Made by a program: the position numbers and the translations under genes. 64,000 nucleotides of DNA from Eutreptiella sp. 'Long Island Sound 2002' (Eukaryota; Euglenozoa; Euglenophyceae; Eutreptiales; Eutreptiaceae), in NCBI GenBank assembly GCA_964036045.1, contig OZ038384.1, positions 51,932,843 to 51,996,842 on the forward strand, given 5' to 3'. Numbering within the stretch: position 1 is the stretch's first letter; each line of letters starts with the position of its first letter. Positions 1 through 64,000 of this stretch are shown here, one piece after another. The notes beneath the pieces are model-generated. The model was not told where the DNA came from, made no database searches, and saw only the letters and a list, made by a program, of their open reading frames with translations.

Positions 1-836
1 GGACCTAATTTCAAGTTGTACACTCAGATATAAGTCCCAGGTTCCGCCTCCTGTCCTGTGAGCCATTGGCCTTGCCCTGGCCGGGCGAGCCACGCGTGGA
101 AATGACGCCAATTTTGGTGATTTTGGGCATCATGACCCCACTTGACGAACCCGTGGTGCCCTGATGCCGGGACCTCAGAGGGAACCAGGTTGGGTGAGGG
201 TTCCAGGGAGTTCATACTTGAAGGGCATAGGGTCAGTTGCCCCGTCCCTACGTCTGACAGATCCGGACGAGGGGTCAATTTTGGGGATTTTTGAGTTAAT
301 TTCAGTTTGGGCTGAAACAGCCCATTTTCAGCTACCACCTCCTAGGGAATATTGGCGGGGCCATATCTCTGGCTCAGAGAGGAGTTGGGACCTGCCTTGA
401 AGGGAGCATGGGGAGCAGCTGTCGGTTGGCCTTGGAGCACCTTGATTCCCAGGAACTCGCCTGTGGCTGGGCGGGACACCTCCCCCATTGGCAGGGTTTC
501 AGGGTCCGGACTGAGCAGGGCATGGGTTGTGTTTGAGCCCCCGCCCCCATCAGCCACTGAGAGGGTCGGACCTGGGATTGGGATACGAGTTGGGACTGAG
601 TGTCTATTGTCCTGTAATGCCCTTACCCCAGTCCGGTCTTAACCCCATGTGTACATATCCTGATGTGTTGCTGTACATACTTTCGTTCCCTTGTTGCAGA
701 GTGGCAAGGATCCTGAAACGCTTTGTCACATGACACGAGCGTATTGATGCCCTTGTGAGCGTAGTGCTTTGCCTGCCTGCTCACCTGTGCGTGTCACCGC
801 AGCGTCCCGTGGCCGCCCCCCCACGGGAACGCGTCA
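1..836 (+). repeat. 5' LTR of TE1, distal 836 bp only
   Basis: Matches 14221-15056 base for base in length. It ends ...GCGTCA, giving the CA terminus usual for LTRs, after which the two copies diverge. Short ORFs inside it are not credible genes. Confidence 0.9.
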
Positions 837-1269
837 AAAGCGTTTCACCGCCGCGGGGTTACCCATCCCTCGCGTGCCACTCGGGGCCACCAACCCCGAG
901 CAGCGCGGCGCAGCAGCTCGCAGCTCGCAGCTCGCAGCGCAGCGCAGCAGCTGGCAGCGCAGCGCAGCGGCTCGCAGCGCCGCCCAGCGACAGCGCCGAG
1001 TTCGTCACGGAGCCCGCAGCGCCGTCCAGAGCATCGCCCTGACCGCGCCGCGACCAGGAAGGAGGTGCACAGACCAGGACTCCTGCATCAGCGAGTCCCA
1101 TCGGCCGACCAGCAAGGCCGCGTCAACCACCTCCACAACCACCGGCTGACCAGCACCAGCCGCACTCCCAATCCAGTGCTGCATCATCCGCCTCAACAAA
1201 CACCACCAGTTCGTTGAGCGGAACGAGTGATCACCAAGGACCTAAAGATCAACTACGCCCCCCGCTGCC
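837..1269 (+). other. TE1 leader between LTR and gag, with CAGC-rich short tandem repeats
   Basis: Untranslated leader ahead of the gag ATG. Bases 905-990 are built of repeated GCAGCTC/GCAGCGC units. I could not find a convincing primer-binding site directly after the LTR: there is no match to the initiator-Met complement TGGTAGCAGAGC that two other elements in this window carry, so the primer tRNA is unknown. Confidence 0.6.
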
Positions 1270-4200
1270 ATGGTAAACTGGCAAGAAGCGGGTAGGACGT
1301 GGCCGCGGCCCCACCCCCATGCAGCGCACCTACTGCGTGGGTTGGTTTGGGACCAGCACTACCGCCACAGCCACCCCAAGTGCGAAGGCGGCATGCCCGG
1401 GAGCTTCGAGCTCCGCACGGACATGGCCCCCGACCGCCTGCAGGCCGTGGAACACTGGCTGCGGGCCGAAGGGTTTGCCTTCCGCTTCAAGCAGAGGCGC
1501 TGGAGGACCTGGACCCGGCCGGACAGGCCCGGCGAAGGGCTGCGCCCCGACGGGATTGAGGAGGACGAGAACTCCAACGAGTACCCGTCGGGCGCCTCGA
1601 TCAACGTCTCCATGTGGGACATGATCGAGAAGGACTTCCCGGAACCGGGGAGCGAGCGCAGGCTGCAGGGCAGCAGCAGCGCATCTCCGGGGAAGGAGAA
1701 GCGGTCCGCCGGGGACAGGAAGCGGGACCGGAAATGGCGGGAGTACCAGGAGTCCCTGGCCGCCGAAGCCGCCCAAGGCGCCAAGGGCGGAACCCCAGCC
1801 TCCAGTCCCCAACGGGCCAATGGTGGTCATCACCCCGGCCACGCCACCCTTGGCGACTTCATCCAAGTCGCCAAGCAGACCAAGGCCAAGCCCCGTCCGC
1901 TGCTCCTGAGGCCCCAGCAGGCCCCAGCAGGCCCCAGCAGCGACGTGGAGTCGGCCCACCGCGGGAGGATGCCGGCCGACCAGGCCAGCTCCAGCAGCAG
2001 CGCCGCTCCCACCCAAAGAGATGTGGTGCGCGCCTGTGAGCGCGCCTGTGGGGTGCCCTGCAACCTTCGGGTTGCCCGGCAACGGGCCACGCAGCAGAAC
2101 GCTGCCGTGGAGGGCGCCATCGGCATCGCCCATGAGGAGGCCACCGAGTGGGGCAGAGGCATGGGCTACCACGCCTCGACCGTTGCAGCCATCACGGCCG
2201 GTCTCACGGCTGCGGCCGCCCATGAGGCAGTGGCTGCCCGGATCAGGGCAACCGACGAGGAAGCCCGCCGGACGCAGGAGGCCATTGCCTGCAAGGAGGC
2301 CGAGGTGAAGGCGCTGGAAGAGGCGCTTGCCCAAGAGAGGGCAAAGAAGGAGGCGGAGGAAAGGGCCCACGCCGAAGCGACGGCTAAGGCCCATGCGGAC
2401 GCCGCCAAGAAGGACGCCATCGAGGCCGCGCGACGGAAGGTCGCTGAGGAGCGGGCCAAGACAGAGGCGGAGTTGGCGGCGTTGGAAGCGGAGAAGGCGC
2501 GGCTGCAGCAGGCCCGGGATGCCGAGGCGGCTCGTGCTCGGGAGGAAGCCGAAGTGCGGGCTGCCGCAGCCACCGCCGCCGCAATGGAGGAGGCAGAGGC
2601 CAAACTCCGCCGCGAGACTCCCCCGGGAGGATCACGAGTGGAGACCCTTCGAAAGCTTTTCGAAGGGGACGCCTCCTCCAAGATGACGCTGGACGAGGCC
2701 GACACGGGCAGCAGTGGGAGCAGTGGCCCCACCGCCCACCGACGGAGGAAGGGTAAGGGGAAGACCCCCGAGAGGCCACGGAGGCCAGCGGGCGGACACC
2801 CCCACGACAGTGACCCCTTCTTCACCGCCAGCGACGGGGATGAACGAGGCCGCCGACATCGCCAAGTGGTGGCTTGGACGGGCGGAGGAGGCGGAGATGT
2901 GCCCATGGAACCAGAAGGTGAGGATGAGGATCTCCCTCCTCCCTACCGGAGCTCGGAGTCTTCCGAGACCGAGACGCCCAGGTGGGGCGACATGGACGAG
3001 GATGACGACATGGACTTCGGCATCACGAAGAAGCGCCCATCCTCGGACCCACTGAGGCGACCCGGCGGAGACCCACCGGGACCCCCTGGCGGAGGACCAT
3101 CAGGACCCCCTGGAGGACGCCCACCAAGTGGACCCCCTGGAGGCGGACCACCGGGCGGGGGGGGGCCCCCTGGACCGGGCGGACCCGGCGGAGGCCCTCC
3201 TGGAGGACCCCCTGGAGACCCCGACGACCCACCAGGGAACGGCGACCCGGATACCACCTGGCGGTGGATTGTCTACCTCCGCAGGAGGGTCCAGTTCCTG
3301 GAGCGCAAGGTAGACACTGGCAAGGGCGAGATGACTCGCATCGCCGGGGTCGCCCCGCGCGCGCAGAGAGAGCTGGACATCGCCAGGGCCGAAACCAGGT
3401 CGCTGGAAACGGTTATCAGCGGCCTGCAGCAGAGGCTGGACGCGCTGGAAGCCCGTGGGAGCGTCGGCAGCGACCACCCACCCCTGGAGTCTGGCTCGTC
3501 GGACGACGGCAGGGGACCCGGACCAGGTCCAGGCAGACCCCACGCCCCCGGCGGAGCCCCCAGGAGTCGCCCCAGCGCCAGTGCCCCCTCTCTCACCGCC
3601 CCCTCTCACCACAGCGCGGGCCGCCTCAACGAGCGCGTGCCGCCCGGCAGTGGCAGTGAGGATTGGCGTGATGAGTGGCTCAGCGCGGAGTACCGCAACC
3701 GCCGTGCTCCACCGCGGACACCGGTACGCCCCCGGCGCCCCGCACCAGCCCTGGAGCCAATCCCAATGGCTGGTGGACGTTATGGTGGACTCAGGGATGA
3801 GGTCCCCAGAGGAGACGTGGAGTGGGATGTCGGCGAAGGTAAGGACCTGGACCTGGACCTGGAGGAGTTCGACATCAGCCCGCCGCGTGGTGTACGACGG
3901 GAGGCCGCTGAACGCAGCCGCCGGCGCCGTGATGAGGAGGCATACATGGAACGAGTACGGCGTGAACATCTGGGTTCAGCGTACATGGAGGAACCGCGGC
4001 GTAGCCACAAGGATTCCATGGAGGAGATGGACGTGGCGGCCGTGGGAGTCCGCCGGAGAGGCCGATGGGAACCTCGGTCGACCTCGCGGCCGGCGTTCAT
4101 GGTCTCTAAGGCCGCGGATGCCGCCGTGTGGGAAGACTTGAAGGACATCAAGCCCCCCATGTACGACGGCAACCCCCCCAACCTCGACCGCTTCTTGGAG

Positions 4201-5580
4201 AAGCTGGACGATTGGGGGGTAACCGTTCCTGAGGACATGCATCCCGCTGATGCGGAGAAGTATGTCTTCAGACGGTTCAGGTACCGCCTGCCGAAAGTGC
4301 TCGGAGAGCTATACTTCGTGGCGACCAAGGAGGGGAGAATCAGGACCCTCGAGGAAGCCCAGAAGTGGCTCAACGAGCAGGAGCGGGTGGACGCTCCGCA
4401 GGTGGCTGCCAAGCGGTGGAAGTCCATCAAGCTTCAGCATGATGGACGGGAGATTCGCCTACGGGACTGGCGAGACTTCCGAGGGCATTACACCCGCCTC
4501 CGCCGCAACGTGGAGGATTGGAACGAGGGTGACGAGCAGGCTCGCCTGCTCTCCATGCTGCCGGAAGCATGGATCAAGAGGGTCACCAAGGAGGAATCCA
4601 AGCGGGCCAAGTCCAACCACACGGTCAAGATGATGCTCCCCAAAGAGTATCATACGAACGTGGTGGCTTGGACGAGGAAGAACGTGGCCCGGGATGTCAA
4701 ACGGCACTCCCTGCGGAACGCTCTCCTCATCACCGTCTCGGGCGATCGCGAGAAGACCGCGATGTGGCGCCTTGATGAGTGTGAGTTGAGCGGCCGGACC
4801 ATCCGTCTGCAGGCCATCCCGGCGCGGATGAGCTGCGACGAGATTCTGGAGTGGGTTGGAGAGGAGGTGCTCAAGGAGTACCGGAACCTCCACCACACCC
4901 GCGGGTTGAGGCCCGGCGACCGCGACGTCAACTACGTTGGCGAGGGACCTGGCGGGGAAGCTGCCATGAACCCAGCGGGAGCCGACGGCGATGGGACTCT
5001 CGTCGACGATGACGACGACGATGAGCCCGCCGAGGTGGCCGTTTGCGCCTTCGTGGCCAACAACCTGAGCGCGGGGATTAACCGGGGAAGCTGGAAGCCC
5101 CTGCAGCCGGGTTGGAAGAAGAAGGAGAAGAGGGACCCTCGCCGCGTTGGCGACCCTCCGCTGTCCTTTGGGGAGTTCATACGAGCTCACCCGCAGGGCT
5201 GTTTCGTGTGTTATGGGAGGAAGAAAGGCTTCAACCATGACCACCGAACATGCCCCACCCACAAGGCCGACACGGAGGCTTACAAGAAGGCGCACGGGTC
5301 GAAGAAGCGTGCGCCCGCGGGTATCCGGGAAGCCAAAGTCGAGGTCGACAAGGACGAGCTGGCCAAGCTGATGTCGTCGGTGGGGACCGAGTTGGCCAAG
5401 GAGATCCAGGAGATCAAGCGGAACTGGGTCCCCAGGTCGGACAACAAGAACAAGGAGAACAACCAGAATGACCAGAACAAGGACAAGGACAAGAAGGGTA
5501 AGAAAGGGGGAAGGAAGAAGGGCGTCAACGAGGTTGATGCGGAGGAGAACACCCCTACTTCCACAACCGACGCCCCCTAG
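1270..5580 (+). CDS. Gag polyprotein of TE1, unusually large (1436 aa)
   Basis: Structural protein that would assemble the cytoplasmic particle packaging the element RNA. The ATG at 1270 lies in a good context (GCCATGG). Visible parts: an N-terminal region; an Ala/Glu/Lys-rich coiled coil at about aa 315-470; a Ser/acidic section; a Gly-Pro tract of GGPPG repeats at about aa 600-660; a second short coiled coil; an Arg-rich acidic region; a capsid-like segment at about aa 940-1120 (PPMYDG...LDRFLEKLDDW...); and a zinc-knuckle-like CX2CX8HX4C at about aa 1311-1328, followed by a Lys/Asn/Asp-rich tail. Typical Ty3 gag is 250-500 aa, so about 900 N-terminal residues are extra. It ends in TAG, and the frame stays open beyond it into pol. 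Confidence 0.88.
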   Translation: MVNWQEAGRTWPRPHPHAAHLLRGLVWDQHYRHSHPKCEGGMPGSFELRTDMAPDRLQAVEHWLRAEGFAFRFKQRRWRTWTRPDRPGEGLRPDGIEEDENSNEYPSGASINVSMWDMIEKDFPEPGSERRLQGSSSASPGKEKRSAGDRKRDRKWREYQESLAAEAAQGAKGGTPASSPQRANGGHHPGHATLGDFIQVAKQTKAKPRPLLLRPQQAPAGPSSDVESAHRGRMPADQASSSSSAAPTQRDVVRACERACGVPCNLRVARQRATQQNAAVEGAIGIAHEEATEWGRGMGYHASTVAAITAGLTAAAAHEAVAARIRATDEEARRTQEAIACKEAEVKALEEALAQERAKKEAEERAHAEATAKAHADAAKKDAIEAARRKVAEERAKTEAELAALEAEKARLQQARDAEAARAREEAEVRAAAATAAAMEEAEAKLRRETPPGGSRVETLRKLFEGDASSKMTLDEADTGSSGSSGPTAHRRRKGKGKTPERPRRPAGGHPHDSDPFFTASDGDERGRRHRQVVAWTGGGGGDVPMEPEGEDEDLPPPYRSSESSETETPRWGDMDEDDDMDFGITKKRPSSDPLRRPGGDPPGPPGGGPSGPPGGRPPSGPPGGGPPGGGGPPGPGGPGGGPPGGPPGDPDDPPGNGDPDTTWRWIVYLRRRVQFLERKVDTGKGEMTRIAGVAPRAQRELDIARAETRSLETVISGLQQRLDALEARGSVGSDHPPLESGSSDDGRGPGPGPGRPHAPGGAPRSRPSASAPSLTAPSHHSAGRLNERVPPGSGSEDWRDEWLSAEYRNRRAPPRTPVRPRRPAPALEPIPMAGGRYGGLRDEVPRGDVEWDVGEGKDLDLDLEEFDISPPRGVRREAAERSRRRRDEEAYMERVRREHLGSAYMEEPRRSHKDSMEEMDVAAVGVRRRGRWEPRSTSRPAFMVSKAADAAVWEDLKDIKPPMYDGNPPNLDRFLEKLDDWGVTVPEDMHPADAEKYVFRRFRYRLPKVLGELYFVATKEGRIRTLEEAQKWLNEQERVDAPQVAAKRWKSIKLQHDGREIRLRDWRDFRGHYTRLRRNVEDWNEGDEQARLLSMLPEAWIKRVTKEESKRAKSNHTVKMMLPKEYHTNVVAWTRKNVARDVKRHSLRNALLITVSGDREKTAMWRLDECELSGRTIRLQAIPARMSCDEILEWVGEEVLKEYRNLHHTRGLRPGDRDVNYVGEGPGGEAAMNPAGADGDGTLVDDDDDDEPAEVAVCAFVANNLSAGINRGSWKPLQPGWKKKEKRDPRRVGDPPLSFGEFIRAHPQGCFVCYGRKKGFNHDHRTCPTHKADTEAYKKAHGSKKRAPAGIREAKVEVDKDELAKLMSSVGTELAKEIQEIKRNWVPRSDNKNKENNQNDQNKDKDKKGKKGGRKKGVNEVDAEENTPTSTTDAP

Positions 5581-5610
5581 CGGAGCCCCTGCAGCCAAGG
5601 GCCCCAGCTA
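5578..5610 (+). promoter_or_regulatory. gag/pol junction: TAG-CGG candidate stop-codon readthrough site
   Basis: Gag and pol are in the same frame, and the only stop between 1270 and 10557 in that frame is the TAG at 5578-5580. The next codon is CGG, a context known to favour readthrough in several RNA viruses (the stop-CGG class). GC-rich sequence just downstream could fold. Readthrough would give the low Pol:Gag ratio needed. Whether the stop is programmed or a mutation is inference. Confidence 0.5.
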
Positions 5611-8600
5611 GGGCGGTCGCAGGATGGTGACGTGGGAAGCGCCGAACCATCCCAGTCGGGAGTCGATAAGCACAAAGGGACTGCCGCGGGCGGAAGGCCC
5701 GGTCCGGCACCCAGTCGCGGAGGCAGGGTGAGGGCAAGTGAAGGCACGAACCCTTGCACCCGTCCGTCCTTCGCGACTAAGAATGTGTTTGATGTACTTC
5801 AAGATCTATCCGAGAGTATCGGAGGATCACCCGGACCGCAGCTGGATGCTGCAGATGTGCCGCCTGAGCCCATTGTCCACGACCTGCACCAGTCGCTTGT
5901 CGAGCTTCTGGAACGGCCGGAGATCCTGAGCTTGCACGCCGTGCGCCGAGTTGGGCGTGAGCGGCAGTTGCATCTTAAGGTCCGCGCCTTATGCGGGGAA
6001 GTGGAAAAGGTTTTCGACGTGTTAGTTGACACGGGCGCTCAGGTCAGCTTGGTCAAGGCTGGCCTACTTCCGCCAGAGTGTCTTACCGACAGTCGGAAAC
6101 CTGTCAGGCTGAAGGTGGCGAACGGCCAGTACATGGCGGGAGGCACGAAGGAAGCGGCCATCGGCCTGCAGTTCGTGAACCATCGTGAGCTGAGCCGCCC
6201 AGACCTCGGCAAGGAAATCCTCCTGCACGGTCGCTTCTACGAGGCCGAGATGGACTGGGACATGATCGTTGGGTACGACTTCATGATGGAGACGGACTCC
6301 GGCGTTCTCCCGGCCCAGGCCTCCATGACCCTGTACCAGGACGACCAGCTCTCGTGGCTTTCGTCACCTGAGCACCATGTGGAATGCCAATGGATCCACC
6401 CCGAGCGCAATCAGCTCGAAGTGGCCGTGCTGGACACTGAGCCAACTGGTCCTGCAAACCAGGAGTACGGCGTAATGCCGGAAGTTGCGAGCCGAGTTGT
6501 CGCGGACTTGGGAGCTTCGGATCTGGCCCTGGATGCGTTCTCTTCGGGAACCTCCGCCCATCTTCGGGTTTGTGAGAAGTACTGGAGCGCCCAGGACTCC
6601 GCGTGGAAGAAGCACTGGGGTCCGCATCAGGGATTGATGTGGATCCATTGCCCCCGTTGGGACATTCCAAGAGCGATAGCGAAGATTCGCAAGGACCGCT
6701 CCAAGGCAGTGCTGGTTGTTCCTATGGGATGCACCGAGGAGGAAAGTACCCGACATTGGGTAGCCTCATTGACCAACATGACCTTAAACAAGGTCGTCCT
6801 ACCGGCTGGAGAGAGTGTCTATCAGGACGCTAAGGGACAGCCCATGCCACCCCAGAGATGGCCAACGGAATTCCACTATGTGGATGGGGGCCTTGATCAG
6901 GCCAACACCACGGACTTCGTGTGTGTCAACCGCATCGTAGCGGAGCCTTGGAGGCAATGCTTTGCGGTTCCCCCTGTTGACATCGGAGAATCGGAAGACC
7001 CCCTCACTGAAGAGGAGTTGGATCTGGTTCAGGGGTATATGGATCAGCCCTTTCACGACTGGGGAAACCAGCGTGAGGGCAAAGGCCAGGACAAAGCCTG
7101 GTGGGAAGTGGACTCGATCGTCTCTGGTTCCTACGATGGAGATACCTTCGTACGGAGGGTACTGGACCACCTGTCCAGCCAGGACGAGCCAATCGGGGGT
7201 AACCCACCGACCTACGGCGATCTATTCCGAGGCAAGACCAGAGATGGCCCTTTGGGCCACCTGGGACGACCGCCTGAGCCGAAGACGAGCGGAGTAGCTA
7301 CCCCTCAAGTAAGCTCCGTGGTTCAAGTGCCCGGAAAAGCCAAGGCGGAGTCCGACGATTGCCCCAAGATTCAGGCATTGAGGGCCAGGCTGAAGCAGAA
7401 GTATGGGGATACCTTCTTCAGCGGAAAGCCTGTGTTTCCCCCACCGGTGCGTGGATCGTATGGCGAGGCCAAGATACGACTGAAGCAGGACCCCCGTGTG
7501 TATCGGCACCGGGAGTTTGCCCTGAGGGGCGAGAGGAAAGAGGCCATGGAGAAGATCCTCCGTGACTTCATCCAGAGAGGCTGGCTCGAGCCGTGCCACT
7601 CCGAATGGGCCTCTCCGTGCTTCGTCGTCCCCAAGAAGGTTGCCGGTGAGTGGCGGCTCGTGGTCGACTACCGCGGCCTATACGCCCAAACGCAGCACGA
7701 CAGCTATACGCTGCCCCTCATTGAGGACATGCTGCAAAAGCAACACCGGCGGAGGATCTTCACGGTGATTGACCTGAAACATGGTTATCATCAGATGCCT
7801 CTCGCCGAGGAGTCCCGTGCCTGCACAGCCATGAGCACCCCACTTGGACCTCTCCAGTGGAAGGTGATGCCCATGGGTGTTATCAACGGCAATGCGGCTT
7901 TTCAGCGGATGCTGGAGAACCTGCTTGAGCCTGTGCGTGACTGTGCGGACCCCTTCGTGGACGACGTGATCATCGCGTCCGGGGACCCCAGTATGAGCTA
8001 CGAGGAGCTCCTGGAGGCACATGAGAGGGACGTCACTCGAGTGCTGGACCTTCTGGTTCGGCACAAACTCACGGGCAGCAGTGACAAGGCCACCATTGCG
8101 GTAAGCGAGGTGGTCATTGCTGGCCACGTAGTTGGGAACGGGCAGCGAAAGCCCATACCTGGCAAGGTGGCTGCGATTGAGCACTGGGAAAAGCCCAAGA
8201 CGGTCTCTGAGCTACGGGCGTATCTGGGGTTATGCAATTACTACTCGGGGTATATCAAAATGTATGCCGAGTATGCAGCCCCCATGATGACCATGCTCAA
8301 GGGCAACCGAGAGGAGACCAAGAAGGGGTCCAAGAAGGCTCTGGTCTGGGATGCTGATTCCGACCGTGCCTTTGAGGGGATGAAGCAGGCGCTGCTATCC
8401 GCAGTGGGTCTGCACCTCGTGGATCCCGACCGAGGGTTCGTCCTACGCACCGACGCTTCCGACTACGCCGTTGGCGCTGTGTTGGAGCAAGTGCTTGACG
8501 ATGGGAGGCACGTGCCCGTGGCCTTCTGGAGCCGAGTCCTGGCGGAAGGCCAGAGACGGACGTGGACGCCCCGTGAAAAGGAGGCGTATGCCATCGTCAT

Positions 8601-10557
8601 GGCTCTCAGGAAATGGGCTGGGTACATAGCCCTCCATCCCGTCACCGTCTGCACCGACCATCAGAGTCTGCAGTCGTGGCACAAGGAGCACGTGGACACC
8701 CCCTCAGGTCCCGCCTCCCGACGGGCAAGATGGCTTGAGACCTTGGCCAAGTTTGACCTCACGGTTGTGTATATTCCTGGAAAGGACAACACCGTGGCGG
8801 ACTGTCTCAGTAGGTGGGCCTATCCCGCCAGCAAGGGGATGACGAATATCTCTGCCCATGGCGATGAGGCTGAGACCGCTGAAGCCAAGAAGATCATTGA
8901 AATGGAGCGCCTGATGGAGGAGGAGGGTGTTAAATGCTTCGTCGTCATGGCTGCGGATGCCCCCCTCGGAACGAGGATGGGCAGAGCGGTCAGAGTACTC
9001 GCCCCTGATGGAGCTGAGTCCGACAAGCACCTCTTCCCGGAGTCTTGCCTCCAGGACGACTGGACCGACGACTACGCCAAGTCTGAGGTCTTTGCGGCCG
9101 AGTATAGGGCTGTGACCGACCCTGATGACGGGCAGAAGCGGCCAAAGGGGCTGACTGAGGAAGATGGCAAGCTCCACCAGAATGGTAAGCTGCTAGTAGC
9201 AGAGTCCCGGGTGCTCGAGCTGTGTGAAGCTTGGCACCACCACATGCTGCACCCAGGGGTCAAGAAGCAAGCTCTTGACATGCAGCGTCGGTTCGAGATC
9301 GACCATATCGTTCTCTACACCGCCATCAAGAAGGTCAGGAAGGGTTGCTCGGTCTGTCAGGCCTGCAATCCCGATAACCGGAACGTCAAGGGGGAAGCCC
9401 AATGGACCCCGGTTCCTGACCAGCCCATGGAGAGCGTGGCCATGGACGTCTTCTCGATGCCCGAAGTGCACATTGGCAAGGAGACCTTTGACTGTGTGGT
9501 TCTTTGTGTGGATCGCCACAGTGGCTACGTAGTAGCCGTTCCGGCACGCAAAAAGGGGTTGCTTGCCAAGGAAGTGGCAGTCATGATGATTCGTCATTGG
9601 CTGACCGTCTTTGACATCCCCCGCACCATTTGCAGTGACCGAGGGCCCCAGTTTACTGGTGGCTGGTTCAAGGCTATGTGTTCCCTCATGGGAATACGTC
9701 ATGCCAAGAGCGTCGCCTATCTCAGCCGGTCTAACGGCCGTGCTGAAGTGGCTGGACGGCAGCTGTTCGAGAAGCTGCGCAAGATCCACATCACCAATCC
9801 ACGTCGGAACTGGTTTGAGGAGATGTGGCCTGCTCTGAAGGCCCATCATGACACCCCCACTCCGGGCGGTTTGTCCCCTCACCAGATTCTGTTCGGCAGG
9901 GACCCCCTCGGTAGGGGACTTCCCTTGTCTGGTGATGGCATGGCTATGGATGCCAAGGAATTCTTCGCGCGGCAAGAGCAAACGGCGCGGGACATCCGCC
10001 AGCAGCTCGAGAAGGAGCATGCTGAGCGTCAGAAGTCCGCCCCGAGCTCGACAGCGCAGAATTTCAGGGTGGGACACCCGGTGTGGGTGATCAGACCCCG
10101 CCCTATGGGAACCCACCGCACCAAAACCTGGTTCACACCCGGCGAGGTGGTCCGCAGGATTGGTGAGGACACCTACCGCATCAAGGTGGGTCACCGACGG
10201 TTCCGGGAGCGCCACAAGAGTCAACTCCGTGTGCGGGAACCCGACCTCCGTGGCCAACATGTGTCCCTGAGCTATGCCGCACATGAGGCCGATTCGGACG
10301 ACGACTATGCTGAGCAGGACGACTATACTGTCAAGAAGATCCTGGCTCAGCGTCCGAAAGCCTCGGCACCCGGAGGTCTGGAGTTCAAGGTTCGTTGGCG
10401 AGGCTATGGGACGTCCCACGACACCTGGGAACCCGTCTCCTCGTTCGTGCCGCGGGTCAATACTCCCTTCATGGAGTACATCCGCAAGCACAAGGCCAAG
10501 ATCCACGTTTTGGACTTGGCAGCACTCACCCGGGCGATTGCAGCCAGGGGCGCCTGA
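5581..10557 (+). CDS. Pol polyprotein of TE1: protease, reverse transcriptase, RNase H, integrase, chromodomain
   Basis: First ATG at 5632; open in frame from the gag stop. Counting from 5632 (1641 aa): aspartic protease DTGAQVSL at about aa 131; a long linker; RT from about aa 600 with DLKHGYHQMPL and the catalytic FVDD at about aa 773 (Phe where YxDD is usual); RNase H with TDASDYAVGAVLEQ at about aa 940 and CTDHQSL; integrase zinc site H-H-C-C (HHHMLHPG...CSVCQAC) at about aa 1201-1246; DDE residues in MDVFSMP (about 1271), SDRGPQFTGG (about 1334) and GRAEVAG (about 1369); C-terminal chromodomain at about aa 1563-1622 (VKKIL...FKVRWRGYG...DTWEP). Domain order RT-RH-IN-chromo is Ty3/gypsy chromovirus. 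Chromodomains are known to steer integration to marked chromatin. Confidence 0.95.
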   Translation, partial: RSPCSQGPQLGRSQDGDVGSAEPSQSGVDKHKGTAAGGRPGPAPSRGGRVRASEGTNPCTRPSFATKNVFDVLQDLSESIGGSPGPQLDAADVPPEPIVHDLHQSLVELLERPEILSLHAVRRVGRERQLHLKVRALCGEVEKVFDVLVDTGAQVSLVKAGLLPPECLTDSRKPVRLKVANGQYMAGGTKEAAIGLQFVNHRELSRPDLGKEILLHGRFYEAEMDWDMIVGYDFMMETDSGVLPAQASMTLYQDDQLSWLSSPEHHVECQWIHPERNQLEVAVLDTEPTGPANQEYGVMPEVASRVVADLGASDLALDAFSSGTSAHLRVCEKYWSAQDSAWKKHWGPHQGLMWIHCPRWDIPRAIAKIRKDRSKAVLVVPMGCTEEESTRHWVASLTNMTLNKVVLPAGESVYQDAKGQPMPPQRWPTEFHYVDGGLDQANTTDFVCVNRIVAEPWRQCFAVPPVDIGESEDPLTEEELDLVQGYMDQPFHDWGNQREGKGQDKAWWEVDSIVSGSYDGDTFVRRVLDHLSSQDEPIGGNPPTYGDLFRGKTRDGPLGHLGRPPEPKTSGVATPQVSSVVQVPGKAKAESDDCPKIQALRARLKQKYGDTFFSGKPVFPPPVRGSYGEAKIRLKQDPRVYRHREFALRGERKEAMEKILRDFIQRGWLEPCHSEWASPCFVVPKKVAGEWRLVVDYRGLYAQTQHDSYTLPLIEDMLQKQHRRRIFTVIDLKHGYHQMPLAEESRACTAMSTPLGPLQWKVMPMGVINGNAAFQRMLENLLEPVRDCADPFVDDVIIASGDPSMSYEELLEAHERDVTRVLDLLVRHKLTGSSDKATIAVSEVVIAGHVVGNGQRKPIPGKVAAIEHWEKPKTVSELRAYLGLCNYYSGYIKMYAEYAAPMMTMLKGNREETKKGSKKALVWDADSDRAFEGMKQALLSAVGLHLVDPDRGFVLRTDASDYAVGAVLEQVLDDGRHVPVAFWSRVLAEGQRRTWTPREKEAYAIVMALRKWAGYIALHPVTVCTDHQSLQSWHKEHVDTPSGPASRRARWLETLAKFDLTVVYIPGKDNTVADCLSRWAYPASKGMTNISAHGDEAETAEAKKIIEMERLMEEEGVKCFVVMAADAPLGTRMGRAVRVLAPDGAESDKHLFPESCLQDDWTDDYAKSEVFAAEYRAVTDPDDGQKRPKGLTEEDGKLHQNGKLLVAESRVLELCEAWHHHMLHPGVKKQALDMQRRFEIDHIVLYTAIKKVRKGCSVCQACNPDNRNVKGEAQWTPVPDQPMESVAMDVFSMPEVHIGKETFDCVVLCVDRHSGYVVAVPARKKGLLAKEVAVMMIRHWLTVFDIPRTICSDRGPQFTGGWFKAMCSLMGIRHAKSVAYLSRSNGRAEVAGRQLFEKLRKIHITNPRRNWFEEMWPALKAHHDTPTPGGLSPHQILFGRDPLGRGLPLSGDGMAMDAKEFFARQEQTARDIRQQLEKEHAERQKSAPSSTAQNFRVGHPVWVIRPRPMGTHRTKTWFTPGEVVRRIGEDTYRIKVGHRRFRERHKSQLRVREPDLRGQHVSLSYAAHEADSDDDYAEQDDYTVKKILAQRPKASAPGGLEFKVRWRGYGTSHDTWEPVSSFVPRVNTPFMEYIRKHKAKIHVLDLAALTRAIAARGA

Positions 10558-11936
10558 TCAGTGCCCTGAGCTCTCCCCTGATGTGTTATGAGCGCTTGTG
10601 AGGTCGACGGATCGTCCCTTACTTGCTTGCTCTCTTACATCATTCGGTGACCTGCCATCAGAGTGGCCATATACCCCCCCCTGCTGAATCCAGAGGAGGA
10701 TGGCCCCTCTCTTCTTCTATTCGTTACTCCCCCCCCTGCTGAATCCTTGGGAAACCAGGTAGGGCGACTGACCTTCATATTTTCTGAGCTCTTGGGGCCT
10801 TGAAGCCCATACGACGTTGCGCAACGGATGCCGCTGTCATCGGCATTGCGATTTTTTGGTGTGTGGTCTGGTTCCATGGCACTTGCGGAATCCAGACCAG
10901 TCGACGTGTGTCAGCTGACTATATATGGCCTGAACTCAGGCGTTTTCCTGTCCACCCTCCTGCACATGCCTTATCCTAACCAGGGCGTGGTTTGGCGCTC
11001 TGTCCAGAGTGTGTTTACACGCCTATTACCCCGCTTGTTGCTTACTTTTTCTGTTCCCCAGGATATGTGCATCTGTATGTCAGCCCATCACTGAAGTGTG
11101 GACTGCTTTTCCCCCCCGAGGGAATGCGAATCGACTACGCAGGCGCCTTGAGTCGCCGTTTACATGTTCTTACATAGGGTCCAGCTTGGACCAATACCTA
11201 AGTACAGATTCATCTGTTTGAGTGCCCGTGATACCGTGTGCCCTATACGCTGTGATGTGGAGACCCTGATGGCGCCAGGCGGGAAGCCCAGTTGCCTGAC
11301 TACACTCCCAGCGGTCCGCCACTGTCAGTCCCAGTGTGAGCCTACCGACTCGCAGACGCACTTGCAGTCGGATGGCAGCCTCCGGTGCTCCTGACCTCGG
11401 TCAGTCTGCCTGGGAAACTGGTGGTTTGAGGAGTCGACGCCTCCGCCCACACTGCATGAGGACTCCCTCATGTATGGCCTTCGTGGTAATAGGGTGAGGG
11501 AAAAGACGGCCTTGATGCCGGATCCCTTAAGGAGGAGCTCGTTCGGCTGTACCACTCTGGACTCGCGTCGTATGGATATGGACATGGTGCGCCCGAGGAA
11601 GGACCCGTGGGGACTCTCCCCAGTCGGCGGGCCTTGGGAAGCTTGGGGTAGCCTGATGGATCTTTGTGGTCGCTCTCGACCTGTGGGACCACCTCGGTCG
11701 TCGTGTGTCGCCTATGTTGGCCGTGTATGCCACTGCCACTGTGATGGTGACCGTCGCAGCCGGCACCCGGTGCGCCTGGTATGGGTTAACGGGTCCTTTG
11801 GATGCCGAACAATCGCCGCCAGGACCCGGGACTTGATACTTGATACTATACTTGCATTTACAAACAGCTACAGCACTGTACCTATCTTACTGTGGGATTT
11901 GACAGCCTAACCTGCGAATCAGCCTGAAGTGAGGAT
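10558..11936 (+). other. TE1 3' untranslated internal region
   Basis: No credible coding potential. It contains a repeated block of C-run plus CTGCTGAATCC at 10674-10693 and again at 10729-10748. The last bases before the proposed LTR, GAAGTGAGGA (11927-11936), are purine-rich and could be the polypurine tract priming plus-strand synthesis. Confidence 0.5.
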
Positions 11937-14900
11937 GTGACACACCCCCCTTCAGGAAAGGGTCCTGGGTACCCGCTGCCATGCGTGGGTGTTATCGAGC
12001 CCCCCCCAGGGTTTGCTCTAAGGAGGGGGGTGAAGCGGTACCCAGAACCCCATGGCTAGGGTAGGGCATACAACCGGTCTCCGGTCCACTAACCCCATGT
12101 ACGGAAGGGAAGACCGGTCTCCGGTCCACTAACCCCATGTACGGAAGGCGCCCGTTGACGCCCGGTACGAGCCCGGCGGGAGCGTGTTCCGTGCCGTAAA
12201 GCCCCGCATCGGCAACCGATGCACCGCCAGCGGAGATTTATATATCAGAATATCAGGAATCAACAGGGTTTTATTCTCATATTGTTTCCGTCAATTTTTA
12301 CGCTTCCGTTCTGATATGCACTGTTTTGACAGCTGGCGGTTAGCTCGCAACTTTAGCGTAACCGTCTGTTTAACTGTTATATACAGATATTTTAGCGCAA
12401 ATCGTGACGAAGACTCTAAAGTCTTCAGGAATTGCATTGATGCATCCGCAATTTTTACATCTTACACTCGCAACCTTAATCCGAATGTTTCAGGATGTCG
12501 AAATCGGATTTTCGACTTCGACATCCCCGCACTTGATTTGACCTCTTTCGAGTGGACCTACGTGCTTCCCTATGCAGGAATCAACTTTCCTTTTATCTTG
12601 CCCTCCATTTGTCTTAAAGATATGGGCAAAACAAAGTTGATTCGTGAGGCCACTTGTGAAGGTCATATCTCGTGTTGCTTGCGAGGAATGACAATAAGGA
12701 AACGTGGGATGTATTCACAATATTCCTGACGTAATTTAGGAAGCATTATACGCCTTGCGTCTCCACACGTGCGCGCTAGCGTAATGGATCATGGTCAAGA
12801 GGGTAGAGTTTGCGTTGTAACTCTTTGGCCATGATATTGCGCGCGTTAAGATAACTTTCGAGTGTAGCGCGCGAGTGTTGGTGTTGCATAGGAACTCTCC
12901 TTGAGTTCCTATGAACGATTGACACAAAGTTATGCCCTTGGAGGGGCATGACATATCGTGGGGGGAGCTACCTTTTTGGGCAATATGTGGTATGTGCCAT
13001 GTGTTGTGTTGCGTGCCCATTTGGCGGGTCCATCGCTCCAAGCCAAACCCGCGGATGGACCTCATATTGTGCAAGCCCCTCTCTTATACTCCCCACGATC
13101 AATTGCAAGCCTAACCTTCGTGGAGGAAAGCTTGTGTGGCGATCCCAAAGCGATGCGTTGGGAGCAAGGTGTGTGTTTTGCAATTTTCCATATTTTCATG
13201 TGCCCACTTGGGAAGTAGCGCTCTTAACCTTTCAAAGCGCCCCAAGTGGAGCACATATGTGGAATCGAAGGTCATTGGTGTCAAAACATTGTGTTTAGAA
13301 GGATTAGTTGATTGCACGATCCAAGCCGAAGATACTATAATATAATTATGCACCTTTCAAGGCACTTTTGTGTGTCTTTGTGCCAATTTTGCCGTTTTTG
13401 GCCCGTCATGATGTCAAGTGGCGACCGTGTATCTCAACGTTGCGCTCAATTGACATCATGACCCGAGTATGTTATGGGGGTACATACTTCGGTGCCCAAC
13501 ATATCTTGAACCCGGCGAATAACTCCTCTTGGGCTTGGCATACCGTGGCCGCCATGTTGGCGATTTGGGACTATCCCAAATCATGGGCTCACTTGGCGAC
13601 CCTGCCATTCCCAAAACCGGAGGAGTTGGGCGACGCCCAAAAGATATGTTGGACACATATGACTTGATACCAATCCTATGGCACACTCCGGTCCAAGTCG
13701 GGCATGTGCCTCATTTGCCCCAACCATGAGTGTGCGCATTTTCGGCTATTTTGAGCAATTTTCCACTTTCCCTGCCCGCCGTGCACTATGCTCAGCCCAC
13801 CCGTGCACGCCGGACGCATGGACCAATGGACCATATATGACATGGGTGTTATGTATATTGGTCCCCATGGTTCACACACCAAGTGGGCGAAGGGGAGCAA
13901 CCTTCGTTAAGGTGCTAGCCCAAAGTGAGTGTGGGCAATTTTGCCATTTTGGCATTTGTGGACCCAATTGGGATCGTCGCCACGCCAAGTGGCATGGAGA
14001 TCTTTGGGAGCCAAGGGCATGGGAGTCTCTGTTGGACTCCCGGTTGATTGCGTATGGAATGGTGGATCCGATCTCCAAGCCGGCGTGGAGATATACTATT
14101 GGGAGCACCCCGAATTTTGGCTCATTTCGAGAAGCCAAAATGACCCCATTTTGGGACCCCAATTTCACCCCTCCATGTGGTCAATTGGCGGCCCCATTCC
14201 TCTATGCCCACAGGGAGCCCGGACCTAATTTCAAGTTGTACACTCAGATAAAAGTCCCAGTTTCTGCCTCCTGTCCTGTGAGCCATTGGCCTTGCCCTGG
14301 CCGGGCGAGCCACGCGTGAAAATGACGCCAATTTTGGTGATTTTGGGCATCATGACCCCACTTGACGAACCCGTGGTGCCCTGATGCCGGGACCTCAGAG
14401 GGAACCAGGTTGGGTGAGGGTTGCAGAGAATTCATACTTGACGAGCATAGGGTCAGTTGCCTCGTCCCTACCTCTGACGGGTCCGGACGAGGGGTCAATT
14501 TTGGGGATTTTTGAGTTAATTTCAGTTTGGGCTGAAACAGCCCATTTTCAGCTACCAACTCCTAGGGAATATTGGCGGGGCCATATCTCTGGCTCGGAGA
14601 GGAGTTGGGACCTGCCGTTAGGGGATCATGGGGAGCCGCTGTCGGTTGGCCTTGGAGTTTCTTGGGTTTGAGGAACTCGCCTGTGGCTGGGCGGGACACC
14701 CCCCCCATTGGCAGGGTTTCAGGGTCCGGACTGAGCAGGGCATGGGTTGTGTTTGAGCCCCCGCCCCCATCAGCCACTGAGAGGGTCGGACCTGGGATTG
14801 GGATACGAGTTGGGACTGAGTGTCTATTGTCCTGTAATGCCCTTACCCCAGTCCGGTCTTCACCCCATGTGTACATATCCTGATGTGTTGCTGTACATAC

Positions 14901-15056
14901 TTTCGTTCCCTTGTTGCAGAGTGGCAAGGATCCTGAAACGCTTTGTCACATGACACGAGCGTATTGATGCCCTTGTGAGCGTAGTGCTTTGCCTGCCTGC
15001 TCACCTGTGCGTGTCACCGCAGCGTTCCGTGGCCGGCCCCCCACGGGAACGCGTCA
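11937..15056 (+). repeat. 3' LTR of TE1 (right 836 bp certain, left boundary proposed)
   Basis: The right 836 bp are proven by the repeat at 1-836. I place the left end at TGTGACACACC (11937), because it starts with TG, follows a purine-rich stretch and resembles LTR starts of plant gypsy elements, giving about 3.1 kb. It contains a 36-bp tandem duplication (12073-12108 and 12113-12148). If the left boundary is wrong, it should lie between 10558 and 14220. Confidence 0.6.
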
Positions 15057-16864
15057 TTGGTACCCTTTGCCCTGGCCTCCAGAGCCTCCACCTCCAGGAC
15101 GGTAGTTGTTCAGGTGCTGGTCGCTTTCTTTCTCCAGCGCCAGCTCCAGGAGTAGCACACATAGATCCTCGTAGCGGAGGGATCTAGCCTTGCGCTCTGC
15201 CGTTGAACAGCACTGGTCCCACAGCTCTCGAGGGAGCTTAGCCACCAACCAGAAAAGCTGGTCGTCGCTGCTGTAGGAACCGGGCGTCAATCGTCCAGCC
15301 CAGTGATCCAGGTCAGCCAACAGCTCAGAGACCCTGCCAGGTTTGGGACTGTTGGGCAGCACGGGCAGGTTCTGGATCTCGGCCCTGATGGAGAGGTCGG
15401 TTTCGTAGGTCGGGTACTGCCTCTCCAAGGCAACCAACACATCAGCAAAGGTGGCGGAATTGGTCACGATCTGTCTAACCTGCTTCTCCAGGTACTTAGT
15501 CTTGCAGCACTGCAGGAGTAGATCGCACTTGATCCGTCCACTAGCGTGGGTTTGGCCGGTCAATCGGAGAAACTGGCCAAAATTCTCAGCGAACTCGCTG
15601 AGGTCCTTGCCTGTGAACTCAGACAGGTTCACCACGATCTTGGAGGTGGCAATAGCCTTAGCCTCCTGAGACCTGCGTCCCTCAGGGCGTCGGGTCTTCC
15701 TGTTCTCCTTCTTCTTCTTCCCACTTGGGTTCTCGGGGTCCTCCGGGTCGTCATCCTCCGAGGGCGAAGCAGAAGTCATCGACGGCGGCTCATCATCGGA
15801 GGGGTCTCCGCCTAGATCACTAGAGCCGTAGGGCTCCGAGTCAACCATTGCCCTCAAGGCTGTCAGCCCCAGCCGGTCCAGCTCGGCTCTCGTAGAATTT
15901 GTCACGTGGCTGTAGGGCGGCTGGGCCGTTCTCGGTATGAAAGGACTTCTCGGTATCGCTGCAGGGGTGCACATTGGTCGGCTCCTCAGGCTCCTCAGGA
16001 TGTTTGTCAGCCCTGCCACCAGGTGGTTGGCCTGTACTCGATGGGGTGACACTCCCACCGTGGCTGGTGACGCTTGGGGCGGTATCATCAGGGGTTCCAG
16101 TTTCTCTCGGATCTCTTGAGTGAGGTCCCCACAATTTTAGAGGTGGCTCCTCGGAGCACCTCGTTCATCTTCGACCGCGTCAGGGACTTGTTGGAGGATC
16201 TCCCCGATCCTCTGCTCCTGCCTCCAAGAGACTCAGGTCCTCTCCTCAACCCACTCAAGGTTGCATACCCAGGAACATCCACATAGGTTCCCGTAGCGGG
16301 TAGAGGATGGTGATAGTCAGCCGCATACCATCGCGGCGCAGAACTGGAGGTCACCGGCCCACTGGCATTAGTTGCCTCAGGAAACGCAGTGGTAGGTGGG
16401 CCCAAACCATAGGCAGGGTAGGTAGGCATACCAGTAAAGCCTGTGCCCTCTGCCATAGGCTGGTTGGTTATGGGTGTGGATGTTGCAGCGGCTGGGTCTG
16501 GAATTGGGAGTGTGGTGGTTATAGGAGAGGGTGATGCGTGGAGGCCAGAAGCGCTTGGTGCTCCTTCGAAGGTAGGATCATTCGCCAGGTCTTGCCCTTG
16601 GTCCTCTCCTTCGTCTGCTATGCTTTCTCCAGCATCCTTCTCGCTCTCTCTCTTCCTCTTCACAGGATGAGTGACCACCTCCTCGACTGAGAGGGCCCGG
16701 AAGGCCGACTGGAGTCCTTCCAACGAATCCTCCGCCACGTCCACTGGCCAATGTAAGGGCTCCAAAGGTACAGCGCTAGGTCCAGGTCCAGGTTCACCAG
16801 GTGCTCGCATTGCCGGTGCCTCAGGCGCTGTCTTCACGTCGGTGTCCTCTTTCTTTGTGTCCAT
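15057..16864 (-). pseudogene. Gag of a second gypsy-like element (TE2), truncated by TE1 insertion
   Basis: Reads leftwards from ATG at 16864. The first 258 aa are Pro/acidic; then two frame changes near 16090-16130 and 15840-15900 lead into the longest part, which carries a Lys/Arg-rich stretch and a retrotransposon gag capsid-like domain (FTGKDLSEFAENFGQFLRLTG...CDLLLQCCK...ALERQYP...LPRELWDQCCS) ending in a Gly-rich segment. The frame ends abruptly in a TGA created at the TE1 LTR edge, so the rest of gag and all pol were displaced to the left of the window. A gag function is inferred from the capsid-like helical pattern. Confidence 0.75.
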
Positions 16865-17752
16865 CTTCGTTCGCCCTTCTGCTTATATATGACTGATCTC
16901 GGCGCACTGGTTGTACGGCAGGGGGTTGCTGCCGGTACGCAGAGACAGTCTGCCTCTTGCTACAAGAAGGTTTTATAGTGATTTCAACACTGTGTTTGTG
17001 CCTCTGCTGCTGCTTGCTGCTGGTGTAGGGTTTCCTGCTGCTTGTTTTTGATGAGTAAAATGTTTTGTTTGCTGAAATACAACCAATCGAGGATAGCCCA
17101 AGCCAGAGATAAGCAAGTAGAAGAGAATCAGGATCAAACCCCTGAAGGGCTGCAGTGTAAACAGTGAAAGATGAAAGGATATGCACAGAAACTGCAACTC
17201 AGGACACAATCAGACTGCATATTCACAAAGATAGCTGAAATGTTTTGGAAAAAGAGTTGGAAAACTGCCCCATGGTCACTCAATCTCCATAGTGCCATCT
17301 CAGGAGATGTGCACTCTTTGTTTTGGGTCCCATATGTGCTGAGGTGGCATGGCATGTGGCGATGAGGTCACTGCCATGTCACATGGGATCTTCCTACTTA
17401 GTTAGGCTGACCGGGAATCGAACCCGGGACCTCTCAAAAAGAGGTGCCCAGCCCCCTAGGGTGCATACCACTAGGACAGCTAAGAATTCATGAGAAAACA
17501 TAGATAAATTCATAGGCTCTGCCCTGGTTATGTCAGTTCTCAGTCGACTCAGGAAAAGATGAATTGCCTCACATTGATGGGGGATCAAGGGGTCCACTCC
17601 ATATCCTGATTTAGTGTTTGGTTCCATAGGTCAAAATGTGTTATCACCACTTTTGGTTGGGCCAATACTAAGATAGAAATGCCTGTGTGCTCAGTGCATC
17701 TCTAATACAACTAGAGTATGCCTCAAAGCATTGGAAAAGCACTTTTTCTTAG
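16865..17752. other. Non-coding stretch right of TE2 gag
   Basis: Probably the leader and perhaps the 5' LTR of TE2 (it would read leftwards), but I see no second LTR copy to prove it. The only recognisable content is the tRNA-like segment at 17405-17480. The last bases before 17753 are a polypyrimidine tract and AG that look like a splice acceptor. Confidence 0.4.
17405..17480 (-). other. tRNA-like sequence (tRNA pseudogene or tRNA-derived repeat head)
   Basis: On the minus strand there is a perfect T-arm (CCGGG-TTCGATT-CCCGG, a good polymerase III B box), an A-box-like TAGTGGTATG, and a hairpin with a seven-base loop (ACCTC-TTTTTGA-GAGGT). The variable region is only one base, and the acceptor pairing competes with the T stem, so the cloverleaf is not canonical. 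I read it as a degenerate tRNA rather than a working gene. Confidence 0.4.
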
Positions 17753-18265
17753 TCCAAGCATGCGGCCGACTGGCTTGACGGACGGAAGGAGCAAGGCCCC
17801 TCCCCGGTGCTTGCCCGGGCTAAGCGGCAGATGGAGGAGATGGAGGTGGACTGGGCCGATGCCGTTGCCGTGCCGGAGACGGAATCCGTGACAGTCCCAA
17901 GGCCCAAGAAGAAGCGTACCGAGGAGCCAGCAGCCACCAGCCACCTACCACCAGCCATCTCCGCCTCCCACACCGCTAAGCCCCCCCACCCGCCTGGAAA
18001 GGTCCTTGCCCAGAAGACTGCCGACCAGCAGCTGCTGGCACAGGCGGCACAGAGAGTCCAACGTCAGGCGGAACAGGCCAAGAAGAAAGAGGACGAAGCA
18101 AAGAAGAAGGAGAAGGAAGAGGAGGAAAAGAGGAAGAAGAAGGAGAAGGAAGAGAAGGAAAAGAGGAAGAAGAAGGAGAAGGAAGAGGAAGAGAGGAGGA
18201 AGAAGAAGGAGAAGGAAGAGGAGGAGAAGAGACGGAAGAAAGCAGAGGAGGAGAAAGCAGAAAAG

Positions 18266-18381
18266 GTAATGCAGCGCGCGCTATCGTTGTCATTGCACGT
18301 GCTATGCATTTCCTTGCGCGTGCTATGCTCCGTATTGCGCGTGCTATGCCTGTGCTATGCCTCTGCGCCACTCCCTCCAGG
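18266..18381 (+). repeat. Intron of unit B gene packed with GCGCGYGCTAT repeats
   Basis: Contains a GCGCGCGCTATC followed by near-copies of the pattern G-C-rich/GTGCTATGC at about 18294, 18317 and 18338. The same GCGCGC-CTAT theme recurs 3' of the gene at 20076-20150 and at 59270-59350. The intron boundaries are supported by frame continuity across the splice. Confidence 0.6.
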
Positions 18382-19032
18382 CAAGCAAGACGGCACCGCA
18401 GCAGGCACCCCAGCCGCAGCTCGCATCAAAGCCAGCACCGAAGCAGCCTGTCCCAGTCCCAGACCAGCGACAAGAACAAGGAGGTCCGTGCGGTTCCACC
18501 CCACCCAGTACGGCTCCCAAGGCCAAGCAGCAGAGCAGAGCCCACGCGGACAAGAAGGCACGAGATGAGCTCATGCAGCGCCGAGATTGGTCCTACAAAG
18601 AAGGCTACAAGCCTCGGTGGATCATCTACTGCACCACTGCGATCGCGCCGATGATTGTGGAGGGAGCCGAAGTCAAGCCAGCAGGCGCCAGGGCCCCTCA
18701 GGACCACGTGGCTGTCATCATCCCCAACAATCAGTGGAGCCCCAGCCAACAAGGGGAGGAGGAGGAGGAAGAGGACGACTGGTCGGAGTTCATGCCCAGC
18801 TGCGAGGTGTTCCCCGCCAAAAGCAAAGCGTATGAGGAGTTGGACAAGTGGCAGTCGTGGTGGGAGACGTACGAAGCCGATGAAATTGTGGACCTCTGAC
18901 CCAAAGACCATGAGGATTTCCCTGTCCAAGCCACCAACCCCAAAGAAGAAGAAGCCCCAAGGAGACCCACCAGCCCAGCCACCAGCCCCCCCACAAGAAG
19001 ACAAGAGACGTGCCGAAGCTGCAGCACCAGCA

Positions 19033-19752
19033 CAGGACACCGCACACGCAACACAGCACACCGAGCGAGCACACCGGTGAACAGGAGCCAAGTGGCCCAG
19101 GACACCGCAAACGCAACACAGCAAACCGCGCGGGCACAGCGGTGAACAGTAGCCAAGCGGCCCAGGACACTGCACACACGTAGGGCGGCCGAGGAACAGG
19201 AAAGAACCAATACCCCATGGGTCGGACGCACTGGGGCGACCCAGCCGACCCACCGGGCCAGTGGCAGGAGCGGTACTCCAAGGCCACTGGTCCGAGCCCG
19301 GCCAGGCTGCATCGGGAACCATGGCAAACGTCACCCGGAGCCATGGAAGCAACCGGTGACAGGCGAGCCGGTACAAAGTCTAGGAGGGGGTCACCTGCCA
19401 AGCAGAGTGGCCCCGCAACTCAAGCCACAAGGGTGAGGCGTTCGTACCGTAGACTAGCGGGAGCAATACCCCTTGTGGTGAGAGATACTCCACACGGCTG
19501 GGCAGACCCCAGAGCTGCCGCCCAAAGGAGGGGGCATGTGGCCCTACCCATGGACACATGTGAGGACACCCTCCCACCTGGGACACATGGACCGGGTGGC
19601 CGCGACAATGCCTTCCCAAGCACATGCGGGAGCGGCTCAAGAGGCACCTGACATAGGGCAGTGAGAGGGACACGACGTCCCCTTGGTAAGACCTTCTTCC
19701 TGCGATGTCAAAGGAGGCATCCCGAGCTCCCAAAGATACCTACCCACCTACC
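19033..19752 (+). mobile_element. TACC-tailed retroelement, copy 1 (720 bp, 5'-truncated)
   Basis: Flanked by a perfect 13-bp duplication TGCAGCACCAGCA (19020-19032 and 19753-19765), and removing it restores the Ala/Glu-rich reading frame of the host gene. It ends in a degenerate TACC repeat (19737-19752). The body matches the 3' ends of copies 2 (about 39180-39916) and 4 (reverse strand, 61146-61900). Its left part has about 65-bp tandem units of the type 'ccggtgaacaggagccaag...ggacaccg'. Variable target duplications, a 3' simple-repeat tail and 5' truncation are hallmarks of target-primed (non-LTR) retrotransposition. Confidence 0.85.
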
Positions 19753-20072
19753 TGCAGCACCAGCAGAAGCACCAGCAGCAGCTGCACAAGAAGAAGAGGC
19801 ACCAGCCCGAGCAGCAGCAGCAGCACAAGAAGACGACGCACCAGCGCCAACACAAGAAGAAGAGGCACCAGCGGCCGCGCCACAAGAAGGAGAAGGAGCA
19901 GCCCCGAAAGAAGAAGAGGCACCAGAAGGAGCAACCCCAGAAGGCGACCCAAGTGCACAAGAAGAAGGGGATGCAGCCCCAGCTGCCACTGGGGCAGAAG
20001 ACCACAGACCCGAATGGGAGAAGGAGTGGGAGGCCGAAGTGGTGGTCCAAACCATTAAGGAGATCACTGAAT

Positions 20073-20168
20073 GACAGCGCGCGCTATACCTGGTATAGCG
20101 CGCGCCGTAAGGCTCATAGCGCGCGCTGTAAATATGTTGCGCGCGCTACACTGTCTGCGCCCGTAAGG
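20073..20168 (+). repeat. GCGCGC inverted/tandem repeats 3' of unit B gene
   Basis: Four or five GCGCGCGC blocks, including an inverted pair GCGCGCGCTATACC / GGTATAGCGCGCGC that can fold into a hairpin. They lie directly after the stop of the unit B gene. Unit A is inserted at their right edge. Confidence 0.65.
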
Positions 20169-20173
20169 ACCTG

Positions 20174-20202
20174 CTTAGGCGGCTCAAGTTGCATGGTCAA
20201 AA
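20174..20202 (+). repeat. Left terminal inverted repeat of unit A
   Basis: 29 bp, identical to the reverse complement of 26541-26569, preceded by ACCTG. It ends ...GGTCAAAA; the pairing stops at the next base. Confidence 0.93.
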
Positions 20203-20371
20203 ACGAAGGAAAAGGTAGGAAAATGACAGGTTTCCAAAGGCATCGAAAAATAGTTGTTTTGATGGATATTATAAAAGCGTCGCAAACAAGTATGGCGAAT
20301 TAAATATTTCTATAAAAATGTTGTGTCCCATGGGCGAGACAGGGAAAAGTATTGTTTGGTGACCATTCTTT

Positions 20372-20673
20372 GCGCGGGGCCGAGCGCAAAGACGTTCATT
20401 TATGTCAGATTAATGTGCTACAGCACGACGCATTAGGCAGGTTGTCGAAAAATGGAACCCTGTCGTATTTATACACGTAACTTAGTACCATTATCAGGAT
20501 TGCGTGAGTGAGATGGATGTATTAACGAATAAACTGCAACAATGGTGTACCCAAGAATCCTGAAAAGTATAAATGTTCCGGAACAAACTGCAGTTTCAAG
20601 CGCGAGGCCTCGCGCATGGAACGGCGCATGAGAAACATTAAAGTTTCGGTGATCATTGCGCGAGGCCTCGCGC
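20372..20673 (+). repeat. Left subterminal palindromes of unit A (3 copies)
   Basis: Core GCGCGAGGCCTCGCGC occurs perfectly at 20600-20615 and 20658-20673 (the latter extends to a 22-bp perfect palindrome, 20655-20676). A degenerate copy, GCGCGGGGCCGAGCGC, is at 20372-20387. Position near the terminus suits binding sites for the element's own protein. Confidence 0.85.
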
Positions 20674-21061
20674 AATGGAGGTCAGAAGCGCTCATAGAAA
20701 CCAAAATTGGACAGATCCACCAACTACACAGCATGTGCGTTCCCTTGATGCGGCGCTGCTGCATGGGCGCCCATACAGGTCCCGCCGGCATCTCCAGTTT
20801 TCATACTGTGGTCACCGCTGACTTCACTGCCCAACAGCGATAGAAGCACGCCGCAACTGGGTACCGCAATCAGGATTAACTAGTGAAATGTGGGATCACC
20901 AGACAGTTACAGGTAACCGAAAATGGTGCATGCGACAAGCGAATCACAGAATAATTGGTCGCGCGAAAACTGAGTGACAGGTTGATGTTTGAAATCAAGA
21001 AAGTTTTTCAAACAGCGATTTTTACGCAGATACAGTTACGCAATTATTCTTTACAGCAACA

Positions 21062-23047
21062 ATGCCCCTGCGAAAAGAGGTGGACCTTGAGAAGACAGTG
21101 GCCGCAGCATCCGGAGTTTTCCAAAATGTCTGCTCAGAGGAACCGCCGTACCACACGGCAGAAGAACTGTGGGAAGGGCTAAAACAGGGGGACGAGGGCG
21201 CGCGATTGTTGTTTGTGTTTTTTCTGCGTCTGCGCAAAAATGAACGGACGCGTTGCAGCGTTGAAAAGGCGATTGCGGCAGAAGGGAAGAGATGGGTTGG
21301 TGTTTTGATAGAGGAGGCCTGGCGCCTTTTTTTGCTGATGCGCCACCGCCCAGTCCCATACCAGGGAAAACCAAAGTCAGTTGTTGCGGCAGAGGGAAGT
21401 AGGGCGCAGCGTCGCATTTTAGTTAGGTCAGGTTTGGCGCGATACAGCGCACCTTCGCTGAAGGAGAGGGCCGCACTCAGGTTACAGACTACATGGGACA
21501 AAATTTACCAACAGTGGGTTGTGTTGTGGATGGACAACTGGTACAACAAACAGTTTACCACAAATCCTGACAAGAACGACATAAGCCTGAACGCAACAGC
21601 GTTGGCTGTGTTGCTACTGAAGGATGCACCGCGCTACTGGCATGGTCATCCTAGCCTCGAAGACCTTGAACGGCGTGTTCCTGTTGTTGCACGCATGCTG
21701 GAAAACACCGACGGAACGTTTGCACGTATCCTCCACGATCTAGGATTTGCAAGCACGCGACCTGTCGTGCGAAACATTAGGGCACCGCTTGACATTATTC
21801 GCCCTGTGCCTGCCAAGAGACCACATTGGCGACCCCTTTGTCTAAGCAAAGAAAAGGTAAGCGGCAACCTATCGCTTCTTAACCTACTGCAATTTACTAG
21901 GGACTTGGCGCAGCACAGCCGACCAGTTGTCCCTGTCTTATGTGATGAGAACATCCATTACCGCATTTGTAAGATGATGTACGGTGAAAAAGCAACGGGT
22001 TGGAACGTCTGGCTTTTTTTGCGTTCACACCCTATATTATATGGTTTCTGGCACGCGTACAAATTTTGCGTTACACAAACGTTTCGCTCATTTTGCCCGA
22101 TTGTGACCTTTTTCCGTAAGGGTTCGTTGCGCAGCGGTGACACAGTCCCCTGTTTTTCCAAGATGATCACAATGGAGATAACTGTCGGTGCACTGCTGTT
22201 GGGTATGGGCCCCCACATACGGCGCCTTAACCGAAAATGTTGTTCCCTTGAGCTGGCACGTCCTGCAAATCGGCAAGGTTGCCTCTGTTACGCTGTGTGT
22301 AAGGCCATGCAGGTTCTGTTAACACAATACTGTCCCATGTTACTGTACCTAGGACACCTCGTTAGGCAGTGCAATTGGGCTGGGGAGACGGCCAACACGG
22401 GTGTTTTTGCTTCTGAAGGATTGCAGATTGTTATGTGTCTGTTAGACCGTTTGAACATGGGGGACACACTTTTGAAATACGAACGCACTGTTGCAACTGC
22501 GCTATTGTGCCACACTGCATGGCACACAGCCATGCCTGGTCAGGCTTTTGCCGAGGAATTTTGTGAAAGTCTGCTTTCCAGCCTTGTGACAAAGAAGGGC
22601 CAGAACAGAGGTGCAGTAACCATTGAAGATGTTGACGATCTGTATCAGCTCATCACTATCCGCAAAGAAGGTCACAGGGTGAACGTCTGTAAAATCCCCC
22701 ATTCCTTTGTCAATTCCGTGCGTCAGCGGTTAACTGCTTACTTGACCGCAGAGCGTGTATATGTGCCTTGGGTTAGGTGGTGTGCTGAGCCTACTTGTGC
22801 AATTCAGGCGCATTGGCCGCGCAGGGGTGTACCTAACTTTCCGACGTCTCTTCTAGTTCCAAAGGGTTCTAACCACTACAAACAAGTCCTTGTGTCTGTG
22901 TTGTTGGTGCTAACGCAGCTGGGGCCACTTAAGGCTGGTTTCAAGCGAAAACTTTCGGAGCTGATCCCCCAACGCAGTGTGTTGGAGGAACAGAGAGAGG
23001 CCGACACGCTGCGAAACATTGGAAGAAGATTGGAGAACATGCAGTGA
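21062..23047 (+). CDS. Unit A gene 1: 661-aa protein of unknown family, transposase candidate
   Basis: A single uninterrupted ORF with ATG at 21062, 11 bases after a possible acceptor (TTTACAG), so a 5' UTR intron is possible. No family recognised. It is rich in aromatic residues and Cys/His. The most conserved-looking part is aa 290-345: an acidic DENIHYRICKMMYG (Asp at about 295), then WNVWLF...ILYGFWHAYKFCVTQTFR and CFSKMITMEITVGALL, the sort of layout seen in RNase H-like transposases, but I cannot assign the catalytic triad. The C-terminus ends in a basic/helical LEEQREADTLRNIGRRLENMQ-like stretch. As the larger intact gene in a TIR-bounded element it is the best transposase candidate. 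It is flanked by palindromes at both ends (20658; 23049). Confidence 0.75.
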   Translation: MPLRKEVDLEKTVAAASGVFQNVCSEEPPYHTAEELWEGLKQGDEGARLLFVFFLRLRKNERTRCSVEKAIAAEGKRWVGVLIEEAWRLFLLMRHRPVPYQGKPKSVVAAEGSRAQRRILVRSGLARYSAPSLKERAALRLQTTWDKIYQQWVVLWMDNWYNKQFTTNPDKNDISLNATALAVLLLKDAPRYWHGHPSLEDLERRVPVVARMLENTDGTFARILHDLGFASTRPVVRNIRAPLDIIRPVPAKRPHWRPLCLSKEKVSGNLSLLNLLQFTRDLAQHSRPVVPVLCDENIHYRICKMMYGEKATGWNVWLFLRSHPILYGFWHAYKFCVTQTFRSFCPIVTFFRKGSLRSGDTVPCFSKMITMEITVGALLLGMGPHIRRLNRKCCSLELARPANRQGCLCYAVCKAMQVLLTQYCPMLLYLGHLVRQCNWAGETANTGVFASEGLQIVMCLLDRLNMGDTLLKYERTVATALLCHTAWHTAMPGQAFAEEFCESLLSSLVTKKGQNRGAVTIEDVDDLYQLITIRKEGHRVNVCKIPHSFVNSVRQRLTAYLTAERVYVPWVRWCAEPTCAIQAHWPRRGVPNFPTSLLVPKGSNHYKQVLVSVLLVLTQLGPLKAGFKRKLSELIPQRSVLEEQREADTLRNIGRRLENMQ

Positions 23048-23048
23048 T

Positions 23049-23119
23049 GCGCGAGGCCTCGCGCAAACAGCATGAAACAACAGGTTAGTACACCCCCTCT
23101 CTTGCGCGAGGCCTCGCGC
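23049..23119 (+). repeat. Two palindromes between unit A genes
   Basis: Perfect GCGCGAGGCCTCGCGC at 23049-23064, starting one base after the gene 1 stop, and at 23104-23119 (22-bp perfect palindrome 23101-23122), upstream of gene 2. They could serve as regulatory or termination structures, or as protein-binding sites. Confidence 0.85.
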
Positions 23120-23282
23120 AAGGTTGACAGTCAAAAACAGTGCCGAGCCCCTTCAGTTGTGCATTATCAACCATACTGTACTCGTATTCGCTAAAAGCAC
23201 CCCACATATGCATTATCGACGACGATTTTACCCATTTTTAATGTTATGTTTCCTTCAATATAGGCTTTCTTCTTATCGCAGA

Positions 23283-26069
23283 ATGGCAAGCCCCGCCCAA
23301 AAAACAGCCGAGGAACGAGAAGATACCGACTATGACCCTGGGACCTCGGGATTGGAGGCTGGAACACCAAAGAAGGGGCGTAAGAAGAAGGAAACACAAG
23401 ATCCTGCCTTAACCTTGGGTACTGACATCGAGGACCACCTGAAGCCGGACGGGGGGCAGGTGGAGGTTGAGCTGGACAACGTGAGAATCACCCAGGAGAA
23501 GACAAAGGGGCAGATCAGACGGAAAGATGCGAAGTTACTGCAGAAGCGTATTGAGTCACTCGAAGCAGCACCGCCCACAGGCCCATTACACGTCGTTCTC
23601 TGGGAAGATAATAGTATGTTGCCAACCGACTTTTCGCTCTTCTCGTTGCGCGAGCCCTCGCGCAAAGACGTGTCTCATATTTGCAGATGGCGATTATTGG
23701 TGTGTATCTGGACAGCACAGCGTGGAAGCGGTTGCGAAGATTCGGGAGAAGCGACGCACCGCGTGTCTGGATCTGCAGCAGTGGCGTACTGTATGCATCG
23801 CCGATCTTCTAAAGCCTACGACACCGTGGGCCTTCCGTGCAAAGCTGGCGGGACAAGCACAAGGAAGCGCACAAGACGTTGAGCCCATTCCGCTGTATGA
23901 GGCAGCAGATAACCTCATTGGATGTGTTGAAGATCAGCGGCGGCGAGGCCTACCTGACACGTACAGCAATCTCAAGATTGCCATTGTGGATCCTGTGCAG
24001 ATGAGTGCCCTCGTTCCAACCGCTGAACTGAAACAACCTGGTCAATTCGTATGTTCATTAATCGTTGTTTCGGTGCTCTTCGTTGCGCGAGGCCTCGCGC
24101 ATAACGTTGTCACTTTCAGGACAAAACGTATAAATTGTGGAAAGATTTTATGACGTTTGCCTACTATGCTGGTCCGGAAGCTGTGAAAGGTCTGCAGAAG
24201 TTCCACGACAAAGGGCAGAAAGTCAGGAAGAATGCGCTGAAGAAACTAGGCAGGATCCTGTTGCCGGAGTTCTACAACAAAGTGGCAGAAGGGATGCAGG
24301 GAGAAAAAACAACCCTTAAATCCTTGCAGAATTCGTTTGACGACATCATCCTTGAGCAGTGGGTCTCAATGCATCTGGACCACCCGCACAACGGCCAGTA
24401 CGTTGGACCTGAGAAAGGTGTGTACCATCGACGCGACGCGGGTTCCATTTCTGCATCAGTGCGCCGCACTTTCTCTTTTTCTGTTCTTTAGCCAAAGACA
24501 TGCGGACCCGCAAAGAGGTTGCTGCACTTGGAAGGCCTGCCCTGAAGGTGACTCTTGGTACATGGGGCTATTGGCGGGAACCTGAAGGCAAAAGTCGCGG
24601 TCCATGGCCGGCATGGAAATCCATGATTCGCGCACCACTGTGGCAGGTGGCAGAGAAACGCAAACCCGCCTCCCTGAAAATCCTCAACGTCCGAAAACTC
24701 CTGGGTCAAGAGCCTACCAGAAGCCGTGTGGTCCCCCCACCTGCTGGCGTTACTGGTGACTCCAAGACAGTGGAACAGCAGGATCCATCACTGTCAAGTC
24801 AAACTATCACAGTTAAGGCGACCCGAGTTGCAGCGTTGAACCACGAACCCCCGAAGCGGTTCATGGAGATTGACAAGAACCTGATTATCATCAACGGCGA
24901 CATATTTGAACATCTTGCTCCTGACACGATGTGCCCAGCCTGGCTGTATGAAGAGATGGCGCGTGCCGATACCCTTATCTGCGGCTCCAAAACTGTTGTT
25001 GACAACATGTTCAACGTGCTGGAAACGGAAACAGAGAGGCGTCTCAACGATGATTTCAACGCGCCGTGCATTGGCCACATGTTGCTTATTCCCATCTTCA
25101 GTTGGCCAGTCAAACCGAAGCCTGCAGGGGATCCTACAACGTTTGACGTCCGCTGGTTGCTGATTGCGTCACCGGATAGCTGGTCGAGAAAGGTATAATT
25201 CCCTCATTACGTCCGCTCTTTGCGCGAGGCCTCGCGCAATAACTTCTCCCTCATTGCAGATTCCGAATTATCTGACGTTTGGACCTACTCAAGTAGAGGA
25301 GATGGATCCTGTTGAATTTGGCGGTCACCTTCCGATAACGACGGTTATGTGGTATTTCGACACTCACCTCTTTCACCTGAAGCAGGATAAGACCTTCAAG
25401 CCTGCGTTTGTGTTCATTGATCATCAGCCGGATCTGGTGTGCAAGATCGCGTCCGTCGAGCCGGATTCTCGCATGTACCTTCTTGGTGTTACCTCCGACA
25501 ATCTCTCCGATTGGGTCAACAGAGTGCAGACTCAGTTGAACCATGTATTGACACAATAGTCGAAACTGCACGCGTCTGGTAATTGGGACCAGCAAGCCAA
25601 CTGGGCAAACCGTGGTATTCCCCTTTGGGTTTGCGATCACAAGGTGGGTTATGAGGCGTTGTCGCTGAAGGAGGAAGAGACTGTTGAGAAAGGTCAAGCT
25701 GCAGAAGCACTGGCCCCTGCAAAGCGGAAGTCTACTGGTGGGGAACCAGCCCCCAAGAAGAAGAAGACTGCCTCCAAGCCTCAGGCAGCCAAGTCGGTTA
25801 CCGGTGCAGAATCCGACGAGAGCGATGGGGATGAAGAGGAGGAGAGCGAGGAAGAAGAGGAGGAGGAAGCGCAGGTCTCCCAGGGCAAGGCAGCGAAGAA
25901 AGTGGCAGCGAAGCCGAGGTCCGAGGAAACCGGGGCCCGAGCTCCATTCAAGCAGCCAGCCCGTCAGTCCCAACCAAGAAGCGCGCCCGCAAAGCCACCT
26001 CCTAAGGGTAACACGTCCGTTGCTAAGGCTATGGGTTGTAAGATGCAAACTGTTCCGAAGAAAAAGTAA
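23283..26069 (+). CDS. Unit A gene 2: five-exon gene, ParB-like motif and charged C-terminus, one in-frame TAG
   Basis: Exons 23283-23613, 23687-24048, 24120-24417, 24492-25192 and 25260-26069 join at GT/AG sites (donors GTATGT, GTATGT, GTGTGT, GTATAA) with the frame kept at all four junctions, 834 codons in all. The start ATG follows an acceptor-like ATCGCAG. The N-terminus is charged; exon 2 opens with GDYWCVSGQHSVEAVAKIR, which recalls the G-Q/R-H-R/S-x-x-A core of ParB/sulfiredoxin-fold proteins (a weak likeness). The middle part is unrecognised. The last exon holds an in-frame TAG (25557-25559) after ...NHVLTQ, then stays open for 169 codons through a Lys-rich and a Glu/Asp-rich tract to TAA at 26067-26069. 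It could be a DNA-binding accessory protein of the transposon; that is inference. Confidence 0.75.
23614..23686 (+). other. Intron 1 of unit A gene 2, containing a palindrome
   Basis: GTATGT...TTTGCAG, 73 bp. It carries GCGCGAGCCCTCGCGC at 23648-23663, one base off the perfect palindrome. Confidence 0.85.
24049..24119 (+). other. Intron 2 of unit A gene 2, containing a palindrome
   Basis: GTATGT...CTTTCAG, 71 bp, with a perfect GCGCGAGGCCTCGCGC at 24085-24100. Confidence 0.87.
24418..24491 (+). other. Intron 3 of unit A gene 2, without the palindrome
   Basis: GTGTGT...TTCTTTAG, 74 bp. The only intron of the gene lacking the palindrome; it has GACGCGACGCGGG near its start instead. Confidence 0.8.
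25193..25259 (+). other. Intron 4 of unit A gene 2, containing a palindrome
   Basis: GTATAA...CATTGCAG, 67 bp, with a perfect GCGCGAGGCCTCGCGC at 25222-25237. Confidence 0.87.
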
Positions 26070-26095
26070 TTTCTTCGCTTGTTCTGATATATTAT

Positions 26096-26219
26096 GCGCG
26101 AGGGCTCGCACTATAAATTCATCTTCGACGACCCTTATGCTGTCACCTTGTGCGGCACATTTTTCTCTGTGATGCATTTTATTGCGCTGTTGTGTTGGTG
26201 TTTGCGCGAGGCCTCGCGC
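26096..26219 (+). repeat. Right subterminal palindromes of unit A (2 copies)
   Basis: Degenerate GCGCGAGGGCTCGCA at 26096-26110, 27 bases after the gene 2 stop, and a perfect copy at 26204-26219. They mirror the left subterminal copies. Confidence 0.8.
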
Positions 26220-26540
26220 AAAGAAGGGGTGCCAAACAATGCTTCCTGTTGTGCAGCGTGCAACATGGTTTTCGAAAACTGGTTTTCCAAAAGATTGAAA
26301 GCTCATGGGTGTTTTCATTGCAAAGCATAAGTGGTATAGGAAACAAAAAGTCGTGGTTTTCCCAAAAAAGAACTTCATTTTGGTGGAAATAAATCATTTT
26401 CTTGGGCAGTCGGTTGTGTTGAAAATAAAGGAAAATGGACCAGTTAATTGCTTTTCACGGGATTTTTGGTTCTTGCGTTTTACGTCCCCCCCAAAAGGAC
26501 TATTTTTTCGCAGTGCCGTGGAGAGGCAGTTTTCGGCGCA

Positions 26541-26569
26541 TTTTGACCATGCAACTTGAGCCGCCTAAG
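26541..26569 (+). repeat. Right terminal inverted repeat of unit A
   Basis: Exact reverse complement of 20174-20202; followed by the ACCTG duplication at 26570-26574. Confidence 0.93.
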
Positions 26570-26574
26570 ACCTG

Positions 26575-27149
26575 TACTGTTGCACACTTTTTAGACCTTT
26601 CAGAAAGTGTTTTTGCATGTGTCTAAGGTTCGAAATTGGTTTCAAAAAAAATGATCAGTTTTTTCCGATCGTTTTTCAAAAAAATAACCGATTGTTCCGA
26701 TTATGGCCCCTTCAAAGAATCAGTTTTTTCCGATCGTTTTGCAAAAAATAACCGATTGTTCCGATTATTGCCCCTTCATTTTTGGATCTTTCATTTTCCA
26801 ACAAAATTCTTATTGCACATTAAAATTTCACTAGGATTTTTAGTGATGATGTCATCTTTGCTTATCATCATGCAATCACTGATGACGTCACCACGATGAC
26901 GTCATCACGGTATCACTGATGACATCATCACGATGACGTCATCACAGTCCCATAATTCCAAACACTTTACATCTAATCAGCCGTCAGGGCCAGGCCATCA
27001 GAGCCATGCTGGCTTCCACACTTGGTGGCTTGCCCAACTCACCTATTGGTGGCAGGCCACCAGGGGAGGCATGGTCCGACTTTCTAGACACCCAGTCAGG
27101 CTGCACTACCTGTTGTACTACTTCTTTTTGTCTCCTTGCAGGCAAAATC
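26575..27149 (+). repeat. Non-coding stretch with tandem GATCGTTTT-type repeats and TGACGTCA repeats
   Basis: 26657-26715 is repeated nearly exactly at 26717-26775 (CAGTTTTTTCCGATCG... unit, about 60 bp). Bases 26846-26946 are short repeats of GATGACGTCATCAC, so the palindrome TGACGTCA, the core of a CRE/bZIP binding site, occurs several times. No ORF here is credible. Confidence 0.7.
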
Positions 27150-27812
27150 ATGGGAAACCGTGGTGTGAAACCAAAGCCAAAGGCCCCTGCAACCAGACTG
27201 CCAGCCAAACGAAAACCGGGGCAACCTCGCCGCACTCCACAACACATTGCAGACCCTGCGGGCCTGTGTGATACCTGCGATGTTGAACATATTATTGCAG
27301 AACGCATGCCAAAGAACGACAAAGGCAACAGTGAAAAGCAATGGCTGGTCCAGTGGAAGGGTTTTCCTGCCTCCGCCCAAACATGGGAGCCGCTTGAGAA
27401 ACTCGGTGGCTGTGAGGCCTTCATCGCGCGGTTCAACGAGGAGCGTGAACCAAATGAACGGGCTGACCTCGAGAAGCGCAAGAGAACAAGAGATGCGCAG
27501 GAAGAAGAGCGCCAGAAGAAGCAAAAATCAGAGTCTGGGACTGCCTTATTAGATTCTGCCACGTCAGCACCACTGCAGGCTCAAACAGGTCGGCGAACTT
27601 CGGTTGTCTGGACAGCTTTCACAGAAGACGGTGAGGACCCAGCGTTTGCCAGATGTGTCCTGCACAGAGAAAATGGAGTCTGCGGCATTCGAATCAAACA
27701 CTGCAGTGGCACTACAAATCTGCAAAACCTACGAAACCACAGTGGTGTGCATCATACGTTTTCGCTTCTTCTCCAGTTCAGCGACAGTTTGCCATTTTGG
27801 ATTCCTTGCTGA
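27150..27812 (+). CDS. Chromodomain plus BED-type zinc finger protein, likely N-terminus of a transposase
   Basis: ATG at 27150, nine bases after an acceptor-like TTGCAG. A Lys/Pro/Arg-rich N-terminus is followed by a chromodomain at about aa 47-100 (CDVEHIIAERM...QWLVQWKGFPASAQTWEPLEKL...FIARFNEER), a charged coiled region, then a BED-finger-like segment at about aa 148-200 (SVVWTAFTEDG...C...C...TTNLQNLRNHSGVHH: aromatic pair, two Cys, two His). BED fingers are common at the N-terminus of hAT transposases, and chromodomains occur in retroelements and host chromatin proteins; their fusion is unusual. The frame closes soon after the finger, either because an intron starts or because the gene was cut by the TE3 insertion at 28051. 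Confidence 0.65.
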   Translation: MGNRGVKPKPKAPATRLPAKRKPGQPRRTPQHIADPAGLCDTCDVEHIIAERMPKNDKGNSEKQWLVQWKGFPASAQTWEPLEKLGGCEAFIARFNEEREPNERADLEKRKRTRDAQEEERQKKQKSESGTALLDSATSAPLQAQTGRRTSVVWTAFTEDGEDPAFARCVLHRENGVCGIRIKHCSGTTNLQNLRNHSGVHHTFSLLLQFSDSLPFWIPC

Positions 27813-28051
27813 TTGCACTGGCGGCTCAACTGTGGTGTGCCGCTGCGCGCCGAAATAATCGATTCGATTTCAATGCAGGTAGCAAAACATTCGGTAGATT
27901 GCAATTATTTTGTTTGGCTTGCCGATCATTGCCGATTAATTGATTAATCCATTAATCGCCAAAATCGATTCCAAACCTTACATGTGTCTTGGGTTGCATG
28001 AGCAACAGGGAATGTTTTTGAAAAGCAAGGGGTTTCTGAGAAACGCAGGAC
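27813..28051 (+). other. Short non-coding remainder up to the TE3 insertion point
   Basis: AT-rich, with an ATTAATTGATTAATCCATTAAT-like run near 27935-27957. It ends in AGGAC (28047-28051), one half of the proposed TE3 target duplication. I see no coding sequence. Confidence 0.4.
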
Positions 28052-28602
28052 TCTAAGCTATTTCTTTTGAGAAAGCTCCGCGGAGCCTGGCCGGAGGGCT
28101 CAGGGCCGGCATGGGGAAAGGGAACAGAGGGCAGGTATCCCTTCTGTGCGTCCCGGCGGTATGGAGGGGTCGGTGCTGGGGCCTTGCCCTTGGGGTCCAT
28201 GAGGTACAAGCACGACGGTGAAGACAATGAAGATCAAGATACGAACTTGCAAAAAATCCCAGTCCACAAGAAAATGTAGGCGGATAATATGATACATATA
28301 ATTCCGGAATATTCTTCCTGTATAATTTATAAAGAATCCGATTGTGAAAAAATATTTGGCTGATTTGATTTTCGCACGCGCGCCGGCGATTCAACTAAAT
28401 CATTGGAACGCGACCATCTCAGCCGCAACGGACACCAGAATTGAATCAGGCGTGTCCATAATATACAGGAACTGTTCGGGTAAAAATTTGGGAAGCCTTC
28501 CCATATGTAAATGTCCGGAACTGAACTGAATCTGACTGAATGGGGGTGCATTGACCTGCATTGACCTCAGATCTGCGCGGATGGAGTGTAGCCGCACTTA
28601 CA
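28052..28602 (-). repeat. 3' LTR of TE3
   Basis: Direct repeat of 58650-59199 with a few mismatches and small indels. It starts TGTAAGTG on the minus strand and ends ...AGCTTAGA. Confidence 0.93.
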
Positions 28603-28613
28603 CTCCCCCTCCA
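28603..28613 (-). other. Polypurine tract of TE3
   Basis: Minus strand TGGAGGGGGAG immediately before the LTR start TGTAAGTG. The 5' LTR lacks it on its outer side, as expected. Confidence 0.85.
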
Positions 28614-31465
28614 CGAACACACTGGGGTGTGTTACCGGGTCAACGAAGGCGTGAGTGTGGCGAAAAGCCGAAAAACGCGCCTCCTAGCAGCAAAATCTGT
28701 CCAGATCTGCTCACAATCCAATGGATTGGAACCGAATCAGGGTAAATGACACCAGAATGTACAAGAATGAGACATGGAAAACAACCAAAGGAAACAAAAT
28801 TAAGTCAAAAGACACGTAAACGTACCTCGAAGGGATACCAAACCGTGTCCTGGTCGAGAATGAGGAGCAATTCAGCAAAATCAGGCAAAATTACACATGA
28901 AATGCAGGGGGATTCAAGACAAATGACCTGTTCCGAGCGGTTGTTGCTCTCGCGGGCACGCTACGGTGTCCTCCACGTACTCTACATCGTGTCATTCCCG
29001 CTTTTCTCTTGTCGAACCGACAGCATGTGCTCAAGATGGCCAAAATGTACACAGAATTGGCAAGAATTGAGACAATTGACATTGATTTGGGCTTGGATTA
29101 AGGAGTCAAAATACACACAGAGAGCAATCGTTAACAGAGATAGTATATATTCACTACAAAGTGTCCTGCCTAGGTCCGCGGCAGGGCAATTCGAGGAAGC
29201 CGTCACTAGATCCTACAGAAATCCAACAAACTGACACCACAATGTCCTGGAATGCAGGAAGGTACAAGATTAAGGCTGGAATCAGCTGAAATCAGCAATA
29301 ATGAGTAAACGGAGAGTGGGCAAACGAGCACCACAGCAGTAAACAAAAGTCAGTTCACCTTGGGTAGGCGAGTTTTTATCTCACAAAGCAAGGATCTAAC
29401 AGATTCAAAGAAAATGTTGGCATGATGAATCATTCATGATGATGGACATGCTGACCTTGAATCCTGCAGCTAAATCATGACAGACTCCGCCGGAGGTTCA
29501 CGGAAGGCGATAGCTTGTGGGCCATACGCTGCAACACACCATATGTATCCGTATTTACAGTGGCGGTGGTGTTTTCGAAGGATAAGTAGGCCAATCTCTT
29601 GCTTTCAGACCACAATCTGAACAATTCTGCTGATCTAGAACCTGAATTCGCAAATGAGGCTCACTTTTCTGACGAAACAGTTTTCGCCGGTGCCACCAGA
29701 CTCCAGAAGTGTCTGCCTGAAGTCCGTAGAAGCCATATATAAAGTTCCTTAAGAGAACTGACGTCGCGGTTTAGCAAAATGGTAGAAACAAGTCAGTAGG
29801 ATGCTCTCAAATCAAGACAAAATTGGAGGAATCTCCACAGATGAAGCTGGAATGAAGTCTACCGGCAGCAGAATGAAGCTCAAAACTAAGTTTCTGGTTG
29901 TGTTCGGAACACTACCAGACTACAGGGGGTTCCTGTAGGGAGTAAGCGGCTGCGCAACCTGAGATTTATCTACATTACATCATCTGCTGGTGGTAGAAAT
30001 TCAGGAACTCCAGTTCCACAGTTCAGATTACCCCTAGTCTGTCCTTGTGGAAGCCTGGCGCTGACATTCCCACACATTACAACACTACACCGGACATACC
30101 AGTAGTGTTCTTACGCTCCAGTAATTAACCGAAGGGGCACCACGCAAAATCTGAAGGAATGAGGGGCGAATGATCAAGATTCCCTCGCTCATGACACTCT
30201 AAAACAAGTGCTCTCTGCTCCTGGTCTAGCAGATTGAGCACGCAGCTGCAGCTTCGAAGGAGCCAGTTTGGTCCCCTTTGGAAGAAGGGGAAAGCAAAAA
30301 GGCTGAGGGCCGACCGCGCCACGAAGTCGCAGCGACTTTTTACGAGGCACTTGCGTTCCCACTGCAGCCAATGCCTGGGACCGCAGGCGTAACCACTCAG
30401 GCGAGGGTGTTCAAGAGCTGGATAGGACATGCCGGAGATATTGGCGCAGTGAGCATCTATAGGGGCTCGAACTTACGACCCCTAGCTCAAGAGGCGGCAT
30501 GCCTATCCACTATACTGACGAAGGTCCTTAGTACAATCCGGTGTTCGGCGGTACGAAAACCGTCTTAGGCTGACCGCTCGGTACATGTACATGACGGAAA
30601 AATGTAAATAAAATCTGAATGAACTCTGCCGTCCGGAGACGCAAATAAATATGTAAAACCACCTAGACCGGCCTCCAAGGGACAGCCCCATGGCGCTAAT
30701 GCAGCCCCGGATGCAGGCTGTGGATGGGTGGTATCGCACAGTCAAAGTTTAAAAACCGGCTTCGGACTTACCGGAGATCAGGCATCAGGCATTCGTAAAT
30801 GCTCTGTGCTTCCCTCACGAAAAAGTGGAGTTCGCGGAGTACGTCAGGTACACCGAGAATGGAATCTATGTGACAGGCAACTGTGCCCGAAGGGAGCAGT
30901 GTTGATACACCGGAACACCCCAATCCCCTCCACTGACGAAGCCGCAGGGTCAGGAGTGCACATCTATCGACCGACCGTTCCGGGTCTCGAACCTACGACC
31001 ACGGGCCGGGAACCAAGTGCACTGCCCAACTTGACTGACGAGCTGTATACCGATAAACAGCGAACGAAGTTCAAACCTCTCATCGGTTACCGGATTGGTA
31101 CATGAAACCTCCAACTTCTAGTAATCAGCTCAGATCTTCGCCTGTCCGGCTCGAACTGGACTTTTAAGGGCCAGGACAGTTAGTGCACCTTCGCCGGCAA
31201 CACATGACGGCTTCAGTCGCACAAGTCCAATGTAGGCCGATTTTCTCACTCATGTGGCCAAAGTCATCCGTTCACCAGTAACACCTCAGAATTCAACCTG
31301 AAAAATACGCAAAAACTTGTCTCGAGACTACAACACACCTGGTGTACTGGGTAGCCCCACAGTCAACTCAAAGGGGACGTTATTTCGGCTTGATGTACCA
31401 GAAATTTGAAATTTGGATCAGAATTTGATGAAACGGATGTGAGTGAGTAATGTACAAAAATGAGC
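28614..31465 (-). other. TE3 3' non-coding internal region with tRNA-like segments
   Basis: 2.85 kb between the end of pol and the 3' LTR with no credible ORF. Three minus-strand stretches look tRNA-derived: about 30437-30510 (TAGTGGATAGGC...GTCGTAAGTTCGAGCCCC), about 30940-31010 (GTCGTAGGTTCGAGACCC) and, weaker, about 31140-31165 (CCAGTTCGAGCCGG). The first two share flanking bases, as copies of one repeat would. Confidence 0.5.
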
Positions 31466-32398
31466 TCAGAATGTCTCCGAATGTGGACGAACAACCACCT
31501 GGCTCAACGCTGCAGGCTTGCCGCCACCGCGGAACAGTTCTGGTGGTCTTCGTTCACGCACCGAACGCCCCTCATTGCCCTCCTGTGCCTGTGCTGGAGG
31601 GGGGCGTGGTGTTTCCGGTCGCACGGCACCTTGAGGCGCCGGATTTCGTGCAGAATGTGCTGGAATCTGTGGCGGAGGAGCTGGATCTCCGTCCACCACA
31701 ACGGCCTTTGCTCCGTCCTTTTCAACTATACGGTCTGGCTTGCTCAGACAGTCAGTAAATAGGACCGGAATCTCGGGATGAGCTCGCGGGTAATTTCTGA
31801 AACCTGTGGTATAACCATGTACAAAGGAAGAGGGAGGTTCCCAAGTGTTCTCAGACTCAGGAAAATCCTTGTACTTGACAAGAATTCGCCAGTTACCCTC
31901 ATCATCCTTATAATGGTCGACAAGGCGTTCTACCTCGTAATTACCACCTTCAATCCTGCGTTCTGAAAGCCATTTGGAGGTCCAGAAAAGGGGTTTGACC
32001 CTGCCCTTTGGACTCGGAATCTCAGGCTTAAGCCTGTCTCCGCTCACCTCCAACTCCCGATTCACATCCACACGCACCTTAAAACTGTTCTCCCTGACTC
32101 GAGAAACAATTTCAAAGGGACCTTCCCACACGGGGAGAAGCTTGGAGTCTCCCCCCTGGATAGTTTCGCTCTTGCGGAGCCAAACACGGTCTCCTTTTTC
32201 GAGCTCTTGTGGTTCCTTTCTGCCCTGGTTGGCAATGCTCAAAAAATCTGCCTAAAAATTTTATACACGTCGCTTGGCCTCCTTTTCCCCAGCCTGAATC
32301 TCGTCGAAAAATGCTGATGCATCCTTACATTCCCTTGGATGATCGTACGGGAGGTTCCACCAGCACTTGTTTCGAACGAAAACAAGCTGAATGGGTGA
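31466..32398 (-). pseudogene. TE3 pol, C-terminal part with chromodomain
   Basis: The frame from 32242 to 31466 (258 aa) has an integrase C-terminal region (LEKGDRVWLRKSE...LLPVWEGPFEIVSRV) and a chromodomain (YEVERLVDHYKDDEGNWRILVKYKDFPESENTWEP), followed by a Pro/Arg-rich tail. Between 32398 and 32242 the reading frame is lost and a short out-of-frame stretch carries the link to the integrase core, so at least one frameshift lies there. The chromodomain puts TE3 with the chromoviruses, as for TE1. Confidence 0.88.
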
Positions 32399-33103
32399 CT
32401 ACCTGTGATACAACTCTGTGTTGTGGTACCGGCGGAGCAGGGCGAAAGGGATCTCAAGCCAATCGACATCCTTGTTACTGGCGAGTTCCTTTCGCAACAT
32501 ATTAATTATGGTTTTTCCTGCTCGTTCTGCCGGCAGTGCCCTGTGCTGGTGGACCTCACATCGAAGATGATGGATTCCCAACCGAGCACAAAGGGTTTTC
32601 CACCACTCAGAAATATATGCACTGCCTGAATCAGTTAAAATCTCCGAGGGAACATCCCAGCACCCCATCCATGTCTGCGCACACCATTTGGCGGCAGCCT
32701 TGCCAGTCATGGCATTCACGTTGCAAGGCAAGACATGAATGTACCCTGAGTGTCTACATTGAATTAATAACACACCATTGATTTTTTTGTTGGTCCAATG
32801 GCATTCCTCTCCCTCCAGGTCACCGAGGTAGAAGAAATCTGAGGTGACTCGGTCCAAGAGTCGCTCGGGTACGGGATGCGGCCTCAGATAGCCCTTAGGC
32901 TTGGCCGTAGCAGGCACCGCCACTGCACCTTGGACACATGATGAGGCCACTTTCATGCAGTGGGTGTGCAATCGAGCTCCAAAGAGACGATGTTTAATGG
33001 ATTTCCAGAGTTTGGCGCCATGGGAGTGAGGAGTCTCCAATTTGTGCCACCAGTTGACAACCCTGGACGCCAATCTGTCAGGCACGCACAGTTTCCCATT
33101 CAT
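32399..33103 (-). pseudogene. TE3 integrase core
   Basis: In the same frame as the RT/RNase H part, after a TGA at 33104-33106. Contains a zinc-binding H-H-C-C arrangement (HSHGAKLW...CMKVASSCVQG, with the last Cys position imperfect), and the DDE candidates in VTSDFFYLGD, LTDSGSAYISEWW and PAERAGKTIINM (Glu in AERAG). The frame ends at 32399 because of a frameshift. Confidence 0.87.
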
Positions 33104-34996
33104 TCACAGTTTTCCGTTGTCCAAAAAATATTGGGAAAAAGTTCCGTCCTGAAATGCTGACTTTGAAGTCAAATGTTCGTAGATTTCTTCAAACATATTA
33201 TCGGATTTATATTCTTTGGGCCAATCCTTGGTGAGCAGGGAGTCCTTGGGGATCGCCTGGGCAGGTGCCACAGGTTTTCGACCCAATGGATGGACACATC
33301 TGAACCGCACCACAGGATTTTGTCGTTTAACGAACTTGGGGGTGGATTCTCCAGGTTTAACTACTCTGAGGGTGTCGACACGCACTGCAGAGCATTGGAC
33401 ATGGGAATGTGGGGGATGATCCTCCACTGTGATATCGTGGCAGGGCAATCGACCCTGCCGGACTGAACACTGTAGACAGTGGCGCTTAATCAACTGCCTT
33501 TCCTCCGCATCCCACTCAATTACTAACCCACGGTCTTGTTCAGTCCCATGGATGTTCGTCGGCACGCACGCTTTGGAAGCAGGATATGCCCATCTGCTTA
33601 AAGCGTCAGCGACAGTGTTGTACTTGCCTGGAAGGTAAGCCACATGAAGATCGAAAAGACTCAAAAACTCGTGCCATCTAGCACGGCGTCCAGCAGGACC
33701 TGACACCGTGTTGACATGTTCTGTCGACCAGTACTCAAGAGAGCGATGATCCGTCAGAACTTCAACTCTGTTTGTGCCTATCCACGATTGAAATTTTTTT
33801 AAGGCACAGATGATGGCGTAGGTCTCCTGCCCACGGGGGGACCACTGCATTTGTCTGGGAGTAAGCTTCCTCGACCAGAATGTAAGCGGATAATGAGCCC
33901 CAGTTTCTAAATCTTGCTGTTCTAACACTGCCCCAACCGCATACTTACTAGCATCACTCCTATCGTAGAAAAGACTATCGAATTTGGGAGCGTGCAAAGT
34001 GGCGACTTCGCAGAAGGCGGCTTTTAGTTGCACAAACGCCTCATTGCACTCGTTGGTCCACTGCACTCGCACCTTCGAGCCCGCACGACCAGCCTCCCTA
34101 CCAACCTTGAGTAATTCAGTAAGGGGGGCGGCGTACCTTGCATAATCCTTGACGAAAGTATGGTAAAAATTGCAACAGCCAAGGAATCCACGAAGGGCCA
34201 AAATGGTCTCAGGGCGCTTCCACTTCTGAATTGCAAGGAGCTTCGCTGGACTCGGCTGGCGAGTCCCATTTCGTAGCAAACAGCCACAGAATTCGACACT
34301 TTCCAGGAATAATTTACCCTTCTTGGGACCGCAGATGAGCTGATTTTTGTCCAGAATGTCGAGGACCATGTTCAGCTGTTTCTCATGCAGGTCCACAAGC
34401 TCCTGTTCGGTTAAACCATCGCACACAGTGGCGATGATTATGTCGTCGATATACACGAAAACAAATTCACGAAGCTCAGGGTGCTCTGAAAACAAGGTTT
34501 CTTCCATCATCCGTTGGAAAAAGCTCGGAGCATTCTTCAAACCCATAGGCATGACGGTCCACTGAACAGGACCCACTGGACTGCACATGCACGTCAGGGG
34601 TCTGGATGACTTCGCCAGAGGCATCTGGTGGAAGCCATGCCTTAGATCCAGGACTGAGAATAGTTTCCCCTTGGTTCTTTTCACAATTTCCTCCTCAATG
34701 AGGGGTAAAGGGTGCGAATCAGCCTCAGTTTCCGCATTTAAATTACGAAAATCAACCACCATGCGCCAACCATCAATGGAATTCTGGTCTGCTGGGGGCG
34801 GTTTAGGCACTGTGAAGGGCGCATGACACCACTCAGAGGTCATGCACGCCTCCAACCAGCCGAATTCTTGCAGATTTCTCTGAATGATGTCACGAAGAAT
34901 TTCATGCTTCTTGCCATGATTTTCGTAAGGTCGCTGCTTTTTGGGTTTTGCTCCCTCCTTTAGCCCGATGAACGCCTCCCCGTGCTGGCCACGCAC
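33104..34996 (-). pseudogene. TE3 reverse transcriptase and RNase H
   Basis: 631 codons. RT shows VLDLRHGFHQMPLAKSSR, SPVGPVQWTVMPMGLKNAPSFFQ and the catalytic YIDD at about 34443-34454. RNase H shows DRSDASKYAVGAVLEQ (an Arg in place of the usual Thr before Asp-Ala-Ser), SPRGQETYAI and LTDHRSLEYW, then the H2C2-preceding linker. In frame with the protease part upstream (TAG at 35015-35017 between them) and with the integrase downstream. The key catalytic residues survive despite the flanking stops. Confidence 0.93.
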
Positions 34997-35014
34997 TGGA
35001 GGGTTCTTGACGAG

Positions 35015-36637
35015 CTAACCAGAGAGGGTGGTGTCCTTTCGCTCGGCAAAAATCTTTTTCCTTCGCTCATTGCAAAGTTGACTTTCAACCTGTTCACCAG
35101 CCACCACCGTAGAGCAAATTTTCGCCAGATCTCGCGATCCAGCAGGCAACAGACCTTGTTTCAACGACTGAAACAGAGAGGGATCGACTCCCTCTTGCGG
35201 GTATGTCGTGGATGCCCGAGCCTGCTGAGCATCTTCCAGATCCTCACAGACAAAGGGGTCGAAAAAGGCCTCAAACTTGGGCTTTTTGTAAAATTGTCTC
35301 AATTTGACCTTCTTTCGGAATCTTGTTCCCTTGACCAGGTAGGAGATGCTTGCTGGATCTGATCGTATTGGGGTCTGACTACAATCAGAGGTTCCAGATT
35401 CCAGGTTCGGCACCGTATCATCTCCTTCCAAAAAATGGGAAAAATTCGAATCTGAATCCGTACCATGGTCAAGACCTGATTCTGACCCATGGTCTGATGT
35501 GCAAGATCCGTCAGAGATGAGACCTCCATTGACCAGAAAAGCGACGGAAGGCCACAGCCGCTGTCGCAGCGGACCAGTGTCGTCCCTGGCGTACAGCTTG
35601 ACGTCGTGGGGGAGGCGGATGGAGTCGAGTGTCATGGCCAAAACATCCTTCCACCATGGTTTCCAATCCCATAGTGGTACGACAAGGATGGCCTGTGTCC
35701 GATCCTCCTTTTTTTTTTGAACGACCTCCCCCAACAAATGAAGAGGGGGGTTTATCCACAGCCTTTTATCCCACTTTACTGCCGTTGCATCGTCAGCTAA
35801 GCGCTTGAAACGCTTGTTTAACTCGTTGCAAAAGGCATCCTTGGCGGGCGCAAAATCGTGGTTCTCCAAAAAAAAGGAACGTATATAATCACGCCACTTA
35901 TCTACAACGCGGTAGTTGGAAGACTTCCAATTGCGCGGTTTGGGATGCTGAGTGTCCCTTCGTTGCTCCTGTAGCAAGATGCTGTAAGCCGTAGTGGCGT
36001 TTATCTCACTAATCCCTTCATCCTCACGGAAAACTGTGTTCACCCTTCGACTCAAAAATTCTTTTGCATTTCGGTACCCAGAATGCAAGAACCGAAAGCT
36101 GGGAGCTTCCTGCTCTCCTGATTCCAAAATAAAACAACGTCTTTGTCCTACAGGGGCCACTTTGTTCTTCGTTAAAAATGGATGACCTAAATAAAGGTCG
36201 TATTTGATGGCCGCTCTATAAAAACAATCCTCTAAAACAACATCCTCTACCTTACCTTCCTCCCATAAATCCTGGGCGACCATGTGCGCCTTCAGAAACG
36301 AACCTGTATTCCCTCTTGGGAGAGCATGACCTGAAACACCTTCCAGGTTAACGGGGTGCAGCGAAGTGTCAACACATTCGTCTGGTAAAAATATTTCTGA
36401 CTGAAGATTCACTTCACTACCATTGTCACAAAGACACGTAGCAAGGTGTTTGTTCCCCTTCTTGTCAGTAACCCACAGACGACAAATGAATTGATGAGCT
36501 CGGTATTTGTTGGGAACACCGATCTCCACAACATTCCTATTTCCATCCGCCTCAACTCGCGGTGGTCCTACAGACAACGCTCCAATGTCCACGATCGGAC
36601 ATTCAGGGAAACGCCTGATTGTGTGTCGGGTGGCCAC
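35015..36637 (-). pseudogene. TE3 protease region of pol
   Basis: 540-aa frame with a retropepsin-like core LATCLCDNGSEVNLQSEIFL: the catalytic triplet is D-N-G instead of D-T/S-G, which would probably abolish activity. GHPFL...C follows in the place of the usual second conserved motif. The remaining 300 aa are an acidic linker to RT like that of TE1 (the element-specific KLRQFYKKPKFEAFFDPF region). It lies in the same frame as the gag end at 36653-36655 (TAA), with no other stop between. Confidence 0.8.
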
Positions 36638-36652
36638 ACAATCTTGGCGCCT

Positions 36653-37232
36653 TTATTCCTGATAATCTCCCTCGTATTTCTGTTGCACGGTTTCCCAGGA
36701 ACCGTCCTCGTCCTCCCACTGGTCTCCCAGACCTTCTTCGCCAAGATTCCCTTCTTCATCGGGGGCATCCTGGTCCTCCGTCGTCACATTATTATAATAA
36801 TCCTCGTCGGAACCAGCAACTTCGTGCACTGATGCAGCACGACCTGAATAGGAGTTCCGCTGACCAGATGATCCTTTCCCTCGTCCACCTTTCGCGCCCT
36901 GGGAGGTCCCCTTGCCCTTACCAGCGCTCATTCCCTTGGAATGTCCCGAGAACTGGCCACCGGATTGGCCTTTTCCCTTGGAAAAATTGCCTTTTCCACC
37001 ATTACCCTTGGCAGAATTGGACTTACCATTTCCGTTTTTAAAATTTTCTGGAGAGCGTCCTTGGCTGGATTGGCCCTGGTTTCCCTTGCCTCCAGAAGTC
37101 TGCTGGCCTTTACTGCCTTTACCTTTCCGCTGGGCGTCGATTGGCGATTTTCATCCACCTTCTTGACAGGGGCTTTGGGCGGATCGTTGCTGGCTTCTTG
37201 TGCCACTCTTTTTGCATCTATCTTATTCCACC
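36653..37232 (-). pseudogene. TE3 gag, C-terminal basic part
   Basis: Left of the retroelement insertion, the frame reads a Gly/Lys/Asn/Ser-rich RNA-binding-type region (repeated GKG, KGNGGKG patterns) and then an acidic tail ending at TAA 36653-36655. Bases 37222-37232 are the target duplication of the TACC-tailed copy 2. Confidence 0.75.
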
Positions 37233-39916
37233 TACTACTTATTCGCTACTTACAGGACCCAGCATCATACGCCCGCCCCCGAAGCCCAGGACCCTCCGCC
37301 GTCTCCCACAGCGCTCTCTTCCGCCTCCGACTCCACAACCTCCACCACCACGACCACCTCATCCACCACCACCACCACGTCCTCATCCAGCACTCCACCC
37401 CCCAGGCCGCGGGGGACGCCTCCCAAACGGGCCCCCAAACCCGTTCCCACCGCGAGCAACCCCACCGCCGCCAAGGCCCACGCCCCGACGAGGCCCACAC
37501 CCGCGACCCAGCCGAAACCCAAGACCGCCGCCAAACAGCCCCCCAAACCCGTCAGCGCGCCACGACCGCAACCCGCAGCCAAGCCCTAACCCAAGTCCAG
37601 ACCAGGCGCCACGACGGCAGCGCGAGCCCGGCCCCCCGAGGACGTCCTCTATGACATTCGGGCCCAGCCGTCCCAGGCCCGGAGGCAGCGGCGCCCAGCA
37701 CAGCGCCTCCCCACCGTCACCGACGCCGCCGCCACCACCTTCACAGCGGAGCGCGCCGTGGCCGAAGTACAACGCACCTCGTCCCGCCACCTCTCAAAGC
37801 CCGCACCCAAGGCCCACGGACCGCCCTCGACCAGGCCAGAACGACGCTAGGGTCCACCAGCAGCGTCCCCGCCCCCCTACCAACCCTCGATGACAGCCCA
37901 CATGCAGCGCATGCCCCACTACCGCCACCGCCGCGAGTCCCCGCCCAACCCCGAGGCGGAGACCGTGCGCGCACACGCGCGGGTCCACATCCGCGCGCGC
38001 CCCCACTCCCCGCGCAGCCCCAGGGAACAGGACTACGAGGAATCCCCCAGGCCCGCCACCGCCACCGGTCCCCACGACCCCGTCACACCCACCCACGCCC
38101 ACTCCTCCGCCCAAGACCGCAGGCCCGCCCAGGGACAGTGGTGGCAGCGCTGGACCCACACGCAGCTCTGGGAGCTGCGAAAGTGGGCCCGGGGAGAGCC
38201 CTCCCCCGAGGGCCTGGTTCATCGGCCCGGCAAGGGGTCGGTGGAGAAGTGCCGCCTCTGGCCGGCGGGGGGTTGGATGCCGCAGGCCGCATGGGAAGCC
38301 ATGCTGGCCGATGCGCTGGTACCCCTGGGAGTCCACCCCGCAACCTCCCCGCGCCCCAGGACCACCCGTATGTCCTTAGGCGCCTGGGGGAGACCCTCCA
38401 GGAGACACAGCGAGACGGCATCCGCCTGTGGGACATCACCCAAAGCCCAGCCCCGCACAAACACACCCCCTCACCACCCCACAAGCGTCGGCGCACCGAC
38501 ACCGGCGGCACCCACAGCACCCCAGGAGCCCTGCGCACCACACAACACGACGCGCCTGACCCCCCGGCCAGCGGCGCCGCCACCTAACCCCGTTACCCAG
38601 CAAACCACCACCACGGGGCGCCACGCCAGGCCCCGCCCAGAAGTCACCAAACGAACCGGACGCCGAAGGACGCCAACGCACACGACAACGGGCACCACTA
38701 TGCACAAAGGCACCGAACCCAGGCCCGCTACCGTCGCAACCGCCTAACCGAGCCAAAACCCAAACACAAATCAAACCCGAGCCACACCCCGAAACCGCTA
38801 ACCCTTGACTCCTGACCAGGCCCGCCGAGGGAACAACGTAACAACAGCCCACACCCACAGCCCACACAGCCGCCTAACCAGCCAGCTCCAGAAGCAAAGA
38901 GACACCTCACCAAACCCACCCTGACCCAAGCCCGTGTACATCAGGACGCGCGAGCCGCACTTCCGGGGCGCGACCGCCGCCACAGCACCGACGACACACG
39001 CCAGAGGACAAAACACTGTTGCACCGCCGCACCAGCTGCCCGTGCCTGTGCCTGCAGTGTACGCGCGCCCCTGTTTTTCTTTTTCTTCCAACAAAAAAAA
39101 ACGAAAATTAGGGGGGGAGGAAGAGGGACACAACCACCCATGGCACACGTGCACCGCACACAGCGCGCACACCGGTGAACGGCAGCCAAGTGGCCCAGGA
39201 CACCGCACACGCAACACACCACACCGAGCGAGCACACCGGTGAACAGGAGCCAAGTGGCCCAGGACACCGCAGACGCAACACAGCAAACCGCGCGGGCAC
39301 AGCGGTGAACAGGAGCCAAGCAGCCCAGGACACTGCACACACGTAGGGCGGCCGAGGGACAGGAAAGAACCAATACCCCATGGGTTGGACGCACTGGGGC
39401 GACCCAGCCGACCCACCGGGCCAGTGGCAGGAGCGGTACTCCAAGGCCACTGGTCCGAGCCCGGCCAGGCTGCATCGGGGACCATGGCAAACGTCACCCG
39501 GAGCCATGGAAGCAACCGGTGACAGGCGAGCCGGTACACAGTCCAGGAGGGGGTCACCTGCCAAGCAGAGTGGCCCCGCAACTCAAACCACAAGGGTGAG
39601 GCGGTCGTACCGTAGACTGGCGGGAGCAAAACCCCTTGTGGTGAGAGATACTCCACACGGCTGAGCAGCCCCCAGAGCTGCCGCCCAAAGGAGGGGGCAT
39701 GTGGCCCTACCCATGGACACATGTGGGCACCCCCCCCCACCTGGGACACGTGGACCGGGTGGCAGCGACAATGCCTTCCCAAGCACATGCGGGAGCGGCT
39801 CAAGAGGCACCTGACATAGGGCAGTGGGAGGGACAGGACGTCCCCTTGGTAAGACCTTCTTCCTGCGATGTCAAAGGAGGCATCCCGAGCTCCCGAAGAT
39901 ACCTACCTACCTACCT
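37233..39916 (+). mobile_element. TACC-tailed retroelement, copy 2 (2.7 kb, 11-bp target duplication)
   Basis: Flanked by CTTATTCCACC at 37222-37232 and 39917-39927; ends in four TACC units (39900-39915). From left: Pro/Ala/Thr-rich coding-like sequence; a more conserved segment at about 38125-38580 (see the separate entry); a C/A-rich non-coding part; an A-rich run near 39090-39105; tandem units near 39170-39330 containing 'caccggtgaacaggagccaagtggccc'; and the same 3' 550 bp as copies 1 and 4. No reverse transcriptase is visible, so it is either 5'-truncated or non-autonomous and mobilised by another element. Confidence 0.88.
38125..38587 (+). pseudogene. Conserved ORF segment of the TACC-tailed family
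   Basis: Frame one reads QWWQRWTHTQLWELRKWARG...GWMPQAAWEAMLADALVPLGVHP up to about 38335; a one-base change of frame gives PRNLPAPQDHPYVLRRLGETLQE...GIRLWDITQSPAPHKH and a basic PPHKRRRTD end at 38587. The same pieces recur in copy 3 (minus strand: AWWSAPALQELRCWVKWAGG...IMPQAACEALLRDAVQGL) and copy 4 (minus strand: YADALHPLGVHPRNLPAPQDHPYVLRRLRETLQE). Conservation at protein level among diverged copies argues for a real protein; its family is unknown. It might be an ORF1-like nucleic-acid-binding protein. Confidence 0.55.
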
Positions 39917-41389
39917 CTTATTCCACCAGTGATTCTCAGTGGAATGCGACTTGGCACGGTTGGTGTGACCGAAGGACAAACAAATGGCACAGTCTTTCGA
40001 CTGCGTGTCATTTACATTCTTCTGATTCCCACCTTTGGAGGGGGGATTTCGGCTCAATCCCTCATGGAATTGCTGATGCCGCGAATTTCAATCTCCAAGC
40101 ACCGTCCTTTTCCTTACACTTGGATACACTAGTGGCCGAGCACTTTTTGAGGGCATCTCTCAACTGAAAACGACCTGAGCCCTTAGGGAATCCCGTGACT
40201 TCAGTCCACCAGGATTTCACCTTCTCGTTGGACTGCTCCTGCCTCAGCGATGCAGCCGTGTCGGCAGGCATTTTCGCGAAGATGATGGCCTTTAGATCGC
40301 CATCTGACAGATGTTCCCCAGCACTCTCAGCCTCATTCACCAGATTTTCAAAGCGGAGTCGCTTGTTCTGAACCTGGTGGAGAATGAGTTTGGGAATGTT
40401 CCGGAAAGAGGTGAGGAGGGTTCGGTAATGGTCTTCAGGCAACCTACTTCCTCGTCCCTCAAGCAGAGCAAGCAATTCACTGTAGGTGAGTGGGTTAGAG
40501 GAATCAGCCCTATCAGTGTAGGATTTAATCCATGTATCACGAATGGGACCCTCTAAACACTCGAGGAGAGCATCAAGCTTCTCGTCGTCTCGAACCTTGT
40601 TCTTACCAACCCACAGACAAAATTCTCTTTTAAAAACAGCCCACCGGCGAGGGTTGCCATTGTATTTTGGTTGTTTTGCAATGGCTCTCAGTTTAGCCCT
40701 CACAGGGTTAATAATGTCCTCAATGCCGCCACCACCCGCCAGGATGGGATTGACCTGGGCAGCACCTGAGACGCCGGCGGCGCCCAGAAGACTCTGGGCG
40801 AGCAAGACCTGAGCCGCAATCATGGGATCAGTGGATCTTTTCTCGGCCAAAACTTCTGTTTTCTTTTTGGTCCTCGCTTCTGAAACACGCTGAGGATTTT
40901 TACTCTCAAAAACTCTTTCTTTTAATTTTTTGACGTTTTTTCTTTTGTTCTTCCGCTCTGGAATCTGTGGTGGGCGCGAGTGAGAAAACTTCAGTCGCTT
41001 CATCCGCTACAGAACAGGTAGATCCGACTGGCGGATCTGGCAAATGAGAGGAGGGGTGAGCGAAAGATCTTCCCATCGAAAGAAAGTGGAAGAGTTTTTC
41101 CTGATAAAATTTAATCGCCTGATTCTCAGCAGCGAGGGTGGCGATTTCTTTCCGACACGAGCAGTGGTGGGCACAGGACACATGAGAGGCGGTTTCAGAC
41201 CGCGATCCAATTGATTCTGGCCTCCTTACCCCGTCTTCCTGCTCGTTCAGCCTACTCTCGATGGTGTTCGCGGCGAGCAGTTCTTGAGATTCCTCCTGCG
41301 CCACCTTGAGAAAGGCTTGCTCCAACGCCGACTCCAGCGACACCACATCGACCTCCATCGTCTTGGCAGTGGACTTGACTGGCACCGGC
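39917..41389 (-). pseudogene. TE3 gag, capsid and nucleocapsid part
   Basis: Reads leftwards. The part from 41385 (159 aa) includes LESALEQAFLKVAQEE... and a Ser/His/Cys-rich stretch, then a frame change near 40950 into a 313-aa frame from 41003: a Lys-rich segment, ALLGAAGVSGAAQVNPILAGGGG, then a capsid-like fold (RAIAKQPKYNGNPRRWAVFKREFCLWVGKN...LECLEGPIRDTWIKSY...). After another frameshift near 40065, KDCAICLSFGHTNRAK is the start of a CCHC-type zinc knuckle with its last Cys missing. The insertion of copy 2 follows. Confidence 0.75.
40950..41389 (-). repeat. Left copy of 440-bp direct repeat flanking a GC-rich insertion
   Basis: About 95% identical by eye to 43090-43530. Both are the same segment of TE3 gag, so the gag is locally duplicated around the insertion at 41390-43089. 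Confidence 0.9.
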
Positions 41390-43089
41390 CACAGCCCACT
41401 CAGGGAGGGCAGAGGGGGGGTTCAGGTCTGCAAGGGCCCCCAGGGGGAGCGGTCCACGGGCCGCCCCTCACCCCCCCCCATCCCAGGGCGGCCCTTCGAC
41501 CCCGAGTGCAAGCGCACGCCGGAAGGGAGCGCGCCGACGACACGAGGTGGGCCAGGATTGAGTACCGCAGGCCGCCGCCCAGAAGGGGAGCAGGGAGGCC
41601 GCGGCGCGACACCCCCCCCCCACCCCCCCACCGGCCCGCAAGCCGCGGGGGCCCCGGCCCCCAACCCCCGAGGCAGGGGGGATGGTCCCCCCCCCGCCCG
41701 AGAGAGGAGCCAGAACGCGACCCGCCCCCCCGCCCCAGCCGCCGGCTCCCACGGGGGCTGCGAAGAACAAGCGAGCCCGCGCCAACGCGCAAGGACACCG
41801 CACAGATCGCACCCAGAGAAGCCTGGTGAGCACGAACCGGAGTGGTATGGGGGGCCACGCCCCCCATGGACAGCACAACGCCAGTGACATCCGCTTTGTT
41901 GCCTGCCCAGGGAAGGCAGAGGGACGGAACGAGGCAGAGTGACCCCCCGCCCTACAGGCCCCCCCCCGGCCGCACAAACGGGGGGTACGGCGCACGCCCC
42001 CCCCCCCCAGCCCGCCCCCCGGCACACGAACGCCACGGACCCACCCCGCGGCGCGCAGCCCCCAAAGGGGCGTGCAGGCCGAGGGGACAGAGAAGGGCAC
42101 GTGGATCGCGGACCCCGACAGCCCGCCCAGTGGGCGGGCAGTCGGGGGAGGGGGGCCGCCTGACCCCAGACGCCCCTCGCAACGGTAGAAGGCACCCCCC
42201 CCGGGGACGCCCTACCGCCACCCCCACAACCCCAAGCCAAGTAGGGGGGAACCGGGACCGGACCGCCCCCACCAAGCACGCCAGAACGAGCAAGGGACCG
42301 GGGCAGGACACGCGGAGAGGCACGGACCACGTGGAACGGCCCTACCAGCGCCCAGTGCCGGGACCATGCGAGGTGCGCACGCCACACCACCCGGGGGGGG
42401 GGGGGAGCGGACGCCGCGGGAGCGCGAGCGCACACACACGAAAGGGACACGCGGGGACTACCAGAAGGGCAACCGGACCGAGCGCGCGGAACGCACAGAC
42501 CGCGTGGAATGGCGTACCAGCGAGCGAGGGTAAGGGACACCCGGACGGGACGGCCCGCCACACGCAGCGCGGAACACGCGGGGCGGGGAGGGGGAAACGA
42601 GAGAGACACAACACCAGGTACCGGCCCAAACCCCCCGAACCGGCCGCGAGCGCCGCGCACACACAGACGGGACACTGCACCCGTCAAGGCAGTAGTGGCG
42701 AACAGCGCCACGCCCCAACCCCTAGGCTAGGCAGCCTCCGCGCCAGCCCAAGGGGGTCCCATTGGCGACAAGCCAGTAGCACGGGCCCGGCGGCGCCGGC
42801 GCCCCGGGCGACCACGCATTAGGGGGGCGACGCAGTGGGTAAGCGCCCACAGCCACGGCTGCGAATTGATGCACTGACCGGGGAGTGGCGAAACGGGGAA
42901 GCCGGGGAAGGACGGGGCTCCCAGCTCTGTGAACCCGGGGGACTCCGCCACCAGGCAGGAGGTGCGTCTTGGAGGGCCCCTGACTAGGACCCGGTGGGGA
43001 GGATATCACCTGGCCCGACAAGGTGGCCCCCCGGGGCCGAAAGGCGTCTAGTACCCGCAAAATCAAACCTCAAACCTCAAACCTCAAAC
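41390..43089 (+). mobile_element. 1.7-kb GC-rich insertion with CCTCAAA repeat tail
   Basis: It interrupts TE3 gag between two 440-bp copies of the target. The + strand right end is a short heptamer array AAACCTCAAACCTCAAACC (43062-43090), like the simple-repeat tail of a non-LTR element (its complement GGTTTGA resembles, but is not, a plant telomere repeat). The body is C- and G-run rich; its long ORFs are low-complexity in several frames and not credible. Either an unusual retroelement with a very long target duplication or a duplication-linked rearrangement. Confidence 0.6.
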
Positions 43090-43985
43090 CTTCCGCTCTG
43101 GAATCTGTGGTGGGCGCGAGTGAAAAAACTTCAGTCGCTTCATTCGCTACAAAACAGGTAGATCCGACTGGCGGATCTGGCAAATGAGAGGAGGGGTGAG
43201 CGAAAGATCTTCCCATCGAAAGAAAGTGGAAAAGTTTTTCCTGATTAAATTTAATCGCCTGATTCTCAGCAGCAAGGGTGGCGGTTTCCTTTTCGACACG
43301 AGCAGTGGTGGGCACAGGACACATGAGAGGCGGTTTCAGACCGCGATCCAATTGATTCTGGCCTCCTTACCACGTCGTCCTGCTCGTTCAGCCAACTCTC
43401 GATGGTGTTCGCGGCGAGCAGTTCTTGAGATTCCCCCTGCGCCACCTTGAGAAAGGCTTGCTCCAACGCCGACTCCAGCGACACCACATCGACCTCGATC
43501 GTCTTGGCAGTGGACTTGACTGGCACCGGCGGATGTTCTCGGTGAAACCTGCAGTAGCAATGGTGAATTTGCAGGCACCATTGGTCATACAAATCCAGTT
43601 GCTGTAGGCTTTCGATCCTCTGGAATTCGATCCTCCAGCGTTCCTGGGACTCCTGGATTGGAGTGCCCAACTTGGCGGAGACGGCCTGCTCGATGACGTT
43701 CTGGAGCAGCAGGTGGATTTCAGCAGGCGTAGGTGTCATTCTGGCGGGCATCTCTCCTGGACCACTTACGATCGGCGGATCTCGATGCACATGCATGCTT
43801 TCCTTGGATGGGAGACGAATGTCGTCCTCCTGACTCGATGAGTCTCGACCCAAGGAGCCGTACACTCCGCTGGGACCAGCGCCCGGTGGAGGGCCGCTTG
43901 GGGGCCCGGATTCTCGACTGGGATCGGGGACTGAGCTGGGGTGAGAAATGGGTATGTACCTGGGGCAGTCAGGATTCTGGCAAGG
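43090..43985 (-). pseudogene. TE3 gag, N-proximal part (with right copy of the 440-bp repeat)
   Basis: From 43985 leftwards: a Ser/Pro/Gly-rich part, a DIRLPSKESMHVH segment, a helical region AEIHLLLQNVIEQAVSAKLG...LYDQWCLQIHHCYCRFHREH, and then the LESALEQAFLKVAQGE segment shared with 40950-41389. A frameshift near 43290 separates the end. Bases 43975-43985 are the target duplication of the third TACC-tailed copy, and the frame continues in the fragment at 58476-58612. Confidence 0.8.
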
Positions 43986-44816
43986 TACGTAGGTAGGTAG
44001 GTGCACTCGGTCGTGGAGAGGCGCCCCATGGGTCCCCCTGGCGTCGCCCCTGTGACGAACAGGAAGAGGCTCCGCGCGTGAAGAGGGGAGGCGGCTTACA
44101 TCCCGCTAGACCTGACTGTTGGCCCCCAACAAAGCGGCCCCGGGCAACAACGGGAGGGCTGATCGCCGCCAGCGTGACGTGCTTGTCTCGCCGGGAGGGT
44201 GTGCCCCCGTGCTTGCGCACGTCCCCTCCTTTGGGCGGAACCCTAGAGGTTCACCGGACTTCCTGGCGTATCCCGTTCCCAAGGCATGCATGCACGTTCT
44301 TGGTACTAGGGTTCCGAGGCGCTTGGGTGTCACACGCTCCGCCTCCAGTCCCAAAGCAGCGCAGGCCTTAGGATGCAGCCTTACCCCCGGTCTCCGGATG
44401 TCGTTTGGCCGGGTCACCTGCATGGCATGGGCTGCCTCAGTGCCCGGGCTGTGGGCACTGGGTTTCCTACTGTTGTGCGGCGTTTGTGTTTGGGTCCGGT
44501 TTGCGGTTGGGTGTGGGTTTTGTTAACCCCGCCAGTCCTGGCTGGGGTCTTGGGTGGGTGTTTTTGGGCACGGTTTGTGCTGTTGTCCCTCTAGTGTCGG
44601 CTGTTTGTGGTGTTCGTGGTTGGGGTTCGGTCTCGGCCTGCTTATGGGACGTGTGTGGTTTCGTGCGCGCCCCGCTTGCCCCCCGCCGTTTCCGGTTCCG
44701 GCGTGCGGTGTGGGCGTGCGTGCTGGGCCCGGGTCTCGGCTGTGCCCAGCTCTTCTTGGCTGGGTTGTGGGGGTGTGTTTTTTGCGCTTTTCTTCTTCTT
44801 TTTTTGCTGGGTGTCC

Positions 44817-45891
44817 AGTTGAAAAAAATGGATTTCTATCAAGGTCGCTACAGTTCCGCTAATTGAGTTGCAGATTTAGACAGTACAGTGCCAGACAGAG
44901 GACAGTACAGTGCCAGACAGATCGCGTCGTCTTCGCGCCGCGATCAGTGCGGATGGTGCGTCATTCAATTCTTTCAATCAATTCAATTCTGTCACGTAAT
45001 CATATTGGTGCTGTTTGAAGATCGTGATTGGTTAGTTTAGGCTGTGTTGCAGCCAGCGGTGCCGTCGCCCGAACATGCGAATGTAAGGATTCATTAGGTT
45101 TGATGCTGATTGAACATTTATCCTCTTCAATTGATTAGTTCGCTTTCGAGGTGGGAATCGTAGATTCATGATGGTGCACCACTATTTTGCTTTGTCGCTT
45201 TCCTTGTGTTTCATTCACATACTTTCATTACACTCATTGCATTGTTATGCATTCATTCCATTCAAGCATGTGTTGTTTGTTTACTGTTGTTTGGATTTGG
45301 GTTGTTACACGTAGTGATGTCCATTGCATGGTTTATTATTGTTTAGTTACGGGCAAGGATAAAGGTAATGCAAGCATGATATTGGGTTTGGTGTCACACG
45401 TCTCCCATGCTTTGTTTAGCATGGAGCCGTGGTGAGCCCGGTTCCGTCCATGGGGGTAGAGCCGTAAGGATCTTGAATGCCTGCGCCACCACGACCCGCC
45501 GCCGTGGAGAAACAGAAATGGTGGGGCCTTGGCAACGGCACGGCGGCCCCACATCGTCAACAATGACTCGGACGTACACGTGGTGATTTCCTTTGTATCT
45601 TCCTTGCTTCGCCTTTACTTGCTCGTAGTTTTGTTTGTTGTGTTTGCGGGTATGACCCTAGGAGTATTTTGAATTGAAATATTTTTATGCAAACAATCAC
45701 ATAAATTGTTTTAGATAAATTTTTGCTCGTGTGCACCCCTCCCAAAAATTACATAGTTTTATGAGCCCATTTTCCAATCTTTGTTTTGTAGGTTTTGCTA
45801 ACCATTGAGTAGTACAAATATAAGCATTTTGGGGATATTCTATAGCAAGTCATACCTTACTATGGAGTCGAGTAGTTCTCTCTTTCTTTGT
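44817..45891 (+). repeat. 5' LTR of the copia-like element
   Basis: Direct repeat of 54677-55751. Contains a short internal duplication GACAGTACAGTGCCA at 44879-44893 and 44902-44916. Confidence 0.92.
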
Positions 45892-45902
45892 GGTAGCAGA
45901 GC
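45891..45902 (+). other. Primer-binding site, initiator Met tRNA
   Basis: TGGTAGCAGAGC complements the 3' end of an initiator Met tRNA (...CTGCTACCA). The identical sequence is used by TE3 (58638-58649). Confidence 0.88.
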
Positions 45903-46352
45903 TTTTCCTAATTTTGTGGCAAGCCAACAAATTTTAGGACTTTCTTGCGCCGACTCCGGAAATGCTCCTTTCGAGCAAGGGATTCTTGCTTTGCCATGGG
46001 TTGTTGAGTCTTGCTTTGCTTCCCTTTCCTTCTTCCTCACGGACTACCAGGCGCTTGCGCCTGGGCGCCCTTTAAAAATAAAAACAAAGCCGCACCTCCG
46101 CTTGGGTGCTGCAAGAAATGCAAGCATGCCCCTTTGACACTTTGGACATCGCCAAGAAATGCCAAGGACCGTTGGCGTCACCCGGGCCCCTTGGTGACTA
46201 GCCCCGGGGATTCCCAAGCCCCATGGGTCGTGTTTTCTTGTGTCTCGGTTTCCCATAGGATGTTAAACATTTTTGGGAAAATTTTATCCCGTAAATTGTT
46301 GTTCCGTTGTGTCCTTGCTTGTCTTGGTTTCCTTGTTTTCCATCACCCCATC
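45903..46352 (+). other. Leader part of the copia-like element interior
   Basis: No credible ORF of its own. It includes a block near 46140-46230 (AGGACCG...GTCACCCGGGC...TAGCCCC) that is found again, diverged, near 48525-48590, so a short repeat lies twice inside the element. Confidence 0.45.
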
Positions 46353-46722
46353 AACAACGAAGTCTTCGACACCACTATCTCCAATGCTTCATGCTTCACC
46401 AACGGAACGTTCGGTGTTTGCAAGCTTTTGGGCGAGAACTTCGGCATTGAGTACGGTACCATGACCACCATCCACTCCTACAATGGAGACAAGATGATCT
46501 TGGACGGCCGTCACTCTGATTTACTTCGTGACCGTGTTGGAGCTATGAACATCGCGCCCAACTTCATAGAAGTCACCGAAGCCTTCGTTCTCCTGCTGCC
46601 TTAGTCGAAGGGCGAGTTGAATGGTATCGCTCCCCATGTTCGTATCCGCAATGTGGGCGTCGTAGACTTGGTTGCAAAGACCCTCACGAAGACCGACGAG
46701 CAGGCTGATATGAACGATGACT
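46353..46722 (+). pseudogene. Captured GAPDH fragment (plastid GapA/B-like), with nonsense codon
   Basis: In one frame: VFDTTISNASCFTNGTFGVCKLLGENFG, IEYGTMTTIHSYNGDKMILDGRHSDLLRDR, MNIAPNFIEVTEAFVLLLP, then TAG at 46602-46604 where GAPDH has Gln/Leu, then SKGELNGIAPHVRIRNVGVVDLV. This matches GAPDH from the active-site Cys (NASC at about 46380-46391; second T and N of the CTTN motif altered) through the catalytic domain, about 120 of 340 residues, with no introns. GAPDH makes 1,3-bisphosphoglycerate from glyceraldehyde-3-phosphate or the reverse; the plastid form works in the Calvin cycle. Many substitutions at conserved sites and the stop make it a pseudogene, captured by the retroelement. 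Confidence 0.85.
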
Positions 46723-49700
46723 CATCCTCCTCCGCGCCATCGCCCTTGCCTTGCTGCTGGGCATGACGCCTCTTCGGGCCATGTGGCCAAAGGGAGAAAT
46801 TACGAGAACGACATTTTTTCAATTAGGAATAATATTTTTGTGTGTGGCATCCCTTTGTTGGGGCTTTGCCTTTGCTGCAGTAGTTCCTGCTCTTTGTCGT
46901 GCGTGTGAAGATTATTCGTAGGTGTGTGCATGGTACGGCTCATCATGTTGCTTACTCTGTGAGTAGGAGGCACGGACTTGCACCAAAAATTTGCCTCGTG
47001 CTTGGGTTCATGAATTTACCCCTTCTCTTGCTTCATTGTCTCATGAGAGCCGTGGTCATTGCCGATGTACGGCTTAGCTACCGCCGTGTTCAAGCTGCAA
47101 AAATGGTAGGTTTGATGACGCGTTTGCCGGTTGTGAGTGCTTGCCTTCATGTGTACGTCTTTATGGTTGAGCGACTGACGCGTGGTGTTCATTTGTGTGT
47201 GTACGGGCACGGGTGTGAGAGTGTGTGTTGACTTCTCGGTGCGTGCGTGGATATGTGCTGGCACGTGAGGAGTACACTCGTGTGTGGAGGAGTTTGCGTT
47301 CACTCTTGCGTAGGTGAGTACGAGCAAACCTCGAGTCCACAGGTGTATTTTGATTAGATGATGCACAGTTCTTGCGATGATACGCATGTAGTTAGCTTTA
47401 CTACCGTATACCTAGAACTCAAGGTAAGATACAACCCGATGTACCTGGATGGCTGTGAGCCGCCATATTCACTGGTTTAGGACTGTTTGTGGATTGTATG
47501 ATTGTTAGGAATAATGTATGCCTACAGTTGTACTACGTTTGTACTTGGTTTAGTTACATTGCCTACGTTGAGTACGCTGTCTTACCAGTCAAGTTCCTTA
47601 CCTAGTCCCATCAGTGTACTAGTGTATATTGACTTGGTATATGTTTTTTTTTATGCGCCTGCCTTCATGTACCGTCGCTACCGTCCAGGTTGCCCTCACC
47701 TTGGTTTGCCGTGTTGGTGGATTTGGTTATTCGTTTTGCTTTCTTGTTTACTGTGGTCCAGACCAACCCCGGGTGTGGGTTCGCTTGGAAATTCAGCCGA
47801 GCGCCTTATTCAGCTTACTGTGCGTAGCGTTGGGTGATCGGAGACCGTTTGCCTGTGACCTAGTGCGATCAGCAATTTCCAGTGCACACCGAAAAGGTTT
47901 GGCCTTCGGAGGATCCACTGGCCATCCATTTACGATTGACAGGTGTTTGATTATGCACTGGACAGAGCACGGTGCTTGTTTCTGCAGGCGCCCCCCAAAA
48001 CACAGTGCGGTTCCCTGGCGCAGCCGCTGGTTATTATGACGACCGGTACAGGACCATGTGGACGCTGCCCATGTTTGCCTGCACTGATGCCAGCCAGGTC
48101 CATCTGCACTGATGCCAGCCAGGTCCATCTGCACTGATGCCAGCCAGGTACGCCTGCACTGATGCTGCCCAAGTTCGCCTGCCCTGACGCCAGCGACCGG
48201 CGCGTGCACTGACGCCAACGAAGATCGGCTGCACTGAGGCCAGCCAGGCGCTGCACGAGGCCAACGATGGCTGCAAGGCCTACCCTCAGTGCTGCATCCG
48301 ATTGGCTGCCTATGACTCCGTCAAGCGGGTGCAGGTGATGTCTTTCTTGGTTCGGAAGCCTTGTCTGGCTGCTGCCACTTCATCCTGCCCTCCTGCTGGG
48401 CGATGGCTGGCACCACAGGCGAGAAGGACGTGAAGGTCTGGGGCCCCATGGACAACAAGAGGGCGACCCGACCATCAGGTGCTCAGTGCACCTGTATCCC
48501 CCAGAGGACAACATGGACTTCGCCGAGAATCCCAGGGGACCGGGCGTCACCCGGGCACCCCTGTGGGTTAGCCCAGACACCCCTGCCAGACCCTGCCTAT
48601 TTTCTGGCTAAAATTTTGGGGGCCCTTTGCCCTCATTTTGGGCTGCCAAATTCGGCAAGCCAGTTAAAGGGAATTTCCTTCCCCTAGGATAGGTAACGCC
48701 AAGCCAGAGGGGCGGGGGGTTACGAAAAATCAGCTCTCCGGCACGCATTTTCTGTGCCAGGAGACCCCCCCCCTTCATACACTCGGTGCTTGCGTGGGCG
48801 CTTCGCTTGGGCGCCAATCAATCAAGTGTGCCTGATTCTAACCCTGCGCTTCTTTCGTTCCTGCTTCTGTTCCCCTCTATGTAGGAGGTCGACCTGTGTC
48901 CATCCCATAGTCCATAGAGAGTGTGCCACTGTGAGTGCCGTCGAGTGTGACCAGAGCAACCGGTATTACCACCAGGGTGTAGATCACCCACCGAGCAAAA
49001 ATCTGTATAGCAGCTGTATAGCAGCTCAGGAGTGAGTTACTGTTTTTAGAGAAAACTCCGCTGCAGCCCAGGTTGATGTAGTTACGGTGTATTACGCGTA
49101 CGTTTACTTAGGAGTGATGCTTAGAGGATATGACCTGATCCGTGAAATAGGGAGTACCCTATGTAAATGAGAACTCCTTGTGATGTAACGTACTATGACG
49201 GAGATACAGATATAGATTTACTAGCTGAATTTTAGGTAACCGGCGGTTATGACTCAGGTGAATACACACAGTGAGATGAACAGTACCCAGCTAGTTTGTC
49301 TGGTGATGGTAGTCTGTAGGATACAGAGTGCCCCGTGTCATGTCCGTGGTGTGCTGATGCGCCGTTGTATAGGAGGTGTATAGGTGAACAGATTTATTGC
49401 TCGTGTACTGCTGTGAGTGCGATGCAGTTACATTGATACCCCGTTGTCAGCCCTGAGGTGGCAAATACAGGTCTTGCCGACTCGAGGCCAGGGGGATTTT
49501 TGAGGCGACACTCTGATGGTGTCGGTCTCACTGTGCTGGCAATTGTTTGCTTGTGTCTACGTATGCCAGCCAGGGTGTGTGTGTGCGTGAGTACCTGTGC
49601 GCGCGTGTTCTGCGTCACGAGAGGTACCCAGAGCAAACACCCCCGCAAGACATTGGCTTCCCCTGTGGGAAGGAGATTTCGCTGTGATTGTCTAGTGTTG

Positions 49701-52700
49701 TTTTGAGCCTGTTAGTTTAGTTGCAAGTCAGCGAGTGCTTCTTGTTGGATAGGTGTCTCCCATTTTTCTGCCTTTCTGCAATCAGCCAGTCTTTCAGTCG
49801 GTCTGCCTGTCTGTGTCTTGGTTGTGGTTGATTGTTTGTCATTGACCTGATCCGTCGTTCCGGTTGCAGCACCAGGTTATACGCCACACTAACCCATAGT
49901 TGACCCATGTCATACAGCCATCTGCATCTCAATGGGCATTTGGCCTGTTTGGTTTATGGCCCTGTTAGCTGGCGCCAACCGGTGACAGGCAGTTGTATCC
50001 GTGGTGGCAGTGACCGAGAGCCAGTCTGAGCGACCGCTGTATCCGAGTCAGCTGGCCAACCCGTTAGCCTGCACTCTGCAGGACCGCACGACCTCGTTCT
50101 CTCTGCCTGACGCCTTGTTGGCACGAATGCCAGTGGCGAGTTCGCTGCGGCGTTCTCCACGGTGTCAGTGCATGGAGACGTCGTTGCCTTTCGTGCAGTG
50201 GTATGGAAGTGGTATGAAGTTTCAATTTTAGTTGCATGTATAGTGTTTTGTACCAGCTTACTTCCCTTTCGTAGGCACAAAAATCAGTGTCGTTCTTGCC
50301 TGTGTCTGCGTGTAATGTGAGTGAGTACGTAGTTATGTATTACTCATTCGTGACCCTGAGGATGGTCATGTCCTCAGGGTAAGGCAGTATGTGGCAAGGA
50401 CTGGAGGAATGACGACCCTTCCCCGTACCTGAGTCCGGAAGAAGCCAGAGATTTAGTTTACTGTCTGTACCTTTTTTTTGGCATCCTTCGTCTGATAGGA
50501 GGATAGCTGGTAACTGCCTAGTGTGATGCAGGTAGTATGACAGTTGACTGTAATAGAAGTCCAGAGGTCAGTGATACCCTACAGGTGACTGAGTATACTA
50601 GTTCGTATGCGAGAGATGAACTTAGGTTTGATGGTAATACCCCTAGTCACTCCGATGATTACGGTCATAGCCGTGTCTACTGAAGCTATTCAGGAATGTA
50701 ACAGTAGCTACACGGTTAGTTCTACTGTGATGTACTGCGTGTTCACCTGGAGTGTCAGTCGCTGTGGCACTAATGTAACTCAGTGGCACCTTAGGACGGT
50801 CTGAGCTCTAGGAGTCGAAGATCTGTAGTCTGTAGTCTGATGCTCCCGCACCCCAGTGTGACGTTCTTCCGTGTATTGTTTTCCGTCTGTAGGGCCCAGC
50901 TATGGCATTGGGGAAGAGACATTTTTTTCTAATCCTAAACAGGTGTTGATTGGAGGAGGCCTCTCAGTTTTCTTGGCTCCTTGCGTTGATGTTTCATGCA
51001 GAAGATACCTTCTTTGTTGTCCCCCTTAAGCCTAGCTGTGGGTGATTGGCTGGTTTGGTGTGACCTCAGGCCCGTCCTTGTGCCGCAGGGCTGAAGGTCT
51101 TACGGGATGTAGTGACGACTGTTTTTCTCCCCTCTGTGTCACTCTCCGTATTTCTATTTTTTCCCCAACCATGGGCAGGTTGGCCCTCCGTCAGGAGTGG
51201 GAAGCCCTGGCGACACCCTCGCAATATGGGGTAGATTGATTTCGTGTTGGGAAACGTTTGTTTATCTGTGGGTTACAGGAATTGCTGTGTTGCCTGCTTT
51301 TCTGAATCACTCTGTTCTAGACCCTGTAGTGGTACTGTCGGTACAATGGGCAGATGGGTGGTATAGCAGTTCTGATGTGTATGAGTGAGTGTGCTGTTAC
51401 CATTGAAGGAGCTGTGTATGATTCTGCCCTGTGGCTGCTGTGATATGACCTTCCCTAGTTAGCCCACGAGGTATTTCTTTGGTAGCACCCTGGAAGCCAG
51501 TTTGAAGGCCCAGGCATAGTGTACCTGACACTGAGACAGGCCCCAGACGGGAGCACTGTCACCACTACTCTGCAATTGCAATTGCGACTGACTACTTCGT
51601 GTAGCTGAAGTACATGATACCCCGGTGAGTACCCGCAGACTGAGTCTCTGTGACCCTGGGTGGACTAGTACCCGTACGGTGTGAGCTTATATGGGATATC
51701 CCATAGGCCATACTAAAGCACCACCTATGTTACAGATGCCTGGGTTGCCAACTTGGGAGACCACTAGGTGAGTGAAGACACCCTACTATGTACTTGAGTA
51801 TATTGGCTGTAACGCCAGTACAGGAAACCCGTGTGTAAAGCAACATCAATGTTGTGGCCGCGGGTGCTGTACTGTGTATTATTACAGGAGTATTGTACGA
51901 GTAACCCTGAGTGTCACAGAAACCGCCTTTAGGTGAGTAACCTCTGGACTCTAGTGAGCATACATGACTTTACTGTATTGCTATAGCTTAGCCTTAGTCA
52001 GCCAGACAGATAAACCCTTAGGCCTGCAAGACAGCCTACTGCAGGTAGTCTGGTTATGGCGCTGTGAGAGCATGACTGAGTAGCAGCCGGACTGAGTAGC
52101 AGCTTGTAGTGAATTTGAGGTAGAGTGTATGTGTAAACATAGAGGTAAGTTTGCCGCACTCAGTGGCTTTGTAGCTGATTTCCTGTCTAGGAGAATGATA
52201 GGGATGGGCTAGGGCAACAGCAGGAAGGGACGTACTGACCTGGGGGACCTATAGGGAGAAAACAACCCCTTTACCGAACATGTGCGTGGAGTCGCGACCA
52301 CCGCACCACGGGGGGTATGACTCTGCGGGTCATGTATTCCGCCAACGGTCTCCAGGCGACTCAGTAGAACCCACCTGCCCCTAGCCAACCTTCTGCGGAT
52401 GATCAGCAGTAGTGACTTGTAAGTTAATCTGCAGTGTACTGAAGAGGTACGGTCGTACTTGGTTTGTAAACTGAGGGTCTGTAAAGGCCATCCCCTGCAC
52501 TTTAGTGCCAGACAGTCACCAGTGGGTCGTCAATAGAGTCTGTTTTCATCCGGATGTAGGTTCCCGTTGAGAGTGTCTTGGGAATTCCCGGAATTTGCTT
52601 TCATGGAACCTCTGTCTTCAGCTGTCGTGTCTGAGGCATCGTCTGAGGTTACCATCATCCGTCCGGCAGTGTTCAGTTTGTGGGACCTTTGTGTGTCCAA

Positions 52701-54185
52701 TTTTCCTTTTCGGGATACTGCCCAAGGTCTGGACTCCCTGATGACTGGGCGGCAGTGCGCTGCTAAAAGCAGTGCAGAGTGAGCATACAGAGAGTATCGT
52801 AAGCCAACGGTCAGTTGTGAGGTACGCGTGGAGCCTGGTTGCTGCTGGTGCCTCGGGGAGGCCGACGTGGACTGATTGGGATGTCAACCATCTCGAGGGA
52901 GTAGAGTAAGGGACCATTATTTTCTGTGAGACCAGTTTGGCCGCGGTGGCAGTGTTTGTCAATGCGATCACCTTCCTCGGTGTTTCAGATGTCTTTGCCT
53001 GTGTTAGCCCCGCTTTTGAAGTGTTTTGACAAGTGCGTACCCCCCCCTGGGGTATATACTTGACAGATGTTTCTCATATGCGTGCAGTGCATAACCCTAT
53101 GTCGGTAGAAGTCGGTGGACTTGACAGCAAAGTTTTCGTGCCGGATGCTCCTGTCTCTACTCCCCGCCATCTGTCTGTTCTCAGGTCCGCCGAGTGTACC
53201 CAGCCCTCCTGGGAGCAATCCTGGACTAACCGTGGCGCCCAGACTAGCTCCGAAGTGCCCGGAGCTGGCGGACCGCGGATCGCCAAACAAAAGTGTCAGC
53301 TGACGTTCTCAGAATTGGTTCTGTATCTGAATTGGTTTGTAGGCCCTTCAGAGTCCCCCTCTTTGCGCAAGCACGGCCTTGTCTCAGCACAGGGCCCCTC
53401 GTCTGACTGTCAATTTCCTGCGCAGGTCTTTGTGGTCAAGAATGCATGACAACATGTTTGTGAGGCAGATGTAGTGGGACTGAGGGGCCAGGTCATGCCT
53501 GTGAAGAGTTGCTGCTGCTCAGCACAGCATTACAATTGCAGACTGGTTCGGTTTGATTTCTCCTGATCCTCTGACATACAACATTGTAGTCATGTCACTG
53601 TCCGCACGCGGTATTGTGCTGCGTAAGCTGTGTCGAGTCAACGTCAGCTGGCACCTTGGAACTGAGCACTATTCAGCGGGCCAGTATGACTAAACTGGAA
53701 GCGGACCCAGTACTACAGTTTCCTCAGAGCAGATGGGTTATCAGTGCACGTCCTATGACTCAACTGACTCGAAGTTCACCACTGCGGTAACAGCCCCGGC
53801 GACACCCCCCTGGTGTGCCACCAGTGTCCAGACCCCCGACCTGGCTGGAGGGTGTCTGTACGCCCACAGCCCATGAGGGCGCCCCAGGGCGAGGCGATGA
53901 CACTGGGTTTCCCCCGGGGGTGGAGGCTGGCCTGGGCCGTGGCACCACGGCGTACAACTGGCAGAACTGACGTCTGTTGTCTGTTGCCTGACGTCTGCCT
54001 GTTGTCTGACGTCTGTTGTCTGTTGCCTGACGTCTGCCTGTTCTCTGACGTCTGTTGTCTGTTGCCTGTTGCCTGACGTCTGCCTGTTGCCTGACGTCCG
54101 CCTGGTGCCTGACGTCAGTTTATTTTCAGTGCAGACCTAGAAGGACAAGATGCAGCCCCAGTGAACACATGAAAAATGGTACAGG
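46723..54185 (+). other. Long non-coding interior of the copia-like element
   Basis: 7.5 kb with only short ORFs, none recognisable. Features: 26-bp tandem units ('cactgatgccagccaggtc') at about 48070-48245; a second copy of the GTCACCCGGGC block at about 48540; and a roughly 40-bp unit array of GACGTCTGTTGTCTGTTGCCT type at 53968-54120. No conserved RT, integrase or gag motif in any frame. Confidence 0.6.
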
Positions 54186-54632
54186 TTGCACATGTGTTCT
54201 CGCTTCAAAAAAAAAAAAAAACATGTTTCGCAGGGTATTGGAGCAAGTTGGTTTCCGAGCCGCCAGCTGGTGGTACCAGACTTCTTTGCAGGTAGCGTGT
54301 TCTGCAACTGGGCAGCGGTTGGGAATACAACCTACGAAAGAATTGGTGTACAGGCCCATGTTTCCAACCTCATCCGCGGAAGGATGGTTGATGCCACTCG
54401 CGGACAGGGCTCAGACATGGCCCCCTACTCAGGATTCATCACTGGTGCATCCAAAAGTAACACAGTTTGCTCTCTGTACGCTCCCATCACATTGCAGGTT
54501 GACTGCAAGTGCCGGCCCGTCTCCGCCTCATCCTTTGACAAGATGTGCGCTGATATGAAGGCAGTCCTCAGTCAGCTGTCTGTACAGTCTGTTATGTCTG
54601 GTCAGGGTAGTCTGTCGAATTCTGTGGTGTAG
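54186..54632 (+). CDS. Small ORF of unknown function at the 3' end of the copia-like interior
   Basis: 148-aa frame ending at 54632, just before the polypurine tract. The first 30 residues derive from an A-run and are doubtful; an acceptor-like TTTCGCAG at 54226-54233 suggests the real exon starts there. The rest (DFFAGSVFCNWAAVG...SNLIRGRMVDATRGQGSDMAPYSGFITGASKSN...MKAVLSQLSVQSVMSG) has ordinary composition, unlike the surrounding sequence, and could be a remnant of a captured host exon or an element gene. No family recognised. Confidence 0.35.
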   Translation: MHMCSRFKKKKKHVSQGIGASWFPSRQLVVPDFFAGSVFCNWAAVGNTTYERIGVQAHVSNLIRGRMVDATRGQGSDMAPYSGFITGASKSNTVCSLYAPITLQVDCKCRPVSASSFDKMCADMKAVLSQLSVQSVMSGQGSLSNSVV

Positions 54633-54670
54633 CGCCCCTGTAGACATCCCCACTTTCAGTGTAGAGTCTG

Positions 54671-54676
54671 GGGGGG
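54671..54676 (+). other. Polypurine tract of the copia-like element
   Basis: CTGGGGGGGAG leading directly into the 3' LTR start; absent upstream of the 5' LTR. Confidence 0.8.
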
Positions 54677-55751
54677 AGTTGAAAAAAATGGATTTCTATC
54701 AAGGTCGCTACAGTTCCGCTAATTGAGTTGCAGATTTAGACAGTACAGTGCCAGACAGAGGACAGTACAGTGCCAGACAGATCGCGTCGTCTTCGCGCCG
54801 CGATCAGTGCTGATGGTGCGACATTCAATTCTTTCAATCAATTCAATTCTGTCACGTAATCATATTGGTGCTTTTTAAAGATCGTGATTGGTTAGTTTAG
54901 GCTGTGTTGCAGCCAGCGGTGCCGTCGCCCGAACATGCGAATGTAAGGATTCATTAGGTTTGATTCTGATTGAACATTTATCCTCTTCAATTGATTAGTT
55001 CGCTTTCGAGGTGGGAATCGTAGATTCATGATGGTGCACCACTATTTTGCTTTGTCGCTTTCCTTGTGTTTCAGTCACATACTTTCATTACACTCATTGC
55101 ATTGTTATGCATTCATTCCATTCAAGCATGTGTTGTTTGTTTACTGTTGTTTGGATTTGGGTTGTTACACGTAGTGATGTCCATTGCATGGTTTATTATT
55201 GTTTAGTTACGGGCAAGGATAAAGGTAATGCAAGCATGATATTGGGTTTGGTGTCACACGTCTCCCATGCTTTGTTTAGCATGGAGCCGTGGTGAGCCCG
55301 GTTCCGTCCATGGGGGTAGAGCCGTAAGGATTTTGAATGCCTTGGCCACCACGACCCGCCGCCGTGGAGAAACAGAAATGGTGGGGCCTTGGCAACGGCA
55401 CGGCGGCCCCACATCGTCAACAATGACTCGGACGTACACGTGGTGATTTCCTTTGTATCTTCCTTGCTTCGCCTTTACTTGCTCGTAGTTTTGTTTGTTG
55501 TGTTTGCGGGTATGGCCCTAGGAGTATTTTGAATTGAAATATTTTTACGCAAACAATCACATAAATTGTTTTAGATAAATTTTTGCTCGTGTGCACCCGT
55601 CCCAAAAATTACATAGTTTTATGAGCCCATTTTCCAATCTTTGTTTTGTAGGTTTTGCTAACCATTGAGTAGTTGAAATATAAGCATTTTGGGGATATTC
55701 TATAGCAAGTCATACCTTACTATGGAGTCGAGTAGTTCTCTGTTTCTTTGT
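54677..55751 (+). repeat. 3' LTR of the copia-like element
   Basis: Direct repeat of 44817-45891, no large indels. Confidence 0.92.
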
Positions 55752-57304
55752 TGTCCCTGTCCCGGGCCTTGTGGTCCCTGTCCCCCCATCCCCTTTCTTT
55801 CGGGCTGGGCTGCTGGCTCTTTTTTTTTCGTGGTGTGTGTCTGCATGTTTCGGTGTCCCTTTTCCCGGTGGGCCGCTGTCCCTGGCTTGGTGTTGCCGGT
55901 TTTGGCTGGGTGGTCCCCCTGTGGCCCTTTTGGGGGTCCTGTCTTCGGTGCCTTCTCGGGGGGGGGTTTGGCCGCCTCTGGTGGTGTTGGCGGGCGGTTT
56001 GGTGGCTGTGGGCTGTTTTCGCCCCCCCCCGCCCTCTGTTGTTTTTTTTTGGGGGGGGGCTGCCTGTTCCTCCCTCTGCCTTCCCTGGGCTAGCGCACGC
56101 ACTGGCCCGCATTCAGTGTTGTCTTCCGGGCTGCTGTTGGCGGTTGCGTTCTGTTTGGCCGTGTTCCGGCCCAATGGGTCGGGTGGGCTATGTACACGGT
56201 GGGCTCGGCGCCCCTTCTTACCGGGTTAGGTCCTGGCTCTGCCGGCTGGGCGGCTGCGGCAGGCGGCTGCTTGTGGCTCTGGGTTAGGGGGCTGGGGTTG
56301 TTCGTTCCCTTTCCCCTCTGCGGTGCCGGTTTTAACCTTCTGGGTGGTCCGCCACCATTGTTGCCGGGCGCGCTGTGGCCCCGTGTGTGGCCTGCGGTGC
56401 TGGTGTGTGGCGTGCTGGTGCGGCGCCTTCCGGGGTGTGCGGTGGCTTGCTTCGGTTAGTCCTTCAGGTTAGGGTCAGTTGTGTCGTGTTGTGCCGCTCT
56501 GTGCCGCGTCGCGTCGCGTCGTGCTGTGGCGCGTTGCTCTGTGGCGCGCTGTGGTGCGGTGTGCCGTGGTCTCGCGTTGTGCCGCGGTGGGTCAGTGGAG
56601 GTCAGCCTGGCCTGTGTCGTGGTGCGGAGTGCGGGCCGGAGTGTGGCTGGCTGGTGGCTGGGGGGTGCGGTTAGGTGTGGGTGTCTCGCTGGGTCCGTGC
56701 TGTGGGGGCTTGGGCGTGCCGCTCGGGCTGGTGGGTCGGGTAGGTCAATCGCGTGACGGTCCGTGGGGTTGCCCTCCTTCGAAGCCTGTGCCTTGCTCGC
56801 GTGTCCTCTGGGGGTTTTGGTCCCTAGTCCTGGTCGCTGTGGCCGTGCCTTTGTCCTCTTCTGGTGCCTGTGAGGTGGCCCTTGTGGCGGCTGGGGTCGT
56901 CGCCTGGCGCTGAGGGCGTGGTGGTGCGGCGTGCGGCGGCGTTCCCTGCGGCTTCCTCTGTGGGTGTGGCCCGTTCTCCCCGTGTAGGTGTGCCCTCCAT
57001 TCCCCGTGTGGTTTCCGGTGGCTGGTGGGTGTGCGCTGGTGTGATCCGTACGGGGTCCGATGCTTGCTTCGGCGGTGTGTGTTGGGGGGTGCGCCCCCGG
57101 GAGTCGTGGGGCGTTTGGTGGCGGTGGGGCGGCGCTCGTCGCCCCGTGGTGGTAAGCCCTTCCTGGGTGTGGGTCGTGGCGTTTGCGGTGGTGCCCTTTT
57201 CCTCCGTGCCTTGGTCCCCGCTCCCGCCCCTTCCTGGTTCTTTGGTGGTTTCCTGCCCCCATGTGGTGTCTCTTCCGGCGTCCTGTCCCTGTGAGTGCCT
57301 GCCC

Positions 57305-58261
57305 TCACTTGGGGCCCCTCCGTGCCCTCTTGCCTGAGTGCCCCTTGGTGTCCCTTGCCCTCCCCTTGCCCTTGTCCTCCCCCTTCCTGCTGTGGTGGTG
57401 GCGGGAGGAGCGGGGTGGGGAGGGGGCGCCGACGGCCCAGGCCTGGGGGTGGGTGGTCTGGAGCCACTGGCGGAGGGCTTGGGGGGTGTAGGGGGGGCGG
57501 AGGCCCTGGACCGCATCGCGGAGGAGGGCCTCACATGCCGCTTGTGGCATGATGGCCTCCGGGGCGGCCTCGTTGGGGTCGGCGGGGGTGCGGGTGCGCA
57601 CCTCCTCGAAGGTATGCACCATGTGCACCCCATCGTGCCTTCCCGCTCCCCCCGCCCACTTCACCCAGCAGCGGAGCTCCTGCAAAGCGGGGGCAGACCA
57701 CCAGGCGACGTGGGCGGGGGCCTGGGGGGGGGAGGGGTCCGTGCCCGGGGTCCTGGAGCGGCGGGGGGAGGACGTGCACCTGCGGTGGTGGCGGGGGTGG
57801 CGGTGCCTGGGGGAGCGGGAGCGGTGGTGGCGGGGGCTGGGGGTGGAGGACGGGTACGGACAGAGGGGGGAATGGGAGGGGGAGGTGGACATGGGGCGGC
57901 GGTGGCGCGCTTGGTGGCGTCCGCGGGAGCGGGAGTGGTGGTGGCAGGGGCTGGGGGTGGTGGATGGGTATGGGCGGCGGGGGGAACGGGGAGCGCGGCG
58001 GGGCCTGTGGGGGGAGGGGGAGGTGGACGTGGGGCGGCGGTGGCGTGCCTGGCGGCATCGGGGGGAGCGGGAGCGGTGGTGGCGGGGGCTGGGGGTGGGG
58101 GTCTTGTATGGTCGGAGGGGGGAGGGGGAGGTGGACATGGGGCGGCGGTGGCGCTCGTGGTGGCGCCCGGGGGGGCGGGAGCGATGGGAGCGGGGTCTCG
58201 GGGGGTCGTGGTGGCACCTGGGGGAGCAGAAGCGGCGCGAGTGGGCGGTTGAGGCGCGCAC
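57305..58261 (-). CDS. Arg/Ser/His/Pro-rich protein of TACC-tailed copy 3
   Basis: 318-aa minus-strand frame. The first 190 residues are imperfect repeats of about 35-45 aa built around HHRSRSPRCRQARHRRPTSTSPSP, an SR-rich and strongly basic composition like RNA-binding tails. The C-terminal 125 residues are of normal composition (AWWSAPALQELRCWVKW...EEVRTRTPADPNEAAPEAIMPQAACEALLRDAVQGLRPPYTPQALRQWLQTTHPQAW) and match the conserved segment of copy 2, ending in a basic HHHSRKGEDKGKGRAR tail. Probably an ORF1-type nucleic-acid-binding protein of the element; no RT follows. The opposite strand is also open for 304 codons owing to the GC bias, which I treat as a shadow. Confidence 0.55.
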   Translation of the reverse strand: MRASTAHSRRFCSPRCHHDPPRPRSHRSRPPGRHHERHRRPMSTSPSPLRPYKTPTPSPRHHRSRSPRCRQARHRRPTSTSPSPHRPRRAPRSPRRPYPSTTPSPCHHHSRSRGRHQARHRRPMSTSPSHSPLCPYPSSTPSPRHHRSRSPRHRHPRHHRRCTSSPRRSRTPGTDPSPPQAPAHVAWWSAPALQELRCWVKWAGGAGRHDGVHMVHTFEEVRTRTPADPNEAAPEAIMPQAACEALLRDAVQGLRPPYTPQALRQWLQTTHPQAWAVGAPSPPRSSRHHHSRKGEDKGKGRARDTKGHSGKRARRGPK

Positions 58262-58475
58262 CGGCGGTGTGGGAAGTGTGGGCGCCGTGGGCGAGTGTGC
58301 CGTGCGGGGGGGGAGCGGGAGCGCCGCCGTTTGCGGGACCGGGCCTCTTCGCTCAAGTTGGGCCAGTCACGAGGCGTCGACGGGTCCTGCGGGGCTTCGC
58401 TTGGTGCTGCCTGCTACTCGGGGGGGGGGGGGGAGGTCCCCCGTCGTCCATGTATCCGCCACGTAGGGGTGTGGT

Positions 58476-58612
58476 TTCTGGCAAGGAATCCCTAACTCTT
58501 CGGAGAATGTCGCAACTATGCAACATTCTACGTCGTCCTCTGGGCCATCTGGATAATCTAGATTGCAGATGCTCCCGTCATCACTGTCCGGTGCGTCGGA
58601 CTCGTACTCCAT
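58476..58612 (-). pseudogene. TE3 gag, N-terminal fragment
   Basis: ATG at 58610-58612, 25 bases downstream of the primer-binding site. Acidic N-terminus (MEYESDAPDSDDGSICNL...FSEELG). The frame runs into the TTCTGGCAAGG duplication and is continued at 43985, so the start of gag is separated from the rest by 14.5 kb of inserted DNA. Confidence 0.8.
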
Positions 58613-58637
58613 ACCTATAACCTCGAGGCTGAAGGCT

Positions 58638-58649
58638 GCTCTGCTACCA
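58638..58649 (-). other. Primer-binding site of TE3, initiator Met tRNA
   Basis: Minus strand TGGTAGCAGAGC immediately follows the 5' LTR end. Confidence 0.9.
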
Positions 58650-59199
58650 TCTAAGCTATTCCCTTTGAGAAAGCTCCGCGGGGCCTGGCCGGAGGGCTCA
58701 GGGCCGGCATGGGGAGAGGGAACAGAGTGCAGGTATCCCTTCTGTGCGTCCCGGCGGTATGGAGGGGTCGGTGCTGGGGCCTTGCCCTTGGGGTCCCTGA
58801 GGTACAAGCACGACGGTGAAGACAATGAAGATGAGGATACGAACTTGCAAAAAATCCCAGTCCACAAGAAAATGTAGGCGGATAATATGATACATATAAT
58901 TCCGGAATATTCTTCCTGTATAATTTATAAAAAATCCGATTGTGAAAAAATATTTGGCTGATTTGAACTGCGCACGCGCGCCGGCGATTCAACTAAATCA
59001 TTGGAACGCGACCATGTCAGCCGCAACGGACACCAGAATTGAATCAGGCGTGCCCAAAATATACAGGAACTGTTCGGGTAAAAATTTGGGAAGCCTTCAG
59101 ATATGTAAATGTCCGGAACTGAGCTGAATCTGACTGAATGGGGGTGCATTGACCTGCATTGACCTCAGATCTGCGCGGATGGAGGTAGCCGCACTTACA
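58650..59199 (-). repeat. 5' LTR of TE3
   Basis: Direct repeat of 28052-28602; TGTAAGTGCGG start at 59199 on the minus strand. Confidence 0.93.
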
Positions 59200-59496
59200 A
59201 GGAAACTGGAAAAAGCATGGTTTTGAAACATTTTCCGGTTTTGAAAATTTTGAAAAAAGGGATAATATAGCGCGGTAGAACGCGCGCAATAGGCGCGCTA
59301 TAAAGGTCATATCTTTGAAAATTTGCGCGCACTATGGAAAAAATGCACCATTGCGCGCACGCAGGGAACACCTAAAAGGTGTCTTGTAGTACTCATGGGG
59401 GGCTTTAAGGGGTCATGTGTCCTGAGGGGGCCCAAATGACCTTTATTGACTGTGCTTCTGAACCGTGTACTCCATTGTTAACCTTTTTCAAAAATG
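59200..59496. repeat. Non-coding stretch with GCGCGC-type repeats
   Basis: Starts with AGGAA, the right half of the TE3 target duplication. At 59270-59355 there are five GCGCGC blocks with CTATA neighbours, like those 3' of the unit B gene at 20076-20150. It may be the continuation of the sequence interrupted by TE3 at 28051. No ORF. Confidence 0.5.
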
Positions 59497-59640
59497 GTTA
59501 AGACCCCTTGTTGCACCCTTGTTGCACCCCCTGTTGCACAACAACCCCCCCTTGTTGCACCCCTTGTTGCACCCCCTTATCGGGCGATAACCCCCCTTGT
59601 TGCACACCTTGTTGCACCCCTTGTTTCACCCTATGAAACA
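59497..59640 (+). repeat. Array of 12-mers CCCTTGTTGCAC
   Basis: About nine imperfect copies, with a palindromic TTATCGGGCGATAA in the middle. It is the inverse of the GTCGCGC-type array on the far side of the pseudogene (61045-61145). Confidence 0.8.
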
Positions 59641-59673
59641 GGCACAAGACAACCACTTGGTGACATCTCTTGT

Positions 59674-60986
<1,313 letters not shown>

Positions 60987-61145
60987 CTGAGAATAAAGGA
61001 AGAGGGAAAAGTGAAATGGAAACCTACTAATACAACACAAAAGGGGGCGCGACAAGGGGGTTCAACAAGGGGTGCGATAAGGGGTTTATCACGTGATAAG
61101 GGTGCGCGATAAGGGCGCGATAAGGGGTGTTATCGCGCGACAAGG

Positions 61146-61953
61146 TAGGTAGGTATCTTCGGGAGCTCGGGATGCCTCCTTTGACATTGCAGGAAGAAGG
61201 TCTTACCAAGGGGACGTCCTGTCCCTCCCACTGCCCTATGTCAGGTGCCTCTTGAGCCGCTCCCGCATGTGCTTGGGAAGGCATTGTCGCGGCCACCCGG
61301 TCCATGTGTCCCAGGTGGGAGGGTGTCCCCACATGTGTCCATGGGTAGGGCCACATGCCCCCTCCTTTGGGCGGCAGCTCTGGGGGGCTGCCCAGCCGTG
61401 TGGAGTATCTCTCACCACGAGGGGTATTGCTCCCGCTTGTCTACGGTACGACCGCCTCACCCTTGTGGCTTGAGTTGCGGGGCCACTCTGCTTGGCAGGT
61501 GACCCCCTCCTGGACTGTGTACCGGCTCGCCTGTCACCGGTTGCTTCCATGGCTCCGGGTGACGTTTGCCATGGTCCTCGATGCAGCCTGGCCGGGCTCG
61601 GACCAGTGGCTTTGGAGTACCGCTCCTGCCACTGGCCCGGTGGGTCGGCTGGGTCGCCCCAGTGCGTCCGACCCATGGGGTATTGGCTCTTTCCTGTCCC
61701 TCGGCTGCCCTACGTGTGTGTAGCGTCCTGGGCCGTTGGGCTCCTGTTCACCGGTGTGCCCGCGCGGTTTGCTGTGGTGCGTCTGCGGTGTCCTGGGCCA
61801 GCTGGCTCCTGTTCACCGGTGTGCCCGCTCGGTGTGTTGTGTTGCATGTGCGGTGTCCTGGGCCCCTGGGCTCCTGTTTACCGGTGTGCGTGCCGTGTGC
61901 GGTGCGCGTGTGCCCTGGGTGGATGTGTCCCTCTTCCTCCCCCCCTAATGTTC

Positions 61954-61989
<36 letters not shown>

Positions 61990-63571
61990 TTTTTTTTTTT
62001 TTTTTGAAAAAAGAAAAAGAAAAAACAAAAAAGAGGAAAACAGAGGCGCGCGTACACTGCAGGCACAGGCATGGGCAGCTGGTGCGGCGGTGCTATAGCG
62101 TTGTGTCCTCTGGCGTGTGTCGCCGGTGCTGTGGCGGCGGTCGCGCCCCAGGGGTGCGGCTCGCGTGTCCTGATGTACATGGGTATGGGTCAGGGTGGGT
62201 TTGGTTAGGTGTCTCTTTGCTTCTGGTGCTGGCTGGTTAGGCGGCTGTGTGGGCTGTGGCTGTGGGCTGTGTCTACGCATTTCCCTCAGCGGGCCTGGTT
62301 TGGAGTCAAGGGTTGACGGTTTCGGGTTGTGGCTCGGGTATGATTTGTGTTGGGGCTTTGGCCCGGTTAGGCTTGGGTCAGGGTGGATTTGGTGTGGTGT
62401 TTCTTTGCTTCTGGTGCTGGCTGGTTAGGCGGCTGTGTGGGCTGTGGGTGTGGGCTGTGGTTGCGTTGTTCCCTCGGCGGGTTTGGTTAGGAGTCAAGGG
62501 TTAGCGGTTTCGGGGTGTGGCTCGGGTTTGATTTGTGCTTGTGTTCTGGCTCGGTTAGGCGGTTGCGCGGGGCCGGGCGTGTGGGTAGCGGCGTCCACGG
62601 AGTCGTGCGCCCGAGGCGGGTGCGGGGTGGTGCGTGTGGGCCGGCCGTTGGCCGGTGGCCTCACTGGGAGTCCCACATGGAGGGGTCGGCGGGCGCGCCG
62701 GGGGCGTACGCAGCGTGCAGGTTGGGCAGCTGCGGGCGCACGTGCAGGGCGTCGGCGTGCCCGATGGGGACCTCACTGAGGACCGAGGGGTTGGCGGTAA
62801 GTAGTATGCGATGCCCGGGAGGGGTGGTGGTGGGGAGCGGGAGGATGTCCGCGGCCCGCGACGTGGGGGCGAACACGGCGTGGGTGGGGTGCGGCCCTGG
62901 GAGTGGTGCTGGGGGGAGCGGGACCATAGGACGGCGGTCTACTGTGAGGTGCCAAGCGCCGCGATGGTGGAGGAGCCGGACTAGGGCGATGCTGTGGCGC
63001 AGTGTGTGGGGCTGGGTGCTGGGCGGCGTGGGGACGTGCGGCGGGAGGGGGGGGGGGGCGGGGCGGTGGCGTGGGAGGGGGCATGGCGGAGGAGTGACGT
63101 CAGTGACGTGTGTGTCGTGCTGAGGGTGGAGAGGAGCCCACGGTATCGGGCCCGGGTTCGGCGCCTTTGGGCGTAGTGGTGCTCGTTGTCGTGTGCGTTG
63201 GCTTCCTTCGGCGACCGGTTTGTTTGGTGACTTCTGGGCGGGGCCTGGCGTGGCGCCCCGTGGTGGTGCTGTGCTGGATAACGGGGTTAGATGGCGGCGC
63301 CGCTGGCCGGGGGGTCAGGCGCGTCGTGTTGTGTGGCGCGCAGGGCTTCTGGGGTGTTGTGGGTGTCGCCGGTGTCGGTGCGCCGACGCTTGTGGGGTGG
63401 TGAGGGGGTGTGTGCGTGCGGGGCTGGGCTTTGGGTGATGTCCCACAGGCGGATGCCGTCTCGCCGTGCTTCCTGGAGGGTCTCCCGCAGGCGCCTGAGG
63501 ACGTACGGGTGGTCCTGGGGCGCGGGGAGGTTGCGGGGGTGGACTCCCAGGGGGTGGAGCGCATCGGCGTA
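61146..63571 (-). mobile_element. TACC-tailed retroelement, copy 4 (2.4 kb, 260-bp direct repeats)
   Basis: The tail GGTAGGTAGGTA (61144-61155) lies at the left end. 61157-61730 matches the 3' regions of copies 1 and 2 on the opposite strand. Further right: three tandem units of about 65 bp (61728-61910), a T-run of about 50 bp (61956-62005), two repeats of a 'ggctggttaggcggctgtgtgggctgtgg' block at 62226 and 62418, and the conserved ORF segment on the minus strand at 63287-63571 (ADALHPLGVHPRNLPAPQDHPYVLRRL...). It starts within that ORF, so it is 5'-truncated relative to copies 2 and 3. Confidence 0.85.
61236..61676 (-). other. 3' conserved region of the TACC-tailed family, open frame in copies 1 and 4
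   Basis: The minus-strand frame MGRTHWGDPADPPGQWQERYSKATG... is present in copy 1 (19217-19651), in copy 2 (39380-39664, shortened by a stop) and here. The frames agree for about 90 aa and then differ by frameshifts. It may be a conserved RNA segment needed for reverse transcription rather than a protein. Confidence 0.4.
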
Positions 63572-63830
63572 AAACCCGCCGATGTTGTTCCACCCAATCC
63601 CCAATGCACACTCCGGCCGCACTCAAAGCCTCCATGACCACCGGCAAGTCCCCGCAAACACAAGAGAAGGTCTGAGAATAAAGGAAGAGGGAAAAGTGAA
63701 ATGGAAACCTACTAATACAACACAAAAGGGGGCGCGACAAGGGGGTTCAACAAGGGGTGCGATAAGGGGTTTATCACGTGATAAGGGTGCGCGATAAGGG
63801 CGCGATAAGGGGTGTTATCGCGCGACAAGG
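63572..63830 (+). repeat. Right copy of the 260-bp direct repeat
   Basis: Matches 60886-61145 and continues rightwards without a break into more 12-mers, so it marks the original, uninterrupted sequence on this side. Confidence 0.9.
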
Positions 63831-64000
63831 GGCGCGACAAGAGGCGCGACAAGGGGCGCGACAAGGGCGCAACAAGGGCGCAACAAGGGTGCGACAAGGG
63901 TAGTTCAGCACAGGGGAGTTATAGGTTTCTGCTGCTGGAACTTGGATTTCTTATTAAAAACAACATTAAAAATAACAGATTCGCCAGATTTAGCAGAAAT
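63831..64000 (+). repeat. Array of 12-mers GCGCGACAAGGG continuing to about 63900
   Basis: About six units (GCGCGACAAGGG, GCGCAACAAGGG, GTGCGACAAGGG). It ends at TAGTTCAGCACAGG; the final 100 bases are AT-rich with no feature that I can identify. Confidence 0.75.

Follow-up and report, generated by a model that had tools for sequence, protein, structure and literature searches.

The window analysed here, a 64,000-nucleotide stretch of DNA from Eutreptiella sp. 'Long Island Sound 2002', contains at positions 20174 to 26569 a 6.4-kb element that is almost certainly a genuine transposon of the terminal inverted repeat (TIR) type, with both of its genes on one strand. Taken together, the readings presented below describe a two-component DNA transposon of high copy number, in which gene 1 would encode the transposase and gene 2 a protein that binds a palindrome repeated along the element. 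The probability of this combined interpretation is put at about 0.5.

The element begins and ends with 29-bp TIRs at 20174..20202 (plus strand; CTTAGGCGGCTCAAGTTGCATGGTCAAAA) and 26541..26569 (minus strand), which in the window copy are 100% complementary (29/29) and separated by 6338 nt. They are bordered by ACCTG, a 5-bp target-site duplication (TSD) located at 20169..20173 on the left and 26570..26574 on the right. A complete DNA transposon with these ends had been proposed by an earlier, sequence-only reading of the window, and the proposal is strongly supported by the TIRs, by the ACCTG on both sides and by a search of the 2.28-Gb host genome, which returned 39 other scored left-border matches starting no more than 9 bases from the first base of the element. 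That base is base 75 of the query; the match starts at 74 or 75 in 25 of the 39 and between 66 and 79 in the other 14. The host genome holds at least 40 copies or part-copies, the window copy included.

Twenty-four of the 39 matching loci were fetched and examined together with the window copy (25 copies in all). Further genomic copies with the same ends, on which the earlier reading had made its proposal depend, were found: both ends are present in 15 of the 25. Two-ended copies have exact borders, and each of the 15 has a TSD of 5 bp, identical at both sides and different at each site; the TSD sequences are random-looking and show no evident consensus. Single bases near a terminus are altered in L026 (fourth base of the left end), L042 (third base from the right end) and L023 (last base), the TSD of L023 being read on the presupposition of that change. 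Because 39 other matches start at or near the element border and a separate 5-bp duplication flanks every one of the 15 two-ended copies, the pattern is far beyond chance, and a chance inverted repeat was ruled out on these grounds. Empty sites, another comparison suggested from the sequence, were approached by joining flanks, with a divided outcome. The flanks of L019, joined minus one TSD, give an open frame through a retropepsin-like stretch of a retrotransposon (DTGAQVSL), which occurs also in the window's own Ty3-like ORF (5581-10554), whereas the joined flanks of L016 give no fully open frame.

The 15 two-ended copies lie at a mean distance of 1.92% from their majority sequence, and their variants are mostly private (1031 private versus 193 shared), as in a star-like family. 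Four of them (L010, L019, L024 and L042) are internally deleted with both ends and TSDs kept. The element had been described as recently active; this holds only in the sense of a divergence of about 2% from the majority; in 14 of the 15 two-ended copies one or both genes are broken.

The two genes and their products

Gene 1 (21062..23047, plus strand) is intronless and encodes a basic protein of 661 aa (pI 9.6-9.8) that is a likely transposase. Its ORF is uninterrupted in the window, as had been read, and is open in 4 of the 15 two-ended copies. Gene 2, also on the plus strand, comprises five exons (23283..23613, 23687..24048, 24120..24417, 24492..25192 and 25260..26069) and four GT-AG introns (23614-23686, 24049-24119, 24418-24491 and 25193-25259), and these previously predicted joins were confirmed in sequence. 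The frames were at first considered well preserved and the spliced product of gene 2 was given as 833 residues; in the window copy, gene 1 is indeed open, but in exon 5 of gene 2 the spliced frame runs into an in-frame stop at codon 664 (25557-25559), which shortens it from 833 to 663 residues. A gene 2 product of 833 aa is encoded by L012, the only one of the 15 two-ended copies with both genes open, and gene 2 alone is intact, at 832 residues, in L016 and L026. The protein has a long, low-complexity tail that is acidic and lysine-rich.

Neither protein has a match above cut-off in Pfam, NCBIfam or the PDB sequences, and PHROGs offered nothing better than E 0.29; this absence is weak evidence, because every search was made with single sequences and gene 2 was compared with NCBIfam, PHROGs and PDB only as a 147-aa piece. 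For gene 1, Pfam gave no match at E up to 10 with the window and L012 copies as single queries, and the best NCBIfam candidate, a surface protein at E 0.13, fell below the curated cut-off and was treated as chance. Also below the curated cut-off and taken as chance were DUF1844 on exon 1 (E 0.036), DUF7309 on a piece of gene 2 (E 0.047) and five Pfam families over or near the acidic tail (E 3-7.4, below cut-off); phrog_35000 (E 0.29) and a PDB cytochrome P450 (E 0.92) were dismissed in the same way. Useful relatives were obtained neither for gene 1 in a sequence search of phages nor in searches of viral_contigs and genome_contigs. The gene 2 piece gave two matches in phages and one in plasmids, all at chance level only, and its best phage match (E = 2) lies inside an ORF that reads as a cytosine methyltransferase, not as ParB.

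Exon 2 of gene 2 lends itself to comparison with ParB, and a check for a ParB-like fold had been proposed from the sequence. The comparison was abandoned as a supported statement, since neither protein has a match above the curated cut-off: searches with the whole L012 protein and pieces of it against Pfam, and with the 147-aa piece against NCBIfam, PHROGs and the PDB sequences, produced no ParB match. The single-sequence AlphaFold2 model of exon 2 has a pLDDT of 35.8 and is unusable for fold reading, as is a single-sequence model of an element protein at a pLDDT of 37.7.

Placement among described superfamilies

The element may represent an undescribed superfamily, a possibility also raised from the sequence at the outset. 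The chances are about even that it is instead a lineage of a described superfamily (hAT5-like, CMC/Transib-like, KDZ-like, Ginger2-like or known from Repbase only) too divergent for a single-sequence Pfam search. Some known transposase groups are poorly covered by Pfam, and the queries were single, near-identical sequences, both of which favour such a lineage, whereas the lack of any Pfam match for gene 1 even at the permissive threshold used argues against it. No published element was recognised in the literature as this transposon; the termini were not looked up by letters, so absence from print is not claimed. If both proteins do lie outside every known transposase group, they would extend by one lineage the set of eukaryotic DNA-transposon superfamilies, of which PMC10045372 counts 23 in Repbase.

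Comparison with individual groups yields partial likenesses. Transib elements have 5-bp TSDs and CAC-type ends, and ProtoRAG has two genes; the present element is similar to them in its TSD length and gene number, but its termini are CTTAGG and its TSDs lack an evident consensus. The CxxC motif is absent from three tested copies out of the four with gene 1 intact, and CMC/Transib membership was ruled out on this missing motif (C(2)C, defined as in PMC12730594). The same three copies contain one H(3)H, at residue 484.

A 5-bp TSD is recorded for hAT5 (PMC12730594) and for TDD-4/5 in Ginger2 (PMC2836005), which agrees with the element and is consistent with descent from a described group. However, no hAT or integrase-core match was found, and [CD]xxH (as defined in PMC10045372) occurs in gene 1 only as DKIH at residue 146, in 2 of 3 copies tested and not in the window copy; the interval relevant to this motif depends on where the catalytic residues of gene 1 lie. 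The TIRs of Ginger2/TDD elements measure 50-180 bp and their integrase core is Gypsy-like (PMC2836005), compared with TIRs of 29 bp and no Pfam match here.

Kyakuja-Dileera-Zisupton (KDZ) elements are TIR transposons reported from brown and green algae (PMC12477816 and PMC12730594), where, as in fungi, accessory genes are often part of the element. They resemble the present element as TIR transposons with an extra gene, but Zisupton has TSDs of 8 bp (PMC12730594) rather than the 5 bp seen in 15/15 copies, and gene 1 lacks a Pfam match; Zisupton membership was ruled out on TSD length. A second, possibly DNA-binding protein is also a feature of Sola1-1_Ec32, which PMC12477816 presents as a 21.5-kb giant transposon with a 1104-aa accessory protein that has ParB-like and DNA-methyltransferase domains and is encoded on the strand opposite the transposase. 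In contrast, no such domains were found in the present element, its genes lie on the same strand and its length is 6.4 kb.

The palindrome array and possible roles of the two proteins

A 20-bp palindrome, TTGCGCGAGGCCTCGCGCAA, occurs in about ten copies along the element. The majority sequence of eight copies contains ten sites, of which five are perfect: site 1 (20370..20389; altered in the window copy, perfect in 12/15 copies), site 3 (20656..20675), site 5 (23102..23121), site 8 (25220..25239; perfect in 13/15) and site 10 (26202..26221; perfect in 12/15). Sites 4 (23047..23066), 6 (23646..23665) and 7 (24083..24102) have one mismatch, and sites 2 (20598..20617) and 9 (26094..26113) have three. 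Coding sequence makes up 70% of the element, and all sites lie outside it, save that site 4 overlaps the gene 1 stop codon by one base, its first base being the third of that codon. Sites 6, 7 and 8 fall in introns 1, 2 and 4, so that three of the four gene 2 introns contain a palindrome and intron 3 has none. By position alone, the chance of all ten sites being non-coding is 5.6e-6, a figure that ignores the poor fit of a GC-rich palindrome to coding sequence. The outermost palindromes sit inside 47-nt subterminal inverted repeats at 20347..20393 (plus strand) and 26198..26244 (minus strand), which are 81% complementary in the window and match at 40/47 positions in the majority of eight copies. 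Neither the subterminal repeats nor the palindrome array figured in the sequence-only reading.

The product of gene 2 is tentatively predicted to bind the palindrome, with the gene 1 product or a host factor as alternative binders. It is rather unlikely that the palindromes are passengers, that is, a small mobile or amplifying hairpin inserted repeatedly into the non-coding DNA of the element, or sites for a host factor. Selfish GC-rich palindromes, present as small repeats in some organelle genomes, provide a precedent for such a hairpin, and in most places the palindrome copies have little sequence in common outside the palindrome itself. However, the flanking DNA that was checked contained no palindrome, and within the window and the 15 loci scanned its 12-bp core occurs in copies of the element and nowhere else, which makes a generally mobile hairpin unlikely; the location of the outermost two palindromes in matching inverted subterminal repeats also argues against it.

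In the proposed mechanism, the gene 1 product would be a transposase with an RNase-H (DDE-type) fold, cutting at CTTAGG..CCTAAG and joining the element ends to the target 5 bp apart, a staggered insertion that would generate the 5-bp duplication. The gene 2 product would serve as a DNA-binding partner specific to the element, recognising the palindrome and loading all along the element, its outermost sites being those within the subterminal repeats. Such loading may promote assembly of the transposition complex, or may regulate or mark the element. The array and the second gene together offer a testable case of a transposon that would be equipped over its full length with a DNA-binding system of its own, and this case bears on how transposon accessory proteins, for example the algal ParB-methyltransferase proteins described in PMC12477816, find their own element.

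A reversal of these roles, with gene 2 encoding the transposase or an endonuclease and gene 1 the accessory protein, is improbable. Gene 2 is the longer gene and has introns, and neither protein was identified, which leaves room for such an exchange; however, a low-complexity acidic and lysine-rich tail would be expected in an accessory or chromatin protein rather than in a catalytic core. Counts of single-base codon differences in eight copies also speak against it, the ratio of replacement to silent changes being 188:93 in gene 2 and thus higher than the 124:94 of gene 1, a comparison that is weak because most changes postdate insertion. Still less probable is a non-autonomous vehicle that depends on a transposase encoded at another locus and whose two genes were captured as cargo from the host or a virus: neither gene was recognised as a transposase, but 11/11 near-full-length two-ended copies carry both genes, and each gene has an open frame in at least two copies.

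The two genes had originally been termed a cargo. In L012 both frames are open, so the genes were probably maintained as the family spread, and the term is therefore doubtful. With an abundant family, a divergence of about 2% and one examined copy in which both genes are open, the activity of the element is testable.

Genomic copies and target sites

The element at 20174-26569 is a genuine, abundant and moderately young two-gene TIR transposon. Its inverted ends are 29 bp long with zero mismatches and ACCTG is present on both flanks, which bears out the perfect ends and 5-bp duplication described in the sequence-only reading. A 301-base query across the left border, in which the first base of the element is query base 75, returned at least 40 scored matches from the 2.28-Gb host genome, the window included (40 scored among 1983 candidates), at 94-97% identity. 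Among the 39 others, 25 start at query base 74 or 75 and the remaining 14 within 66-79; because these matches start at or near the first base of the element, the left border is an insertion border.

Twenty-four of the 39 other copies were fetched (15, then 3, then 6), giving 25 with the window copy. Fifteen show both ends (window, L010, L012, L016, L017, L019, L022, L023, L024, L026, L038, L039, L041, L042 and L043); ten show the left end only (L009, L011, L013, L014, L015, L018, L020, L021, L025 and L040) and, being truncated, interrupted or cut by the fetched stretch, were left out of the target-site counts. Further copies with the same ends were found, and all 15 two-ended copies carry identical 5-bp direct repeats at both borders (ACCTG, ACTTG, TTCAA, CCCTA, AATAG, TGATG, TATTT, TCCTT, TTTGG, TATGA, TAGAA, CGTAA, TTAAC, ATTCA and ACAGA; L023 is counted by assuming one altered terminal base), with no obvious target consensus among them. 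Four copies (L010, L019, L024 and L042) have internal deletions yet keep both ends and the duplications. The L019 insertion breaks a retropepsin-like open frame, which becomes continuous again when the element is taken out together with one duplication; in the joined flanks of L016, none of the three frames is open throughout.

Approximately 2.4 kb separates the two parts of the copy at L020:3437-7675, and the parts overlap by 7 bases where they break, which probably reflects a nested insertion that duplicated 7 bp. Directly left of the insertion site in the window, 20076-20150 holds four 13-nt AGCGCGCGCTATA-like repeats approximately 21 bases apart, which differ from the element palindrome, and directly right of the element a unit of approximately 64 bp occurs in two tandem copies (26649-26778).

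Coding capacity and comparison with known superfamilies

Gene 1 (21062-23047, + strand) is intronless, encodes 661 aa and is open in four of the 15 two-ended copies (window, L012, L017 and L039); its product is basic, with pI values of 9.6-9.8 across three copies. Gene 2 (23283-26069, + strand) requires four short GT-AG introns of 67-74 bp each and yields 833 aa in L012; the L016 and L026 products are one residue shorter, at 832. The well-preserved gene 2 frame attributed to the window copy did not hold up, as a stop lies at codon 664; the L041 frame is free of stops, but a length difference in its final exon puts its end out of register. Only L012 among the two-ended copies has both genes open with splice sites intact.

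Neither product was recognised above a cut-off in any protein library searched, the few weak matches being at chance level. Pfam was searched with gene 1 (window and L012), with gene 2 exons and with the full-length L012 product of gene 2; NCBIfam, PHROGs and PDB sequences were searched with gene 1 and, for gene 2, a 147-aa piece. Single-sequence structure predictions had pLDDT too low to be used (37.7 for gene 1, 35.8 for gene 2 exon 2). By eye, gene 1 residues 153-184 read VVLWMDNWYNKQF..NPD..D.SLNATALAVL, a possible match to the start of an RNase-H fold (first strand, aspartate, hairpin).

Repbase draws superfamily boundaries by the convergence of transposases in iterative searches (PMC4455052). 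The chance that the element represents a new superfamily appears somewhat below even. The element resembles hAT5, a known 5-bp duplication group (PMC12730594), in duplication length. Ginger2 is described with duplications of 4 or 5 bp, but also with ends of 50-180 bp and an integrase core (PMC2836005; PMC10045372), whereas the element has 29-bp ends and no core was found. For CMC and Transib, the motifs C(2)C and H(3-4)H are given as common features (PMC12730594), whereas CxxC is absent from gene 1 in the three copies tested of the four intact. For the [CD]xxH motif (PMC10045372), whose interval is set by the catalytic residues, gene 1 offers one candidate match, at residue 146, seen in two of the three tested copies. 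Zisupton, with 8-bp duplications in the same account (PMC12730594), differs from the 5 bp of all 15 two-ended copies. For a DNA-binding accessory, the nearest published analogy found is a Sola1 element with a ParB-like and methyltransferase accessory protein, in an Ectocarpus survey that also cites similar proteins in green and red algae (PMC12477816); in gene 2, for which a check for a ParB-like fold had been suggested, the sequence searches found neither domain.

The palindrome array

The most distinctive new observation, and a handle on mechanism, is a palindrome array: in the majority sequence of eight copies, TTGCGCGAGGCCTCGCGCAA recurs ten times with 0-3 mismatches, and at five of these sites the match is perfect. 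The stretch left of gene 1 has three sites, the intergenic stretch two, introns 1, 2 and 4 one each, and the stretch right of gene 2 another two; intron 3 has none. Although coding sequence makes up 70% of the element, no palindrome enters it apart from site 4, which takes in the final base of the gene 1 stop codon. The probability of this by position alone, 5.6e-6, overstates the case, because coding constraint by itself disfavours such sequence. Nine sites (site 3 was left out owing to an alignment gap) are each kept in 12-15 of the 15 copies with 0-5 mismatches, and across the window and 15 fetched loci the 12-bp core GCGAGGCCTCGC is confined to element copies. The outermost palindromes are embedded in a 47-nt inverted subterminal repeat (40 of 47 positions match in the majority). 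The palindromes are read as putative cis-acting sites that a protein of the element, in the simplest case the gene 2 product, would recognise.

Divergence of copies and neighbouring features

The 15 two-ended copies are related in a star-like pattern such as a single burst would leave, with a mean distance from the majority of 1.92%, pairwise distances of 2.0-4.8%, and 1031 variants private to a single copy versus 193 shared. In eight copies, replacement and silent codon changes stand at 124:94 for gene 1 and 188:93 for gene 2, which would fit mostly neutral decay after insertion. C-to-T plus G-to-A changes are about twofold enriched at CpG sites (104 of 5707 versus 180 of 18837 elsewhere).

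Elsewhere in the window, two long open frames of 1444 and 1658 codons at 1246-10554 (+) resemble by eye a Ty3/Gypsy-type retrotransposon, and two adjoining open frames at 33107-36652 (-) read, again by eye, as a second Ty3-like pol. A 268-aa ORF directly right of the element (27006-27812, +) contains a chromodomain-like stretch, also by eye. A long repeat is present as two inverted copies (38336-39912 and 61143-63538) with blocks 90-98% complementary, and approximately 320 bases at 59882-60206 are self-complementary in many registers without a spacer, presumably a short-period alternating repeat.
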